DNA of 64,000 nucleotides from Polytrichum commune. Taxonomy: Eukaryota > Streptophyta > Polytrichopsida > Polytrichales > Polytrichaceae. This document shows, in pieces, positions 1 to 64,000 of the stretch; the stretch's first letter is position 1, and each line of letters begins with the position of its first letter. The stretch is from assembly GCA_950295325.1 (NCBI GenBank), contig OX485805.1, positions 13,550,501 through 13,614,500 on the forward strand, written 5' to 3'. The notes beneath the pieces are model-generated. The model saw nothing but the letters and a program-made list of their open reading frames with translations, was not told the origin of the DNA and did no database searches. The position numbers were made by a program, and so were the translations under genes.

Positions 1-429
1 TACTTTAAAGATGTCCACTGCCATTTTTGATACCCTATATTACTCTTTAGTCCATTTATAATTTTAGCCCCCATGTTTTTAAAATACCCTTTCATTTGTT
101 CGCACGTTGTGAGCCCAAATTACGGGCCCACACACTACAAGGAAATGGGTGTATAATTGACAAAAATGTGACACTAAAATGTCCGAAGTGACAAAATCAG
201 CTCAAAGCTATGAGTTTTTGTCAATTCGGACATTATTCAAAATTTGTGTCAATTTTCTGTCATCAGATTTATATATTTCACGTTTAATTTATTCCCTTCA
301 CCTGAGCATGTGTCTCATATTTATTAACAACAAAAGGTGTTACAAAAGGTTTTTAATTATTGTAATTACTAGTATAAGTAATTAATATAAATAATGTATT
401 TACTATAATTAATGTAATAACTAATTTAA

Positions 430-915
430 TTAATTAATGTAAATACTGAAATTACCAATTTAAGTAAATACTGAAATTACCCTTTTGAATAAATGGGGAA
501 ATTACCAATTTAACTAAATACTGAAATTTGTTAATTTAGGTAAATACTGAAATTTGCTAATTTAAGTAAATATTGAAATTTGCTAATTTAGGTAAATACT
601 GAAATTTGCTAATTTAAGTAAATATTGAAATTTGCTAATTTAAGTAAATATTGAAATTTGCTAATTTAAGTAAATATTGAAATTTGCTAATTTAAGTAAA
701 TATTGAAATTTGCTAATTTAAGTAAATACTGAAATTTGCTAATTTAAGTCAATATTGAAATTTGCTAATTTAAGTAAATATTGAAATTTGCTAATTTATG
801 TAAATACTGAAATTTTCTAATTTAGGTAAATACTGAAATTTTCTAATTTAAGTAAATATTGAAATATTCTAATTTAGGTAAATACTGAAATTTGCTATTT
901 TGAGTAAAATACTGA
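430..915. repeat. AT-rich 26-bp tandem repeat array
   Basis: About 18 imperfect copies of a 26-base unit, best conserved around 600-780 (TGAAATTTGCTAATTTAAGT plus AAATAT). Copies at the edges diverge, so the array seems to have grown from the middle. It lies inside the CACTA-type element. There are no unique spacers. Confidence 0.9.
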
Positions 916-1148
916 AATTATTGTAATTAATGTAGTTAACATAATTACAATAATTACTGTAATAATGTTTAGGAGTATTTTTGTAAATTGTTTTTAATAC
1001 AAATACAATACGTACTAATTAAAAACAGTAAATACATTAATTCTATGCTTGTTTTTACTTTCACTAATTAAAAAATATATATACATAAGTTTATAAGTCT
1101 TATGGCTTCTTCATACAATACTCTTACATACTTGGCTTATATCATGTA

Positions 1149-1356
1149 ATGAGCGGTGGCTTAGTGGCTAAGGCCTTCACAATATAGCCAAAAGGTTCAA
1201 GGTTCGATTCCCTTGACCCCTCATCCTTGGCTTCGTCTAGGGTAGGTATGTGGCTTTGTCCATTAGCCTAGGTTAGGTGAGGTGGCCCTTCGCCTTTAGA
1301 CCTATGTGAGTAGACTTTGAATGCGAGGGTGGATTACTAATTTAGGATTTTTTTAC
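1149..1356 (+). mobile_element. tRNA-derived SINE
   Basis: The head has a good pol III A box (TGGCTTAGTGG, about 1157-1167) and B box (GGTTCGATTCC, about 1201-1211) at tRNA spacing. The anticodon arm does not fold as in a tRNA and the acceptor ends mispair. A tRNA-unrelated body of about 140 bases follows, ending in a short T run, as in several plant SINE families. It sits inside the CACTA-type element, so it is probably a later insertion. No clear target duplication was found. Confidence 0.7.
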
Positions 1357-1592
1357 TAGTATAACTTGGACATTAAACCACATCACCATGGGTAAATGAC
1401 GAGGTAAAGAGAATCCAACATGGCAAGGGGCCCGGAGTAAATGGAATCCTACGTGTATAATTGTCCCAGATGACAAAGAAATTGACAGAACTCTGTTAAT
1501 TGTATGACCGAATCAAGGTGCCCTATATGACACCCAAATTAACAGAATTTCGTCACATTTTTATCAAATAGATCATATAAACTCTTGTAGTG

Positions 1593-2877
1593 ACATGTGC
1601 TTTTAAGTTTTGAAGCTATTAAACTTGGGACTGGGATTTTTTATTAAATATTTGAAACATAAAAAGAGTGCAATAGTTAAGGTTGGGTTTGATTTAAATT
1701 AAAGGATAGTGCTCTCGGTTATTAGAATTAGTTTGGTACTAAAGTGAACTAGTCACCAGATTCGGGACTGTGATTTAGGTGTGATTGGGTTTTTAGTAAC
1801 CAAGATAGGCTAGTTAGTGTTTGGGTAGAGCTGTCCGGCTAGCCATTTAAGGGCAGGAATTATTGTTTAACCTAGTAAATCCCGGATCAGGGGAGTTCGG
1901 CAGTTGAGCCCAGCTCTCGGCTCCAGGAGCTCTCTCTTAACAACCAAATCGGCTAATAGATTGTGAGCTGCGGGGGGGGGGGGGGGGGGGGGGGCGGAGA
2001 AATGAGGCCCTGGCGGGATGCTAATGTGGCCGGTTAGGCTCGTTGGGAGTTCGGAGAAAGATGAAGGAGGAACCCCCTGGGCCATCGACATTGGGTTCAG
2101 GCTGGAGACTCCTAGGACACAGGGGTAGTAATTCGGACAAGAAACCAAGACCTTTGTGGAGCATGCAATGCCGCATTGGGAACTGAAAAAACCAAGGTGT
2201 ACAGAGGGATTGAAATCTTCGGAAGAATGCTGAGGGTGCTCGGTGCACAAAGCACTTCAGAGCGAGGGAGGCGAGGTGAATTCAAAGGTCCAGTGCGCTT
2301 CGATACATCAGGGAGGTGGATTCGGGAAAATTGGTTACGCTTGGACGTTTCAGCAGCTGATGGATTACTGGGGATGCAGGGAGAATGTAAATCACCGAGC
2401 GTAGGGTGTTGAGAGGATTCATTTCAATGTTCTGGTTGGAAGTTCGCCTAGCTAGGCAGATCAATACATTAAGGGAGAAGGGAATTCTCCACTTCAGACA
2501 AACATGCTGCAAGGGCGAGCGAGGGGGCGGAGGTAACCAAGGGAGGCTGGGGAGGCTTCGTCTCGGCTGGGCGACCTCAGGTCCCCGTGACAGGTGCTAA
2601 CGGGTAGCGACGGGTAATGACGGGCCCCTGGTGGTAGTGGACAGCGTGATTTTGGCCCCAGCTAGTTCGGACTGAAGGTCGGAGAATTAATGTTGGAGGA
2701 AGGTATTAGCAAGGGGAAACTTGGGTTAATTAGGGCAGGGTTGGATCATTAGCGTAAGCCAAGGGTTGCCACCAAATGGGTGCCAGGGGGTGTTCATTAA
2801 AGGCATGATGGTTGGAGGGATTAGGGGCGTAGGGCTTAGTTAGGGACCAAGATTGGGGGATTGAGGTAGAGGGGGGT
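1593..2877. other. Intergenic stretch, no gene recognised
   Basis: Purine-rich unique-looking DNA. Contains a run of 23 G at 1972-1994; the proline-rich reading frame opposite it is a by-product of that run. No domain, RNA gene or transposon end recognised. Confidence 0.5.
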
Positions 2878-2983
2878 TGTCGTGTAAATAGCCATCGTGT
2901 GTCACTGCAGCTCGAGTACCAACCACCACTAACAAACAAAACTAAAACATAGCAAAGTCACACATAAACAACACACCTCGACA
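2878..2983. repeat. 106-bp direct repeat, copy 1 (outer edge of element)
   Basis: TGTCG...CGACA segment, the partner of 3320-3425. Forms the left border of the inserted DNA. Flanked on the outside by GGGT. Confidence 0.8.
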
Positions 2984-3317
2984 GAGAAGGAAGAGAGTAG
3001 AACACTCATAATAGCTCTAAATCTCTCTTCAAATGCACACAATTAGTCAAGCTATCTCTCACTCCACCAAGGGAGAATCCAAGAGTGTAAGTAGGGGAAG
3101 AAGAACTCAAGATTTATTGCAAAATCATGCAATCTACACCTCACACAAGCTCTCTCCACACATTAACTCACAAGACTTGACTTGGCAAGAATGCCAAGCC
3201 AAGGAGGAGGCTCCTCACTTAGGAGCCTTCCTCTCCACATCTAGATTCATCCATCCAAATCTAGATGGATGAAACCCAACGGATATGGTGCGGCTTTCGA
3301 CGCCGCATACCGTGACA
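2984..3317 (-). repeat. Truncated 3' LTR of the DNMT retrotransposon
   Basis: Matches 12494-12827 with two substitutions noticed (near 3053 and 3162). Starts, on the minus strand, with TGTCACGG like the 5' LTR but stops after 334 bases at the outer 106-bp repeat. The rest of the LTR (about 850 bases) is missing at this side. Confidence 0.85.
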
Positions 3318-3319
3318 GC

Positions 3320-3425
3320 TGTCGTGTAAATAGCGATCGTGTGTCACTGCAGCTCGAGTACCAACCACCACTAACAAACAAAACTAAAACATAGCAAAGT
3401 CACACATAAACAACACACCTCGACA
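3320..3425. repeat. 106-bp direct repeat, copy 2 (next to polypurine tract)
   Basis: Begins TGTCG and ends CGACA, LTR-like inverted ends. Nearly identical to 2878-2983 (one difference seen: C/G near base 16). Sits between the polypurine tract and the LTR fragment. Could be the LTR of a TRIM-like miniature element or a segment copied by template switching. Confidence 0.8.
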
Positions 3426-3436
3426 TGCCCCCCCTC
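3426..3436 (-). other. Polypurine tract of the DNMT retrotransposon
   Basis: On the minus strand GAGGGGGGGCA lies immediately before TGTCG, the normal position and composition of a plus-strand primer next to a 3' LTR. The adjacent TGTCG belongs to the 106-bp repeat, not to the LTR found at the other end. Confidence 0.7.
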
Positions 3437-3709
3437 AGCTGACTATGGAGTCCCGCCAAGCAGCTAGGACCAATGCCAATTTAAAGGGCATGGATCATGA
3501 AAGATTGCTCCGCAACTAACTAGTGTGGTAAACGTTATTCCAAGGAACTGTAGGCTGGGTGCAAGGTGAGCCCCATCCTTAATCGCCTCTGATGTTTGGC
3601 CATCAGATCCCAAAGAATTAAATCCACCGCCTCATGTCGATTGCGTCTCTAAGCCATAACTCTTCATTTTCCATTTGGACAAGCACAAGATGATGAAAAC
3701 CACACAGGA

Positions 3710-6700
3710 TCATTGAGTACGATTGGTGGAAGCACCAAGTACCGAAGATCCTCGACAGCGAGGACAACTCCACTGTCCAGATGGTAGAGAAGTCAAGGGT
3801 GGCCGCAAGCATGCCATGTGCCAACCGCGTTGACACTGATCACACAAGAGCATAGTAGCTGCTCCCTTCTTGTCTCCACACACAAAACATGGAAGACCCT
3901 CTGGTACGACGGCCAGTTCAGGATGAACTGTACCCTCAATAGGTAGATGACATGGGGCACAGTTTTTGGAATGCTCGCGACATTCCCTGCCATCCTTGCC
4001 TTCCAACAACAACAAACCACTTGGCAACACCTCCTTCACCCGAAGGATAGTGCGCCCCGCCCTGACATCCAATGTCGTAGGCGCCTCACGTTGAAGATAA
4101 ACATAATCCCGTTGCCGAAATCTCCGCAACTGAGGCCGGTAAGCACCACTACGAATGCGTGCATAACGCAATGTGTCACGGTGCTGAGCAATGGACAAAT
4201 TCTCCATGGCCATAGGCATGGCCCTCTGGAAGAATTGAGCCCGCTCCTGCAAACACTCTGCCCAAAGGTCTGGGTCATCCAAGTTCACAACAGGAGCTAG
4301 TTTTTCCCGAATAGAACTCGGGAGTATAGGCTCACGTCCATACAATAATTGATACGGGCTGTAGGATGCCAAAGAGGCCTGCCTACTAAATCGATAGCCC
4401 ATAGCAATCCATGGCAACATAAGGTCCCAATCCCGGTGGCTTCCCCGAAGTAATCCATACTTCCTCAAGCCACGCTTGGTTGTCTGAACAACCCGTTCAG
4501 CCAAGCCATCTGCCTCCGGATGATCCCGAGAGGTGGTGCGGTGATCTATGAGAGCTTTAGTGCACAACTCCTCAAAAGCACCAAGGAACTCCCTCCCTTG
4601 GTCCGTCAACACCTCAGCTGGTGCTCCAAAACGTGCTAACACACGATCCAAAAAGGCGGCCGCGGCCAACTCTGCAGAGTTCTGGGGTAGAGCAACAAGC
4701 TCAATCCACTTGCTAAAATGCTCGACCATCACCAAAACGTACTTTGCTCCACGTGGTGTAACCACCAACGGCCCTGCAAAGTCCAGCGACCAACGGTAGC
4801 CTAATCCCATGATAGGTAAGGGCTGTAACTGAGGTGATAAGGTGTTAAAGCTAGACCTGACCCGGTCACAAACTTCACACCTCCCGACATATGCAGCCAC
4901 CTGCTGATACATGCCAGTCCACCAATATTGGCCACGCAACATCGAATGTGTCCTGCGTATGCCAAAATGGCCAAGTTCCTCGTGCACTTGTCGCACCAAG
5001 GAGGCCCTCTGATCCGGCCTAGGAACAATACGCCTTGTCCCATCCGGCCACAATCGAAATAACAAACCGTTCTCCCAACGGAACCTTGTTATTCGATGTC
5101 CAATCCTATCTTTTTCCATTGCCGAAATAGACAAAGGAAAGGTACCATGTTGAAGCTTATGCAATACGGGAAGATCCTCCCATATATCCGCAATAGCTTG
5201 AGGCCGATCAGTCTCATCATCCGAGCCCTGTATCGGAATCTCAACAGATGAACCAGAAAATAAAGTGAGGTAGGCAGCCGCGTGCCAACCTGGAACCGCC
5301 TCTCGATCACAATCTCCATGCCACCTGGCCCCGGTCAAGTCCTCATCCGAAGGACTTGGATTGCGTGAGAGTCCATCTGCATCCATGTTGGTAATCCCAG
5401 CACGGTGTACCACCTCAAAGTCATACTCCTGGAGCAACAAAGCCCACCTGGCAAGCTTGCCAGTAAGCTTATCCGACTCCATGAGCCACCGTAACGGCTG
5501 ATGGTCAGTCACCAAAGTAAAGTGTTGACCATAAAGATATGGCCGGAAATGGGCAATAGCCCAAACCGCCGCCAATGCTTCTCCCTCATATGACGAATAA
5601 TTTGCCTCCGCCGTGTTGTTGCTTCGCGACGCGTAAGCAACAACATACTCCCGGCCAACGTCATCTTTCTGAGTAAGAACTGCTCCCAAACCCAATGAAC
5701 TCCAATCTGTATGCAACTGGAAAGATTTGGAGACATCTGGACGTCGAAGCACTGGAGCCGTACCCAGTTTCTGCTTCAATGTCTCAAATGCCTGTTGCTG
5801 CTCACGACCCCAAGACCAAGGTTGGTCCTTGCTCGTGAGAATGGTGAGCGGCTTGGCAATCAAACTAAAGTTTTTGACGAATCGCCGATAGTAATTCGCC
5901 AAGCCCAAGAAAGCACGAAGTCTCGGCACATCTACCGGTGCCGGAATCTTCTGCAATGCGTCCACCTTAGCTTGTTGTACCCCAAGACCTCCTGGAACAA
6001 TCATATGTCCCAAATATGCCAACCGGTCATGGAAAAACTTGCACTTGCCGTGGTGCAAGCGCAATCCCCACCGCTGCAACCGTTCAAAAACGGCTTGCAG
6101 ATGCCTCACATGCTCCTGTGGTGTTGTACTGAAGATGATCACATCGTCTATGTAACACCGAGCAAAGGGCAAGCCAGAGAGAACCTGATCCATCACCCGC
6201 TGAAACTCAGCGGGTGCATTCTTCAGGCCAAATGGAAGAAACTTCCAATGATAAAGTTGATCTTTCCCATCTTGATCAACTCCCCAAAATGCGGTCTTCA
6301 CCCGATCTCCCGTAAGTAATGGAAGTTGGTGATATCCGGATCTCAAGTCCAAAGTGCTGAAGACCCGAGAAAATCCGATTGCATCGAACAACTCCTCCGG
6401 GATTGGCATGGGATACCGATCCGACTTGGTCTTCCGATTAACTGGACGGTAATCCCCACACATCCGCTTCTCCGTCCAATTGCCAAAGATATCCTTCTTC
6501 GATGGCATAACCGTAGCACAAGCATACTCCCCGTTGGAAAGTTCGATTAGCCCTGCTGCCAAGAGCTCTCGGCAACGAGCCTGAACGCCAATCCGCTCGG
6601 AAACACTGAGCCTGTAAGGTCTCCGAAAAATGGGATGGTCGTCCTCCAACTGAATGTGGATGGGTTTTCCTTTATAACCTTCAAGATCCTGAAGGCTAAA

Positions 6701-6856
6701 AGCAAAACATCTACGGTACGAGCGAATAAATGCTCGTACCTTACATGCCTCAGCACCAGTAAGACGAGGGCCTAATTCAAGTGGCCAATCATCAAACTCT
6801 GTAGTCTCCCTCTCCACCAAAGGAGAACTACCTGATGCTGGCACAGACTCTAATTG
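3710..6856 (-). CDS. Reverse transcriptase-RNase H-integrase-PHD polyprotein (pol, ORF2 of gypsy element)
   Basis: Open for about 1048 codons after the TAG at 6859-6857. Numbering from the GTG at 6844: reverse transcriptase about 60-300 with the YIDD active site at 231-234; RNase H about 370-495 with HTD (380), E around 420 and TDHQPL (447); integrase zinc domain H621/H626/C656/C659; integrase core with LDF D688, TDQG D748 and AER E783; and a C4HC3 PHD finger at 986-1030. All catalytic residues are present. Order RT-RH-IN defines Ty3/gypsy. There is no ATG start, so it is probably made by read-through as a Gag-Pro-DNMT-Pol fusion of about 2400 residues. No separate protease is present because it lies in ORF1. 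Confidence 0.92.
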   Translation of the reverse strand, partial: QLESVPASGSSPLVERETTEFDDWPLELGPRLTGAEACKVRAFIRSYRRCFAFSLQDLEGYKGKPIHIQLEDDHPIFRRPYRLSVSERIGVQARCRELLAAGLIELSNGEYACATVMPSKKDIFGNWTEKRMCGDYRPVNRKTKSDRYPMPIPEELFDAIGFSRVFSTLDLRSGYHQLPLLTGDRVKTAFWGVDQDGKDQLYHWKFLPFGLKNAPAEFQRVMDQVLSGLPFARCYIDDVIIFSTTPQEHVRHLQAVFERLQRWGLRLHHGKCKFFHDRLAYLGHMIVPGGLGVQQAKVDALQKIPAPVDVPRLRAFLGLANYYRRFVKNFSLIAKPLTILTSKDQPWSWGREQQQAFETLKQKLGTAPVLRRPDVSKSFQLHTDWSSLGLGAVLTQKDDVGREYVVAYASRSNNTAEANYSSYEGEALAAVWAIAHFRPYLYGQHFTLVTDHQPLRWLMESDKLTGKLARWALLLQEYDFEVVHRAGITNMDADGLSRNPSPSDEDLTGARWHGDCDREAVPGWHAAAYLTLFSGSSVEIPIQGSDDETDRPQAIADIWEDLPVLHKLQHGTFPLSISAMEKDRIGHRITRFRWENGLLFRLWPDGTRRIVPRPDQRASLVRQVHEELGHFGIRRTHSMLRGQYWWTGMYQQVAAYVGRCEVCDRVRSSFNTLSPQLQPLPIMGLGYRWSLDFAGPLVVTPRGAKYVLVMVEHFSKWIELVALPQNSAELAAAAFLDRVLARFGAPAEVLTDQGREFLGAFEELCTKALIDHRTTSRDHPEADGLAERVVQTTKRGLRKYGLLRGSHRDWDLMLPWIAMGYRFSRQASLASYSPYQLLYGREPILPSSIREKLAPVVNLDDPDLWAECLQERAQFFQRAMPMAMENLSIAQHRDTLRYARIRSGAYRPQLRRFRQRDYVYLQREAPTTLDVRAGRTILRVKEVLPSGLLLLEGKDGRECREHSKNCAPCHLPIEGTVHPELAVVPEGLPCFVCGDKKGAATMLLCDQCQRGWHMACLRPPLTSLPSGQWSCPRCRGSSVLGASTNRTQ
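3755..3889 (-). other. PHD finger at the integrase C terminus
   Basis: Spacing C-x2-C-x11-C-x2-C-x4-H-x2-C-x14-C-x2-C, with Trp two residues before the seventh Cys, is a textbook C4HC3 PHD finger. It occupies the place where chromoviruses carry a chromodomain. PHD fingers bind histone H3 tails, so a role in choosing integration sites is plausible inference. Confidence 0.88.
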
Positions 6857-6859
6857 CTA
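6851..6859 (-). promoter_or_regulatory. Leaky UAG stop in tobamovirus-type context (TAG CAA TTA)
   Basis: ORF1 ends in TAG followed directly by CAA TTA. This fits the CAR-YYA hexanucleotide that promotes UAG read-through in tobacco mosaic virus and related plant viruses. The downstream pol frame is the same frame as ORF1, separated only by this stop. The pol ORF has no ATG near its beginning; the first possible start-like codon is a GTG at 6844. Read-through is therefore the simplest way to express pol and would give a Gag:Gag-Pol ratio set by termination efficiency. Confidence 0.85.
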
Positions 6860-9800
6860 ATGAGAGGAGGGAGCATTAACCATGCCCCCAGTCTCAGTGC
6901 TAGCACTAGAGTCTGGCATTTCTTCATCACCACCAATATGTGATGATGAAGCCACCACCAGAGGCGAAGAAGCCGAAGCAGTGTAAAAATGTTGAGCTCG
7001 AAGCTCCTCCATTACATGCTGCTCGAATTGAGAAGTTTGTTCGGCTTCTCCAACCATGGCATGAATTCCCTCCTCAATGGATGTGGACCGTTGTGCCCCC
7101 TGACCAGAGTTCTCTGCCCCCAGAGGCAACCACTGGTCACCACAATGTCTTTGCCATGAAAGACATAAACCAACAGTCCACACCATAGTATGAAGATCCA
7201 TGGCTTGGCCCAATACGAAGCGTCGTTGGCCTTCAGAAAGGCCAGGAGCTGCGGTGGTGCCAGTGCGAAATCCCATTGCACGCTCCCGTTCATCTGCCAA
7301 TGGTTCGGTGTGGGTTTTGGTGTGAGCATCCCACACCATACCTGGCCCCTGATCGCGGAAAGCAAATGACTGTGGAAACGTCATGAATGTGGGAAAAGCC
7401 CGCCGTGGTGCCCCCACTTTGTTGACCAATGCCAATGGGGGTAAATCATCTCGGACAACCGGCAAAGAAGTCCGGTTTGGATCCAAGATGTTGTCCACCT
7501 TTTGATCAAAAGGTGGAGGCACTGCAGAAAATGCTGCAGCTAATGTAGATGATGGTGTGAGGTTGGTCCAAATCCACCGAGGCCGGTGGGCATAAGAACC
7601 AATGCTCGCAGCATCTACAAAAATTGGATCTCCAAGGTGTTGACGAACATAATGATCGCCTTCCACCACCTTGGCCCGGGAGTCTCCGAACATAGGTACA
7701 TTCTCGAAAATATATGCTGGAGGGGAAAATTGATGGGAATACCACCACTGCATGAGACGAATGAGGTCCCAAAATAGACTAGACCTGGTATCCTCTAGTC
7801 CTCCGCCTACTCCAGCACGTGAATGGCCCTGGCATGGCCATCCCGCAATCACCATATCCACTGGACCCAAATGTCGTAAATCGGCCTCACTGATGAGTGT
7901 GACATCACGAGGGAGACGTGAAAAACACCCACGAATGGCAGTTGGAGGTAACTGCTGGGGGTACAATACCATCAATTGGTGAAGATGATGACGAGCCACA
8001 CGGGTGGACACTTGAGAGTTGTCCACATAGACATATCGTCTAACCGTGAGGCCAGCCTCCAATACGGCCGCTAAGCCTGTGCCGATGCCCCCAAACAGTT
8101 CCACCAAAGTAATTCCCGCGTCTGGCGGCTGCCATAAAATGGGATGTGCCAATGCCGAGAGGACACCCGGTATGACCGGTGTCCTAGGAGTGAGAGAGTG
8201 AACAATATTCTCGCACCTCCGAAATAGCTCGGCGGAATCACGCCAAGGAGGAAGGGGATCCTTGGGATGGCGCACCAATGCACCCTTAGGTGCCATATCC
8301 CGTGGATCGTCTGTACTCCCCATGAACGCCAATGACTCATCCAACAATGCGGAACCATAAGGCAATGTGTCCACCATAGCACCACATCCAAAAACCATAG
8401 ATAATGGTGCTATGGTCGCGGCTGCCGCGAAAGCCACGGGAATAAGTTCCCTGCGGCCATCCCCAACCGACCAACCTGGTCGGATCCACACCTCTTCAGT
8501 CCAGTTGTCCAAACCAAAACCAAGAGGATAAAGTGCTTGCTGACCAACTAAAATGTCATAGTTGGTCGCATCCGTCACCGCACACCTAAGAAGAAGAGGT
8601 GCGGGTGAATCTCCAGGCTTCACTCGGAAGCTAAGCTGTAATGGCTCCCGAGTATATCCCGTGGCCCGCTCCACGTGACCAATGGATGTGACAATGGTGA
8701 ATGGACAGGGAGCCAAATCCTCGGCCGTCAACCCCAACTCTTGGGCAAGCCTCTTGCCGATCATAACTGGCTGTGCCCCTGAATCCATCATCACACAACG
8801 GGGAGAAACCTGAGTAACATTGCTCCCAGTGCGACTGACCACCAAAATGCCGGTATCATTCACCATCCGTACAACGCCAGGTCGAATGCCTTGACGCTCG
8901 CGAGCAGGTCGAGCAGCTACATCGGATAGATAAGCTGCGCCTGCAGAGGCTGGTGAATGATAAGATGTGGTTGGCTCCTGGCCATCCAAGGTGTGTGCGT
9001 CAAAAGACGCAATGGCCTCCTTCGCAAGCCTCGCTCGCCGTTTGGCGGCTTCCTCAGGATCCTCCGTGGTAGGAAGGTCTGCGGTTGCTTGAGCCACAGT
9101 AAGAGAAGACGGGGTTGCCTTCCCCTCCAATATCCTACCTGCTAGGTAAAAAACCTTAGCTGGTTGGATATCGGATGACGACCAATCCATTGCTGTGAAC
9201 AAAGGCGTGTGCAACACTTTGGATGCCAAAGTGTGCACCACGTCGGTCGACGGACTCGAAGCCTCCAAGCTCGAATTGCGACCACTGACAGATTGGGCAG
9301 CATCAGCCAATCCAAAAGACAATGGAAGGCGTGCCTGACCAATTTGATCCGCGGGACTATTGTGCCGAGCTCGTAAGCTGTCCACAGACTCTCCTGTGGT
9401 CGAAGGCGTGGCTCGTGACACGGTTTGAGCACGTGTCATAGCGGCAGAACTCACCACCTCGCCCGAGGCTCCGAACATATAGTAATCCGGAGTGGAAGAA
9501 CTAGCCTGAGCTGCGGAAGAAGACGGTGAGGCCAAAATTTGGCCGGATGACGCCAAGCTTTTGAACCTCTCCTCCATGGCTCCAATCTTCGCCTCCAACG
9601 TCTTCTCCCGGTCGGAAGAAGGACGTTTCTCAGGATGGAGAGCGAAGCAGTTCTCCACCGCGTGATTGTTCCGCCCACAATGAGAACACTTCAACTGTTT
9701 GGGTAACTGATTACCCGTCCCCTTCGTCGAGCCCTTAGCGGGAACAAATGGTTTCCGCTTCGGAGGAGTGACGTTCTGGGCTTGCCTATGCTTCGAAGGA

Positions 9801-10939
9801 CAATCCTTCTTAGCATGGCCCGCCTGTCCACAAGACCAACAATGCAAGATCTTGTCCACCTCTGCCTCTGCCAACCCCGCAGCCGCAACTGGAACCTTCC
9901 GGGATTTGCTAGAATCCACTAGCATGGACACCAAGTCAGTGGCGTCGTGCTGACACAAGGCACGATCACACTGCTCAACAATGGTGAAAGCTTCCGCAAG
10001 TGTCGTTCGGCCACCATGATCCATGATGATCCTGGGTAAAGCTAAGTCAATGAGGCGTTTGTCAAGCTTTGACAAAAACACCTTTACCAACTGGCTCTCG
10101 GCGAAAACACCTCCAGATTCCCTAGCAAACCTCGCCAACCTCGTGTACATGGTACGAGGCGTGTCATCTTTCTCCCGTCGAAAGTCCTGGATACGCTGCA
10201 TTTGATCGCGGCGGAAGCCTCCATATTCCGCCTCCAAATGGAGTTGGAATTCTTGTAGAGGATCAAAACCCGGCGGAGCTCCTAAAGAAGCTAATGCCGC
10301 CTGGGTAGCCTGGGCATAACGTGACAGTGGAAGAATGGGGCTCGAGGTACTCGCCGTTGCGGGAGCTTGGCCCTGAGCCGTGGGATTGATAGGAAAAGCT
10401 CCCTCCACATCCACTTCGTATACTCCCTCCTGTACCTCCGTCTTAACCTCAGGGACGGCCATGAAACTGGAAGCTGCGCCTTCCTTCAATGCAGATACCA
10501 ACTCAACCCGAGTCTCCCAGTACCGCTCGACCTGGCGCAGTTCCATCCAATGAGTGTCCGTCCACTGCTCATAAGTTTGGAGAGCTTCATGCTCCAAATG
10601 TTGAGGCAAAAGCTCGAACGCATACCAATCGTTAAAATTGGTATTGCGTTGGCGTTTCTCTCGCATCCACGTACGAAACCGGATTTTCCAGTCTTGCAGA
10701 GAAATGGTCCCTGCTCGACCGGAAAACCGGTCCCGTATCCCTCCCCTAGTCTCCTCCTCCATATCGTCAAAGGTTCCCACCCACAGGACGTGAGACCGAG
10801 TGATAGTCCCCCACGCCGAAGTAGGCTGAAAAACCTCGTTGGGTGCTACCACTGGTTCCACGTCCGAGAGGTCCGAGGGATGACCTTCCGATGCTCCTGG
10901 GGACGGAGAACGATAATGTTGAGTACGAGTTGTAACCAT
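6857..10939 (-). CDS. Gag-protease-DNA (cytosine-5) methyltransferase polyprotein (ORF1 of gypsy element)
   Basis: 1360 residues from ATG 10939-10937 to TAG 6859-6857. Residues about 70-335 look like Gag. Two CCHC zinc knuckles lie at 367-380 and 418-431. An aspartic protease follows with DSGA at 719-722 and YDILVG at 794-799. Residues about 943-1260 form a complete C5 methyltransferase: motif I LVELFGGIGTG (945), VYVDN (970), motif IV GWPCQGHS with catalytic Cys1036, motif VI FENV (1078), motif VIII HRPRW (1118), an ERERAMGF segment (about 1217) and motif X LGQAMDLHTM (1243). GIGTGL, the LGPVDMVIAG approach to PCQ and the His-Arg-x-Arg motif VIII are closest to DNMT3, the de novo CG methylases. 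Motif order is not permuted, unlike plant DRM. All key residues are present, so activity is plausible but unproven. Pol follows in the same frame after one stop. Confidence 0.92.
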   Translation of the reverse strand: MVTTRTQHYRSPSPGASEGHPSDLSDVEPVVAPNEVFQPTSAWGTITRSHVLWVGTFDDMEEETRGGIRDRFSGRAGTISLQDWKIRFRTWMREKRQRNTNFNDWYAFELLPQHLEHEALQTYEQWTDTHWMELRQVERYWETRVELVSALKEGAASSFMAVPEVKTEVQEGVYEVDVEGAFPINPTAQGQAPATASTSSPILPLSRYAQATQAALASLGAPPGFDPLQEFQLHLEAEYGGFRRDQMQRIQDFRREKDDTPRTMYTRLARFARESGGVFAESQLVKVFLSKLDKRLIDLALPRIIMDHGGRTTLAEAFTIVEQCDRALCQHDATDLVSMLVDSSKSRKVPVAAAGLAEAEVDKILHCWSCGQAGHAKKDCPSKHRQAQNVTPPKRKPFVPAKGSTKGTGNQLPKQLKCSHCGRNNHAVENCFALHPEKRPSSDREKTLEAKIGAMEERFKSLASSGQILASPSSSAAQASSSTPDYYMFGASGEVVSSAAMTRAQTVSRATPSTTGESVDSLRARHNSPADQIGQARLPLSFGLADAAQSVSGRNSSLEASSPSTDVVHTLASKVLHTPLFTAMDWSSSDIQPAKVFYLAGRILEGKATPSSLTVAQATADLPTTEDPEEAAKRRARLAKEAIASFDAHTLDGQEPTTSYHSPASAGAAYLSDVAARPARERQGIRPGVVRMVNDTGILVVSRTGSNVTQVSPRCVMMDSGAQPVMIGKRLAQELGLTAEDLAPCPFTIVTSIGHVERATGYTREPLQLSFRVKPGDSPAPLLLRCAVTDATNYDILVGQQALYPLGFGLDNWTEEVWIRPGWSVGDGRRELIPVAFAAAATIAPLSMVFGCGAMVDTLPYGSALLDESLAFMGSTDDPRDMAPKGALVRHPKDPLPPWRDSAELFRRCENIVHSLTPRTPVIPGVLSALAHPILWQPPDAGITLVELFGGIGTGLAAVLEAGLTVRRYVYVDNSQVSTRVARHHLHQLMVLYPQQLPPTAIRGCFSRLPRDVTLISEADLRHLGPVDMVIAGWPCQGHSRAGVGGGLEDTRSSLFWDLIRLMQWWYSHQFSPPAYIFENVPMFGDSRAKVVEGDHYVRQHLGDPIFVDAASIGSYAHRPRWIWTNLTPSSTLAAAFSAVPPPFDQKVDNILDPNRTSLPVVRDDLPPLALVNKVGAPRRAFPTFMTFPQSFAFRDQGPGMVWDAHTKTHTEPLADERERAMGFRTGTTAAPGLSEGQRRFVLGQAMDLHTMVWTVGLCLSWQRHCGDQWLPLGAENSGQGAQRSTSIEEGIHAMVGEAEQTSQFEQHVMEELRAQHFYTASASSPLVVASSSHIGGDEEMPDSSASTETGGMVNAPSSH
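7160..8113 (-). other. DNMT3-like C5 methyltransferase domain (within ORF1)
   Basis: Domain footprint inside the Gag-protease ORF. The catalytic cysteine codon is TGC at 7834-7832 in the Pro-Cys-Gln motif. The domain follows the protease with a linker of about 140 residues and precedes a tail of about 100 residues that is probably disordered. No stop or frameshift interrupts it. Known retrotransposon DNMTs from other lineages were reported to methylate CG de novo; whether this one does is inference. Confidence 0.9.
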
Positions 10940-11638
10940 AAACCCACAATGGGATGGTCACCGAATCAACAACCCAAATGAATTAGTATCCAAGTACAAA
11001 GAGAAAAAGGGTCAAAGGCAACCTGCACCTGCAACCACCACCAAAACTTATGGTCTGCTGGTCATTAACCCAGCCTCACCACAAGTGAAAACAAGCACCG
11101 CCCACTTGGTGCACAAACAAAGGTCCCGTCGGTCATTAATCCGACCTCACCTCCACAGTACCCTATCACAATCTAGGACTACACAAAATGGGGCAGTGCT
11201 AGAACACTCCAACACTACAGCCCGCCACAGGGGAAGGTACCAAAACAAAATACAAGGAACAATGCAAAAACAGCACTGGATCCTCTTCCCCAAAACAACA
11301 CTTAAACAAAAATTGAAAGCGACCGCGACCAACCGGCACCCGCCTGCGGTTGGTGGTCAAAATGTGGAGCCCCTGTTGCTTAAGAAAAGAAATTGCACAA
11401 GCACATCTCTCATTTAGTACTACAACATGAAATCCTCTCCTCCCTGAAGTCCCTAGAATATGTGTTTCTTAACACAATATGCTCTACCCCTCGAGAATCC
11501 CTCAACAATCTATTCCTAAATAAATTATAATAGTGGGAAAGCCCTAAACAAGCTTGAACAACCCTCTTGCTATCCACTATGACACAAGAAAAGCTAAGTT
11601 AAGCTAAATTAAATTAAACTAAACTAAGCTCGCCACAA
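10940..11638 (-). other. Untranslated leader of the DNMT retrotransposon
   Basis: About 700 bases between the proposed 5' LTR and the first ATG. No convincing ORF. It holds two related segments (around 11060 and 11131 on the plus strand) sharing GGTCATTAA followed by CCTCACC, possibly a structured packaging region. The function is not shown by the sequence. Confidence 0.5.
11620..11635 (-). other. Candidate primer binding site of the DNMT retrotransposon
   Basis: On the minus strand TGGCGAGC begins three bases inside the proposed 5' LTR end; TGG is the complement of a tRNA CCA tail. I could not identify a matching tRNA, so this is tentative. Confidence 0.3.
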
Positions 11639-12827
11639 TGTCATATTTAAACTATGCTTGGGAAGGACCGAAAACTAATTTAAAATGAACCGGTTGGCTT
11701 TTACAATTAACCGGTTGTAGTTCAAGTTTGCTAGAAAACTACATATCTTTTTAGCGGAATTTGTATAATATATCTCAATTTAATAACCGGAACTCGGAGA
11801 ATGTCAACAAGTAAGCGGTTGGACTTACAAACATTAGGGTCTCAATCGGTTAATGCCCAAAAATGTCCCGACTTCCTGGCTGCCTCCCTTGCAACCAGGT
11901 TCTCAACCAGTTATGCCCAAAAATACTCCCGTTTTCCTGGCTGCCGTCCTTGCAGCCAGGACATCAACCGCTTGTGCCCAAAAAGACTCCCCGATACCCG
12001 GACTCCCCAACAGTGTCCCCGATACCCGGACGGCCGGGCAGCAGGTCGGTCAGCGGAACGGGTAGCGGCCGCCGCTAGCCGCTAGTTGGACGCCGATTGA
12101 CGCCGCACCAGAGCAGAAGGGCAGCCAGGAGCTCCAACTCTTGGCCGCTCTTCTTCTTCTCTTAAATTTTTGTTTTTTTTTTTTTTTGTTTTTGTTAAAA
12201 ATTTGATCCCTTTGGAGGATGAAGAATGCTCCTACACCTTCCACTTCACAAATTCACGCTTGTGGGCAACTCATAACAAAGAATTCCGTGTAGTATTTAG
12301 AGATTTTCTCACCACAATTCACCTTGAAGTGACATTCACAAGCAAGCATTCTTCATGTTGCTTCGCAAATCCGCGTGTTCTCGCTCCAGAACTTCACAAC
12401 TTGTTCGTCACTCCTTGTCTTCACGCCCTCCTTTCCGCGTTACATCTCAAGAATGAAGAAGAAAACATCAAAGATGAAGCATTCTTGCCAAGTGAGAAGG
12501 AAGAGAGTAGAACACTCATAATAGCTCTAAATCTCTCTTCAAATGCACACAATTAGTCAAGCTATCTCTCACTTCACCAAGGGAGAATCCAAGAGTGTAA
12601 GTAGGGGAAGAAGAACTCAAGATTTATTGCAAAATCATGCAATCTACACCTCACACAAGCTCTCTCCACACACTAACTCACAAGACTTGACTTGGCAAGA
12701 ATGCCAAGCCAAGGAGGAGGCTCCTCACTTAGGAGCCTTCCTCTCCACATCTAGATTCATCCATCCAAATCTAGATGGATGAAACCCAACGGATATGGTG
12801 CGGCTTTCGACGCCGCATACCGTGACA
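11639..12827 (-). repeat. 5' LTR of the DNMT retrotransposon
   Basis: Bounded by TGTCA at 11639-11643 and TGACA at 12823-12827, giving five-base inverted ends. Positions 12494-12827 match 2984-3317 almost perfectly, which anchors this end. Diverged relatives lie at about 13440-14101 and 51655-52198. The inner boundary at 11639 is inferred from the terminal motif and a following TGG, not from a second full LTR copy. Confidence 0.6.
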
Positions 12828-13079
12828 GGGTAGTGACAATGGGAGGTTGAATAGCGTGGTAGTTAGCGTAGATGTGAGTGCCTATGACCACAAGGTGTGG
12901 AGTGTTCTTAAACACTGATTACCTTGTGGCATTTGAATAAAGAAGTGGGTGTTTTATGTTAAAAGACTATTGGAGTGACTGTAGCCCACTGGTGGGTTCT
13001 AGCAATATAGACGAATACATGTTGGCCTTGGGCTCTCACCCGGACTACGACGCATAAGGGTGGGGGTTTACGATCTTAT

Positions 13080-13435
13080 GCCTGTTTGAACCTTGGCAGT
13101 CCTGGGAATCACTCCCAGGCACTGCTGTACCAGGGCGCTGTCCCGGGACAGCGCCCCATTCAAATTGGCATAACTCCTAGCTCACACCTCCGATTGAGGT
13201 GATCTTGAGCATTCTAGAATCACCACGCCATGAGCTACGCATAGCTGATGGCCTCACCCTTGTGCCTCCTAGTCTCCGTGGGTGGGAGACGTTCCCAATG
13301 CCCGGGGCCCTCACCCGCACTAGGATCACTTGGGCCCTCTCACCAACGGCGCCACAAGTCCCGGGTGTCACTCCGGGGTCCCCCTTGTGCCCATGGTGTT
13401 TCGGGCACTCCTCATGGAGAGGTGCGCGACAGACT
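13080..13435 (+). repeat. GC-rich dispersed repeat with an 18-bp perfect palindrome (copy 1)
   Basis: About 355 bases, recurring in inverted orientation at about 60579-60946 with good but imperfect identity. Contains the palindrome CGCTGTCCCGGGACAGCG (13137-13154). Much more GC-rich than its surroundings. Abuts a diverged LTR of the DNMT family, so it may be part of a variant LTR or a separate small repeat. No long ORF looks real. Confidence 0.75.
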
Positions 13436-13439
13436 CTTG

Positions 13440-14101
13440 ATTTTTTTTTGAATTTTTTTTTTGAATGAATGAATGAATTGCGTTTGAATGCAAACAAGAA
13501 TAGTTCCTCACAGCTCAATGCCACGAATTCAAGCTTGCAGGGAATCAATTGACATAAAATTCCGTGGAAAATTCAACACCTTATTACCACAATTCACCTT
13601 GAAGTGACATTCACAAACAAACATTCTTCATGTTGCTTCGCAAATCCGCGGTGTTCTCGCTCCGGAACTTCACAACTTCGTGACTCATTGTCTTCACGCC
13701 CTCCCTTGCGTGTTACATCTCAAGAATGAAGAAGAAAACATAAAAAATGAAGCATTCTTGTCAAGTGAGAAGGAAGAGAGTCAAACATTCATAAGAGCTC
13801 TAATCTCTCTTCAAATGCACACAATGAGTCAAGCTATCTCTCAGTCCACCACGGGAGAATCCAAGAGTGTAAAGAAAGGGGAGAATAACTCAAGATTTAT
13901 TGCAAACACATGCAATCTTCACCTCATACAAGCTCTCTCCACACACTCACTCACAAGACTTGACTTGGCAAGAATGCAAAGCCAAGGAGGAGGTTCTTCA
14001 CTTAGGAGCCTTCCTCTCCACAAATAAGATTCATCCATTCAAATCTAGATGAATGAAACCCAACGGATAAGGTGCGGCCGTCGACGCCGCATACCATGAC
14101 A
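13440..14101 (-). repeat. Diverged LTR of the DNMT-retrotransposon family (probable solo or truncated)
   Basis: Ends ATGACA at 14101, matching the LTR terminus at 12827, and aligns over most of 12312-12827 with many substitutions. No internal retrotransposon sequence adjoins it. Its divergence shows the family has been active for a long time. Confidence 0.75.
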
Positions 14102-15943
14102 CCACCAAAAACTCCACTAGAGTGTTGGACAACTCTATAGATAAAATGGCTCAAGATTACATACACTCCAGTACATTCACCTTGGGGCAATTCGCTTACT
14201 TACAATTCATACAATTGATTTCATAGAATTGTATCATACTTATGAAATTACAAGACATAAATTGTGTTTCGTCAAAAAATGAAAAAAGATGGCAATGTTT
14301 TAGTATCATAAAAAGTTTCTCCCTTCTATACCATTGCCTCCAAACTTATATTTATATCAAAAACCATGTGTTGGGTTTGAAGAGATATATCTCTTTCTAT
14401 CAGACTATGGTCTCCTTAAATCTTCCTTTTCTAAATCTCCGGCCATAGTCAGACAATTCACATGTCTTTTAGTTCTTTTGCTTTGTAATAGACCTATTTA
14501 CACTATTCTACCATATACGGTTCAAAATTCATCCAAAATAAAATAAATGACACATGGTATCAATAATCAACATTAATTATAGTAGATCAAAGAATCTGCT
14601 TGTGGGTAATAAAATTTTAATACCAATCATATATCAATTTTTGATGGGTAAGTCAAGGTGAGAGAATCTTTGTATATCCACGTTACTATTTGGGTCAATA
14701 TCATTCTAGATTAATTTGATACTAGAACAATTTGCTAAGTAACCTTACCTTGAAGCTTGGTAAAACATAATCCACATATGGCAAAACGAACTCCCACTCA
14801 TGTCGGTGCAAAAAGCACAAACATTTATTTTATTTACTTACTATTTTCCTTATTTGAGCATAATCATCCTCAACCAATGAGGAGTTTTGAAATTCACTCT
14901 AAGGAGGTAGGTGAATAACGCAAGATGAAGGGTTGGTGGGTAAATCTACTTGTAAATCATGTTACATGCCTTCATGAAATTAATTGCATGGTAGAGGTAA
15001 TTTAATCAGATTCTAGGGTGCACACAATTTTGGAAGATGAGCGACCACTTAATGTTGTTAACCGCCACAAATCAACCACAAATCAACCTCAAAGGAGGTA
15101 TTCCATTATCAGAGGTGTTGGATTAAGACACATCTAACTTATACGATTTATAACAAATCCACAGGGTTCCAACATGTCCTTCATACATCAAGGTCAGTCA
15201 AAAGTGACATGCCAGTCAGATGCTCAAGATAGTAATGTTCACTTAGTTTATAACACCTAACACCTAACAGGACTTGAAGGGTGAAGCGATCTCTAAGATT
15301 TGTAATATATAATAGTTTCAAAGTTTTCTTTGAGAACTCGATACCTAGTTGTTGACCACCATAATCCACATACAACACAGTAGTTTCACCATGGTGACAG
15401 GGTCATGTGAACTCTGATGGGTGAGAGAAAGTCCAGCACTTTCCAAAAGTTCACAATCCACAGCATGCTGCAGAGGTAATTGTAAAACGAAACAACAGCT
15501 CCTCAAAATACCATATTGGAGTCATTTTTGTTCCAAGGTGGTTTGAAATACAAAATCGCATCGGCATGCAGGGCGCCTTTGGTTACATATTATTCTTTCC
15601 TCAGGTCAACAATGAGCCTGGGAGAAGGGTTTAACGAAGGAGTGGGTTGTAACCGTGAAAATGAAAAGCCCTATATACAAAATAAATTCTGCACAGATCA
15701 CGGAAATCTTCATACCCTGCTTGATACCCTGAAGATGTCTATTTGAATGAATCTAGGTGCAAGAGGTTTGCAACACTACAAGGTGCAGTTCTATAGCCTA
15801 GATAGTACCAGATGATCCCAAGATGGTAGAAAGATAGTCAATTCCCTGAAATGAGTTGTGGATAGTTTAAATGAAAATCTGTCAAGCTAATTCTAAAACT
15901 AAAGGTAATACAAGAGCCCATCTTAGCTGTACAAGAGATGCAA
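14102..15943. other. Intergenic, no gene recognised
   Basis: AT-rich, no domain-bearing ORF. The right part probably holds the 3' UTR of the F-box/kelch gene. Confidence 0.5.
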
Positions 15944-18002
15944 TCAAAGAGCCAAGACTTGACAAGCACCTCGAGGTAATGGATCAGCAAACTGAATTTT
16001 CCCAGTTATGTCCTCATAAAATCGCAACATAGCCGATGATTTAACAGAATCTGTCTTGGAATCATTCACCTCTACTATAGCAACAGCTGCCCGGCTTGTC
16101 CCGACCCGTGGTAGCAAACCTGTGCCAACTATACAAAGCCTTCCACCCAAGCTTACCAGCTCTGGGCCCCAGGCCAAAACAGGTGCAGAATCCTCCAGAA
16201 CTCCTGTAATGGTTTCCCAGCAGTCTTTCTTTACATTATAAACAGAGATTTCATTCTTGCCTTCAAGGGAATGCGAGTCGCCAACTGCATACAGTTTTCC
16301 ATTCATGGCAGCAGTTTTTGACTGCCAACCTGTTCCCAATTGTCAACCTGTTAGAGTATCCTGCAAACTAACATCTCAGAACAATTTTGACGATTGCATT
16401 CACAAACCTATGGACAGTATCAATGTCCATGGCTGTACCCAGAAGACTCCACACTCAGTCATAAAAGTCTACAGATACACACATCTACAGTACAAGCTTG
16501 TGAAGCGTTGAAATGTATGATGGTGGCCAGTTTTGGGACCCATAATGGAGATGTTTTCTGGATGCTGATTTGTTAGTGGAGGCCCACAGGCCTGAACCGG
16601 TCACCCAGTATGAATACCCAAACTTAAACAGGAAACACTGCGTCTGAATTTCCTGATCAAACCAGAATAAGGTGGCACCACAGAAAAAAGAGGTGCCAGT
16701 AATCCCAATGAAGGCTATTGTCTTGTCACTTATACAACATACTCATTATGGTCATTTGTACTGTTGAATGTATGCAGCTTTCTATGGTTAATGCCGTAGA
16801 CAAACCAGTGCAAGTCACTTGAGATATGATTCTTGGGATTGAAATCACCTGTATTGAGGCCGTGAGCCATGTAGACCCACTCATCCATTTTAGGATCATA
16901 GACAAGTCCAACCAGATTCTCGCTTGAAGAATTCACAACATAAAACTTATTATCAAGTACAGCAGAGTCATAAAGCTCCATAGATATTTTCATTGAGGAA
17001 ATGAGGCTCCATTGGTTCTTTTCAGGGTTATATGCCTCCGCAGTTGGCCCTGCATCCTGGTCACGTTCTGTGAACCCGCCAACTACATACAGCTGGTCGT
17101 TGATAACACCTGCTCACACAGATGTAACAAAAGGGCTTGAGAACAGTGCTCCTCTTCGTGTTGCACACGTCCAAGTCTGTTCAGATTTCTCAGCTTCATA
17201 CAACAAAACCAAAAATCCCATATGAATGCCTACTGCACATGGAGAACCTGAAGACAGTAGCTCTATTTGTCACAAATGAGTTCTATAAATTCTACATATC
17301 AGAATCCATGCCAACCTGCCATTCTGGTGCAAGAAAATAAAAGGTCCTCTACCTGCCATGCATTTGGCACGTGGGATGTTCAAAGGGGCTGCCTGTTTCC
17401 AGCAATAAAGTTGCATATCAAAATATGATACAAAGTTGCAGGCATTGCCATTGTGCAACTGTCCTCCCACTACAAAGAGCTTTCCATCCACCACTGCAGA
17501 TGCGGAGTTGCCAGCAGTGCGTTGTTCATTGGGTAAGGGGGGCAGCGCAAACCAACGATTCGATAGTGGATCATACCCATGCCACACATTGGCCCTTGCC
17601 AGATCCTAGGGAGGTACAATACGTTGAAGGTTAGCCTAGAATTGATAAAATGATATTCCATATGTCTACCACTTCCAAGTAAAGTTCATGCAGATCTCAC
17701 ATTCAATACAAGGTTGTATTTAGAAACAATGAGATAGGATTCACCTGAGTCCAAAGAAAAAGCCATTCTTCTGTCACACAGAGTTCTTGCCGGATGTCAT
17801 ACAGAACACGAGTTTGTAAAAGTCTGCGCCAGCTGCGGCAAACTGCACTGAGCACTGCGTGCTGAGCACGGGGTACACGTGCCAGGCAGAGTAGAGCAAG
17901 CTCATCTGGAAGTGCAGGGATGAGATCTTTGCATGGTTCTTCCTTACTTTTGCATTGCTCTTCCTTGCCTCTACGCCTTCTTGACCCAGTCTCTGTTGGC
18001 AT
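15944..18002 (-). CDS. F-box/kelch-repeat protein (four coding exons)
   Basis: Splicing exons 18002-17745, 17605-17353, 17109-16849 and 16329-15944 (all GT-AG) gives one frame of 385 codons. Residues about 25-60 form an F-box (IPALPDELALLCLARVPR), expected to bind SKP1 in an SCF ubiquitin ligase. The rest holds kelch repeats (VVDGKLFVVGG, GVINDQLYVVGG, MNGKLYAVGDSH), a beta-propeller for substrate capture. The TEEWLFLWTQ segment after the F-box is typical of plant F-box/kelch proteins. The substrate is unknown. A more upstream in-frame ATG at 18086 would add 28 residues. A 5' UTR exon probably ends at 18883 (AGGTAAG donor). The gene diverges from the neighbouring plus-strand gene. Confidence 0.85.
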
Positions 18003-18254
18003 TTTTACCTTCGATGCACATAACATACAATCAGCATAGCCATGGCTGCACACAAGAGATATCTGCTTGTAGACGAGATTATCCAATTGCCCCTAAACCT
18101 TGTAAGCTTATGGAAGTAGCACTTGGCGGCGCATTTTTACCTTGGATGCACAAAACACACAATCGGCATAGGCATCACTGCACGCAAGAGATATCTTTTA
18201 GATAGACATGATTATCCAATTGCCCTTACGCCTTATAAGCTTATGGAAGTAGCA
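18001..18254. repeat. Tandem duplication (about 125 bp) upstream of the kelch start codon
   Basis: 18001-18125 and 18130-18254 share TTTTTACCTTSGATGCACA at the left and AAGCTTATGGAAGTAGCA at the right, with scattered differences between. Both copies contain a donor-like AAGGTAAAAATG on the minus strand, so the duplication may have altered 5' splicing or the start of translation. Confidence 0.8.
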
Positions 18255-19010
18255 ATTGGCGGCGGATCCAGCATGGTTATCTAGAGGATTTCCTGTGTCT
18301 GGAAAAAAAGCGCTACATCGATCCTCTCTTTTGTGACGTAGATGAACTCAATTGAGAAATATAAGGTTGCCAATTAAGGAGAGACACACAACATAGTTCA
18401 ACTGGTCGTTTTGATGACCCCGACATTAATCTAATACCAACCAATTACGAAAATGTTACTGCTCTTAAGACATGACTTCTTCCAGCATAAAACCCTGAAG
18501 CCAGACAAAGAAAACATGTAATCGCAGTAAAGGTGACGTATGTTTCAGCCATCCACCCTCGCATCCGTGACATTCAGAAGCTACTTTCGTCTACTGACCA
18601 CAGCAGAGAACATTAAAGTGAGGTAATTAACTACAGTACGAAAAGAAGGAACGCACAACCGGAAATTCAACAATTCCTTGCTTAACACTCTGAACTGCCA
18701 ATTTGGGAAGCACCGAACCTTCCCGAGATTGAAATTCAGGAGGCGGTTGCACAACAACTACCAATTACGCATTGCACAAAAGAGATCAAGCCTAATTCCA
18801 AGCTCCACAACCTCCAAACCCTAACCTACACCTAGAAACAGAGGAAATTTTCTTAGAGAGAAAGAAGAAGCGGATCGCTTACCTGATGATGAGAATCTGG
18901 GAAGCACTGTAAGAGAACATCGACAATTACACGAACAAGAATCACCGCATCGGCAAACGGAAGGCCGCAGCCGAGCACAGACGTGACAGACTCTGGAATA
19001 AGAGACAGAC

Positions 19011-19200
19011 ATAACGTGGAAGCTTTGACAGGGAGAAACGAACGATCTAAATTATCGTCATACGACGTTGAGTATCAAATAATAGTCGCACTCATCAGAT
19101 CTCCGTTCTCGTTCGTCCACCTACCCGCGCGAAACGACAGTTCGTCCAACGATCGTTTGGATTTCGTTGACTGTAGCCAACGGTAGCACGATTCCTCTCC
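19011..19200. promoter_or_regulatory. Probable bidirectional promoter between host genes
   Basis: The kelch gene's 5' UTR exon (ending at 18883) and the leader of the plus-strand gene point away from this short GC-richer stretch. No clear TATA element is seen. Assigned from gene arrangement only. Confidence 0.4.
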
Positions 19201-20244
19201 CTCCACGCTTTCGGATTCTGGATGCACACCCTTCCAATTTCCTTCACTTTGCGGAGCCTTTCTTGCATGTACGGACACCGCTTTCGCCGTATTTTCCTTA
19301 CCAGTTCATGGAGCTCAAATTGCCCAGTCTTTTGGGACAATGCTTGCAAAATATGGTTAATTCTGGGGTGGAAACTTCCCTTTCTTGCTTAACGTTCAGG
19401 AGTTTGAAAGTTCGCACCGATTTCTTCCTCTGCTAGGCATTATCAGCTCGTTTCGAGTGTCAGAGCTCCAGGGTGTCTTCTGGTCTGCTCCGACCGTCGT
19501 CTTTCCGTGTTGGGATGTTGGCGTGGAGATTGTCCTCTGTTTTCTTTCCTCAGAAGGATTTCGGTCGAGCTTGATAAAGGTCTTCCCGCTTCACGAAGGC
19601 TGTTGCGGACTTGTCACGCGCTCACGAAATTAACAGCCAGCTCTGGTATGATTGAGTTTCAGAATTTGATTTGCTGTACAAGAAGCATAGTTTGGTCTAG
19701 GAAGGTACTGTACCAACGGTTGCGAGTCCTATACAAAATTAGGCACTACTGTATCTGGTTACGGTCCCTAGTCTATTTCCACATTATTCTGATCTTGAAA
19801 ATTTGTGTGAATATTGTCTGTGAGTTCAAATTTGTTCCGGTAGACCGCGTATCCCGTAGCTGTTTCGAATTTCAGAGTCGCCCTCGTGATAGCACTCACG
19901 AAACTGAGGTTCCTTGAATGCTGAAAGTGCGTAGAGATCTTCTTGAGCATTCTCAAAGCTAGTGATGCAGTTCTCTTGTGCTTCTTATTAAATTCCTGAA
20001 TACTTTGAGAATTTGGATATAGCAACTGCTCGGTGCTTGACCTTCATTCCCTCGTTGAATGTTGTTTCTGGAATTCCGCGGTCTTACATTTCAGTACATG
20101 TCTGTTCACCAATATGCACAAGGGTTGGTGATAACAGGAAAGCATATGAATTGAAGCTCTTATTCACATCATCTTTCTTTCTTACCATGACCTGCTCATG
20201 TTTTATGCATACGCAGGAGCAAGGGGAAAGAGCTCTGACAAACT

Positions 20245-21796
20245 ATGGCGCAGCAACCGCCAACCTCACAGCCGAGTCGATACTTAGTTCCTTGGACTAT
20301 TTTTATCATCGCTTTCTGCCTTCTCCACCTGGCAGGTAATTTATGGCGCCTTTTTCCTAACTTACTACTAACAAACACATAGCCAGGTTATCGTTGTCAA
20401 AGGAGTTCCTTAGAAACAAAAAAAATAGCCTAACAGTACCACAGTTCTTATCCTCTTTTCTTTCTGCATCAAGCAATGGTCTTCACGGGGGCGGGGGTTT
20501 GATTGTTGATGACCGGGATTAAATCACATACATGCACTTATTTGTTATTATGCTACGATTGTTATCTCGATAAGCCAGGAAGGGGCCAGAAACTTTGTAA
20601 TCATCATTTGTAAAGTGATTCTTGCATATTCAACAGACAGTTAATTTATCGTTGTTAAAAGAGTTCTTTAGAAACAAATAATGGCCAATAGTACTACAGT
20701 TCTTACCCTCTTTTCTTTCAGGAGAAAGCAAATGGTCTTTCACGAGGTGGGCCCTTGTCTGTTGATGACCAGGATTGAATCGCAATCATGCACTTATTGA
20801 TAGTCTGCTACGATTGTTATCTCGATAAGCTAGGAAGAGGCCAGAACCTTTGTAATCATCATTATGCGAAGTAATTCTTGCATATTCCTAATTTGCGGCA
20901 TGCTCTATTTCAGCCAAGGAGGCACGAAAGCAACTAGGAGATGAAGTTGCATCAAAAACCGGCAAGGACGAATTTGGCGACTGCCTCGACTTCGGATTTG
21001 GTTCAGTAGTATGTGCAGTAAAGCAAGGCTCGAAGCTGTACACTAACAACATTCGCGCAACTATTGTTGAACGATCAAAACAGAAAGCATATCAGATGGC
21101 TCTACAGTCTGCAGTGTCAGAAGGGCTGCCAATGTCAGAAGCCTCGTTAAAAGCTGGAAACATAGCAGATCTTGCTGCTAAGGCAAAGTCCAAGCAGGCG
21201 AGAAGAATATCAGGACCCTTGTTTGCCGCTATCTGGGACTCGCTTGAGGTCTTGTACTACGGAGGGACACTTGCCGAGGTTTCAATGCGAGCCTCTGGAA
21301 CACTGTATGGGACCTGGAAGGGTGGTGTAGTGGTAAACATATCAATTTCACCAATTTCTTTCTTGTCTCTCTTGTCATTTTTTGTCTGTGTATAAGTTAG
21401 TATTTCACAGTTACGTCCGAATATAGGATTGATTTTAAACTAAAAATACGGTGTTACAACTCCTCACGTCGGGTTTTTCTGTTGCTTTCCTACTGATGAG
21501 ATTTATAACTTGTGATCTGACAGGGTGATAATAGACTTGGACGCATCGGCTATCTAATCGGTACACAAGTGGGAAGCTGGGCAGGAAGTAAGATTGGACT
21601 AATGTGTTATGATATTGCCAAAGCCGTTCAGTTGGTCAGCACAGAAGTTCAAGAATTTTTCACCGGCACTGTCGAGGATGGCGAGAATAATGGCGAGAAT
21701 ACTGGAGAATATACTGGCGAGAATGGCGAGAATGGCGAACCTGTTGAATTCTTTCCAGCCGATTCAGCTGACTCAGATGATTCAAATGAATTCTAA
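20245..21796 (+). CDS. Uncharacterised membrane-anchored protein (three coding exons)
   Basis: Exons 20245-20335, 20914-21332 and 21524-21796 join in frame (GT-AG introns) to 260 residues. I chose the ATG at 20245 because only that frame continues into exon 2; an acceptor CAG at 20214-20216 suggests a spliced 5' UTR. Residues about 18-33 are a hydrophobic segment (TIFIIAFCLLHLA), a signal anchor or signal peptide. The middle is helical and alanine-rich. Residues about 150-200 carry regularly spaced glycines (SGTLYGTWKGG, GRIGYLIGTQVGSWAG), glycine-zipper-like and possibly membrane-inserting. The C terminus is acidic with GEN(x)GEN repeats. I do not recognise the family and assign no function. 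Confidence 0.75.
20383..20890 (+). repeat. Tandem duplication inside intron 1
   Basis: 20383-20630 and 20640-20890 are diverged copies of one unit of about 250 bases, sharing GCTACGATTGTTATCTCGAT and TTTGTAATCATCAT. The second copy contains TTTCTTTCAG, a possible cryptic acceptor. Confidence 0.85.
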
Positions 21797-23494
21797 GGGA
21801 AGCGCAGACGAATATCCTGTCTTCGGCTAGACAAATTGCTCCCAGGCATCAGGTCAAGAGGCAAAAAAGGTCATGCAATTATCATCACAGAAAGGAAGAC
21901 TTGCAGTGGTTATTTTATGAGTCGGCGGCATCAGCTGCTGCTGAAAAAATCCACCAATTGAGGTGTACAGAGTCCGTCTGCGGTTGCTGCAAGAGCTACA
22001 TGCAGTTTTCTTTTCTTCATTGGCATACACTGCAAAGTATTGCCATTTAGGCTCCTATTCAACATTATATCAAGTATGTTTGACAATTTTAAATAGATTC
22101 AAAGGAGTAGGTTATCCATGAGAATTGGAAATGTCACATAGTGCAAATAACATGTGCAAATAACCGTTTGCAATGAGGACATGTTTCAAAGGTTGCACCC
22201 TACATTGAGTTATCAATGCGACGGCACAGTGGTATGAGGGTTTCGAGTGGAAGAACGAAGCGGACATTCAAGAACACTGCTCATTGAGAGCCCACAAGGT
22301 CTTCTGACCATGTCAAGTGTATTTCGTAGTCATCCATAGATTTTATGATGGTTCACGTCAAAGAGAGGCAACCCTGCAAAGTTCATATCCATTACGAAGT
22401 GTCTCCCTTCATACAATGTAGAACTTTCGAACTTCTTGGCAAACTTTCAGGATTTTGAAACACTTGAATACACCTGACCAAATGCTGAGACCACACAAAT
22501 TGATGAGTGGAGTCTGGACAGGTTCATCTCGATCCATGTCAACAACCTCGGTGGTTGAGGTTAAGAGTTTGACGGGTATTCAGCAATGTAGGTCTATTAA
22601 AAGCACCATTCCCACATTTTGACTACATAATGCTTTGTGAAATTCAGTACTACTAATACTGCTTGTCAGTTCCGTACACGCTGCATCTTCAACTGAAGTT
22701 CCTTGTTAATTAAAGACACCCAAGAAACTATGTACAGAGGGCTGGTTGACATCCTTTGGAACAACTACAGTTTAGGCACACCATATCCTTGCATTGAATA
22801 TCAAGACTGCTGTCTATCAAGTCTGTTCCAGACAGTTAAGTTGCTCAAGACCAATACCAACCCCCCATACTTACGTTTTATTTTTGTGGTTAACTACAAA
22901 CCACAACCACCTCTGCAGTGTAAACAAACCTTCAGTCATCTTTTGCAAGGGTGCTAAGTATTTTTATTCACATACCAATCACTGTCCACACTGGATTTTG
23001 TACAAGACTACCTTCTTGACAAAACTACTCGAGAAAACCCAATAATTCACACCCAAAAGTGCGTGCTTAGAAATCCAGCTCTCTTTCAATCACTAAGAGT
23101 GACGGACTGCTTCTTGTTCATGCTTCATGAGTGCAGCTTCAAATACTCTATTATGAACTAATTGAACCAAACGAAAAGTCGAGTCTCCTTTACAACATAG
23201 AGATCTTCAAATCAATACTCTGGCACGAGCCCATGTTTCCGTACATGTAAGCTTGGAGCTCCTGAATGGTATGATGTAGACCTGCTCAAACTTGCCCCAC
23301 AAACAGTGATATGATGCAGGAAGCCTTTGCATAATTGCTAGTAGAAGATAAACTGATGATGATGCAAATAAAACAGGGTGATGGAGTCCTGAATTTAGCT
23401 CCCTCAATCTCAGAGGTGGCTCCAAAATAACTGGCAGTGAAGCATCCTGGACTTATGCTGGAGCTTCATTAAAAGTTCACTCCTGTCTGTCTGT
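21797..23494. other. 3' flanks of two converging genes
   Basis: No credible ORF. Contains the expected 3' UTRs of the plus-strand gene and, on the right, of the minus-strand SdpI-like gene. Confidence 0.5.
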
Positions 23495-24157
23495 CTACCT
23501 GACAATATACTGGTATTGATCGTCCTCTCGGATGATGAAAGAAAATACAGAGGAGGCAACCAAGAGCACCAGGAGGAGTGTGCCTGTAAAGAGGAGCTGC
23601 CAGAACCCACCTGGGATGAACCAGACCGCAACAACACCCACCAGACCTGCCACCATGAACATCTTGGAAGCAAGGGAATGGACCTCTTCCCACACATGGG
23701 CACTCTGCAGAGTCCATGGGTCACGAATCCCAACCACATGGTTCTGCTCAACATAATTGAAAGCTGCACCAAGCAATGCCAAAAAAATGCTGAAGAGGAA
23801 CACAAGGGGAGTGGTTCCCAGAGTATGCCCTGTAACAGCAGCCCAGATGACAATGATTTGGAGAGCAGGGGAGAACAAGCTTGGGGTGATGACCACAGCA
23901 CTTATTGCAGCTTCGGATGAGGATTCGAGATGTTCACAAAGAGGGTCACACCTTACAACAAGAGCTAACATCAGGGTAAGCACAATTCCCAAGATGGGGA
24001 TTAATACCATGCCAACCTCTCGTGGCATCTCGGGGCTTCCCCAGAATTGCATGTGTTCAGGCAGCCATACCCACGAGCCTAACCCTGCGGCCAAGCTTGC
24101 GAGACTTGCAGCCCCTCCCACTTTAAGGGCATTGGTTGAGAATCTCGACATTGTCAA
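23495..24157 (-). CDS. SdpI/DUF1648-family polytopic membrane protein, bacterial-type
   Basis: 220 residues, uninterrupted from ATG 24157 to TAG 23497-23495. Residues 31-58 fit the DUF1648 pattern (WLPEHMQFWGSPE before a helix). Residues 137-160 carry the SdpI signature: EQNHVVGIRDPWTL and VW..VH. About six transmembrane helices are seen (near 8-31, 50-68, 87-108, 115-133, 164-182, 187-210). Bacillus SdpI is an immunity protein against the SdpC cannibalism toxin and a sensor for the SdpR repressor; many bacterial relatives have unknown roles. A plant-nuclear copy between intron-bearing plant genes suggests horizontal transfer. An acceptor-like TTTTTTCCTCCAG on the minus strand near 24331 hints at a spliced 5' UTR, that is, a domesticated transcript. 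Function here is unknown. Confidence 0.85.
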   Translation of the reverse strand: MTMSRFSTNALKVGGAASLASLAAGLGSWVWLPEHMQFWGSPEMPREVGMVLIPILGIVLTLMLALVVRCDPLCEHLESSSEAAISAVVITPSLFSPALQIIVIWAAVTGHTLGTTPLVFLFSIFLALLGAAFNYVEQNHVVGIRDPWTLQSAHVWEEVHSLASKMFMVAGLVGVVAVWFIPGGFWQLLFTGTLLLVLLVASSVFSFIIREDDQYQYIVR

Positions 24158-24394
24158 TCAAACTGTGTCCCTCCCTTTTGCACCAAAATTGCAAGAAAAA
24201 GATTTGCAGGGTGTGACTTTGAAGCTTTCCCAGGGACACAATATGAGGGTGCTCTTCAGCAGTTCAGCAGGTATCCTGCATTCAGCCTTTTTTCCTCCAA
24301 CAGACACCTGAATTGTTAGCTCTCAATATCACTGGAGGAAAAAATCCATGTAAGTATTGGTGTCAAACAACACTCGAAGACAAAGGTAAGTGGT

Positions 24395-24775
24395 AGACCA
24401 TAAAATATGAGAGATAGCTAATCAAAAGCTTTTAGAGTTACATACTCGATACAAAGCAATTGAGAGGAAGCAATCAAAAGCTAGAATGCAGCATGCAGCA
24501 GCAATAGCCAAATGGTGGCAAGCCATTCGACCAGGGATAATCCACAAAATGCATCTGCATGGAAGAAGTGAAATCCACAATATCCCCACAAACAAGTGAG
24601 TTGATAGTGATAAAAGATCACTGTAAGTAACGATGTTCAGAGAACACTGAAAGCCAAGGGTAACAGGTAAAACCATAAATATGAGACATAGCTAATCAAT
24701 AGCTGGAATGAAATAGTGAACATATCACACATGTGGCAGTAGCCAAATGGTGGCAAGTCAATTGACTAAGGGCCA
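24395..24775. repeat. Local duplication upstream of the SdpI-like gene
   Basis: Segments around 24395-24560 and 24660-24775 share AGCCAAATGGTGGCAAG and ATAGCTAATCA with diverged sequence between. It lies in the presumed 5' region or 5' UTR intron of the SdpI-like gene. Confidence 0.65.
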
Positions 24776-26140
24776 TCCACAACAACAATTTGTATGCATA
24801 GATGATGACACCTTCGATGACATTCCCACTGACTTCATCAGTTTCGACACAAGGAAAGCAAGAGAGATAGGACAAAACCCTGAAGTGAGAAAAACAACAG
24901 CCCAAAGGTTTATTTTATCCGAGAGAGCAACCTATTCTCACTGGATCGAAACTTATGTCTGACTACACAAACAGGTGTGATTCGGACACTATCTGGTCCG
25001 TGAATGTTTTCCTGGTATATATAGTCTAATATGGTTCAAACTCTCCGATGGACTGACTACCTTGCGATTCCATCGGATAACTACTTTATATTCAATCACT
25101 TTATATTGAGAAATAGAAAAAATTAAATAAATAGAAGGTGCCTCTACTGTTGAGCTCTTGGCCTTAAGCAGCTCCAAAGTCGAGAAAACAAAACCCTAGT
25201 TACATCCCACACGACTTTCAGAGGATGGTAACCCAGCCCGCACTTACCACAACAGGAATCCAGCCTACAAATCAAATAACGGCTACAACTGCCACAAAAT
25301 CTTTATTAGTTCCAGACTTCACTATCTTGTAGATGCAGATTGGATTTCCCAACAGGCAACTATGGCTAAAATCAGCTGCAATAGTACCATTCTACAAATT
25401 CAATCCTACAATACTGAACCACAGTCAAGATTACAATCTCCCACATAACATCATGCCACACAAAACAGCAAGAACAGTAGTGAAGGACTCAAAGTGAGAC
25501 TCCATCGGAAACTCCTCTAGAAACGATTCCTTCGCCAAAACCCTCCGACTACTCAGTAACCCAATAAAATCTAACAGCAAACAAAACAGTTAGGGATAAG
25601 GAGCTAGATTGTTCACCTTGAAGGAGTCGATCTCGGCATCCGAATTCTCCACCCTCGAGGCTGATCCCCACAGAATGGCCAAAGACAGAAACCAAGAGCA
25701 GCAGAGATTCCACATAGAGAACGCTCACTCCATGATGACGTGGCACCACCTGTAGCTGGCATCCAGCTGGAGGTGACGTGGACCTACAGCACTGGCATGT
25801 TAACAACATTGCTCACCCGGCTAGAAGGAAACCTATGGTAACCACACCTGAAAGTGTCAGTTTAAGCATCTGAACAATAAATTGCATTCACTTTGGTTAG
25901 CTCTTGTTGGTTTGAATTGAAATAGGATTTTTGTTTTCTCCTCTAGTTGGCTGCCACAATCTCTCTTGACTGAGCGCTTGCTTGCTCTACTTTGGTTCAA
26001 GGTTCCTCACTCACTATGCTCGCTCCTGTGCTATTGTGCTCGCTCTTGTTGTTGTTGTTGGAAAAGAGCGACCGAAGGACAAATTTTGGTCTTTTTTGGT
26101 GGTGCATGGTGAGTCGGCATGTCTCTGGAATTTTTTTGAA
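24776..26140. other. Intergenic, no gene recognised
   Basis: No domain-bearing ORF. A donor-like AAGGTGAAC on the minus strand near 25619 could end a 5' UTR exon of the SdpI-like gene; this is speculative. Confidence 0.4.
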
Positions 26141-26500
26141 ATGATGTCTGCATTGAAGAATTTGATAAACCTTTGTGTGACGATGATCCAAAGTATACTG
26201 AGAGGGTTTAGTATCGATCTTAGAACTCAAATGAAAACCATTGTAATTTAGAGGCACTGAGTTGCCAATGTCTTTGGATTGTTTGGGATCGATGTCTACA
26301 TTGAAGAATTTGATAAACCTTTGTGTGACGATGATGCAAAGAATTTCAAGAGGTTCAGTATCGATCTGAGAAGTCGTTTGTGAATCATCGAAACTTAGAA
26401 GCATAGAGTTGCGAATGTCTTTGGATTGTTTCATAGTAATGTTGACATTAGAGATGTTGGTGAAACCTTTGTGTGATGATGATATAGAACACATCTTCAA
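26141..26500 (+). repeat. Three diverged tandem units with coding-like content
   Basis: Three units of about 145 bases share TTGAAGAATTTGATAAACCT and TGTGTGACGATGAT (26152, 26290) or a weaker form (26445). Translated, each resembles EEFDKPLCDDD. After the third unit an open stretch continues to about 26760 (RFSFWMDGLTRVWVGDQKVS). It may be a decayed exon of an unrecognised gene. No family assigned. Confidence 0.55.
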
Positions 26501-26769
26501 GAGGGTTTACCATGGACGTTCTCAGATATTGAGATTCTCATTTTGGATGGATGGTCTAACTCGTGTTTGGGTTGGTGATCAAAAGGTCTCGCACTTGGAG
26601 TTAGGCATCAATTGGATGAGGTCAATATTTTCGTCCCGCTCTTGGAAAATCTACCTTCAAGGTTACTCTATTGAACACGATACTTGGGATTGGTCATCAA
26701 AAGGCAACCTTCCCTACCTCATTGTATGTGCACCTCATCCCTTAATGATTATTTCCTTTTGATTGTTTT

Positions 26770-29431
26770 TAATTGTATAAATAACTGTAAAAGCTTTGGA
26801 TTGACTATCTCTCTTGATTCTTATTTTGGAGCTTACAAGTTACTTTTATATGTTAAGTATTCTTTGCATATCATCACTTACAAAGATAACCTAAGCCAAC
26901 TTGTTTAGGATGTATGTGGTACCAAGGAGTCATTCTCTACTAGGTAATGATCTTGTAAGGAGTAGAAGTAAATAGGAGTTGAAGAGGAAATTTGCTCTCG
27001 AATATTGTGTGTATTTTGTAAATATAGATGCAAAATAGGAGGCGTCCCCTAGTCAATGAAACCAATGGGTGTTGTCCTCTAGTGGCACCCTGCATATTGA
27101 GGTAAATTCTCATTCTCAAATGACATATCTGCCGGTATAGCTAGAATTATGTTGACATGAACCAAAGTTTTGTAATGCTAGACACAACACAAGTTCCCAG
27201 TCATATTCATATGTTTTATGGAACCATTTGCAAGGTGTGCAATTGAAGAGAGGAGTTGACCAATGTTGGTACTTTGTCGCTTGACATAATGCAATTTCAA
27301 CACCACAAACGGATTATGTTATGATATGATGTCTTATTCAATTGCCAACCTAATTCAAACACATGCTTTTATGTGTTGAATGATTTTGTATTATTATAAG
27401 AATCAATACAATGGCTCATTGGTTAAGGTAGCCAAAAAGTCAATGCTAACACCTACTAAACACTAATAGTTTTGTGACGTCCATATGAACAATTAAGACG
27501 ATTGCATCTATGTTCCTTGAAATCCATCCCAAATTGGCATTTGTAATTGCATAGTGTACTATATGGGTAATGTATGTACAAATTGTTCACACAAAATTTC
27601 TACTACTTGTAAATAAGATAGGGTGATTATAATTATGCAACTCTAAAATTTATATATAATGATAGGGTGCTAGAAAATACCATTTAGTAGAAATATAGCT
27701 ACGTATAGGATGGAAAATATTCAACGAAGGAAGGTAAACACCCCCCCCCCCCCAATTAAATAGGGGGTTCTCGCACATGTATACATAAATCAAGTGTAGG
27801 TGCAACCCCCCTTTTCGATAGGAGAGTAGTCTCTTTTGAACAAACACTCAAGAGAGTAAAGTGAGGGTGAGACACAAGTGCTTGGGGTTTTGGAAAATAA
27901 TTGAGACTTTGAATCAACACGATAATTGAGTTATCCTCAATACATATTGAAAGTTTGAGACATTAAGTGTTTAAGTCTATTCTTCTCATCTTTTAGATTA
28001 AAATTCTTTAAAAAATAGTACTAACAAGTGAATATCTTGATTATGAGAACTTACTTACTCTAAGTTGAGTGTTTGTAGAATTAATCAATTGAAAGATTAT
28101 AGAAGTCTTGTTTCATTTTTGAGTCACACGTGAGGTTCTTGTGGAATTGTACGATTAAGTTACAAATATATGGAGTATTATTTTCATCATTATACTTAAA
28201 CTTGTCTTGAATATGATCAATATGTGTATTAATAAGTATCATATTTATATATCAAGTGGTAACACTTGAGCTTATAGAATGAAGACAGAAGAACATGCAC
28301 CTTCTACCATTCAAGACTTCAACATTCAATTCTCACTATTACTACAATTTATCATGGAAGTGTTTTGGTGTTACGCAAGCTAACATAATTTTATAATCAA
28401 TTTAAGGATTGATTATGTGAATTGATGCGAGTACCTATGTGATTGAAGTGTTATTGTAAGGCTTATGTTATTACGGAAGTTAGAAGTTGAACCAAGAACT
28501 TGACCTTCTTCGGGTAACTTAATTGAGACCTTGTAGAGTTCATTTGTCATCATCGATTAAAGATTTTTGATTGATATGATTTATCTTTGTATGGCATGAA
28601 TGGAACTTTATGATATTGATACACCTCCAAGAGCTTGCTCCATCTTAGTTGTTTCTTACAATCAATGAGCCTTACATTGAGGGTGTATATAATTGAGATT
28701 GAAATATCTTAACTGCAAAAAAATTATATTCAAAATATTTGAAGAAAGGGAGGTTAACACTTTACTAAGGGCTTAATCACGCGCGTTAATGAAACATTGC
28801 AATTCTCTAGTGATCATAACTTAACATGATGTTTCACTGCGAGTCTTCCTAGCTTACTTATAAAGGAACGACCCACGAAGTTCATCAACATGCTTGTGTT
28901 CCATTTTATAGTTAGCATATGACATGGGCCTCCACTATCTTATCTTCATGAAAAGAAACTTAGAAAATAGGAAGAATATGGCGTCGATAATGAACAGTGT
29001 TGGTGTGAATAGTGAGAATAATTTGAGTATTATTGGTATTTTTAGTGATAGTGTTGCTATGAATAGCATTTTCAATGAATAGTATTGGGTTGAATAAAAG
29101 TTCATGTGAAAAGTGTTGAGATGAACAACGATTCCAATCATTGGGAGTATAACTACAACCAAATTTCCAAGTGTTAGCATGAATGTATGAAATATTAAAG
29201 GAATCTTCTTACTTTATTCATGGGACCCATAAAATATGATTGACATATTCAAGGGTCATGGAACCGATCCACATGGCTGAATTATGTTATGTTGGAGAAA
29301 CAAGACTTGTCTATGTCTTCTTTTCAAGTTTCAAGAAGTATCTACCACATTAGTATTAGAGTTAAGAGGACTAAGTTGGTCAATGCCTTAATATAACTAC
29401 CGGCTAGGGACCCACCCTGTGTAGTATAGTC
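26770..29431. other. AT-rich stretch, nothing recognised
   Basis: No domain-bearing ORF on either strand. Contains a poly-C run near 27740-27752. No transposon ends recognised. Confidence 0.5.
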
Positions 29432-29720
29432 CCGGGTAGTTCACTCAGTGCATTTTTAAAACAACGTGCAAGATAATATAGGGAGGATTAAATTCGTTTG
29501 ACATAAAATTTATAAAAGAATTCCAAATAATGAAGGGTCCATTACAAGTAGACAATCCCATTACAAGTAAGGTAGATAGGTTTAAAGTGTGGGCCATTCC
29601 TTTTTTTGTAAAAATAATATAGGGGCTGAAAATAAGGATCCTAGGATTTATGTTTAGTAGGGTCAGCTCTGTCGCATGCCTCACGAGGGATGGATGAAAA
29701 ATGACTCATCGTTTGCCTAA
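29432..29720 (+). mobile_element. Truncated copy of the CACGGGTAGATCACT MITE family
   Basis: Starts CCGGGTAGTTCACT and aligns with 33332-33550 and with the complement of 36975-37201, then continues with sequence like the complement of the middle of the 36706-37201 copy before breaking off. The right terminal repeat is missing. Confidence 0.7.
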
Positions 29721-30085
29721 AAATGGATAAAGTTGTAAGTCCTAACCCTAACTCTCTTCCCGACTTCTCTCAGTGGCTTCTATCCCATGGCTTCTCTCGG
29801 TGACTTCTCATTTTTCTTGCTAGCTAGGAGGCAAAGCTACGTATGTGCCTATGTCTATCCTTGCTCCTTACCCAAATATTCAGTTACCTATCCATCTTTC
29901 TTCTTTCTTTGTCTTGGCCATAAGCGTAAAATGCAGGTAACATAAATCTGCTTATGAAATTGTAAGTCGTAAAGTTGGGGCTCGGAGTGGAGTGGGGGAT
30001 GGTCCCGTCCGTAGTAGTATAAATGATGTCACATCACCCATCATTGAAAAGGTATGTTGTGGAGAAGTGGATGTTCTTGTGTTAA

Positions 30086-30473
30086 GGGCATCACCACCCA
30101 TCCTCAAAAACGGATGACCTCAACTTATATTGTGAGAGGCGACTTGCAAAAGTGCCCCACCCATCCTGCAAAATGGATGATTTGTTGGTAGGGCTGGCTT
30201 GGAAGTTGAGGTTGGCTTGCAAATTGGGGTCATTTTGCAAGTCGGAGCTCCGCCCCCAAAACAAAAAAGGAGGCCCCTAAACAACAAAGGACAAACTCCA
30301 TATTCCTCTCCGATTTCCAAGGTGCCAATGAGATTCATCTTGCTTTTGTTTCTTCCTTGTTTTATCACCTTATATACAAGTCATGGGTGGGTCACTCAGC
30401 TTGCAAACCGAGTGACTTGAACTTATTGTGAGGATGATCCACCCTGCATTTTGTAGGATGGGTGGTGATGCTC
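30086..30473. mobile_element. Harbinger/Tourist-like MITE
   Basis: Left end GGGCATCACCACCCATCC and right end GGATGGGTGGTGATGCTC are inverted repeats with one mismatch. TAA flanks both sides (30083-30085 and 30474-30476), the 3-bp duplication typical of PIF/Harbinger. 388 bp, no ORF of its own. Internal copies of the ACCCATCC motif occur. Confidence 0.8.
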
Positions 30474-30476
30474 TAA

Positions 30477-32273
30477 TTGAAGGAACAAATCTTCAGGGCG
30501 TTCTTAGGAAAGCACACTCATTGGCAAGGTGACCTTGCTGTTGGAACTAATTCAAGGCGATGCAGATTTTGAAGGCACACCTTTGCTTACACGCATCAAC
30601 AACTATCGTCTGAAAAAGTATCATATGTAACTGAGGACAATTACTTGGATATAGAGAGGGGGAGTCTCTTATTCTAAGTAATTAGTGTTACTTTAAATTG
30701 TATAATTACTTTAAGCTAAGCGTATAAGATTTTTTAGAATTATATATATATGTTTGTATATATTTTTAAATAATATTAATAAAAAACAAGAAGATATAAA
30801 TATATACATATATCAATTATATATATATTAAAGACATCTTACAAAGGAATTATGAGAAAATGAGGAACCAAACATGAAAAAATTAAGTAAGCTAATTTGA
30901 GAAGTCTTAGTGCTTGAAGTAAAAAAAGGGCAACTTGACAGCCTAGGCAATAGAGTTATGGCCAACCTAGTATAGGTAAGATGAAAAGCCATAACGCCAA
31001 CGATACATGAACAAACTATAGGTTAGATTTTCATCCGCCGTTACAGATCCTCAAGAAGGGGAACAATTAAAGGCCATAGTCTAGTTAAAGTAAAGGGAAT
31101 GCGGTAGAAGTGGCAGGTTGCAGAGTGAGTTGTGGCAGTGGAGGAGCATCTTTTACGACAACCAACAGGTGAGTTCTGATGTTGGGTTTTGCTTATTTTT
31201 GTATATTTTTGTTTGCAGCAAATGATGTTTATGCAAAGATAAGTGAATCTGATATATAAAGGCTATGGACTAAAAAAATAGATGTTGATTTGTGGAAACT
31301 AAAAAGACTATGGCCTTGTTGAGAGTTAGGATTGAATAAACAGCTTAGAAACAGGGACAAGAGGAGAAAAATGTTTGCTATAAAAGGATGTTAAGAGAAA
31401 AGAATAAGTAATTAGGGTTCTCCAAAAAATTACAGATAGTTTCAAGAAACCTATTTTAGGGCAAAGTAGAATTGATAAGGGAATCAGAGAGAAAATTTGC
31501 AAGAAGGCACCAAGTGAATTATGAGGAGAGATTTACAAGAAAAATACCCTTCCAAAATTAGGAAAAAGAGAAGAAAAGAAGAATCATTTGAGAGAAAACT
31601 GCCAAGAAAAATAAGGACATACTATAGAAGTTGCAATGAGGATTGAAAAAAAGATTGTGAGAACAGTTAGAATGGTTCAACAACTAATGGACTCCTAATC
31701 AACTTTCGGGCAGTTAGGTTAAACTTCTAGAGAAGATAGAAAATTAAGCTTGGAAACAACTCAGATAGGCTATGAAAAACCCTAAATTTAGAAAGGTATG
31801 ATATGAGAGGAAAGATAAAAGGGAATTAATAGTTGGAAATTGATGCCAAGTGAAAACAATTGGAATGTTTCTACTTTTAGTTACACAGAGTGAACCTAAG
31901 AAGAAAAACAAAATAAAAAAAAGCTAGGAAGGAAGAAACAACCGAAAAATCTTTTTGAAAAAGTGGCCAGATCCTCAAAGTGCAAATAATAATGTGGTTA
32001 CAAAAGACCCCGTGGAAATTAGTCAAATGTAGTTAGAATATGGTCCAGACTATAACCTTGAGAGAATTTCAGGCTAAGGTACCTCAAAATGAGAGAGAGT
32101 GAATTCTTCGTTAAAGTAGGGCCCACTGCAGCCAATTAGGAAATACCTCTCTATCATCTGGAACTTACTTCGTCTATGAGGAGGGAACATAGAGGTTTTT
32201 GGTAAAATCTTTGAAGTGACTATAGATTGATAGATTGGTTGGTTTTACAGGACTGATACTTTGATATCACAGA
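30477..32273. other. AT-rich stretch, nothing recognised
   Basis: Dense in stops in all frames. No transposon ends or RNA genes recognised. Confidence 0.5.
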
Positions 32274-32630
32274 CTAAGGTAGGGGTGGCTATTTCCGTCC
32301 AAATTTCAGATGTGCCTAGTTGGGATGCTGAAACTATTTGTTTTTATAAATTTTGAGCGCTCCGCAAAGTTGGTGCAAGAGCAACTATGAAAAAATCAAA
32401 AATTTCCATCATGTTTATGATTTCCTACAATTTTTTAAAGGAAACCTTGTAGAGTGACCAACACTTGCACATAGGGTACGTGGTATATCCACAGGGTGGA
32501 TTTCTAAAACCGACCGCTGGCAGCCAATGTAATGTTGGCAGCACTGTGAACGGTAAAAACACCTAAAAAGGTGCTTCCGACATAGGGGTCGACTTTAGGA
32601 CCCGCACGGAAATTGCCACCCCTACCTTAG
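32274..32630. mobile_element. MITE with CTAAGGTAGGGGTGGC termini
   Basis: Left end CTAAGGTAGGGGTGGC and right end GCCACCCCTACCTTAG are exact inverses over 16 bases and continue imperfectly. TAGGGGTGGC resembles hAT-type ends, but no 8-bp duplication is visible. 357 bp, non-coding. Confidence 0.7.
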
Positions 32631-32699
32631 AGGCTACGTTGAAATTATTTTGGTTAGGTCAATTAGACTTCTTGAGTCGTTGCTTTGCACCTGTGAACG

Positions 32700-35600
32700 A
32701 CCATGGTCTTGTTGAGTTACGCCACCATGGAAGCTGAAAAATGGGAAGACGAGGAGATGCCACTTCCCCTTAAGCCAGTTATCCTGCTTCACATTACTAT
32801 GGCGTTGAATAAAACTTGGAAGACTAATCGGGAAAATTTGGAAAGTGTGGGAGCTTTTGATTTTTTATGTTGGGCCCAAAGTATAACAAGAGTAGCATAT
32901 GTGGACACGGTCACACAATTTGTTCAAACTTATTCCCCGGAAACTAAAACAACGCAGGTGGGGGCCGGACAATAGATTTTTCCGTAAAGGCACTTGAAGC
33001 TACCCACAGAGGGTATGATGCTAGATGACGTGTCAATGCTGACTAAAAAACAACATGAGGATATGTTTGAGGGAGATTTTCCTCGGACTTAATTTGAAGG
33101 GTTGTCAACTGGGGAAAACTAAGCACCTCCGGAGGGTTTGGCTCAGATTTGTTAACAATTATTTAGTTTTTAGACCTCAGAAGGATATGATGACTCACAA
33201 AGTAGTGGTGGTTGCCATGCATACCTGGAATGGAAAGAAGGTGAATTGGAGTTTGATTGTTCAATAGAAGACGAAGGAGGATATTAAGAGATATTGTGAG
33301 GAGAAACCTAAGACCGTCGAGATGATCTCAGCACGGGTAGATCACTTAGTGCATTTTAAAAACGACGTGCGGCATAATATAGAGAGGATTAAAATCATTT
33401 GAAATAAAAATTATAAAGGAATTCCAAATAATGAAGGGGCCATGAAATGTAGACAATCCCATTATAAGTGAGTTAGATGGACATAAAACGTGGGCCATTA
33501 TTTTTTTGTAAAATTAATATAGGGGCTGAAGATAAGGATTCCATGCTTTCCCTCAACACTCGTCAATTGCGTTAGGAAGTAGATTAGCTTTTATTACTTA
33601 AAAGGAATATAGAGTACAAAAAATTGCAGTGACTTGGATAATATAAGTAATGGAAGGGTGCATTTTTGGGTGAAATTTAAGTAATTATAGGGAGGCTTTA
33701 ATTCATCCCTTGAAGGTAAATAGCCCCAAAACAAAAAAAACCCCAGCCGCACATGGTGCACAAAAATGCCTTTGAGTGATCTACCCGTGGATCTCATCGT
33801 TTTACATTTCAATTTATGGACAAGAGTTGCTTGTACCTACAACAACTACACCGCCCTCTTCCACTCAAACACCTAGCCCATTGTTGAGTCCAAGGCTAAA
33901 TGAGGAGGAAAATCAGAGGCTGCATTTACAATTGGAGTGGTACCAAGGGCTTTTGCAGGAAAATAAGAATCAGTTGATGGAAAAGAGTGAGGCTTTGATT
34001 AGTTGTCAATCAACTAATGTGAAGCACATCCTAGAATTGGCTCAGGCAGTAAAAGAAAAAAAATGGATCATCAGATAATTATGGATGAGCACAAAAAGAC
34101 TACTGACTTGTAGCAAAAACATGTGGATGAAAAGGAAAAGGAAAATGAGGCCCTTCAGCATCAGTTACAGAAGTTGCTACAGGTTGCCGAACAATCAAAA
34201 AAATATCGAATAGAGGTGGAACGAGTTACAAGTGAAAACGAGCAATTCAAAGAAAAAATAACAGTGTAGGAGGGGGAAGTAGCCAGGTACAACACCATGG
34301 CCAAGCCTAAGTAGGTTGTAGCCGGGGACCAAACTTTGAAGGCTCCTACTGTAGTTGACATGGTTCAACCTTCCGTTTTACGCCCTTAGTTTTTTTGTGG
34401 AGCTATGGAGTTGGGAGTCTAGGGGCCTGGAATCCAAAGGGTTATTTCAAGTGTACGAGAAACAATGTTTGTTTTTTCTTTTGTTGTTGGGTCTTGAAAG
34501 ATATGTTTGGATAGAACATAGTCATTTCCAGCAAGTTTGGCAACAGAGTGAGGAATGGGGGGTAGAAAACATGTTTGCAAAAATATTAGCTTGACGAGAG
34601 ATTCACCTTTTTGATCATTCTTTCGCTTTTATAGTGATAGGGAATTTGGGAGCTAGGATTTTATTATATTATGCTTCATTAGAAAATCAGTGGCACTTGC
34701 GACATCAAATTCCAGTCCAAAATGAGGGAAGAAAGGTAGCTTTGCAAGATTACGGAATTCAGGTGAATTCTCAATTTTATGGTCAACTTATGGGTCATTT
34801 CCAAAGTTGGCAGGACACCTTCCAAAAATTACAAACTCAACTTAGCCACCCAAATTTATAACAGATGTCCTAGCAGCCAATGCCCAACATCTTTTTGTAT
34901 CTTCAAGTACTGATTTTTTGGGGTCACATTATCTCTTTAAATTTGATAAAGTAGTTCATCGGCTTGAGAGGTCCATAAGAGAGGTTTCCACTCATAAAAG
35001 ACCTTTGCTTAATTTACATAGGCACCTTCAACTTGATGTGCCGCCAGCTGAATTTACTTTTCTATATTAGACTATGGACATGCCCCTGGTTAGGAGTCCA
35101 CTTACCTTACGTTACATGGGGTAGTATGCCCACATGTTTGACGTACCAAAAGAAGAGCCGACCCCCACTTGGATAGCTATTACGTGGTTGCTCAAGGATT
35201 ATGGTCTCTCGCGGACGGACGAAGTCCCAGCAGACATTCATTATAAAAGAATTTCACGACAATGATCTGTGGTACCCCTTGCAGCTGTGGCAAATCACCC
35301 ATATTTTTGTCCTTGTCCTCGCATAAATAAACGGAGTCCAAAAGCTATTTTTTTCTAGTGTTTAATAGAATTGGCCATTGATAAAATCTATGGTTGCCGA
35401 GTGCAAGGCCATCTACAGACAATTGTTTCAAACGCATATCCATCATTGTGACCTAATATGCTACCAAGCTGCAGTTTTTGCTAATATTTTGGTAGATTGG
35501 TGTGGGCAGTGGAATGTGACTATAAACATAAATCAATTTAATGAAAGTCACCATAATTTTTTGTTATTTTTGAAGCTGCAATACCGACCCACGGGGTGGG

Positions 35601-36650
35601 TGAGACTCATTGAGGTGATGGCCATAAGTCACTTTATCATAGGTGCCCACAAATGTCTTATAAATGAGTTTCCTCACACGAGGGTTGGCCCATTTGAGAG
35701 GTTTTTGAGGTAGTCGTGAATACATGCGCCCAAATTGGTGGCACGCGACGAAGACCTTCAGAAGGCCCTTGAGAAAGTGGAAACAACGGAGCTGAAACGT
35801 GGAGCAAGAATTTGCAAGCTCTTCCTTGAGCTTGAGGAGAAGCTCCTCCTTGTTGGGGCTTATGGTAACAAAGTCCAGCAAGTATGTCTTGTTGTAGTTG
35901 GTTTAAGATCTCCTTTATAGAATCTCCTTTGTAGTTGCTTTAGGATCAGGGGAGGCCGTGAAATTCCATAGAGGGTTTCGATTTTCTTAGGTGAAGGTCT
36001 TATAATTGTTTTGGAGGCGATTTAGGGTTTAGAGTTTCTGTGCGCAAGTTGTGATTGATTGTTAGGCTTTTGTTGGGGGGCCGTGCTAGTGTTTACAAAT
36101 GGCAACTCAAGTGAAGATGTGGACTATGGAGGGTGATTCTACTGTGTCGCAATATTACAACAAGTTGAAGGTTTTTGAGGAGGAAATGTACACCTCGCTC
36201 AAGGTTCATTGGAGGGGTTATTGAATTTTAGGACAATGACAATGAATGTACGTAGGATTCAGAAGAAGATTGAGGGTTTGAACAATGTAGAGAGTGATGA
36301 GTATGTCTTGCCACAACGGAATGAGGTGAAGGGAGCCCATAAACGGCATCGTCTAGACGATTGAAGTCACGTAGCAAATCCAAATCACCAACAAGCGGTC
36401 GAGGAGGAGTTCTCACGGATTGAAGAAGACAACGAAGACCAATTTGTAGAGCCTCTCGGAAGCTCTAGGATTACGGGTTCCACATGGACTATTGATTCTT
36501 TGGACCACCAGATGAAATCAACCATAGTTCTAAATAACGTGTAGGAGCGGTGTTTTGAATACGCAAAGAAGATGAAGAAGGATTTGAAGTGCTCATTGCA
36601 AGAAGATAACTGATGAGTGTTAAAGTCTTGAGACATTAATGGTAATGGAG
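32700..36650 (+). pseudogene. Decayed transposon-like ORF, unassigned, interrupted by a MITE
   Basis: Coding-like blocks on the plus strand are broken by stops: 32703-32975 (FDFLCWAQSITRVAYVDTVT), 33055-33300 (RVWLRFVNNYLVFRPQKDMM), then after the MITE a coiled-coil-like block (33880-34270: EENQRLHLQLEWYQGLLQEN), 34634-34861 and 35378-35713. Many interrupting stops are TAG. The whole could be one or two old mobile-element genes. The second block faintly recalls plant mobile domain or putative plant transposon proteins, but I do not trust this enough to name it. Confidence 0.4.
33332..33789 (+). mobile_element. MITE with CACGGGTAGATCACT termini, copy A
   Basis: Starts CACGGGTAGATCACTT and ends with the inverse GTGATCTACCCGTG. 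Flanks GATCTCAG and GATCTCAT agree at 7 of 8 bases, suggesting an 8-bp duplication and hence a hAT-type MITE. 458 bp. Confidence 0.8.
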
Positions 36651-36705
36651 TGGTGAAATTTTTTTGCATCGAATACCACAAAGAAATTGGGGGAGGCAGT
36701 GGAAA

Positions 36706-37201
36706 CACGGGTAGATCACTCTAAGGCATTTTTGTGCACCACGTACGGCCGGGTTTTTTTGTTTTGGGGCTATTTACCTTCAAGGGTTGAATTAAAGCCT
36801 CCCTATAATTACTTAAATTTCAAAAATGGCCCATTTGTTTGCACCCTTCCATTACATATATTGTCCAAGTCACTGCAATTTTTTGTACTCTATATTCCTT
36901 TTAAGTAATTTTGGATAGACATAAATCTCAATTATCATCCATCCCCGTGAGTCCTAAACCCATTTACATACCATACTAAGCATACCTTCTAGGATCCTTA
37001 TCTTCAGCCCCTATATTAATTTTACAAAAAAATAATGGCCCACGTTTTATGTCCATCTAACTTACTTATAATGGGATTGTCTACATTTAATGGCCCCTTC
37101 ATTATTTGGAATCCCTTTATAATTTTTATTTCAAATGATTTTAATCCTCTCTATATTATGCCGCACGTCATTTTTAAAATGCATTAAGTGATCTACCCGT
37201 G
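36706..37201 (-). mobile_element. MITE with CACGGGTAGATCACT termini, copy B (inverted)
   Basis: Same family as 33332-33789 in opposite orientation, similar over both arms, with extra sequence in the middle (496 bp in all). No matching target duplication is seen at its flanks. Confidence 0.8.
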
Positions 37202-37539
37202 CCCAGATTAGACCTTCGTTCACGGATTGTGTTGTGTGGCAAAGTGTCATTTTTATTTTTATTTTATTTCGGATTTAGAGACTATGGCTACATAATGGAG
37301 ATCATGGTGTGTTGGGGAATTCACATAAATTGGTAGAAGCAAACAAATTGTGAGTTTACAATGTTTTTTGGGCATCTATTTATAGTGTCATTTTGTTGTT
37401 ATTTTAATTTTCCATTTCATAGACATGTACCTAGAATTAGTTGTTCGACTCCATTTGACAAGAAATAACTCATGCGAGTTGCTTTTTCAAAAAATGGGGG
37501 CATAAAGTGCAAAAGCATTTGTGGATTTTCTAGCATCTC

Positions 37540-37800
37540 CAACAATAATTTATGAAGATGATGCAACCTACATTGCTCAAATAAAGGCGTGCTACATCAA
37601 AAGAGGTCGATTCAAGCACATCTTACTAAAGTTCTTTTTCACTCATGAACTATTAGGATGAGACATAGATGTGAAGCAAATTAGTCTTATGATAACCTAA
37701 CAAACTTATTTACTAAGTCATAACCAACCGCCAGGCATAGACAAATTGTTTGAGGGAATAGGAATGCAGAGGTTTTCATTTCTACATGACATGTGAACAA
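37540..37800 (+). pseudogene. Ty1/copia pol tail (RNase H end), relic
   Basis: The plus strand encodes, with interruptions, PTIIYEDDATYIAQIKACYI, RFKHILLKFFFTHEL, DIDVKQI and a KLFEGIGMQR segment. This is the well-known C-terminal RNase H block of plant Ty1/copia polyproteins. It is cut from its 3' continuation by the gypsy insertion at 37813. Stops make it a relic. Confidence 0.75.
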
Positions 37801-37807
37801 TCATGTG

Positions 37808-37812
37808 TAGAT
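37808..37812. other. Target-site duplication TAGAT (left)
   Basis: TAGAT immediately before the left LTR; the same five bases follow the right LTR at 46731-46735. Confidence 0.95.
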
Positions 37813-39265
37813 TGTGAGGCCAAACCCCCCACCCTTAAGCGTCCGTAGTCCGAGTAGTGGGTTTGGGCTCACATTCCTCCGCGGTATTGGATTTGGACTT
37901 GGATGAGTCCATAGTGCAAGGTTCACCCTTCAAGTGGTCTTGGATTTAACTAGCTCCTTCATAAACCCAGCTCCTTTATAAACCCAGCTTCTTAGCTTCT
38001 AACTAAACAAACCCAGCTCCTTCATAAACCCAGCTCCTTCATAAACCCACAACTTTGTAGTTGTAATCCCCAACTACCTCACTAATTATTCAAGCCCTTA
38101 ACTAATCTTCCTACCTAATTTCCCTAATTCTACTAACAACCCCTTTCTAATCACACAATTCTTCTCTAATCCTAAAATCCTAAAATCCTAGAGAGGAGAG
38201 GGGGAGAGAGAATTTCCTAACTTCACTAAGACTAACTAATCCACACAAGTATATTTTTGCACTCATCACAACATCAAGTGCTCAACTCTTAAACATGGAA
38301 CTTGCAACCACGTGTATTCAAAACATGAACTTAAAGTACCACAAATTGGAATCATGAATTAACTTTAAAATCCTTCACGTCAACACTAATTCTACCAAGA
38401 GGTCAAGCCCTCTTCAAGGCTAACAAGCCTTGGCTCTCAAACTAAAAACTAAGCACACACATGTGCTCCAATATGGCTTCCCACACCCACACTTATAACT
38501 CGTGGGGTGCCTTAGAGCACAAAGGAAAGAGAGGATGAGTGAGGGAAGAATGAGGGATTATATAGTAAGCTTGAGGGGGTGAGCACCCTCAAGGCTCACG
38601 ATAAGCCCTTGAGATTTCCTCCTACTTAGTAGGCGCCAATCCTATCTTCTAAGCCTTCCTCCCTCAAATGATCAACAAGGATCCTAATTCGAACATTTAA
38701 CTAGCCTTGGCTTTCTACCTACCACACTTTACCAAACTTGGGATGCTTCAACCCAAACTTAGCCTCCTTCGCTTTCCGCCGCCATAACTTTCTCCCCTTA
38801 CTTTCCCAAATCGTCGCTCACCACTTAATTCAAACCACGATGCTTAACTCGTGATTTGATTGGTGCTTTGAGAATTTGCTTATCCTCCACCTTGCATTCT
38901 TCCTTGGGCCTTCCCCATTAAGTGGCCATGATGAGGTGGTCCACTTGTGCGCTCCATGTGATCCTCCATTCATCCCAATTCGAATGCACTTGCCTCTTGA
39001 GTCACTTTGGTTGTCTCCATCCATTTGTACTAGCCTACTCACTAACTACTCAATCCAAGTTCTCCTTACCTATCCTCATTCACTCAAATCCTTCCGAAGG
39101 TAAAAACACAATAACAACTCACATCCTAGCCTCTTACAACATGGTACTTCTAAGACTAACATTTCACTCTTTTTATATTTTTGTGAAGTAACATGCTACT
39201 TCAAAGTGCATCAACTAACGTTTCAAGGGTCTAAGACTAAATGTGGGCACCCTTTTGGGCTCACA
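37813..39265 (-). repeat. 3' LTR of the RT-less gypsy element
   Basis: TGTGAGGCC...GGGCTCACA, 1453 bp, appears identical to 45278-46730. On the minus strand a TATATAAT motif near 38560 is a possible promoter TATA box. Confidence 0.95.
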
Positions 39266-39326
39266 TAATTGGCGACCATCGGGGGATGAATCCAAACATC
39301 TCTTGCTCCAAGGGTAAGTTGCCTAG

Positions 39327-42300
39327 TCAAGCTCGGTACTCCTTACATCTACTTCCCGATGTACGGGTAGGAAAGAGCTCACCATTCAACGTTTCCAATT
39401 GAATTGAATTATTAGGAAAGACCTCATAGACAAGGTAAGGTCCTAACCATACCGCATTGAATTTCGCCGGAAATTCAAGCTTTCGTGCGTCTTGAATCAT
39501 GACCATCATTCCCGGTGTTAGGGCCCTTCTCTTATGTCGTTTGTCGAAAGTAATCTTTCTCCTTCTTTGGATTGCCTCAATATGTTGAGCCGCCATTCTC
39601 CTCCCTTCGTCAAGTGCTTCCAAATCGGTTAGTCGATTTCGTAAGGATTGACTTTCGGTAAGTCTCGTACTCACGGCCACCCTAAGTGACTCGACTTCAT
39701 ATTCGATTGGTAGTGTCGCTTCAAGACCATAGACTAAGGAAAATGGTGTAGCACGCGTAGTTACCTTATAGGTTGTACGGTATGCCCAAAGTGCCGCCGT
39801 TAGTTTCGTATCCCAATCCCGCTTCGAGTCTATAACCGTCTTGCGTAGTATACTCACCAAAATTCCGTTAACCCTTTCCGTTTGTCCATTGGTTTGTGGG
39901 TGGTAGGGAGTAGTCTTCCGGTGATCAATTTTAAATTTCTCTGTCATCTCTCGAATCAAGTCATTCAAAAAGTGAGTACCCCTATCGCTTACTAGGATCT
40001 TCGGCACCCCGAACCGCGAAATTATGTTTTCGTACATAAATGTTGCCGCGTGTTCCGCCGTGTCGGTCTTCACCGCTTTGGCTTCCGCCCACTTGGTGAG
40101 GTACTCGGTTGCCACCACAATATATTTCATTCCTTTTGAAGATTGGGGATGGACCTCACCCACATAGTCGATGCCCCATTTTTCGAAAGGAATTAAGGGT
40201 AATGATACATGTAAAGGCATCTCCATTCTAAGGTCGTCTCGGGCATACCGTTGGCAAGCGTCGCATTTCCTTACATAGTCATGGGCGTCCTTAAATAGTG
40301 TAGGCCAAAAGTAGCCCGCTCTAAGTATTTTTTGCCCGGTGAGTTGACCCGAGAAGTGACCGCCGCAAGCGCTATCGTGGCAAGCGATTAAAATCGCTTC
40401 AACCTCCGTTTTTGACACGCATCGTCGTAAAATACCATCGGACCCCCTTCTAAACAACCTATGGCCCACTACAACAAATTGCCTACTATTTACCCTCACC
40501 TTCCTTCTCTCTTCTTTTGTCCACTCTTTGGGCAACTTGTGGGTTGTTAGAAATTCCACTATGCCCGCATACCACTCCGGTGTAGAAGTGACCACAAAGA
40601 GGCTATCATCTACTAACATATCATTTACCGGATTTTTTCCTATCTCCTCCGACAACCTAGACAAGTGGTCCGCTTGTAAATGCATCCTCCTCTCCTTTTG
40701 TCTAATTGGCCTCACCCCCGGAATTAAAGGAATCCGGTGCTCTACCATTTCCCTAGGAATTCCCTTAAGCTCATCGTAGGACCATGCAAAAGTATCACTA
40801 AACTCATCCACCAAATTGCTATACTCCCTAACCTCTTTCTCCCCCAATTTGGAGCCCATCTTCATTTGTCGGGTTTTTCCATTCTTTAATTTCACATCCA
40901 CGTACCGCCAATCCGCTTCCGATACATGTGCTTGTTCCTCTTTGTTCCGATACCAATCGGAAGGCACATTGGGGTAATCTTTCACATCTTGACCTACAAC
41001 TATCCCCGTAGACGTGGTCTTGAAATGTAAAGGCTCCTCCAATTTCGATGACTCAATAATCACATCCTCCTCTTGAGTCCCATCTACATGAATTAAACTA
41101 ACCTCACCCTCTTCCACGTCATCTACCCAAGGTGTTAACCCACCGCTAACCCACTCTTCCTCGGTGAGCACCTCACATGGCTCCAACAATGAGCCCTCTC
41201 CTAAACTAACACTAGGAAATTCACTCCCTAAGCCTACTTGGTGAAATGTAACCATTACATCAACCTCGGACTCGGGGTACTCCCTTAGCCATTGGGCATA
41301 ATCCCCATCATCCCCATAATTGTAAAAATTAGGACCTAGACTTCCCGAGCCCGAATCTATAACAACCCTTTGACCTTCGGGATGGACGACTCCCACCAAT
41401 GCCTTGCCAATCTCATTCTCGTTTAAGTCATCAATTTCCTTCTCCAATGGCAAATACATCTCCTTCTTCATCCATCCTTCTAATGAACCAATGGACACTA
41501 TGACCCTATTACCCTCCGGACCATAAGTGATGGATGGTTTAGGTCCACCCCAATTGACCATAGCATTCGCCATCCGCAACCAAGGCCTACCTAGCAAAAT
41601 GGGGAAGGTGTCCTTGTTGGAGTGCATTTTAATGACATGGAAGGTGACCAAGTACTCCTCACCTCCCGTAGTCATTCTACAATCCTTGATCATCCCCAAA
41701 GGCGTAGTCGAACTTTGATTTGCCATATTTATGACCAAAGGTGAAGGCCCCGTGAGTCCAAGTCCCAATTTTTTCATAGTATCCTCCGGTAGTATATTTA
41801 GACTACTCCCTCCGTCGACTAGCACATTAGGAACCACCTTATCTACTATAACAACTTCTATTTCTATAGCTTTCACGTCTCTTCCACCTTGTGATTGGAT
41901 CCTAGCGGCTATTTTAGCTTTCACCTTCCTCATCCTCTTGTGTACCGGCATTCCCTCCTTTAATGTTTTCCTTGCCGTGGGTGAAATTTCCAATAGTTGG
42001 CCGAAAGTAATATCCGCCTTGAGTGTACTAAGGTCCGCCCACAAGTCGTACCCGGTAGATCTTTCCACCTTAGAATTACCCACTACGTCGAATTCGTCTA
42101 CGGGAACCCCCGGTCCTTCCCATTCACCCACATCGCTATTATCCAAGTCATGTACCGCATTAGTCCTCTCCCTATCTTGTAAAATTATATTTTCCCTCTC
42201 CACATCCTTAGTAGCTCTTCTAGCTACCCTATCCAACTCGGAGAGATTAATCTCTTCATCCGAAGAGTAATTTCCTTGCTCTCCTATTCCTACCTCCAAC

Positions 42301-44369
42301 GGGGCATCCCCTCTCCTAGCCCTAGTAGTTACCGCTAGTGCAGGTGCTTCTTCAACCACACCCTTACCCTTCACTAACTCATATGTAATAGCATTGGTGT
42401 GAGGAGGCCATTGACTTTGCTCCTCTCCAATTCTCGTTGGGAGAGGAAGCATGTCATCACATGTGGCCTCCAACACTCCATCCATGAACCTAACATCTTG
42501 GGAGTTAGATGGTCCCGGATCCGTTGGAGGCGCTTGTCTCCCGTTACTACCATTAGGTGGAACTCCTTGTCTATTTTGTATTGGAATGTAACCGGTTGTA
42601 GTTTGCAAGCCCGCCGGTGGATGAAAAGTTTGCCTAGCATTACTATGGTCATAGTATAAGTTAGGTGGCCTAAGTTCATTGGCCGGTACTCCTTGTGGCC
42701 TAGCACCTCGCATATTATCCCTTGCTTGTTGTTGTGGATTAGCCACCGGGTAAGGGACATTAATTATTTTGTCCGGTTGGCGACACGTATCCGAGGGATG
42801 ACTTCCTCCACAATTGCTACAATTAAACTCTTGACCTTCGGACCAACATTGTCCTTGAGCGTGCCACCTTCCACAAAAGGGATGAAATTCCTTCTTCTCT
42901 AAATTTTGGCCACCTTGCCCTCTAGGTTGTGGTCCTCTATTGCTTCCATTTCCATAGTGAGGTGGCGCTTGACCTCGTTGATTTTGTTGAGGTGGGTTAC
43001 CGTTTCCTCTTTGGTCACGGTTTTGTCCACTTCTACAAAATTGACGCGTGTGGCCCGGTTGGCCACATTGGACACACCATAATCCGGAAGAATGCCTACC
43101 CGACTCAACCGGGGGTGGAGGCCCCGGTTGTTGACTCCGGATCATTAATGACATTTGATCCGTGAGGCTTTGCATTTGTTTTATCATAGCCTCTTGGAAT
43201 CCTAGTTGGCTAGCACCTAGTCTTCTCTCAACCTCCTCCAAGTGTGGATCCGTTCTAGGGGCCGGTAGTGCCAAAAGAGGTGCCGGTTCCCTAACCGCTA
43301 AAGGTCGGGGACCGGTGTCCACAATGGCATATGGAATTTGGTTCTCATACTTAGCGGGTTCTACCGCTACCACCCTAGGGCGTATGGGGATGAATTGTGG
43401 GATCAATTCATCCTCCCTTCTCCATAGCCTTTCGTGATCTTTATCCAAGTTTTCAATATCTCTAGCCGCACGCTTGGCATCCGCCAAGGTCAAGGGATTC
43501 CTTTCTAGAACACCCCTAATAGTTCCGGACTTAAAAAACCCTTGAATGAAAAATTGCTTTAGCGTGTCGTCGTTGAGCATGGTACCCACAAATCTAGTGC
43601 ACACTAAATCAAACCTCCTAATGTAAGCCGAAATTTCTTCCTCCCTTCCTTGCTTCAATGACGACAATGCCCTTAATGCGGTACTTTGACCCACTTCCGG
43701 CCTAAATTCGTTAAGAAACTCCCTTTGTAATTGTTCCCATCCCCTAAAATGTCCCTCGGCATGATCCCGATACCATTCATAGGCTTCCCCCTCTAGAGTG
43801 GTAGGAAACCACACTAACCAATAACCCGGGTTGGTTATGAGGAAGCTAGCCAACCGTTCGATATACCGTTCCATGTGCCGAGAGGGGTCCTCATCCTTGG
43901 TCCCATAAAATTTAGGGAGATGAGATGGCATATCCATCGCCGCTAAATTTTGTGGAACCACAATTGGTAGGCCTCTTGGCCTAACCAATGGGTCTATTGG
44001 AGGTATAGGAGGTATGGGCGGAATTGGGGGTATGGGTGGTGGATCCATCCCCCGTTCCTCGGCCATGGTGACCGGTGAACTATTCAACAATCCCCTATCA
44101 ACTTCTACCGGGAATTCTTCTCTAAGTGTGTAATTTTCCGAAGAAGTTTCACCACTCAATTTGGAGGGAGTGATCTCCTCTTCAAGTTGAGCTCCAAGTT
44201 CTAAGGTGTCTAGAATTGACCTAGTCCTAGGTTCGACGTTCAAACAACTCTCTATTCTAACATTATCTTGTTCTAATCTATCACTGATTTTAGAGGACCG
44301 CCTCTTTCGAGTAGATTTCTCTAGTCCTACTATCAAACTTGGTTTTTGTGAGCGAGTCCTACCTTGCAT
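39327..44369 (-). CDS. Gag-protease-integrase polyprotein with RT and RNase H deleted
   Basis: 1680 residues from ATG 44369. Gag lies at about 150-330 (WYRDHAEGHFRGWEQLQREF), a CCHC knuckle near 430 (CVQCGQPGHTRQFC) with a second Cys/His cluster after it, and protease near 850 (VLVDGGSSLNIL). Near residue 1230 (about 40680) the frame passes from VRPIRQKERRMH, the lead-in to RT, straight to LQADHLSRL, the segment that normally follows RNase H. Integrase is complete: HHCC near 1330-1375, core D (GIDYVG) near 1400, D (VSDRG) near 1461, E (TERVN) near 1500. An in-frame loss of roughly 500 residues with no other damage. Protease and linker style point to a non-chromoviral plant gypsy lineage. Confidence 0.92.
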   Translation of the reverse strand: MQGRTRSQKPSLIVGLEKSTRKRRSSKISDRLEQDNVRIESCLNVEPRTRSILDTLELGAQLEEEITPSKLSGETSSENYTLREEFPVEVDRGLLNSSPVTMAEERGMDPPPIPPIPPIPPIPPIDPLVRPRGLPIVVPQNLAAMDMPSHLPKFYGTKDEDPSRHMERYIERLASFLITNPGYWLVWFPTTLEGEAYEWYRDHAEGHFRGWEQLQREFLNEFRPEVGQSTALRALSSLKQGREEEISAYIRRFDLVCTRFVGTMLNDDTLKQFFIQGFFKSGTIRGVLERNPLTLADAKRAARDIENLDKDHERLWRREDELIPQFIPIRPRVVAVEPAKYENQIPYAIVDTGPRPLAVREPAPLLALPAPRTDPHLEEVERRLGASQLGFQEAMIKQMQSLTDQMSLMIRSQQPGPPPPVESGRHSSGLWCVQCGQPGHTRQFCRSGQNRDQRGNGNPPQQNQRGQAPPHYGNGSNRGPQPRGQGGQNLEKKEFHPFCGRWHAQGQCWSEGQEFNCSNCGGSHPSDTCRQPDKIINVPYPVANPQQQARDNMRGARPQGVPANELRPPNLYYDHSNARQTFHPPAGLQTTTGYIPIQNRQGVPPNGSNGRQAPPTDPGPSNSQDVRFMDGVLEATCDDMLPLPTRIGEEQSQWPPHTNAITYELVKGKGVVEEAPALAVTTRARRGDAPLEVGIGEQGNYSSDEEINLSELDRVARRATKDVERENIILQDRERTNAVHDLDNSDVGEWEGPGVPVDEFDVVGNSKVERSTGYDLWADLSTLKADITFGQLLEISPTARKTLKEGMPVHKRMRKVKAKIAARIQSQGGRDVKAIEIEVVIVDKVVPNVLVDGGSSLNILPEDTMKKLGLGLTGPSPLVINMANQSSTTPLGMIKDCRMTTGGEEYLVTFHVIKMHSNKDTFPILLGRPWLRMANAMVNWGGPKPSITYGPEGNRVIVSIGSLEGWMKKEMYLPLEKEIDDLNENEIGKALVGVVHPEGQRVVIDSGSGSLGPNFYNYGDDGDYAQWLREYPESEVDVMVTFHQVGLGSEFPSVSLGEGSLLEPCEVLTEEEWVSGGLTPWVDDVEEGEVSLIHVDGTQEEDVIIESSKLEEPLHFKTTSTGIVVGQDVKDYPNVPSDWYRNKEEQAHVSEADWRYVDVKLKNGKTRQMKMGSKLGEKEVREYSNLVDEFSDTFAWSYDELKGIPREMVEHRIPLIPGVRPIRQKERRMHLQADHLSRLSEEIGKNPVNDMLVDDSLFVVTSTPEWYAGIVEFLTTHKLPKEWTKEERRKVRVNSRQFVVVGHRLFRRGSDGILRRCVSKTEVEAILIACHDSACGGHFSGQLTGQKILRAGYFWPTLFKDAHDYVRKCDACQRYARDDLRMEMPLHVSLPLIPFEKWGIDYVGEVHPQSSKGMKYIVVATEYLTKWAEAKAVKTDTAEHAATFMYENIISRFGVPKILVSDRGTHFLNDLIREMTEKFKIDHRKTTPYHPQTNGQTERVNGILVSILRKTVIDSKRDWDTKLTAALWAYRTTYKVTTRATPFSLVYGLEATLPIEYEVESLRVAVSTRLTESQSLRNRLTDLEALDEGRRMAAQHIEAIQRRRKITFDKRHKRRALTPGMMVMIQDARKLEFPAKFNAVWLGPYLVYEVFPNNSIQLETLNGELFPTRTSGSRCKEYRA

Positions 44370-45253
44370 TCCATAAGAATCGATCGACCCTCACTTGACC
44401 ACACATAATCCTAGCAATTCCCCTCTTAATATTTTCACTTGTCTTGGTGTGGTTATAATTTTTTAGGAGGTGAGGAAAAGAACCTGCAAGCCCACTTAGG
44501 TGAAAGAATCCCAATAGGGGATAGGCATGTTCATGTTAATTTTTTGGTTAAGTCGGAGCATCACCTCCGCACCTTCCCGCAAATTAACACTCACCACAAT
44601 ACCGATTGTGAGGGGGTGACCTTCCGAGTAGATTATGTTAAAAGTCGAGGCTTCACCCTTCAATTTCTCACACCATCCACAATTCGGGAATTACCCTCTA
44701 CAACGGATAACAACAATCACGAGTACAAAAGGCATTCCTTAATTAGTTAATGAGTTCACTTTGAAGAAATAAACATACCTTGAGCAATCGCATCCCCCTG
44801 TGAGTTAGCACTCCCCTCAATCGTGACTCAATGTAACAACACCATAAACTTTGTGAAATATTAATTTAATCTAGAGCATGAAATGACAACTCCCAAAACT
44901 TTGAGACTCGCCCCGAGGTGAGTGTCAAAGTTCAATGTCCTAAGGTGAATTTACCCTCTAATGTTTTAATGAGCTACTCGGTTATAGGTTCCTTTTAAGT
45001 TCTTAGCAAATCCCCAAAAAGGTTGAGGACGTACCTTCGCCGCGCTCCTTCCTCAAAAATGAATTTGCGTAATTGACAATGCAATTCATTCCAAGGAATA
45101 GTTGAAATACAATGAATTCAAATGTAACCCAAAGAGAGAATACTTACCGAGTTTCGGGTGCTCCTTCCCTTCTCTCAAGTTTGTGTCTCCAATTTTTCCT
45201 AGTTGCCTCCAAGTCTCCTAGTCGCCTCCAAGTCTTGTAACTACCTTCCGCTT

Positions 45254-45273
45254 CGCTCCCGGCGGACGCACCA
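45254..45273 (-). other. Primer binding site of the RT-less gypsy element
   Basis: Four bases inside the 5' LTR the minus strand reads TGGTGCGTCCGCCGGGAGCG. Its complement looks like a tRNA 3' end: T-loop TTCG, CCCGG stem, acceptor strand and CCA. The tRNA species is not identified; TGGTGCGTCC would fit an Arg tRNA start, but this is tentative. Confidence 0.65.
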
Positions 45274-45277
45274 ATTA

Positions 45278-46730
45278 TGTGAGGCCAAACCCCCCACCCT
45301 TAAGCGTCCGTAGTCCGAGTAGTGGGTTTGGGCTCACATTCCTCCGCGGTATTGGATTTGGACTTGGATGAGTCCATAGTGCAAGGTTCACCCTTCAAGT
45401 GGTCTTGGATTTAACTAGCTCCTTCATAAACCCAGCTCCTTTATAAACCCAGCTTCTTAGCTTCTAACTAAACAAACCCAGCTCCTTCATAAACCCAGCT
45501 CCTTCATAAACCCACAACTTTGTAGTTGTAATCCCCAACTACCTCACTAATTATTCAAGCCCTTAACTAATCTTCCTACCTAATTTCCCTAATTCTACTA
45601 ACAACCCCTTTCTAATCACACAATTCTTCTCTAATCCTAAAATCCTAAAATCCTAGAGAGGAGAGGGGGAGAGAGAATTTCCTAACTTCACTAAGACTAA
45701 CTAATCCACACAAGTATATTTTTGCACTCATCACAACATCAAGTGCTCAACTCTTAAACATGGAACTTGCAACCACGTGTATTCAAAACATGAACTTAAA
45801 GTACCACAAATTGGAATCATGAATTAACTTTAAAATCCTTCACGTCAACACTAATTCTACCAAGAGGTCAAGCCCTCTTCAAGGCTAACAAGCCTTGGCT
45901 CTCAAACTAAAAACTAAGCACACACATGTGCTCCAATATGGCTTCCCACACCCACACTTATAACTCGTGGGGTGCCTTAGAGCACAAAGGAAAGAGAGGA
46001 TGAGTGAGGGAAGAATGAGGGATTATATAGTAAGCTTGAGGGGGTGAGCACCCTCAAGGCTCACGATAAGCCCTTGAGATTTCCTCCTACTTAGTAGGCG
46101 CCAATCCTATCTTCTAAGCCTTCCTCCCTCAAATGATCAACAAGGATCCTAATTCGAACATTTAACTAGCCTTGGCTTTCTACCTACCACACTTTACCAA
46201 ACTTGGGATGCTTCAACCCAAACTTAGCCTCCTTCGCTTTCCGCCGCCATAACTTTCTCCCCTTACTTTCCCAAATCGTCGCTCACCACTTAATTCAAAC
46301 CACGATGCTTAACTCGTGATTTGATTGGTGCTTTGAGAATTTGCTTATCCTCCACCTTGCATTCTTCCTTGGGCCTTCCCCATTAAGTGGCCATGATGAG
46401 GTGGTCCACTTGTGCGCTCCATGTGATCCTCCATTCATCCCAATTCGAATGCACTTGCCTCTTGAGTCACTTTGGTTGTCTCCATCCATTTGTACTAGCC
46501 TACTCACTAACTACTCAATCCAAGTTCTCCTTACCTATCCTCATTCACTCAAATCCTTCCGAAGGTAAAAACACAATAACAACTCACATCCTAGCCTCTT
46601 ACAACATGGTACTTCTAAGACTAACATTTCACTCTTTTTATATTTTTGTGAAGTAACATGCTACTTCAAAGTGCATCAACTAACGTTTCAAGGGTCTAAG
46701 ACTAAATGTGGGCACCCTTTTGGGCTCACA
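45278..46730 (-). repeat. 5' LTR of the RT-less gypsy element
   Basis: 1453 bp, same ends as the left LTR and no difference noticed at a constant offset of 7465 bases. This is the upstream LTR because the ORF is on the minus strand. Confidence 0.95.
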
Positions 46731-46735
46731 TAGAT
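46731..46735. other. Target-site duplication TAGAT (right)
   Basis: Partner of 37808-37812; a 5-bp duplication is normal for Ty3/gypsy integration. Confidence 0.95.
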
Positions 46736-46990
46736 CCTTTCATTATTTTTTCCTTCATTGTAAGTTTTTCCTCAAATTTGAGGATTTTCTTTTAATCATA
46801 GTTAGGTTTTTAACAAAGGAAAGCAATGTGGTGTCTTAAACAAGACTCGTTGTGTCTAAGAGAAGTTTTAAGACACTACAATCAATAACAATTGGGTGTT
46901 AGTAGACCCAACTTCATCATCATAATATATTATCTTGATAGGAACAATATTTACCAACGAGGCATGTTACCTGGAAATTTTCAAACCTTT
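46736..46990 (+). mobile_element. Continuation of the Ty1/copia relic (3' region)
   Basis: Resumes directly after the gypsy insertion. Contains spaced T-rich blocks and TTAGGTTTTTAACAAAGGA followed later by AACGAGGC, the pattern found at the 3' end of many plant copia elements. Matches the relic at 37540-37800 as its right-hand part. Confidence 0.55.
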
Positions 46991-48633
46991 CTATATATAC
47001 ATGAGTAGAAGGTTAATATAGGGGAAGTGATCTCTCTCTCACACACATCGTCTCACTTTGTTTTGTAACAATAAGAAATGTTATTAAATAACAATTTGAA
47101 AGGTTTCTTGAGAATTCTCCCACAATATTTAAGTTGTGAGGCACATCCATACGGTTGTTAAAACTACCATGAACACTCACGCTCCTTGCAAAATGAGTTT
47201 AGAACTATTAACTTTGAAACTTCCTCTTAAGTACATATCTTATTGTTTTAATGAGAAAATAGTGGGATTGCTGAATTTGTAATTACAATACATTGGTGGA
47301 AAGTTGCAAGCATAATCTGATCTTAAAAGTGATCGAATGATCAATTTTTTTTTTTTTTGAGATGTCAGCACTTCACAATCAAGCTTTTGAAGGTGATGGG
47401 CAATTTGAATCATGGTTGTGGTTAAGGTTGGGGGGGGGGGTGCTAAGAAATATACTTTTTGAGCAACATTTGATCATTTGACACTGAGAGTCCACATATG
47501 GATAGGCTTATAAGGGTTAAACCTTAAGATTCACAAATATTACAGACTTTAGACATAAGTCTTGTGCTTTTGAATAATCTCTAGGTATTATTTTGATGTC
47601 ATTTACATAGCTTGAAACCTCCAAATTATACATAATTGAGATAATGTAAAATTCTTCACTTCTTTGACCAACCAGAGATGGTCAAAGTTGGTAGTTTAAA
47701 GCAATTTAACAATGTGTAACACAATGTTCAAGAATGGCATGATAATATTTAAGCCTTTATAGAATTATCATCATTTACCTAAATATTATATTATTTTGCA
47801 CAAGAGATACGTAAGGAGGACCCTACCTACATACCCTTAAGTGTCTAGTGTATAGCTAGCATGAGTTCATCATAGGTAACTTAGGGTCGTGGTGTCTCTA
47901 CAAAGTTTCATGCACAACATGGCAAAGGTCGTACATAAGTATTTGAAATCAAGACTCAATCCCATGTAATGAAGTTGACGTAGGTTTGGCCAAAATTAGA
48001 ATAAGTTGGTATTTTCTCAGTTGAACATTTCTCAATTGAGGAAGGGTGTTAAATGAGTCTAGAAATATGTCAAAGTTTGTTCTTGGATAATGATATTGTG
48101 AATCTATGTAATGAAAATATTAATCTAGCTTGAATCTACATTATCTCATTTGACGCAATTGTATTGACATTTGTCCCTTTATTTATGACGGACCCACCCT
48201 CAATTTGTCAATGGCCAAGTTCCAGCATGTTTCTACCTTGTGACGTAGGAAGGCTACCCCGAATCTAAGGTGGTTGGACTGTTGGTTTTAGGTTTGTTTA
48301 ATTCCCATTAGCCATCTTATTAACAATTGGTGCTATCTAATTCCTAGTAGTTGTTGCGATCCACGCCTCCCACCAGTGACCATATATTGCTAATCCCTAT
48401 ATTAATTCATTGACAATTTGACACCAAAGCAAAGGGTGCGCTATAATACCTACAATAAAGTTAGAGACCACCATGTGAATAAAATTGTTGTAGCTTACTA
48501 GTACTGACATTTAAGTGTATTTGGACAAATAAGTTGTGGATTTGTCCAAATTTCATACATAAATCTTACTTAGCAGGTCCGAATAAACTTGGATGTCACT
48601 ATGCTCCATGGCTTCTTATGGTGTTTTCTTAGA
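46991..48633. other. AT-rich stretch, nothing recognised
   Basis: No domain-bearing ORF. Includes poly-T and poly-G runs near 47350 and 47430. May contain more of the old copia element. Confidence 0.45.
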
Positions 48634-48635
48634 TA

Positions 48636-49576
48636 CCGTAGGTTCATAGCTGGTTCGACACAAAATAATTCTAAAAATAGATGCCGAAAATTTTGGAATA
48701 TTATTGGCATTTTTTGCCGAATATAAAATTAATTATTTTAAAAATTGCCAAAAAGTAAGAAATTTTTACTTCTCACTAGAGTTTTACATACAATGGAAGC
48801 ATATGTGAATTTTGAAAGAGAGAAGGTGCTCCTTTTGTAATTAAGCTCACTTACATTAGTCCACAAAGAATATGGGTTAAGAAGTAGCAAGACTCTAGGT
48901 GAGGCTTTTCAAATGTGTTGTACACAAATTTTTGGAGTCCAATTGAGCATAGAAGATGAAGTTTTATAGAATTTTGTCCAACTAACAAAAGTTGAGAAAT
49001 CAATCCTTCTTCCACCTCCAACAAGTTTTGTGTCAAAATAAGTCTTTATGCAAAAGATATGGACAAAACATTGCAGCCGTGTAAAGATCAAAAAATTAAA
49101 ATGCTTTCATAACAGTTTTTCGGAGCTCATTTGTGCATAGAAGATCAACTTTTTTGGAATTTTGTTGGTCTAAGAAAAGTTTAGAAATCAAGTAATCTTT
49201 CACCTCCAACAAATTTTATGTCATTTGAAGACTCTATGCAAAAGTTATGCGTGTTATAAAAATGAAGTCTAACTCGGTGCTTCACCTCAAAGTTTACATA
49301 TCCCATATGCATTGTTGAACACAACTCCACTCTACTTGCATAAAGCACAGAGCATTCTCAACTCTTCACTCACATCTTACTTGTCATTCAATGCAAGAGA
49401 GATGTACAAGATATAAGCTTAAATAGAAAATTAAAAATGAATTTAAGCTGAATTTTTAAAAATTAAAGAGAAAATTGTGGAAAATATGAATATACTATTT
49501 TTAGGTGCCGAACCTACTTTTTGAACTTTAATTAATTATTCGGCTAACATGTGTCGAACCAGCTATGAACCTACGG
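48636..49576. mobile_element. MITE with 26-28 bp perfect terminal inverted repeats (TA-flanked)
   Basis: CCGTAGGTTCATAGCTGGTT at the left edge is exactly inverted at the right edge, and the match extends through CGACACA. TA flanks both ends (48634-48635, 49577-49578), suggesting a Tc1/mariner-like element. 941 bp. The interior holds a diverged tandem duplication (about 48940-49075 and 49110-49255) sharing CACCTCCAACAA. No transposase. Confidence 0.75.
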
Positions 49577-51067
49577 TAATCAAACCTCATTAGGGTGGGG
49601 TTGGGGTGGATGACCAACAAAGTTTTTATTTATTATTATAGCCCGAAACTCCCCAAAGGCCTGAGTCTATTTCCCTTTGCTCATTTTACTTGGTAAGTTT
49701 TTGTTTGTGTGGAATGGAGCTGGCTTATGCAGATGGATAATGTTATGTTTCTGAGGTTTTTGGGCCTTTTTTTTTTTTTTTTTTTTTTTTGTGGAGACAG
49801 AAGGCCGACAGGCCAACGCCAAAGCACAGGAGGTAGTTGACCACCTGGCAAGTTTTTCATCAAGTAGAGAGGAGATTTCACAACCGGGATGTTGATTTCA
49901 ACACACAAAAGTATGGGTGAGCTCGCACTACTATTTTTGGATTTTGATATTCATGTATCTGACTTGAATTGGCTAGAGCTTTGTGGACCCATCGAATATT
50001 AGAAAAATGGAACTGCAATGGGTTATTAAATGACTTTTCTCAATTTATTGATTTGACAATGAACTTGACATCATAAATCCAAATTAGTCTAATAGTGTCA
50101 ATAGGCTCTGTTTATACTAGAGAGCTTAAGAGCTTGAAGAAATAAGCATTCTCGTTTAGAGTTATCCGTAAAGTCTCAGAATGGGACGAAACTTTGGGTT
50201 TGATAATTCTTTAAGAAAAATTACTAATGAGAGTTCATTAGCTTGTCATGTTATTGGGCTTACTTTGAAAGTTAGGTTTAGGGTTTAGGATTTTGACCTC
50301 CTCTTGTTGTTCTCAAAACTTTGAGAGAATTTTAGGACCTAAAATAGGGTATGCCCATGATAGTTGTTGTCCTAAATCTTGGATTAACCTATACAAGGTT
50401 GGCTTGGCCCACCCATGCTAAACATGCTAGACATTTGGTTATTAATAGCCCAACACCACTCTTAGAGTAAGGTAATTTAAGCAATAAGAAACTTGGGTGA
50501 GTTTATGTATAAGCTCTCAAACTCATGTTTAGCCAACTCAAAATGAGTTTGATGCCAAGACTTTATAAATAACTCTATTGGTGGGGGCCCTTTATGATCC
50601 TTGTTCACTCAAGTCCACCTTACACTTGAGCTCAGGGGGTTCACTCCCTCTTATATTTTGCATACACGTGCGTTCGGGACCTATTTATTGGGGGGTTATT
50701 TACCTTGCAGAAAAGACTATAAGGTGATGGTATTTTACATGTAAAAAGCCTGAAAATATTATATGTGATGGTATTTTACATGTAAACATGTTTCACTATT
50801 TTAAAATCCCCTATTTTACATGTACATTTTTTACAAAAGTTATCTACAATGAATATATTGGACCCTATTTTTTATCGCACGTTGTTCTACGATTTTCGCC
50901 AGTGAACCCCCCGAGCACTTGAGCTTTCAACTTGAGTGCAACCTTGATTTTTTTTACTATGCTCACAATGTGTGCCATCATTTTTTCACAAGGCCATAGT
51001 CGTTCCACATGCAATCCATCAATTTTCTCCACTCATGAAAGAAATATATTGATAATTTCTAGTTCCG
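49577..51067. other. AT-rich stretch, nothing recognised
   Basis: Contains a long poly-T run at about 49769-49790. No credible ORF or transposon ends. Confidence 0.5.
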
Positions 51068-51158
51068 AAATAAAAATGCAATGATGTCCCTACAATTTTT
51101 GTAAACATGCAATGTATTTATAGACAAAAATTGTAGGGACATCATTGCGTTTTTATTT
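51068..51158. repeat. Long near-perfect hairpin (35-bp stem, 21-nt loop)
   Basis: Arms 51068-51102 and 51124-51158 are inverted repeats with one mismatch, centred on AATGATGTCCCTACAATTTT. The hairpin lies immediately before a hAT transposase fragment. It may be a tiny foldback transposon or a precursor of small RNAs. No transcription evidence. Confidence 0.85.
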
Positions 51159-51385
51159 TGAATACTAAATTCAATACTCTCTTGTGGTGGAAGCTGAAAG
51201 AAGCCCCCACATTCCCCATCATGTCGCGTGTGGCGCGTTTGGTTTTGTGCATCCTTGCATCCAACTCCAAATTGGAGTCAAACTTCTCGGATGCAGGGAA
51301 TACGCTAACCAAGAAGCGCTACGGGTTGAAGCCAGCGATAGTGAATGACCTTTTATTTGTCCGATCCAACCAAAACTTGGTGTAG
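51158..51385 (+). pseudogene. hAT transposase C-terminal dimerisation domain, fragment
   Basis: 75 codons ending in TAG. The pattern FPIMSRVARLVLCILASNSK, then ESNFSDAGNTLTKKR and L.P..V..LLFVRSN, is the conserved hAT C-terminal dimerisation region. The upstream catalytic part is absent, so this is a broken remnant. A true hAT transposase is usually over 600 residues. Confidence 0.8.
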
Positions 51386-51654
51386 GCGGGTAATACACAT
51401 TACACAATTTTTGAATACATGGGCGCAATTTGAATAGCATGGGTGGACATGGGTGGGCATAGGTCGTTGCTGATGGGCATGGTCTGGGTATGGGTGCAAT
51501 TTAAAGGATAATCTTGGGCTCGGGGGGGGGGGGGGGAGGAGGAGGAAGGAGGGAGGCCCGCCGCGGCGTGCCGCCGAGCCACCGCCGAACCCAACAGAGG
51601 AGCCGGCTAGCTAGGGGCTTCGGCTCCCGGAGTCGGCTCCTCCACACTCCTCCC

Positions 51655-52198
51655 AATTTATTTTATTTAAAAAAAAATATTTTTTGAATAAATTTGCACT
51701 TGAATGAGAAACAAGAATGTTCTTCACAAGCTCAATGATATGAATCCAAGCTTGCAAGCGAACAAATGATACAAATATTTGTAGACAATTCAATAATTTA
51801 TTACCAAAATTCACCTTGACATGTCATTCACAAGCAAGCATTATTCTTCTTGTTGCTTCGCAAATCCGCAGTGTTTATCGCTCCAACACTCCGCAACTTC
51901 GTCACTCCTTGTCCTCACGCCCTCCCTTGCGCGTCATATTTCAAGAATGAAGAAAAAAAGAAAAAAAGAATGAAGCATTCTTGCCAAATGACAAGGAAGA
52001 GAGTCAAACCTTTGCAAGAGCTCTAATTTCTCTTCAAATGCACACAATGAATCAAACTATCTCTCACTCCACCACGAGAGAATTCAAGAGTGTAAAGAAG
52101 GGGGAAATAAGTCAAGATTTATTACAAAAACATGCAATTTTCACCTCACACAAGCTCTTTCCACACACTCACTCACAAGACTTGACTTGGCAAGAATG
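51655..52198 (-). repeat. Diverged, truncated LTR of the DNMT-retrotransposon family
   Basis: Aligns with 12160-12690 and 13440-13970 (CACCTTGACATGTCATTCAC, GTTGCTTCGCAAATCCGC, CACAAGACTTGACTTGGCAA). It stops abruptly at the start of the G-poor element near 52199; the expected remaining 130 or so bases are not found downstream. Confidence 0.75.
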
Positions 52199-53462
52199 CA
52201 TCATAATAAACCACAACATTCTCCCCAAACAACCCGATCCTCCAATTCATCCCCCAAATCCACCTCACCCACACCACCCACCTCCACCAAGAGACATTCT
52301 TAAAGACCCTAGACAATTTCCTATCCACACAATCCTTGACCATAAAAAACGACAATACACTAACGCCAATGGAATAGTGAAAAACAGCACATCATATCTA
52401 TGCCAATGGATAATAAAAAATAATAACACCTATCACAAATGGCGAACCCAAAGAGACTTATTCCCTTGGTATGACGCTAACATTTGTGCACATAATACCG
52501 GATTACTAACTCAATACTACACCAAAAGACAACACAAACACTTATCGAACTTAATAAACGCCCACTTTGCCACAGAACAAACAACGAGATACGAGATATG
52601 TTACTCCCGCAACAACTATCCCATTGGCACATATTTCTATCAATGAATGCAACCCTGAAAGCGATATAGAAACCACCACCAATACTATCCAAACACACTT
52701 TGATATTGCCCACATATATGAAGATAATGGACGACACCTCATCACCATCCCCAAAACTATACTACATTGGCTATGGAAACAATACCAATTCGCAAAAAAC
52801 ACCCCACACGGTCTAGAACCATCCACACAATCATTTGAAACTGAAATGGTATGGCTATACCAAAGATACAAATACCATATTCCTAAAATGACCCTCTAAA
52901 ACTAGTCCAATACACAATACCAACTCCAATATTAAACTTTCTCACTATATCATTCAATATCAGCCGTTCATATTTTTCTTCCCCAATCACATGCCCTACA
53001 CAATTCAATCAATTTTACTCTCCATTCTCACGAGATAAAATATTTGGATCCTTAGGGAAAGCCTTTGACCATGAATAGCAAGGAATAGGCTATGCCCACC
53101 CCAATAATGCAACAGACCTACAACAGGCTATACATTGGGCCCGTCTTGCCGCCAAAAACGACCCAAGTACCATTACAATACTCATCTCACCTGATACAAA
53201 CTGGTACCAAAACTTCAACCCACACTCCGGCCCATTCCCAGACACACACATTATCGCCCACTTTGCTACAGATACTATCACATATGAAGAACCTACTATA
53301 CTACCAGAACTTAACATACCTAGGAAAGAACTTTCTACACTACAAATACTCTGCATACACCACCAACATAACTCCATAGGAACCTATGAACAACTAAATC
53401 AACTCATCCATATTATAAATAATCTCTCAATACCATACACACAAATTGCCACACATACCCCC

Positions 53463-54228
53463 ATGAATACCCCTGTCAATCCTAACAAAAAGTGGTCCAA
53501 ACTAACTTACCCCAATATCCCCACACTAAATGAAACACCTATGCCTCAACTACCTGACTACCAAACTAACTTATCATTAAAATTTCACCCACAATTCAGC
53601 TACTACACCGACGGTTCATTAAAAAAACCTAAATTAATCTCCCCGGGAGTCTGGAGAAAAGAAACAGCATGATATGGCATTTATAGCCCTAAAGGGCTTA
53701 GCATAGCCAAAAGACTACATGGCCACCAGAATATCCTACGGGCAGAAATGATGGCCATCCATAAAACACTACGAATTATCAATACCCAATATCCAATATC
53801 CAAACGAACCCGCATACATATTCACCGATAGCCTAAATGTAATTTATTTACTAAACACACAAATTAGACATCCCACACTACACAATAGTCACCCCGACCA
53901 AGTCACACTTGCCTCCATGGTACAATTGCTCCAAAACCGTTCCCAACCAATCACATTATACAAAGTTAGAGCACATGTTAACATAGACGGCAACGAACAA
54001 GCAGATAAATTAGCAAAAGAAGGATTGGACCCTACCCATAGAAGTGCCACACACCCATACGAACACGCCCATGCCACACCTTACTACTACCAAAAAGACG
54101 AATGGCCCTCCATGATAGACACACCAGACAAAGGCCCCGTTAGATTTCTAGATAAACAAATCAAAAAATATGACAAACTAAACAACTTAGAAACTATGGC
54201 CATACAAACCCCCAATATTTGTAAATGA
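53463..54228 (+). pseudogene. RNase H domain (frameshifted) of the G-poor element
   Basis: YTDGS (53599), AEMMAIH (about 53740), FTDS (about 53820) and GNEQADKLAKEG (about 53990) are the four RNase HI catalytic neighbourhoods in the right order and spacing. A TGA lies at 53670 and a frameshift between about 53790 and 53810. It would remove RNA from RNA-DNA hybrids in retroelement copying. Confidence 0.8.
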
Positions 54229-54279
54229 ACAAGCAATGAAGACATTGACAAAGAACTTTCCAATGACTTTTAGAATAAC

Positions 54280-55068
54280 CCTACTATTACGGACAAGCAA
54301 AAATCATGTCTTATCAAATTTCGCACCGAAACCTACATGGGCCAAGCCAGAAAACAAACCTTCTTTGGTAGATAAAGATTCCCTACCATCACTTGTCCTA
54401 TCTGTAATTCATACGAACCTGATACATGGCTACATGTACTACTCACATGTAGGCAACAACATATACACTCACTACACGTCAAAAGACATAACAAAGCAGT
54501 ATGGGAAATCAGAAAATTACTAATTTCTTCCGAAAAATCCAGGTGCTACACTCTTATGAACACTGGTACCTTTAATGACAACCCCCAAAAAAACACCGTC
54601 CCTAACTGGCTATTACCCTGCACATGTGGAACCCAAAGATGCCACTGTAACTCTCGATTTAGACCTGACATTCTTTGCGTTAAAGGGTTACCATATCAAA
54701 ATGAACCCCCCGCATATATAGACCAAACACTTACCATACAATACATTGAATTCACATATTGTAATGATAGATTCTCACCAGAAACACTAGAAGCTAAAGC
54801 CAACAAATATAAACCACTAATAGATAACATTGTTGCTCTAGGATGGAAAATCATTCCGCTCATTGTCATTACAGCAGGCGCCAGAGCTGTAGCACACATC
54901 CCATCAATGAAACTACTAGAAGACAAATTTAAACTACCTATGCCATCCATCCGAAACACCTTCAAAAACATCAATACCATTGCCATACAATACGCCATGT
55001 CCATCCTCCTCCACAAAAGAAGACTAGAAAACCACCAACCTCTACCTCAAATACAAGACCCCCCCTAG
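54280..55068 (+). pseudogene. CCHC finger plus restriction-like endonuclease of the G-poor element
   Basis: One frame from about 54298 (CLIKFRTETYMGQARKQTFF) runs through a TAA at about 54373 to TAG at 55066. CPIC...H....C is the zinc knuckle that precedes the endonuclease in R2-like elements. RFRPDIL, then IEFTYCND, then KANKYKPL and IIPLIVITAGARA match the PD-(D/E)XK core plus downstream Lys and basic segment. In R2-type elements this enzyme nicks the target for primed reverse transcription. Only one stop breaks it. Confidence 0.65.
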
Positions 55069-55070
55069 TT

Positions 55071-57355
55071 GTACCAAAGTTATATATAAGAAACGTCATC
55101 CCCACACAACAATGAGCTCATAGCAAGACATCTCAACTCTGCACAAAACAAAACCTACACTGATCAACCCCTATTTACATTCTTTCTATTTACTAGTTTC
55201 TATTTGTTACTGGTTACTTGTGACTATAGTGTCTACTCTCGAAAGGGGGAAGTAGTTCTTTACTTCTATTCTTATGTCCCGTGGACATAGGTCTAGGGTG
55301 GAACGAACAGACACTTCATTCACGTCGGTCCCCTCCGGGGATCGAAGTTTCTTCTCTCTCTGGAAACGACATGCACATACCAATCCAACATTGTTGCAAA
55401 CCCTACTTGAATGAAATGTACTAGGGTGGGTGCATTTGGTAATAAGTGCCATGCATGGGCACAGATGGGATGCATGTGTGTCTTTGTACCATCTATCCAC
55501 ATGAGCTTAATGTATGTGTTGTTATTAAGTTCGTTATTCATGTTCTCCAACTTCAATTGGTTTATTTATGTTATTTTTTAATTAAAAAATGTGTTCCATT
55601 AGCAAAGTTATGATGAAGCATTTGGAAAAATAGGATTGAAAATCGGACTTCCTTGATTTAGTTATGAGTAGCAAAAGTGCACATGTGTTGATTCTTTGAT
55701 TGAATCATCTAGGTCCTCCTAAATGTGTTCACTATTGAGTCTGGAATGGTTGATAGAATTTTGAGCATATAGTTTAACCTTTTTTAACGGCATGTATAGG
55801 TGGGTTCCGTTCTTAGATCTAACCACATACCACTCAAATATAGGTGTCTGACTAAGTTAAATAACTAAATAAGGCCCATGTACCTTATGTACCCATGCAA
55901 CATGGTGCAACTCCTCCCCCTCCCCCCCTTTTCTTTAATTCCTAAAGGACAAGAGGGTATACCTCATATCAAAGATGTGCAATAAAGTATTCCTTGGTGA
56001 CCTACTTTGGAGCTGACAAACAAAAGCTACTTCTTCTCATAGTGATTTATGGATTACAATCTTTACCATTTGGATTAAGATACCTATGATCTATTATAGC
56101 ATAATCTATTGAAGTGTTTTCCTTCCAAAAATGATATTAAATATGTATATCATGAAAATTAGATGAAATGAGTTTTGATTGGTTAAAATTATGATTTCTA
56201 TCATATGAATGAAGAATGAAAACAATCATCAAGTCATAAAAAATATTTATTTCTTTTAATAATAATTTTGAAACAAAGAAATGTGGGTATTAACCCTTCA
56301 AAAGTCATTAAAAAAATGTGGGTAGTAATTTCTCACAAACCACAAAATTGGGGATCTTTGACAACACACTAGATAAATCTAGAAAACATCCTCAATCTAA
56401 AATTGCTCCAAAAACACATGCAACCCACTTTGGGTTGATTAGTCTCCTTTAGGAATTAAGTTCACTAGATTGATCTAGAGGGTTGTCAAAGAGAAATCTC
56501 ATGTAATAGATCCATGTATGGCACGGAATGATTCTATATGAAATTCATGTGTGCATGCATGGCATGATAATGGATGTAAGAGGGCATGCTTGAAAGGTCA
56601 ATACCGTATGGAAATATGAAAGGTCAATAAATAAACAATCTTACTAATTGCTAGTCTTAGTTACATGCAAAAGGTTATAATAGATATGAATCAAGTTTGA
56701 CATTATAAACTTATGTGGAGATTATGAAGGAGCAAACTATGAATTCATTGAAGCTTAATTCTTAATTAATCAAATTAAGTTATAAGTATGAAATCCCCGT
56801 GAAATATAAATAAGATTAAAATTGTTGAAAAATAATTGATGAAAGGATAATATTTTTGCATGGAATTTGTGGATGGAATGAAAATCCACCATTACAAAAA
56901 GTACCAATAAAAACTAAAAAGGGTAGAAGATGTGAAGGCTAGACATGGAAAACTAAATAAATCTAAAAATTTGATGAAAGGAGAACATTCTTACATGAAA
57001 TTTGTGGATGAAAAAAAGGTGGATAAATTAAAGATAAAAAGATAAAAAAGAAAAATCTAAAACTCCCTTCCCCAACCATGGGGTTATAGTTTTGGAAGGC
57101 AATAGGGTGGGTGGATGCGCAAATAAGTGCCATGCTTCAAATGGGGCATGGGCATGGGGCATGGGTATGGATGTATGGTCATGGCTATTGGACTTAGTGA
57201 AGTCCTTATGAGGGCCACTCCACACACAAGCCAAGGGCCATGACCATGAAATGGTGAGGCCCTTGCCTACCATCCATAGGCCGTACCATAGGTGTTCAAA
57301 AAGCCATTTTGGGTATTGATGGGCCCTCAAATATAGTGTGAAGTGAAAAGGGACC
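55071..57355. other. 3' tail of the G-poor element, then AT-rich DNA
   Basis: Around 55270-55330 there is a short hairpin (ATGTCC, CGT, GGACAT) and a GGTCCCCTCCGGGGATC fold, possibly the 3' UTR of the element. Beyond that nothing is recognised to 57355. Confidence 0.4.
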
Positions 57356-57479
57356 ATGTTGAGGGATCATTGCATATTTTATTGGTGGGAAAAGAGGGGC
57401 AACCCTATTTCACTAGTTACATATCTTCATTGTCTACCTTTTTCATTGTTTTATATTAAATTTTACATTGGTGAGAAAG

Positions 57480-58549
57480 GAAAAGAGAGCATGATGGATC
57501 AGTTGAAGAGAAGAAGCATGATTCTTGTTGCATTGGCTTTATATTGGTGTTTGCACATGATTGTACAACATGTGCTTGATGTGCAAGCATTGGCACTCAA
57601 TGGAGGATGGAAAAATGCCTTGATTTAAAGCATTTGCTTTGAGAGTACGAAGATGTGCAATCGTAGTGTGTGGGTATTCGAGAGAATTGTAGGGTTCGCC
57701 GATAGGTTATTATTGGAATCTTTCACGGAAAAATGTTCAAGCAAAAAACTCATGTATGTCATAATACATTCAAGTTTCTTTGTGAGATGTTAGGTCCGTA
57801 GTTGCAAAGGAAGAATACACATATGAGAGAGATAATTTCAATTGAGAGTAGAGTTGTAGTTTCATTACAAAGGCTTGGGACTGGACATACCTTTGTGTAT
57901 TGTAGGAGAGGTATATGGGGTGGTTGAAAATATAATTTTAGAAATAGTGAGAATTTTTTTTAGATCGGTAAGAGTTCATTTGCAAGGGACTTTTGTGCAA
58001 TTTCCAAGTTCAACTCGATTTAGGGTTCTAGCACAAGAAGTTAGGGCCTTTCATGATTAATCGATGGATTTCACATTCCAATTATTGTAGCTGTAATTGG
58101 AGGAGAAGATTATTATTGTAGAAAATCATTTATTTTGTTTTTATTATAAAATATAATCGATATAAAATGTGTATTTGGAAATTATGAATTTAGATGGGCA
58201 TGAAGTAAGCATGATTGGACATTGTTTCAACTAACAAAAGTTGGAAAATTTGCATTAAAGGTAATTTTCCACCTTATAAATAGATTGTGCATATTCAGTG
58301 TGACTATGAATTTACAACCCATTCAAATGTTGTCTAGAGGATTTGAAAGATTGTAAAGCACATTATGATTTTATTCAAAGTCTTATTTGTATGTATGTAG
58401 AACATGTTTTTGGGATTCTAAAGGGAAGATGGAGAATTATTATAAAAATGAATGATATACCATTATGGCATACAACTGATACAGTGGTTACATGTATTGT
58501 ACTACACAACATGTGTATAATTGGCAAGGATAAATTTAATATAGAATGA
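57480..58549 (+). pseudogene. PIF/Harbinger transposase, decayed
   Basis: Blocks on the plus strand in shifting frames give SLQRLGTGHT (about 57860), VGEVYGVVENIILEIVRIFF and FVQFPSSTRFRVLAQEVRAF (57905-58057), then GFHIPI and GGEDYYCRKSF near 58065-58125, and finally YVEHVFGILKGRWRIIIKMN and VVTCIVLHNMCI (58395-58520). These are the conserved parts of the DDE_Tnp_4 Harbinger transposase. Several stops and frameshifts show it is dead. Confidence 0.8.
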
Positions 58550-58559
58550 ATAACAGAAG

Positions 58560-60000
58560 TAGAGAGAAAATTAAAAAAACATGTAGGGAATGAGGGTTAA
58601 AATAATAACTGTAAGTAAAGTAAGAAATATCAGTATTACAAAAAATAGTGCAAAAAAACACAAGAGGTTGACAAAGATACTAAATTATTCTTGATAAAAT
58701 AAATTGAGAAAGATGAAGATTTATTGTTGGAGGCCAAAAAAATGTATGAAGTAATAGCTAAATCATTATGACAGGTGAGGTTTCAGAAATATTCAAATCT
58801 AGAATTTTAGCATATAAATATTGAGTAAAATATGAGTGAATGATTATAATTTTGTATTAACGTTGCCATACGAGAATCCATATTTCTTATAAATTCGTTG
58901 TAGCTTGAAAATATGCAATCCAACTAGAAGAAATGCTAATCATTTGTTTCAAAAATCCTTTCATCTTATTTTAAATATTTTTTGGGGTCTTTTGTAGTAC
59001 TTGGAAGTGAATTATGTTGTGTGGCATGAATATTGTAGTGTTCATCGTCCTCTTGAGCATTTGTTAATATTTGATGGACAACATTTGCACATAGTCCATC
59101 CCACATATCTATCTACGCATTATATTGACGTTCACATTTATCATGACTTGGAATTTATTTAAGTGCTTGTCATTTTTGAATTTTGTCAGAAGAACTTTAT
59201 AATTTTTTTTGTATGCCAACCAAATTCTTCGAAAATCATATAAATTAGAAACTATACAAACATGAAGCTTTATCCAAACATTCATCTCTGTCTACATAAA
59301 AAACCACTAGAGTATAGATTAGATAACTAATGAGTCAAGTATAATATGTTATCAACTTAATAAAAGTAACTTTTTAATACATCTAAGGTGTTGGGCCATA
59401 ACTAAGAGGTATAGAATTTGGATTTTGACGTATGACTAAACCGCTAAGCCTTCAATGGGAGGGGATGACACTTCTATGTGAGTGGCAAGCGGAGATGTGG
59501 AGAGTGGAGAGCGGATTTGAAGTAAAAATAGTAAAATTCTCATACTAAAATTAGATGTTTTGGTATAAAGATTCAAATACACTTGGAAAATTCTAGATTC
59601 TTCCAAAAATAGTAAAAAAATTATGATCTATTTCCGTGGAATGTATAGGTCCAAAAATAAATAAAGGGGCCTTGAATTTGAAATGGTTTCTTTAAATTTG
59701 GAAATTTGGAAATGCTAAAATGATATAATAGATAAGTATATGATTAAAACCGAGCATGATCTCAAGAAATAATAAATGAAAATGATTTTTTCGAAATTGG
59801 TATAATTGAAGAATGAGTCAATCAAAATACAAAGGGCGACCAATTTGCTTCGTTTTTATTCCATCACTTTTGTCTTTGTCCTATGTGTGAGTTAACTCTA
59901 GAGCTTGGACTCCAACAATTATTGTTTGTGGTCGAAGAAATTATTTTGAGCTGAATATATATGAAGACATAATTTAGACGCAAATCCAATATGAATGTAG
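58560..60000. other. AT-rich stretch, nothing recognised
   Basis: Flank of the Harbinger relic. No ORF with a domain. Confidence 0.5.
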
Positions 60001-60007
60001 AGACGCA

Positions 60008-60540
60008 TGTACACAATGGGAGAGGAGAGACATGTTTGCTGGCCTAGGATGGGAGAAGGAGATTAGAAGTCTAGGAGATCCCCATGTTCCCTTTAATCCA
60101 TTGCCGGAACATGATATAGATGTTGCAAATCGATATAGTGATGACTACGAAATGACTCAATTTTCACAGTCCACATAAGTATGGAGGTGGAGGGTGGAGG
60201 TTGAACATAAACGATATACAAAAAATGATAAGAGGCGAGCGGATGTACTGGAGAAGGACGCCAAAAGGTGCATGAATGGTGAGGCAAATGATGCGGTTGA
60301 TTTGAATGAAGACAAGTCGATCGACACGGAGGAAGAGGTCGAGGTGGTAGGCGAATCTTCTAGATCTTTGTCGTTTTGCGAGAGGATGAAAAGATTATCA
60401 CCGCATCATCGTCCATTGAAGGACCGGATGTAGGATAAAACGGTTTCCTACGTTGATTTGCTTCGACCGGGCCCACCTCCATCAAGAACAAAGGATGAAA
60501 TGAAACCCCAAGTATCTAGGAGGTTGGCAAACCGGAAGTA
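60008..60540 (+). pseudogene. Decayed coding-like block, family unknown
   Basis: One plus-strand frame reads WERRDMFAGLGWEKEIRSLG, a stop at about 60177, then an ORF from 60194 to 60433 with an acidic middle and SFCERMKRLSPHHRPLKDRM, and continues after the stop. It looks like the C-terminal part of a transposon protein. No family is assigned. Confidence 0.4.
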
Positions 60541-60578
60541 GAGTTCATAAAAAGAGAAGGCATGTTAGGTTCAACATG

Positions 60579-60946
60579 TAGTGTCGTGCACCTCTCCATG
60601 AGGAGTGCCCAAAACACCATGAGCACAAGGGGGACCCCGGAGTGACACCCAGGACTTGTGGCGCCGTTGGTGAGAGGGCCCAAGTGATCCTAGTATCGGT
60701 GAGGGCCCCGGGCGTTGGGAACGCCTCCCACCCACGGAGACTAGGAGGCACGAGTGTAAGGCCATAAGCTATGCGTAACTCATGGCGTGGTGAATCCATA
60801 ATGCTTGAGAACACTTCAATCGGAGGTGTGAGCTAGGAGTTATGGCAATTTGAGTAGGGCGTTGTCCCGGGACAGCGCCCCGGTACAATAGTGCCTGGGA
60901 GTGGTTTCCGGGACTGCCAAGGTTTGAACAGGCCTAACTTCCTCAA
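60579..60946 (-). repeat. GC-rich dispersed repeat (copy 2, inverted)
   Basis: Inverted, diverged copy of 13080-13435, sharing blocks such as CCTCCTAGTCTCCGTGGGTG and GGCGCCACAAGTC on the minus strand. The palindrome is imperfect here (GTTGTCCCGGGACAGCG). Confidence 0.8.
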
Positions 60947-61177
60947 TACTTGGCCAAATGAGGAGTCCATCGGCATCTACGTAAAGCGTAGATGAAGATG
61001 AAGTTGTTGCTTGTTAGCATCTAACATCATACAAGGAAGTCATGATGGTCTGAAACTGTTGGGGGCTTCTAGGCCCAACAGCTAAGGGAAAATGTCTACT
61101 TGACCCCAACTCTTAGTAGAGAGACAAAAGGTTTCTTGATGGTGGGGTAGGGGCCCCGCGTAGAGTCCTAGAGGCTT

Positions 61178-61760
61178 AGGGTTGGTTCACACTATGGCCA
61201 AACTTCGAGAGGAGAAGCGTTTGGACCAATGAAAATGTAGAAATGTCCAAAGTCCGTCCTCTCGGCCTTCACACTACAGACCGAAGTCCGAAGGACGTCG
61301 CCTCCAAAAGAGCCTAGGTGGCAACACTTTTAGGAAGTTATGTTTAAGAGTTCGGCCTCTCGAGCAAAGTTTGGGTCGAGCAAAATGCTCGACCCAAACT
61401 TTTGTCGAGAGGCCGAACTTTTTTTTCATTAAAATATCAATCATTGACAAGATCTTGACCATTAGATTGGAGGGGTTATTCTGAGCAAGGAATAAAGTGG
61501 GATGCTTCTTTGGGTTTGGACTTTGGGCTCGGCCTTTGGAGGCTTCACACTATGGCCGTCCAAGTTGAGAGGTTGTGGGAGTTCATGGCCAAAGGTTAGG
61601 ACTTTGGGCTTAACCTTTGGAGGCTTTTTATGCCCAGCCAAAGGCTCCACTTACTATATTTTATTGATTATTTTCAGCTCATTTCTTTGGACTCTCAACA
61701 AAGTTTGGCCACTCAATCCCACGGCCTCTCGACTTGGACGGCCATAGTGTGAACCGACCC
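61178..61760. mobile_element. Harbinger-type MITE with internal hairpin
   Basis: Left end GGGTTGGTTCACACTATGGC and right end GCCATAGTGTGAACCGACCC are inverse with one mismatch. TTA flanks both sides (61175-61177, 61761-61763), the PIF/Harbinger duplication. 583 bp. The interior contains a 33-bp hairpin (61350-61418) and several degenerate repeats of CTTTGGAGGCTT and GGCC-rich motifs. Confidence 0.85.
61350..61418. repeat. 33-bp hairpin with 3-nt loop inside the MITE
   Basis: GTTCGGCCTCTCGAGCAAAG at the left arm pairs with 61386-61418 over 33 bases with two mismatches, loop AAA. Such folds inside MITEs are known sources of small RNAs; here this is inference. Confidence 0.85.
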
Positions 61761-61763
61761 TTA

Positions 61764-62311
61764 TATGGGTGAGGTGGTGTGGCCTCACCCACCTGAGGCC
61801 GAACGGCACGGCCTCCATGGGCTTTGGCCCATTGTGAGGTCATAGTTGCCTAGTATGATTCGGGTTGTTGTAGTGTTGTTCCGGCAATGCGATGATCAAC
61901 ATAAGATTGGACTTCCATGGATGGAAGTCCACATCTAAGAATTGGTTACCGATTAAGTGGTGAGTCCCGAAAACAAAGTAAGAGGGTTGGTTCCCCTCTT
62001 ATGAACTATAAGGTCCGGGGTAGGAGGAGTTTACTATTAGCATGGCGGAATGCGAAGGATTAATACTCGTAACCTTTGCAAGAAACAAAACTTGGCAAAA
62101 TTATTAAGGGGGCTAGCAAGGGTTACGACATGTAGTGTTTAACGGTGGGAGAAATACATGACATAGTTGAATATCGTAATGCGACATTTTGAAGGGAATA
62201 AAGATAATCCATGAGATTATATTTATTATGGAAAACGATTGTGAGTACACATGAGGTCCACAAATGGCCACATCCATTAATGCACAACGTAGTACTAGGC
62301 TAGGAGGAATT
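61764..62311. other. Intergenic, nothing recognised
   Basis: No domain-bearing ORF or transposon ends seen. Confidence 0.45.
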
Positions 62312-62761
62312 CTAGGAAGTAGAATGTATCAAGAGGCCCCCCTCGAGGATGAGTTTCACCTCATTGAAGCTAAATGTCAGGGCGTGAATGAACAAGTCAA
62401 CGTCAAGATCTAAATTAAAGACCTTGACGAAGATGAAATAGAGGTGCTTACAACGTAGAAAAGAATTTCGCTTACGGCCGAACTTTGATATCATATCTTT
62501 GAAGGCCAGACAATTACACTCAGGCAGAGAACACGCTCTGAGTTGGTAAACATATTGTGTAGGTGTAGGTTTGGACTGCAACATGATCATGTAACCAAAT
62601 CTAGGGCGTGGAATTATGGTTACCTTCAAGATGGACCCGTTCATAGCTCGTGCAAAGGCAACCATCTGCATTTGTTTTGTTGATGGTGCCATGTTGGACC
62701 ATCTGGTAAGCTTGGACTGCCTAAAAACAAGGTAAAAGTCTGGATTGGGTGGAATGTTCAT
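62312..62761 (-). CDS. SWIM-type zinc finger protein fragment
   Basis: 149 codons. Residues about 85-120 read YQLRACSLPECNCLAF, then after a short basic stretch RCKHLYFIFVKVF: the C-x-C...C-x-H pattern of SWIM fingers, found in MULE transposases and in plant regulatory proteins. Nothing of a MULE catalytic domain lies next to it. It could be a small gene, one exon of a longer gene or a transposon remnant. Segments to the right on the same strand (63371-63600, PHPNLGYSRGTEIFRNIEAM) may belong to the same unit; this is not established. Confidence 0.45.
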   Translation of the reverse strand: MNIPPNPDFYLVFRQSKLTRWSNMAPSTKQMQMVAFARAMNGSILKVTIIPRPRFGYMIMLQSKPTPTQYVYQLRACSLPECNCLAFKDMISKFGRKRNSFLRCKHLYFIFVKVFNLDLDVDLFIHALTFSFNEVKLILEGGLLIHSTS

Positions 62762-63756
62762 ACCGGAGAGGTCGAGTGGAGGAGCATATGTGTTAAAGAG
62801 GCAAGTTGGAATGATGCGTTCTTTTGGGGGGACTCAAAAGCCGACATTTTCAAGTTTAAGGACCTCTAGACGAGTGGGGTTAGTGCCAAGTTTGACAGGC
62901 CACACGGACGGGATTAGAGGTCTTTTTTGGTCAGGAGAGAATTTGTTGACTCACTTGTGACGAGAGCCCTTAACACAAGGCTCAATGTCGTCTTGGCAAA
63001 AGAAGTATTTCTCAGCTTTAAACACTATATTCATTAATTTGGAACTTTTTGGGCATTTTGAGACTTTTACAAATAGAAGAACATGGATAAAATGACATAA
63101 ATATTGGAAATTATTGTAAGATGCAAATACTTTGAAGCGGGTGTTCATAGCAAGGAACTAATACATAACTCATATACACATGGGTTTAGTAAGGACAATC
63201 CAAACATTAGATCATATTGAAGGGGAAATCATGTGACACTTATATTATTACAAATAGAACATACAAAGTATGGCATGTAAAATGCATAGCATGCTAACAC
63301 CACACATTCATTGGATAGTGCGACCCAAAATCATCTTGCCTATGGCCCTAAACCCTATGCCTACTATGGCCTATCTAGCCTTGGAGATAGTATCTTTTTC
63401 TTTTGCATTGGCTTCTTTTGCTTGCATTGCTTCAATATTCCTGAAAATCTCCGTCCCGCGACTATAGCCAAGGTTGGGATGTGGGCCCTCCATTACACAT
63501 TTTGGATTCCGACGGCCGCCCGAATTATACGACGAAGCATTTGAATACGATGAAGTGGACTGTCTTGCATTTCTAGGCATCGCGTACGAATACTCCAATT
63601 CGATGGACGCACTGGACCGCATAGGTTTACGGTTGGGAGCAACCTGCAAGCATAATACCGAGAACACATGTGTTGGTTTGAGGAGGAAGACCCAAACATG
63701 TCACACGCTCCTTTTTAATGCAAAATGATTGTAATGCGTGGTTAACCATGTGTGTG

Positions 63757-63797
63757 TGTGTGTGTGTGGGGGGGGGGGGGGGGTTGGGGGGGGGGTC
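63757..63797 (+). repeat. GT microsatellite running into poly-G
   Basis: TGTG dinucleotides from about 63751 followed by two G runs interrupted by TT. Typical of a slippage-prone simple repeat; exact length is unreliable. Confidence 0.9.
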
Positions 63798-64000
63798 ACC
63801 TTGGCACGGGGGGCGTTCGCATCCGAGTTGGCGAGGAGGGGCAAGGCGTCCCGCAAAGGAATAGGAAGGGTTCCATTCTTCACAATCCGAGCGTCCATCC
63901 GCAGCCGCCGTTGAGGTGTAATATTGCCGCCGGGCTGAGAGGGGGACTCCCGGACGCATTTGCGATCTATGCCCTTGAGGGGCGACGGAGACGGAGATTG

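Follow-up and report, generated by a model that had tools for sequence, protein, structure and literature searches.

A DNMT3-like DNA methyltransferase (MTase) encoded inside a plant retrotransposon raises the question of how such an enzyme is produced and on which DNA it might act. The domain considered here is housed in an open frame of 1366 codons (10957-6860, minus strand) within the window, by which we mean the whole 64,000-nucleotide stretch of Polytrichum commune DNA that was analyzed. The first-pass annotation had placed it at 7160-8113 on the minus strand, which corresponds to about residues 949-1266 of this frame. Comparison at the DNA level covers two elements, the one in the window and a relative designated L001, together with two old partial copies in the window. 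L001 carries the label 'Synechococcales' and a related protein, P0077, the label 'Candidatus Obscuribacterales'; both are taken as mis-binned eukaryotic DNA, in the case of L001 because gag, MTase, stop, pol and PHD are all present. L001 is the one relative whose DNA supports the primer, junction and readthrough proposals made below. The domains, frames, repeats and target site duplication of the window element are established from its sequence.

2878..12827, minus strand: whole element, with TGTC...GACA termini (sequence)
2874..2877, unstranded: target site duplication GGGT, left copy (4-bp direct repeat)
12828..12831, unstranded: target site duplication GGGT, right copy (4-bp direct repeat)
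12494..12827, minus strand: terminal repeat A1, the element 5' end (332/334 identical to A2)
2984..3317, minus strand: repeat A2 (repeat comparison)
3320..3425, minus strand: repeat B1 (repeat comparison)
2878..2983, minus strand: repeat B2, the element 3' end; the A2-B2 joint connects the U5 end to the U3 start
3426..3438, minus strand: polypurine tract CTGAGGGGGGGCA, which adjoins B1 (a similar G-run precedes B in L001)
10958..12478, minus strand: untranslated leader
6857..10939, minus strand: ORF1, Gag-PR-MTase, from the first Met to TAG (ORF)
3710..6856, minus strand: ORF2, Pol (RT, RNase H, integrase, PHD), stop codon included (ORF and Pfam)
13522..14101, minus strand: older partial copy, A and leader, 86-91% alike (sequence match)
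51797..52199, minus strand: older partial copy, 83-86% alike, matching from A offset 124 (sequence match)

The order along the element is A1, coding region, polypurine tract, B1, GC, A2 and B2 (A-coding-B-A-B), and the target site duplication flanks the A1 end and the B2 end. Two features characteristic of Ty3/gypsy elements are present, namely the order RT, RNase H and DDE integrase and a 4-bp duplication, for which the passages of PMC6317226 on these elements give a length of 4-5 bp. The third, equal LTRs at both ends, is missing: A alone is common to the two ends. A1 and A2 differ at 2 of 334 positions and B1 and B2 at 1 of 106, which makes three changes over the 440 bp of terminal sequence present in duplicate (0.7% divergence). 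This low divergence points to a recent insertion, yet the MTase domain itself is old. The initial description of the element as recently inserted is thus borne out by the terminal sequence and by the GGGT duplication. Both ORF1 and ORF2 are open. Judged by its sequence, this is a young, coding-intact Ty3/gypsy retrotransposon of the same lineage as KnitGypsy-Dnmt3, residing in a plant genome. The suggestion that it lies beside intron-bearing plant genes is plausible, with F-box and kelch pieces at 15.9-18.1 kb.

The start of reverse transcription may be encoded by the element itself.

12690..12704, minus strand: predicted self-primer GCATTCTTGCCAAGT, the predicted transcript 5' end, at A offset 124-138
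12479..12493, minus strand: predicted primer-binding site ACTTGGCAAGAATGC, directly after A1 (15/15 complementary to the self-primer)
12623..12628, minus strand: AATAAA at A1 offset 200, past the predicted start of transcription

The predicted primer site is an exact 15-nt complement of the element's own leader, a feature that may point to Tf1-like self-priming. In the controls, shifting the primer site by one base gives a run of 14, and 300 mononucleotide shuffles of A give runs of no more than 9. The corresponding pair in L001 (ACATCTTTGTCAAGT / ACTTGACAAAGATCT) has 14 of 15 positions paired. Four paired positions differ on both sides between L001 and the window, as compensatory changes do, three of them within an unbroken 13-nt core, and this pair provides the only inverted 11-mers more than 20 nt apart in a 1979-nt noncoding stretch of L001. 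Pairing at 14 of 15 positions is also kept in each of the two old partial copies. For the copy at 51797-52199, the match sets in with the first base of the proposed primer, which is what a transcript start at this position would predict. The primer sits in a hairpin in both the window element and L001, and this hairpin could account for some of the complementarity but not for the whole of it. At the primer position itself, none of six tRNA-type primer-site strings occurs. The short tRNA-type strings TGGAGC and TGGTGC are present elsewhere in the leader. L001 yielded no AATAAA. According to the relevant passages of PMC6317226, Tf1/Sushi, plant Tcn1 and TAR elements are self-priming. Tf1/Sushi and plant Tcn1 are likewise gypsy elements with a primer site complementary to their own transcript, but they are chromoviruses, whereas the window element has a PHD finger and no chromodomain match. 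The terms 'PHD' and 'methyltransferase' give no hits in PMC6317226.

The unusual ends of the element may be explained by a second site, which lies between its internal repeats.

3314..3323, unstranded: GACA-GC-TGTC palindrome at the B1-A2 junction, the proposed integrase site in a circle (L001 identity)

The junction site (GACAGCTGTC) lies within a 20-base block that is identical at all 20 positions in the window and L001. Blocks near the junction are 50-80% alike in L001, and two blocks about 250 nt upstream reach 90%. The start of B on the polypurine side is TG in the window and CTTGAGGG in L001, so far as these two sequences go behaving as if it were no integrase end. The predicted U5 end is CTTCTC, without the usual CA. 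Given the primer site and the polypurine tract, reverse transcription would yield B-GC-A at both ends. If two such ends were joined in a circle that is opened at the B-GC-A junction, then the integrated order and the A2-B2 joint would follow. The ends therefore suggest that the element may insert from a circular copy. If this model is true, a DDE integrase is able to act on a junction inside a circle, a pathway that has long been discounted for retroviruses. IMG/VR contains an exact 18-mer match to the junction (L057), which shows no significant similarity to the element and was taken as chance.

The same ends could instead arise by DIRS-like end templating during reverse transcription, in which the internal B-A is copied and no 2-LTR circle is needed. 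Such templating would yield the same product as the circle, and passages of PMC5890265 describe an identical layout for DIRS elements. This explanation is rather doubtful, however, for an element that has a DDE integrase and a 4-bp target site duplication and in which Pfam searches up to E=1 detect no tyrosine recombinase in either ORF1 or ORF2. An A2-B2 joint that runs exactly from the U5 end to the U3 start also argues against it and for the circular intermediate.

How much MTase is made would depend on the boundary between the two ORFs.

6851..6859, minus strand: TAG CAA TTA, a stop codon in a CARYYA readthrough context, which ORF2 follows in frame
6744..6845, minus strand: predicted stem-forming RNA 3' of the stop (folds in both the window and L001; weak evidence)

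A CARYYA sequence after a stop codon is a TMV-type readthrough context according to passages of PMC4132726. L001 has TAG CAA TCA at the same place, even though its ORF1 tail is just 37% identical, and the shared frame with TAG-CARYYA is therefore found in 2/2 elements with DNA examined. By its motif and the open frame downstream, UAG-CAAUUA is a predicted TMV-type readthrough site. Since Gag-PR-MTase and Pol lie in one frame split by this sequence, the MTase is probably made at the Gag dose, together with Gag rather than Pol. The putative stem begins 12 nt past the stop codon and folds in both elements. Its consensus has 36 pairs, of which 13 are changed on one side, one is changed on both and none is broken, and the single folds have z scores of -1.7 and -4.4. 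The stem is weak evidence because the consensus is derived from the two coding sequences themselves.

Downstream of the stop, ORF2 encodes the pol domains and one further module.

5312..6604, minus strand: reverse transcriptase-RNase H, with YIDD present (Pfam)
4517..5017, minus strand: integrase zinc-binding domain and DDE core (Pfam)
3755..3889, minus strand: PHD finger at the integrase C-terminus (Pfam 1.4e-10)

The PHD finger occupies the place of the chromodomain in chromoviruses, and no Pfam match to a chromodomain is found up to E=1. Its closest solved relatives include the fingers of CHD4, PHF12, KMT2C/D, ATXR5, DPF3, KDM5 and UHRF1. Several such PHD fingers recognize H3 tails that carry no modification, a property shared with the ADD domain of DNMT3. 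Any specificity ascribed to the finger of this element would be by analogy, from its resemblance to these solved fingers.

These features can be combined into a scheme that unites a young coding element, self-priming, readthrough, a circle, cDNA methylation and PHD targeting, and to which, taken whole, we give a slight preference. Transcription would start in A at offset 124, and the first 15 nt of the transcript would pair after A1 and prime reverse transcription in a Tf1-like manner. Most ribosomes would halt at the UAG to give Gag-PR-MTase and a minority would read through UAG-CAAUUA to give Pol, so that the MTase would be present in the particle at the Gag dose. Reverse transcription would then produce cDNA with B-GC-A at both ends, which would close into a 2-LTR circle. 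The DDE integrase would cut GACA-GC-TGTC, lose the GC and insert A-coding-B-A-B with a 4-bp duplication. Before this insertion, the MTase would methylate CG in the cDNA or circle, and the PHD finger would steer the integrase to suitably marked chromatin, perhaps with unmethylated H3K4. The new copy would thereby be tolerated as already silent DNA. More tentatively, the lineage as a whole might replicate through a self-primed, Gag-dosed, DNMT3-methylated 2-LTR circle that is opened by the DDE integrase at an LTR-internal GACA-GC-TGTC and inserted under PHD guidance as a permuted A-coding-B-A-B provirus, arriving pre-methylated in chosen chromatin.

On this anatomy, the most likely substrate of the enzyme would be the element's own cDNA or circle before insertion. 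If the cDNA is methylated at that stage, the transposon uses the host's own silencing mark. CpG values are 0.72 for the element, 0.50 and 0.52 for two flanking stretches, 0.60 for the MTase part, 0.37 for A1 and 0.77 for a second gypsy element in the window. Over the element as a whole there is thus no loss of CpG that would hint at self-methylation, although A1 by itself is low. The undepleted CpG fits a young copy and lends no support to past methylation. With the same anatomy, the MTase might act on the host, where spill-over at the Gag dose would methylate host DNA or compete with host silencing. The high predicted dose is compatible with this activity, and accidental host methylation is discussed in passages of PMC5890265, but the fusion to Gag-PR suggests confinement to the particle. 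We consider a host substrate unlikely and retain methylation of the element's cDNA or circle as the preferred role.

ORF1 combines the predicted enzyme with gag and protease regions.

9800..9841, minus strand: CCHC zinc knuckle 1 (sub-threshold Pfam match and pattern)
9647..9688, minus strand: CCHC zinc knuckle 2 (pattern alone)
8468..8845, minus strand: aspartic protease region, DSGA (sub-threshold Pfam matches; 70% identical in L001)
7163..8122, minus strand: DNMT3-type C5-methyltransferase domain, ORF1 residues 946-1265 (Pfam, phmmer, profile, alignment)
7832..7834, minus strand: predicted catalytic Cys codon (71/71 non-gap rows)

The two CCHC motifs and the DSGA protease region share the frame of the MTase, which agrees with its original placement inside a Gag-protease ORF. 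The domain matches Pfam DNA_methylase above the cut-off (E=2.3e-11), and among solved structures DNMT3A/3B are its nearest sequence matches (phmmer 6.5e-10). A profile built from 11 element MTases finds DNMT3A (2.6e-30), the 'DNA methyltransferase' 4onj_A (5e-15), which we take to be tobacco DRM, HhaI (1.9e-13) and DRM2 (3e-12). The DRM matches reach only profile positions 7-136 (motifs I-IV). The motifs are unpermuted, in the order I-IV-VI-VIII-X (GIGTG, WPCQGHS, FENV, HRPR and a C-terminal ERERAMGF..LGQAMD), and motif IV is PCQ in the window MTase versus PCN in DNMT3A. The ADD domain is a feature of animal DNMT3, and Pfam detects none in ORF1. With an open domain, motifs in DNMT3 order and these matches, the first-pass annotation was right to call this an intact DNMT3-like enzyme. 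Its numbering of the catalytic residue as Cys1036 is correct when counted from the first Met; counted from the stop, this is residue 1042.

Conservation among related proteins is consistent with catalysis. The alignment has 74 rows (the window and 73 others; 3 of 76 proteins were omitted for coverage), and three residues are invariant in its non-gap rows: the Cys (71/71), the ENV Glu (73/73) and the final Arg of motif VIII (74/74). The Pro before the Cys in motif IV is Glu in 27 of 72 non-gap rows. Relative to L001, the MTase domain is 66% identical, with codon-position differences of.28/.18/.60, dN of 0.27 and saturated dS. Identity is 46% in the stretch before the MTase, 37% in the tail after it and 90-92% in RT-RNase H and integrase. 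These values indicate that the MTase is under purifying selection that is less strict than that on pol.

Alternatively, the MTase fold could be noncatalytic and act within Gag by binding nucleic acid or a cofactor. The replacement of the motif IV Pro would suit this function, as would the lack of methylation in yeast by the Klebsormidium enzyme (passages of PMC5890265), but the invariant residues and the standard PCQ in the window make it quite improbable. The earlier claim that retrotransposon DNMTs methylate CG de novo finds mixed support in the same passages: de novo CG methylation in yeast is demonstrated for the SymbioDIRS enzymes of a dinoflagellate, and none is seen for the Klebsormidium gypsy enzyme, a result that the authors call inconclusive. 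No gypsy-borne enzyme is known to be active.

The published relative of the window element is KnitGypsy-Dnmt3 of Klebsormidium nitens (de Mendoza et al. 2018, PMC5890265). Like the window element, it has a gypsy pol, an unpermuted DNMT3 under purifying selection and the A-coding-B-A-B order, which the Fig. 4 legend terms DIRS-like. The two differ in that the paper assigns the DNMT of KnitGypsy-Dnmt3 to the Pol polyprotein ORF, whereas in the window element it forms the end of a Gag-PR ORF and is followed by a UAG of readthrough type. PHD, readthrough and Gag give no hits in the main text of PMC5890265, and no self-priming or circle model for KnitGypsy-Dnmt3 was found in the passages of the paper considered here. 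SymbioDIRS-Dnmt3 also places a DNMT3 in a retrotransposon with A-coding-B-A-B repeats, but it has a tyrosine recombinase and is regarded as an independent acquisition in the corresponding passages of PMC5890265. For streptophytes and dinoflagellates, a passage of PMC12344493 restates the 2018 findings and mentions Copia and DIRS. Within the titles, abstract beginnings and passages of the open PMC literature, we found no report of an MTase gypsy element in land plants and none of readthrough, self-priming or PHD fingers in such elements. The kind is already known from a green alga; what the window element adds is a stop in readthrough context, a PHD finger on the integrase, a predicted primer site complementary to the element's own leader and the B-GC-A junction. 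With a young, open-frame plant copy, and with steps of expression, priming and integration proposed from sequence, an algal curiosity becomes a testable system.

Homologous enzymes are widespread in related elements. The MTase-region search returns 76 proteins, including entries from Klebsormidium, Closterium and Monoraphidium and several from Marchantia. The alignment-profile search (8000 candidates scored) returns 141, with one from Sphagnum among the matches listed (120 of 141). The idea that this element captured the domain does not hold up, since it is an old resident of a broad gypsy lineage found in Klebsormidium, Closterium, Marchantia and Sphagnum. In the K. nitens protein P0066, the MTase is 42% identical over 59% of the query and pol is 47% identical over 86%. 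The pol search scored 8000 candidates, and the best 120 of 4204 matches were listed. Among these, the nearest overall are P0197 (88%) and P0198 (78%), and the closest named relatives are all bryophytes, from Marchantia (P0281, 64% over 40% of the query), Calypogeia (P0220, 63% over 70%) and Riccia (P0256, 62% over 48%).

Domain orders were compared in 312 fetched proteins. The order gag-PR-MTase ends there in 25 proteins, and in 35 the MTase continues into RT without a stop. Some of the latter may be gene models, and these unbroken proteins suggest that only some members of the lineage carry the stop. A single copy could bear a nonsense mutation, and the 35 unbroken proteins could be read in this light, but it is very improbable that the UAG is an inactivating mutation that leaves this copy dead for Pol, given the TAG with CARYYA at the same place in L001, the end after the MTase in 15/15 related ORF1 proteins examined (P0001-P0015) and the close pol relatives P0197, P0198 and P0200 (1033-1043 aa), which begin just past the stop position. 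A third order, RT-MTase-integrase, occurs with a PHD finger in 19 proteins and without one in a single protein, and five more break off after the MTase. This gypsy clade (P0033, P0039, P0052 and others) has a homologous MTase, pol and PHD finger, but its MTase lies between RNase H and integrase, unlike that of the window element.

Trees were built by a quick method for RT (127 rows, 28 dropped for coverage) and for the MTase (117 rows, 101 dropped for coverage), the latter with DNMT3A as the outgroup. In the RT tree, the 19 usable RT-MTase-integrase elements form one clade (support 99) together with one row that has no visible MTase. In the MTase tree, the 25 rows of this type cluster with four MTase-integrase fragments (support 88, not starred). 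Distances between MTases and between RTs are correlated over 42 proteins (r=0.68, 0/5000 permutations). For elements with the MTase before RT, the type found in the window, the agreement is close (r=0.92, n=23, 0/2000 permutations). For those with the MTase between RNase H and integrase, there is no such agreement (r=0.14, n=19, with 314/2000 permutations as high). The simplest reading of these patterns would be one early acquisition of the MTase in an old streptophyte gypsy lineage followed by one relocation. Gypsy elements may instead have captured similar enzymes repeatedly, an alternative that arises because plant host DNMT3 is outside the trees and both trees use a quick method.

A phage or bacterial origin of the MTase is not favored, as DNMT3 is far closer than the IMG/VR matches. 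The latter comprise 53 loci with partial MTase matches of 25-43%; the single MTase protein and pol have no match in IMG/VR. In line with the first-pass annotation, the domain is related to that of the Klebsormidium element and distant from bacterial and phage enzymes. The Marchantia and Closterium entries that contain the MTase are annotated only as hypothetical or unnamed proteins.

The young Ty3/gypsy retrotransposon that carries the DNMT3-type methyltransferase shares the window with, among other features, a second LTR element and an old partial copy of itself.

431-919, AT-rich tandem repeat (26-bp unit, about 19 copies)
17999-18264, tandem duplication (132-bp unit, two copies) that overlaps the F-box frame
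20388-20887, tandem duplication (255-bp unit, two copies)
23498-24157, membrane protein frame of the SdpI/YfhL family (Pfam 4.8e-13)
37813-46732, second LTR element, with 1455-bp LTRs at 37813-39267 and 45278-46732
51797-52199, minus strand, old copy of the 5' part of the main element (sequence match)

The paired LTRs of the second element show no difference when compared over their full length, and its single open frame (1687 amino acids, 39327-44390) contains gag, protease and integrase. No Pfam match to reverse transcriptase (RT) or RNase H was found within this frame, an absence that apparently reflects in-frame loss. The element also appears to have moved recently, and the combination of this loss with a recent move suggests that it was perhaps mobilised in trans.

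The match of the old copy to the main element begins at the predicted transcript start of the latter. Beyond this copy, the opposite strand carries LINE-like sequence that includes an RNase H domain (53752-54225).

Among the related methyltransferases, the proline of motif IV is replaced by glutamate (ECQ instead of PCQ) in 27 of the 72 non-gap rows of the alignment, including 14 of the 18 in which the methyltransferase comes after RT. The related proteins P0033, P0034 and P0039 are among the carriers of this variant.

Some relatives are filed under bacterial names. The contig L001, binned as a cyanobacterium (AVDCRST_MAG81), is a methyltransferase-gypsy element with ends that are identical over 127 bp, and it is taken to be eukaryotic DNA inside a bacterial MAG. 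Among the matches listed, the related protein P0077 likewise bears a bacterial label, Candidatus Obscuribacterales.
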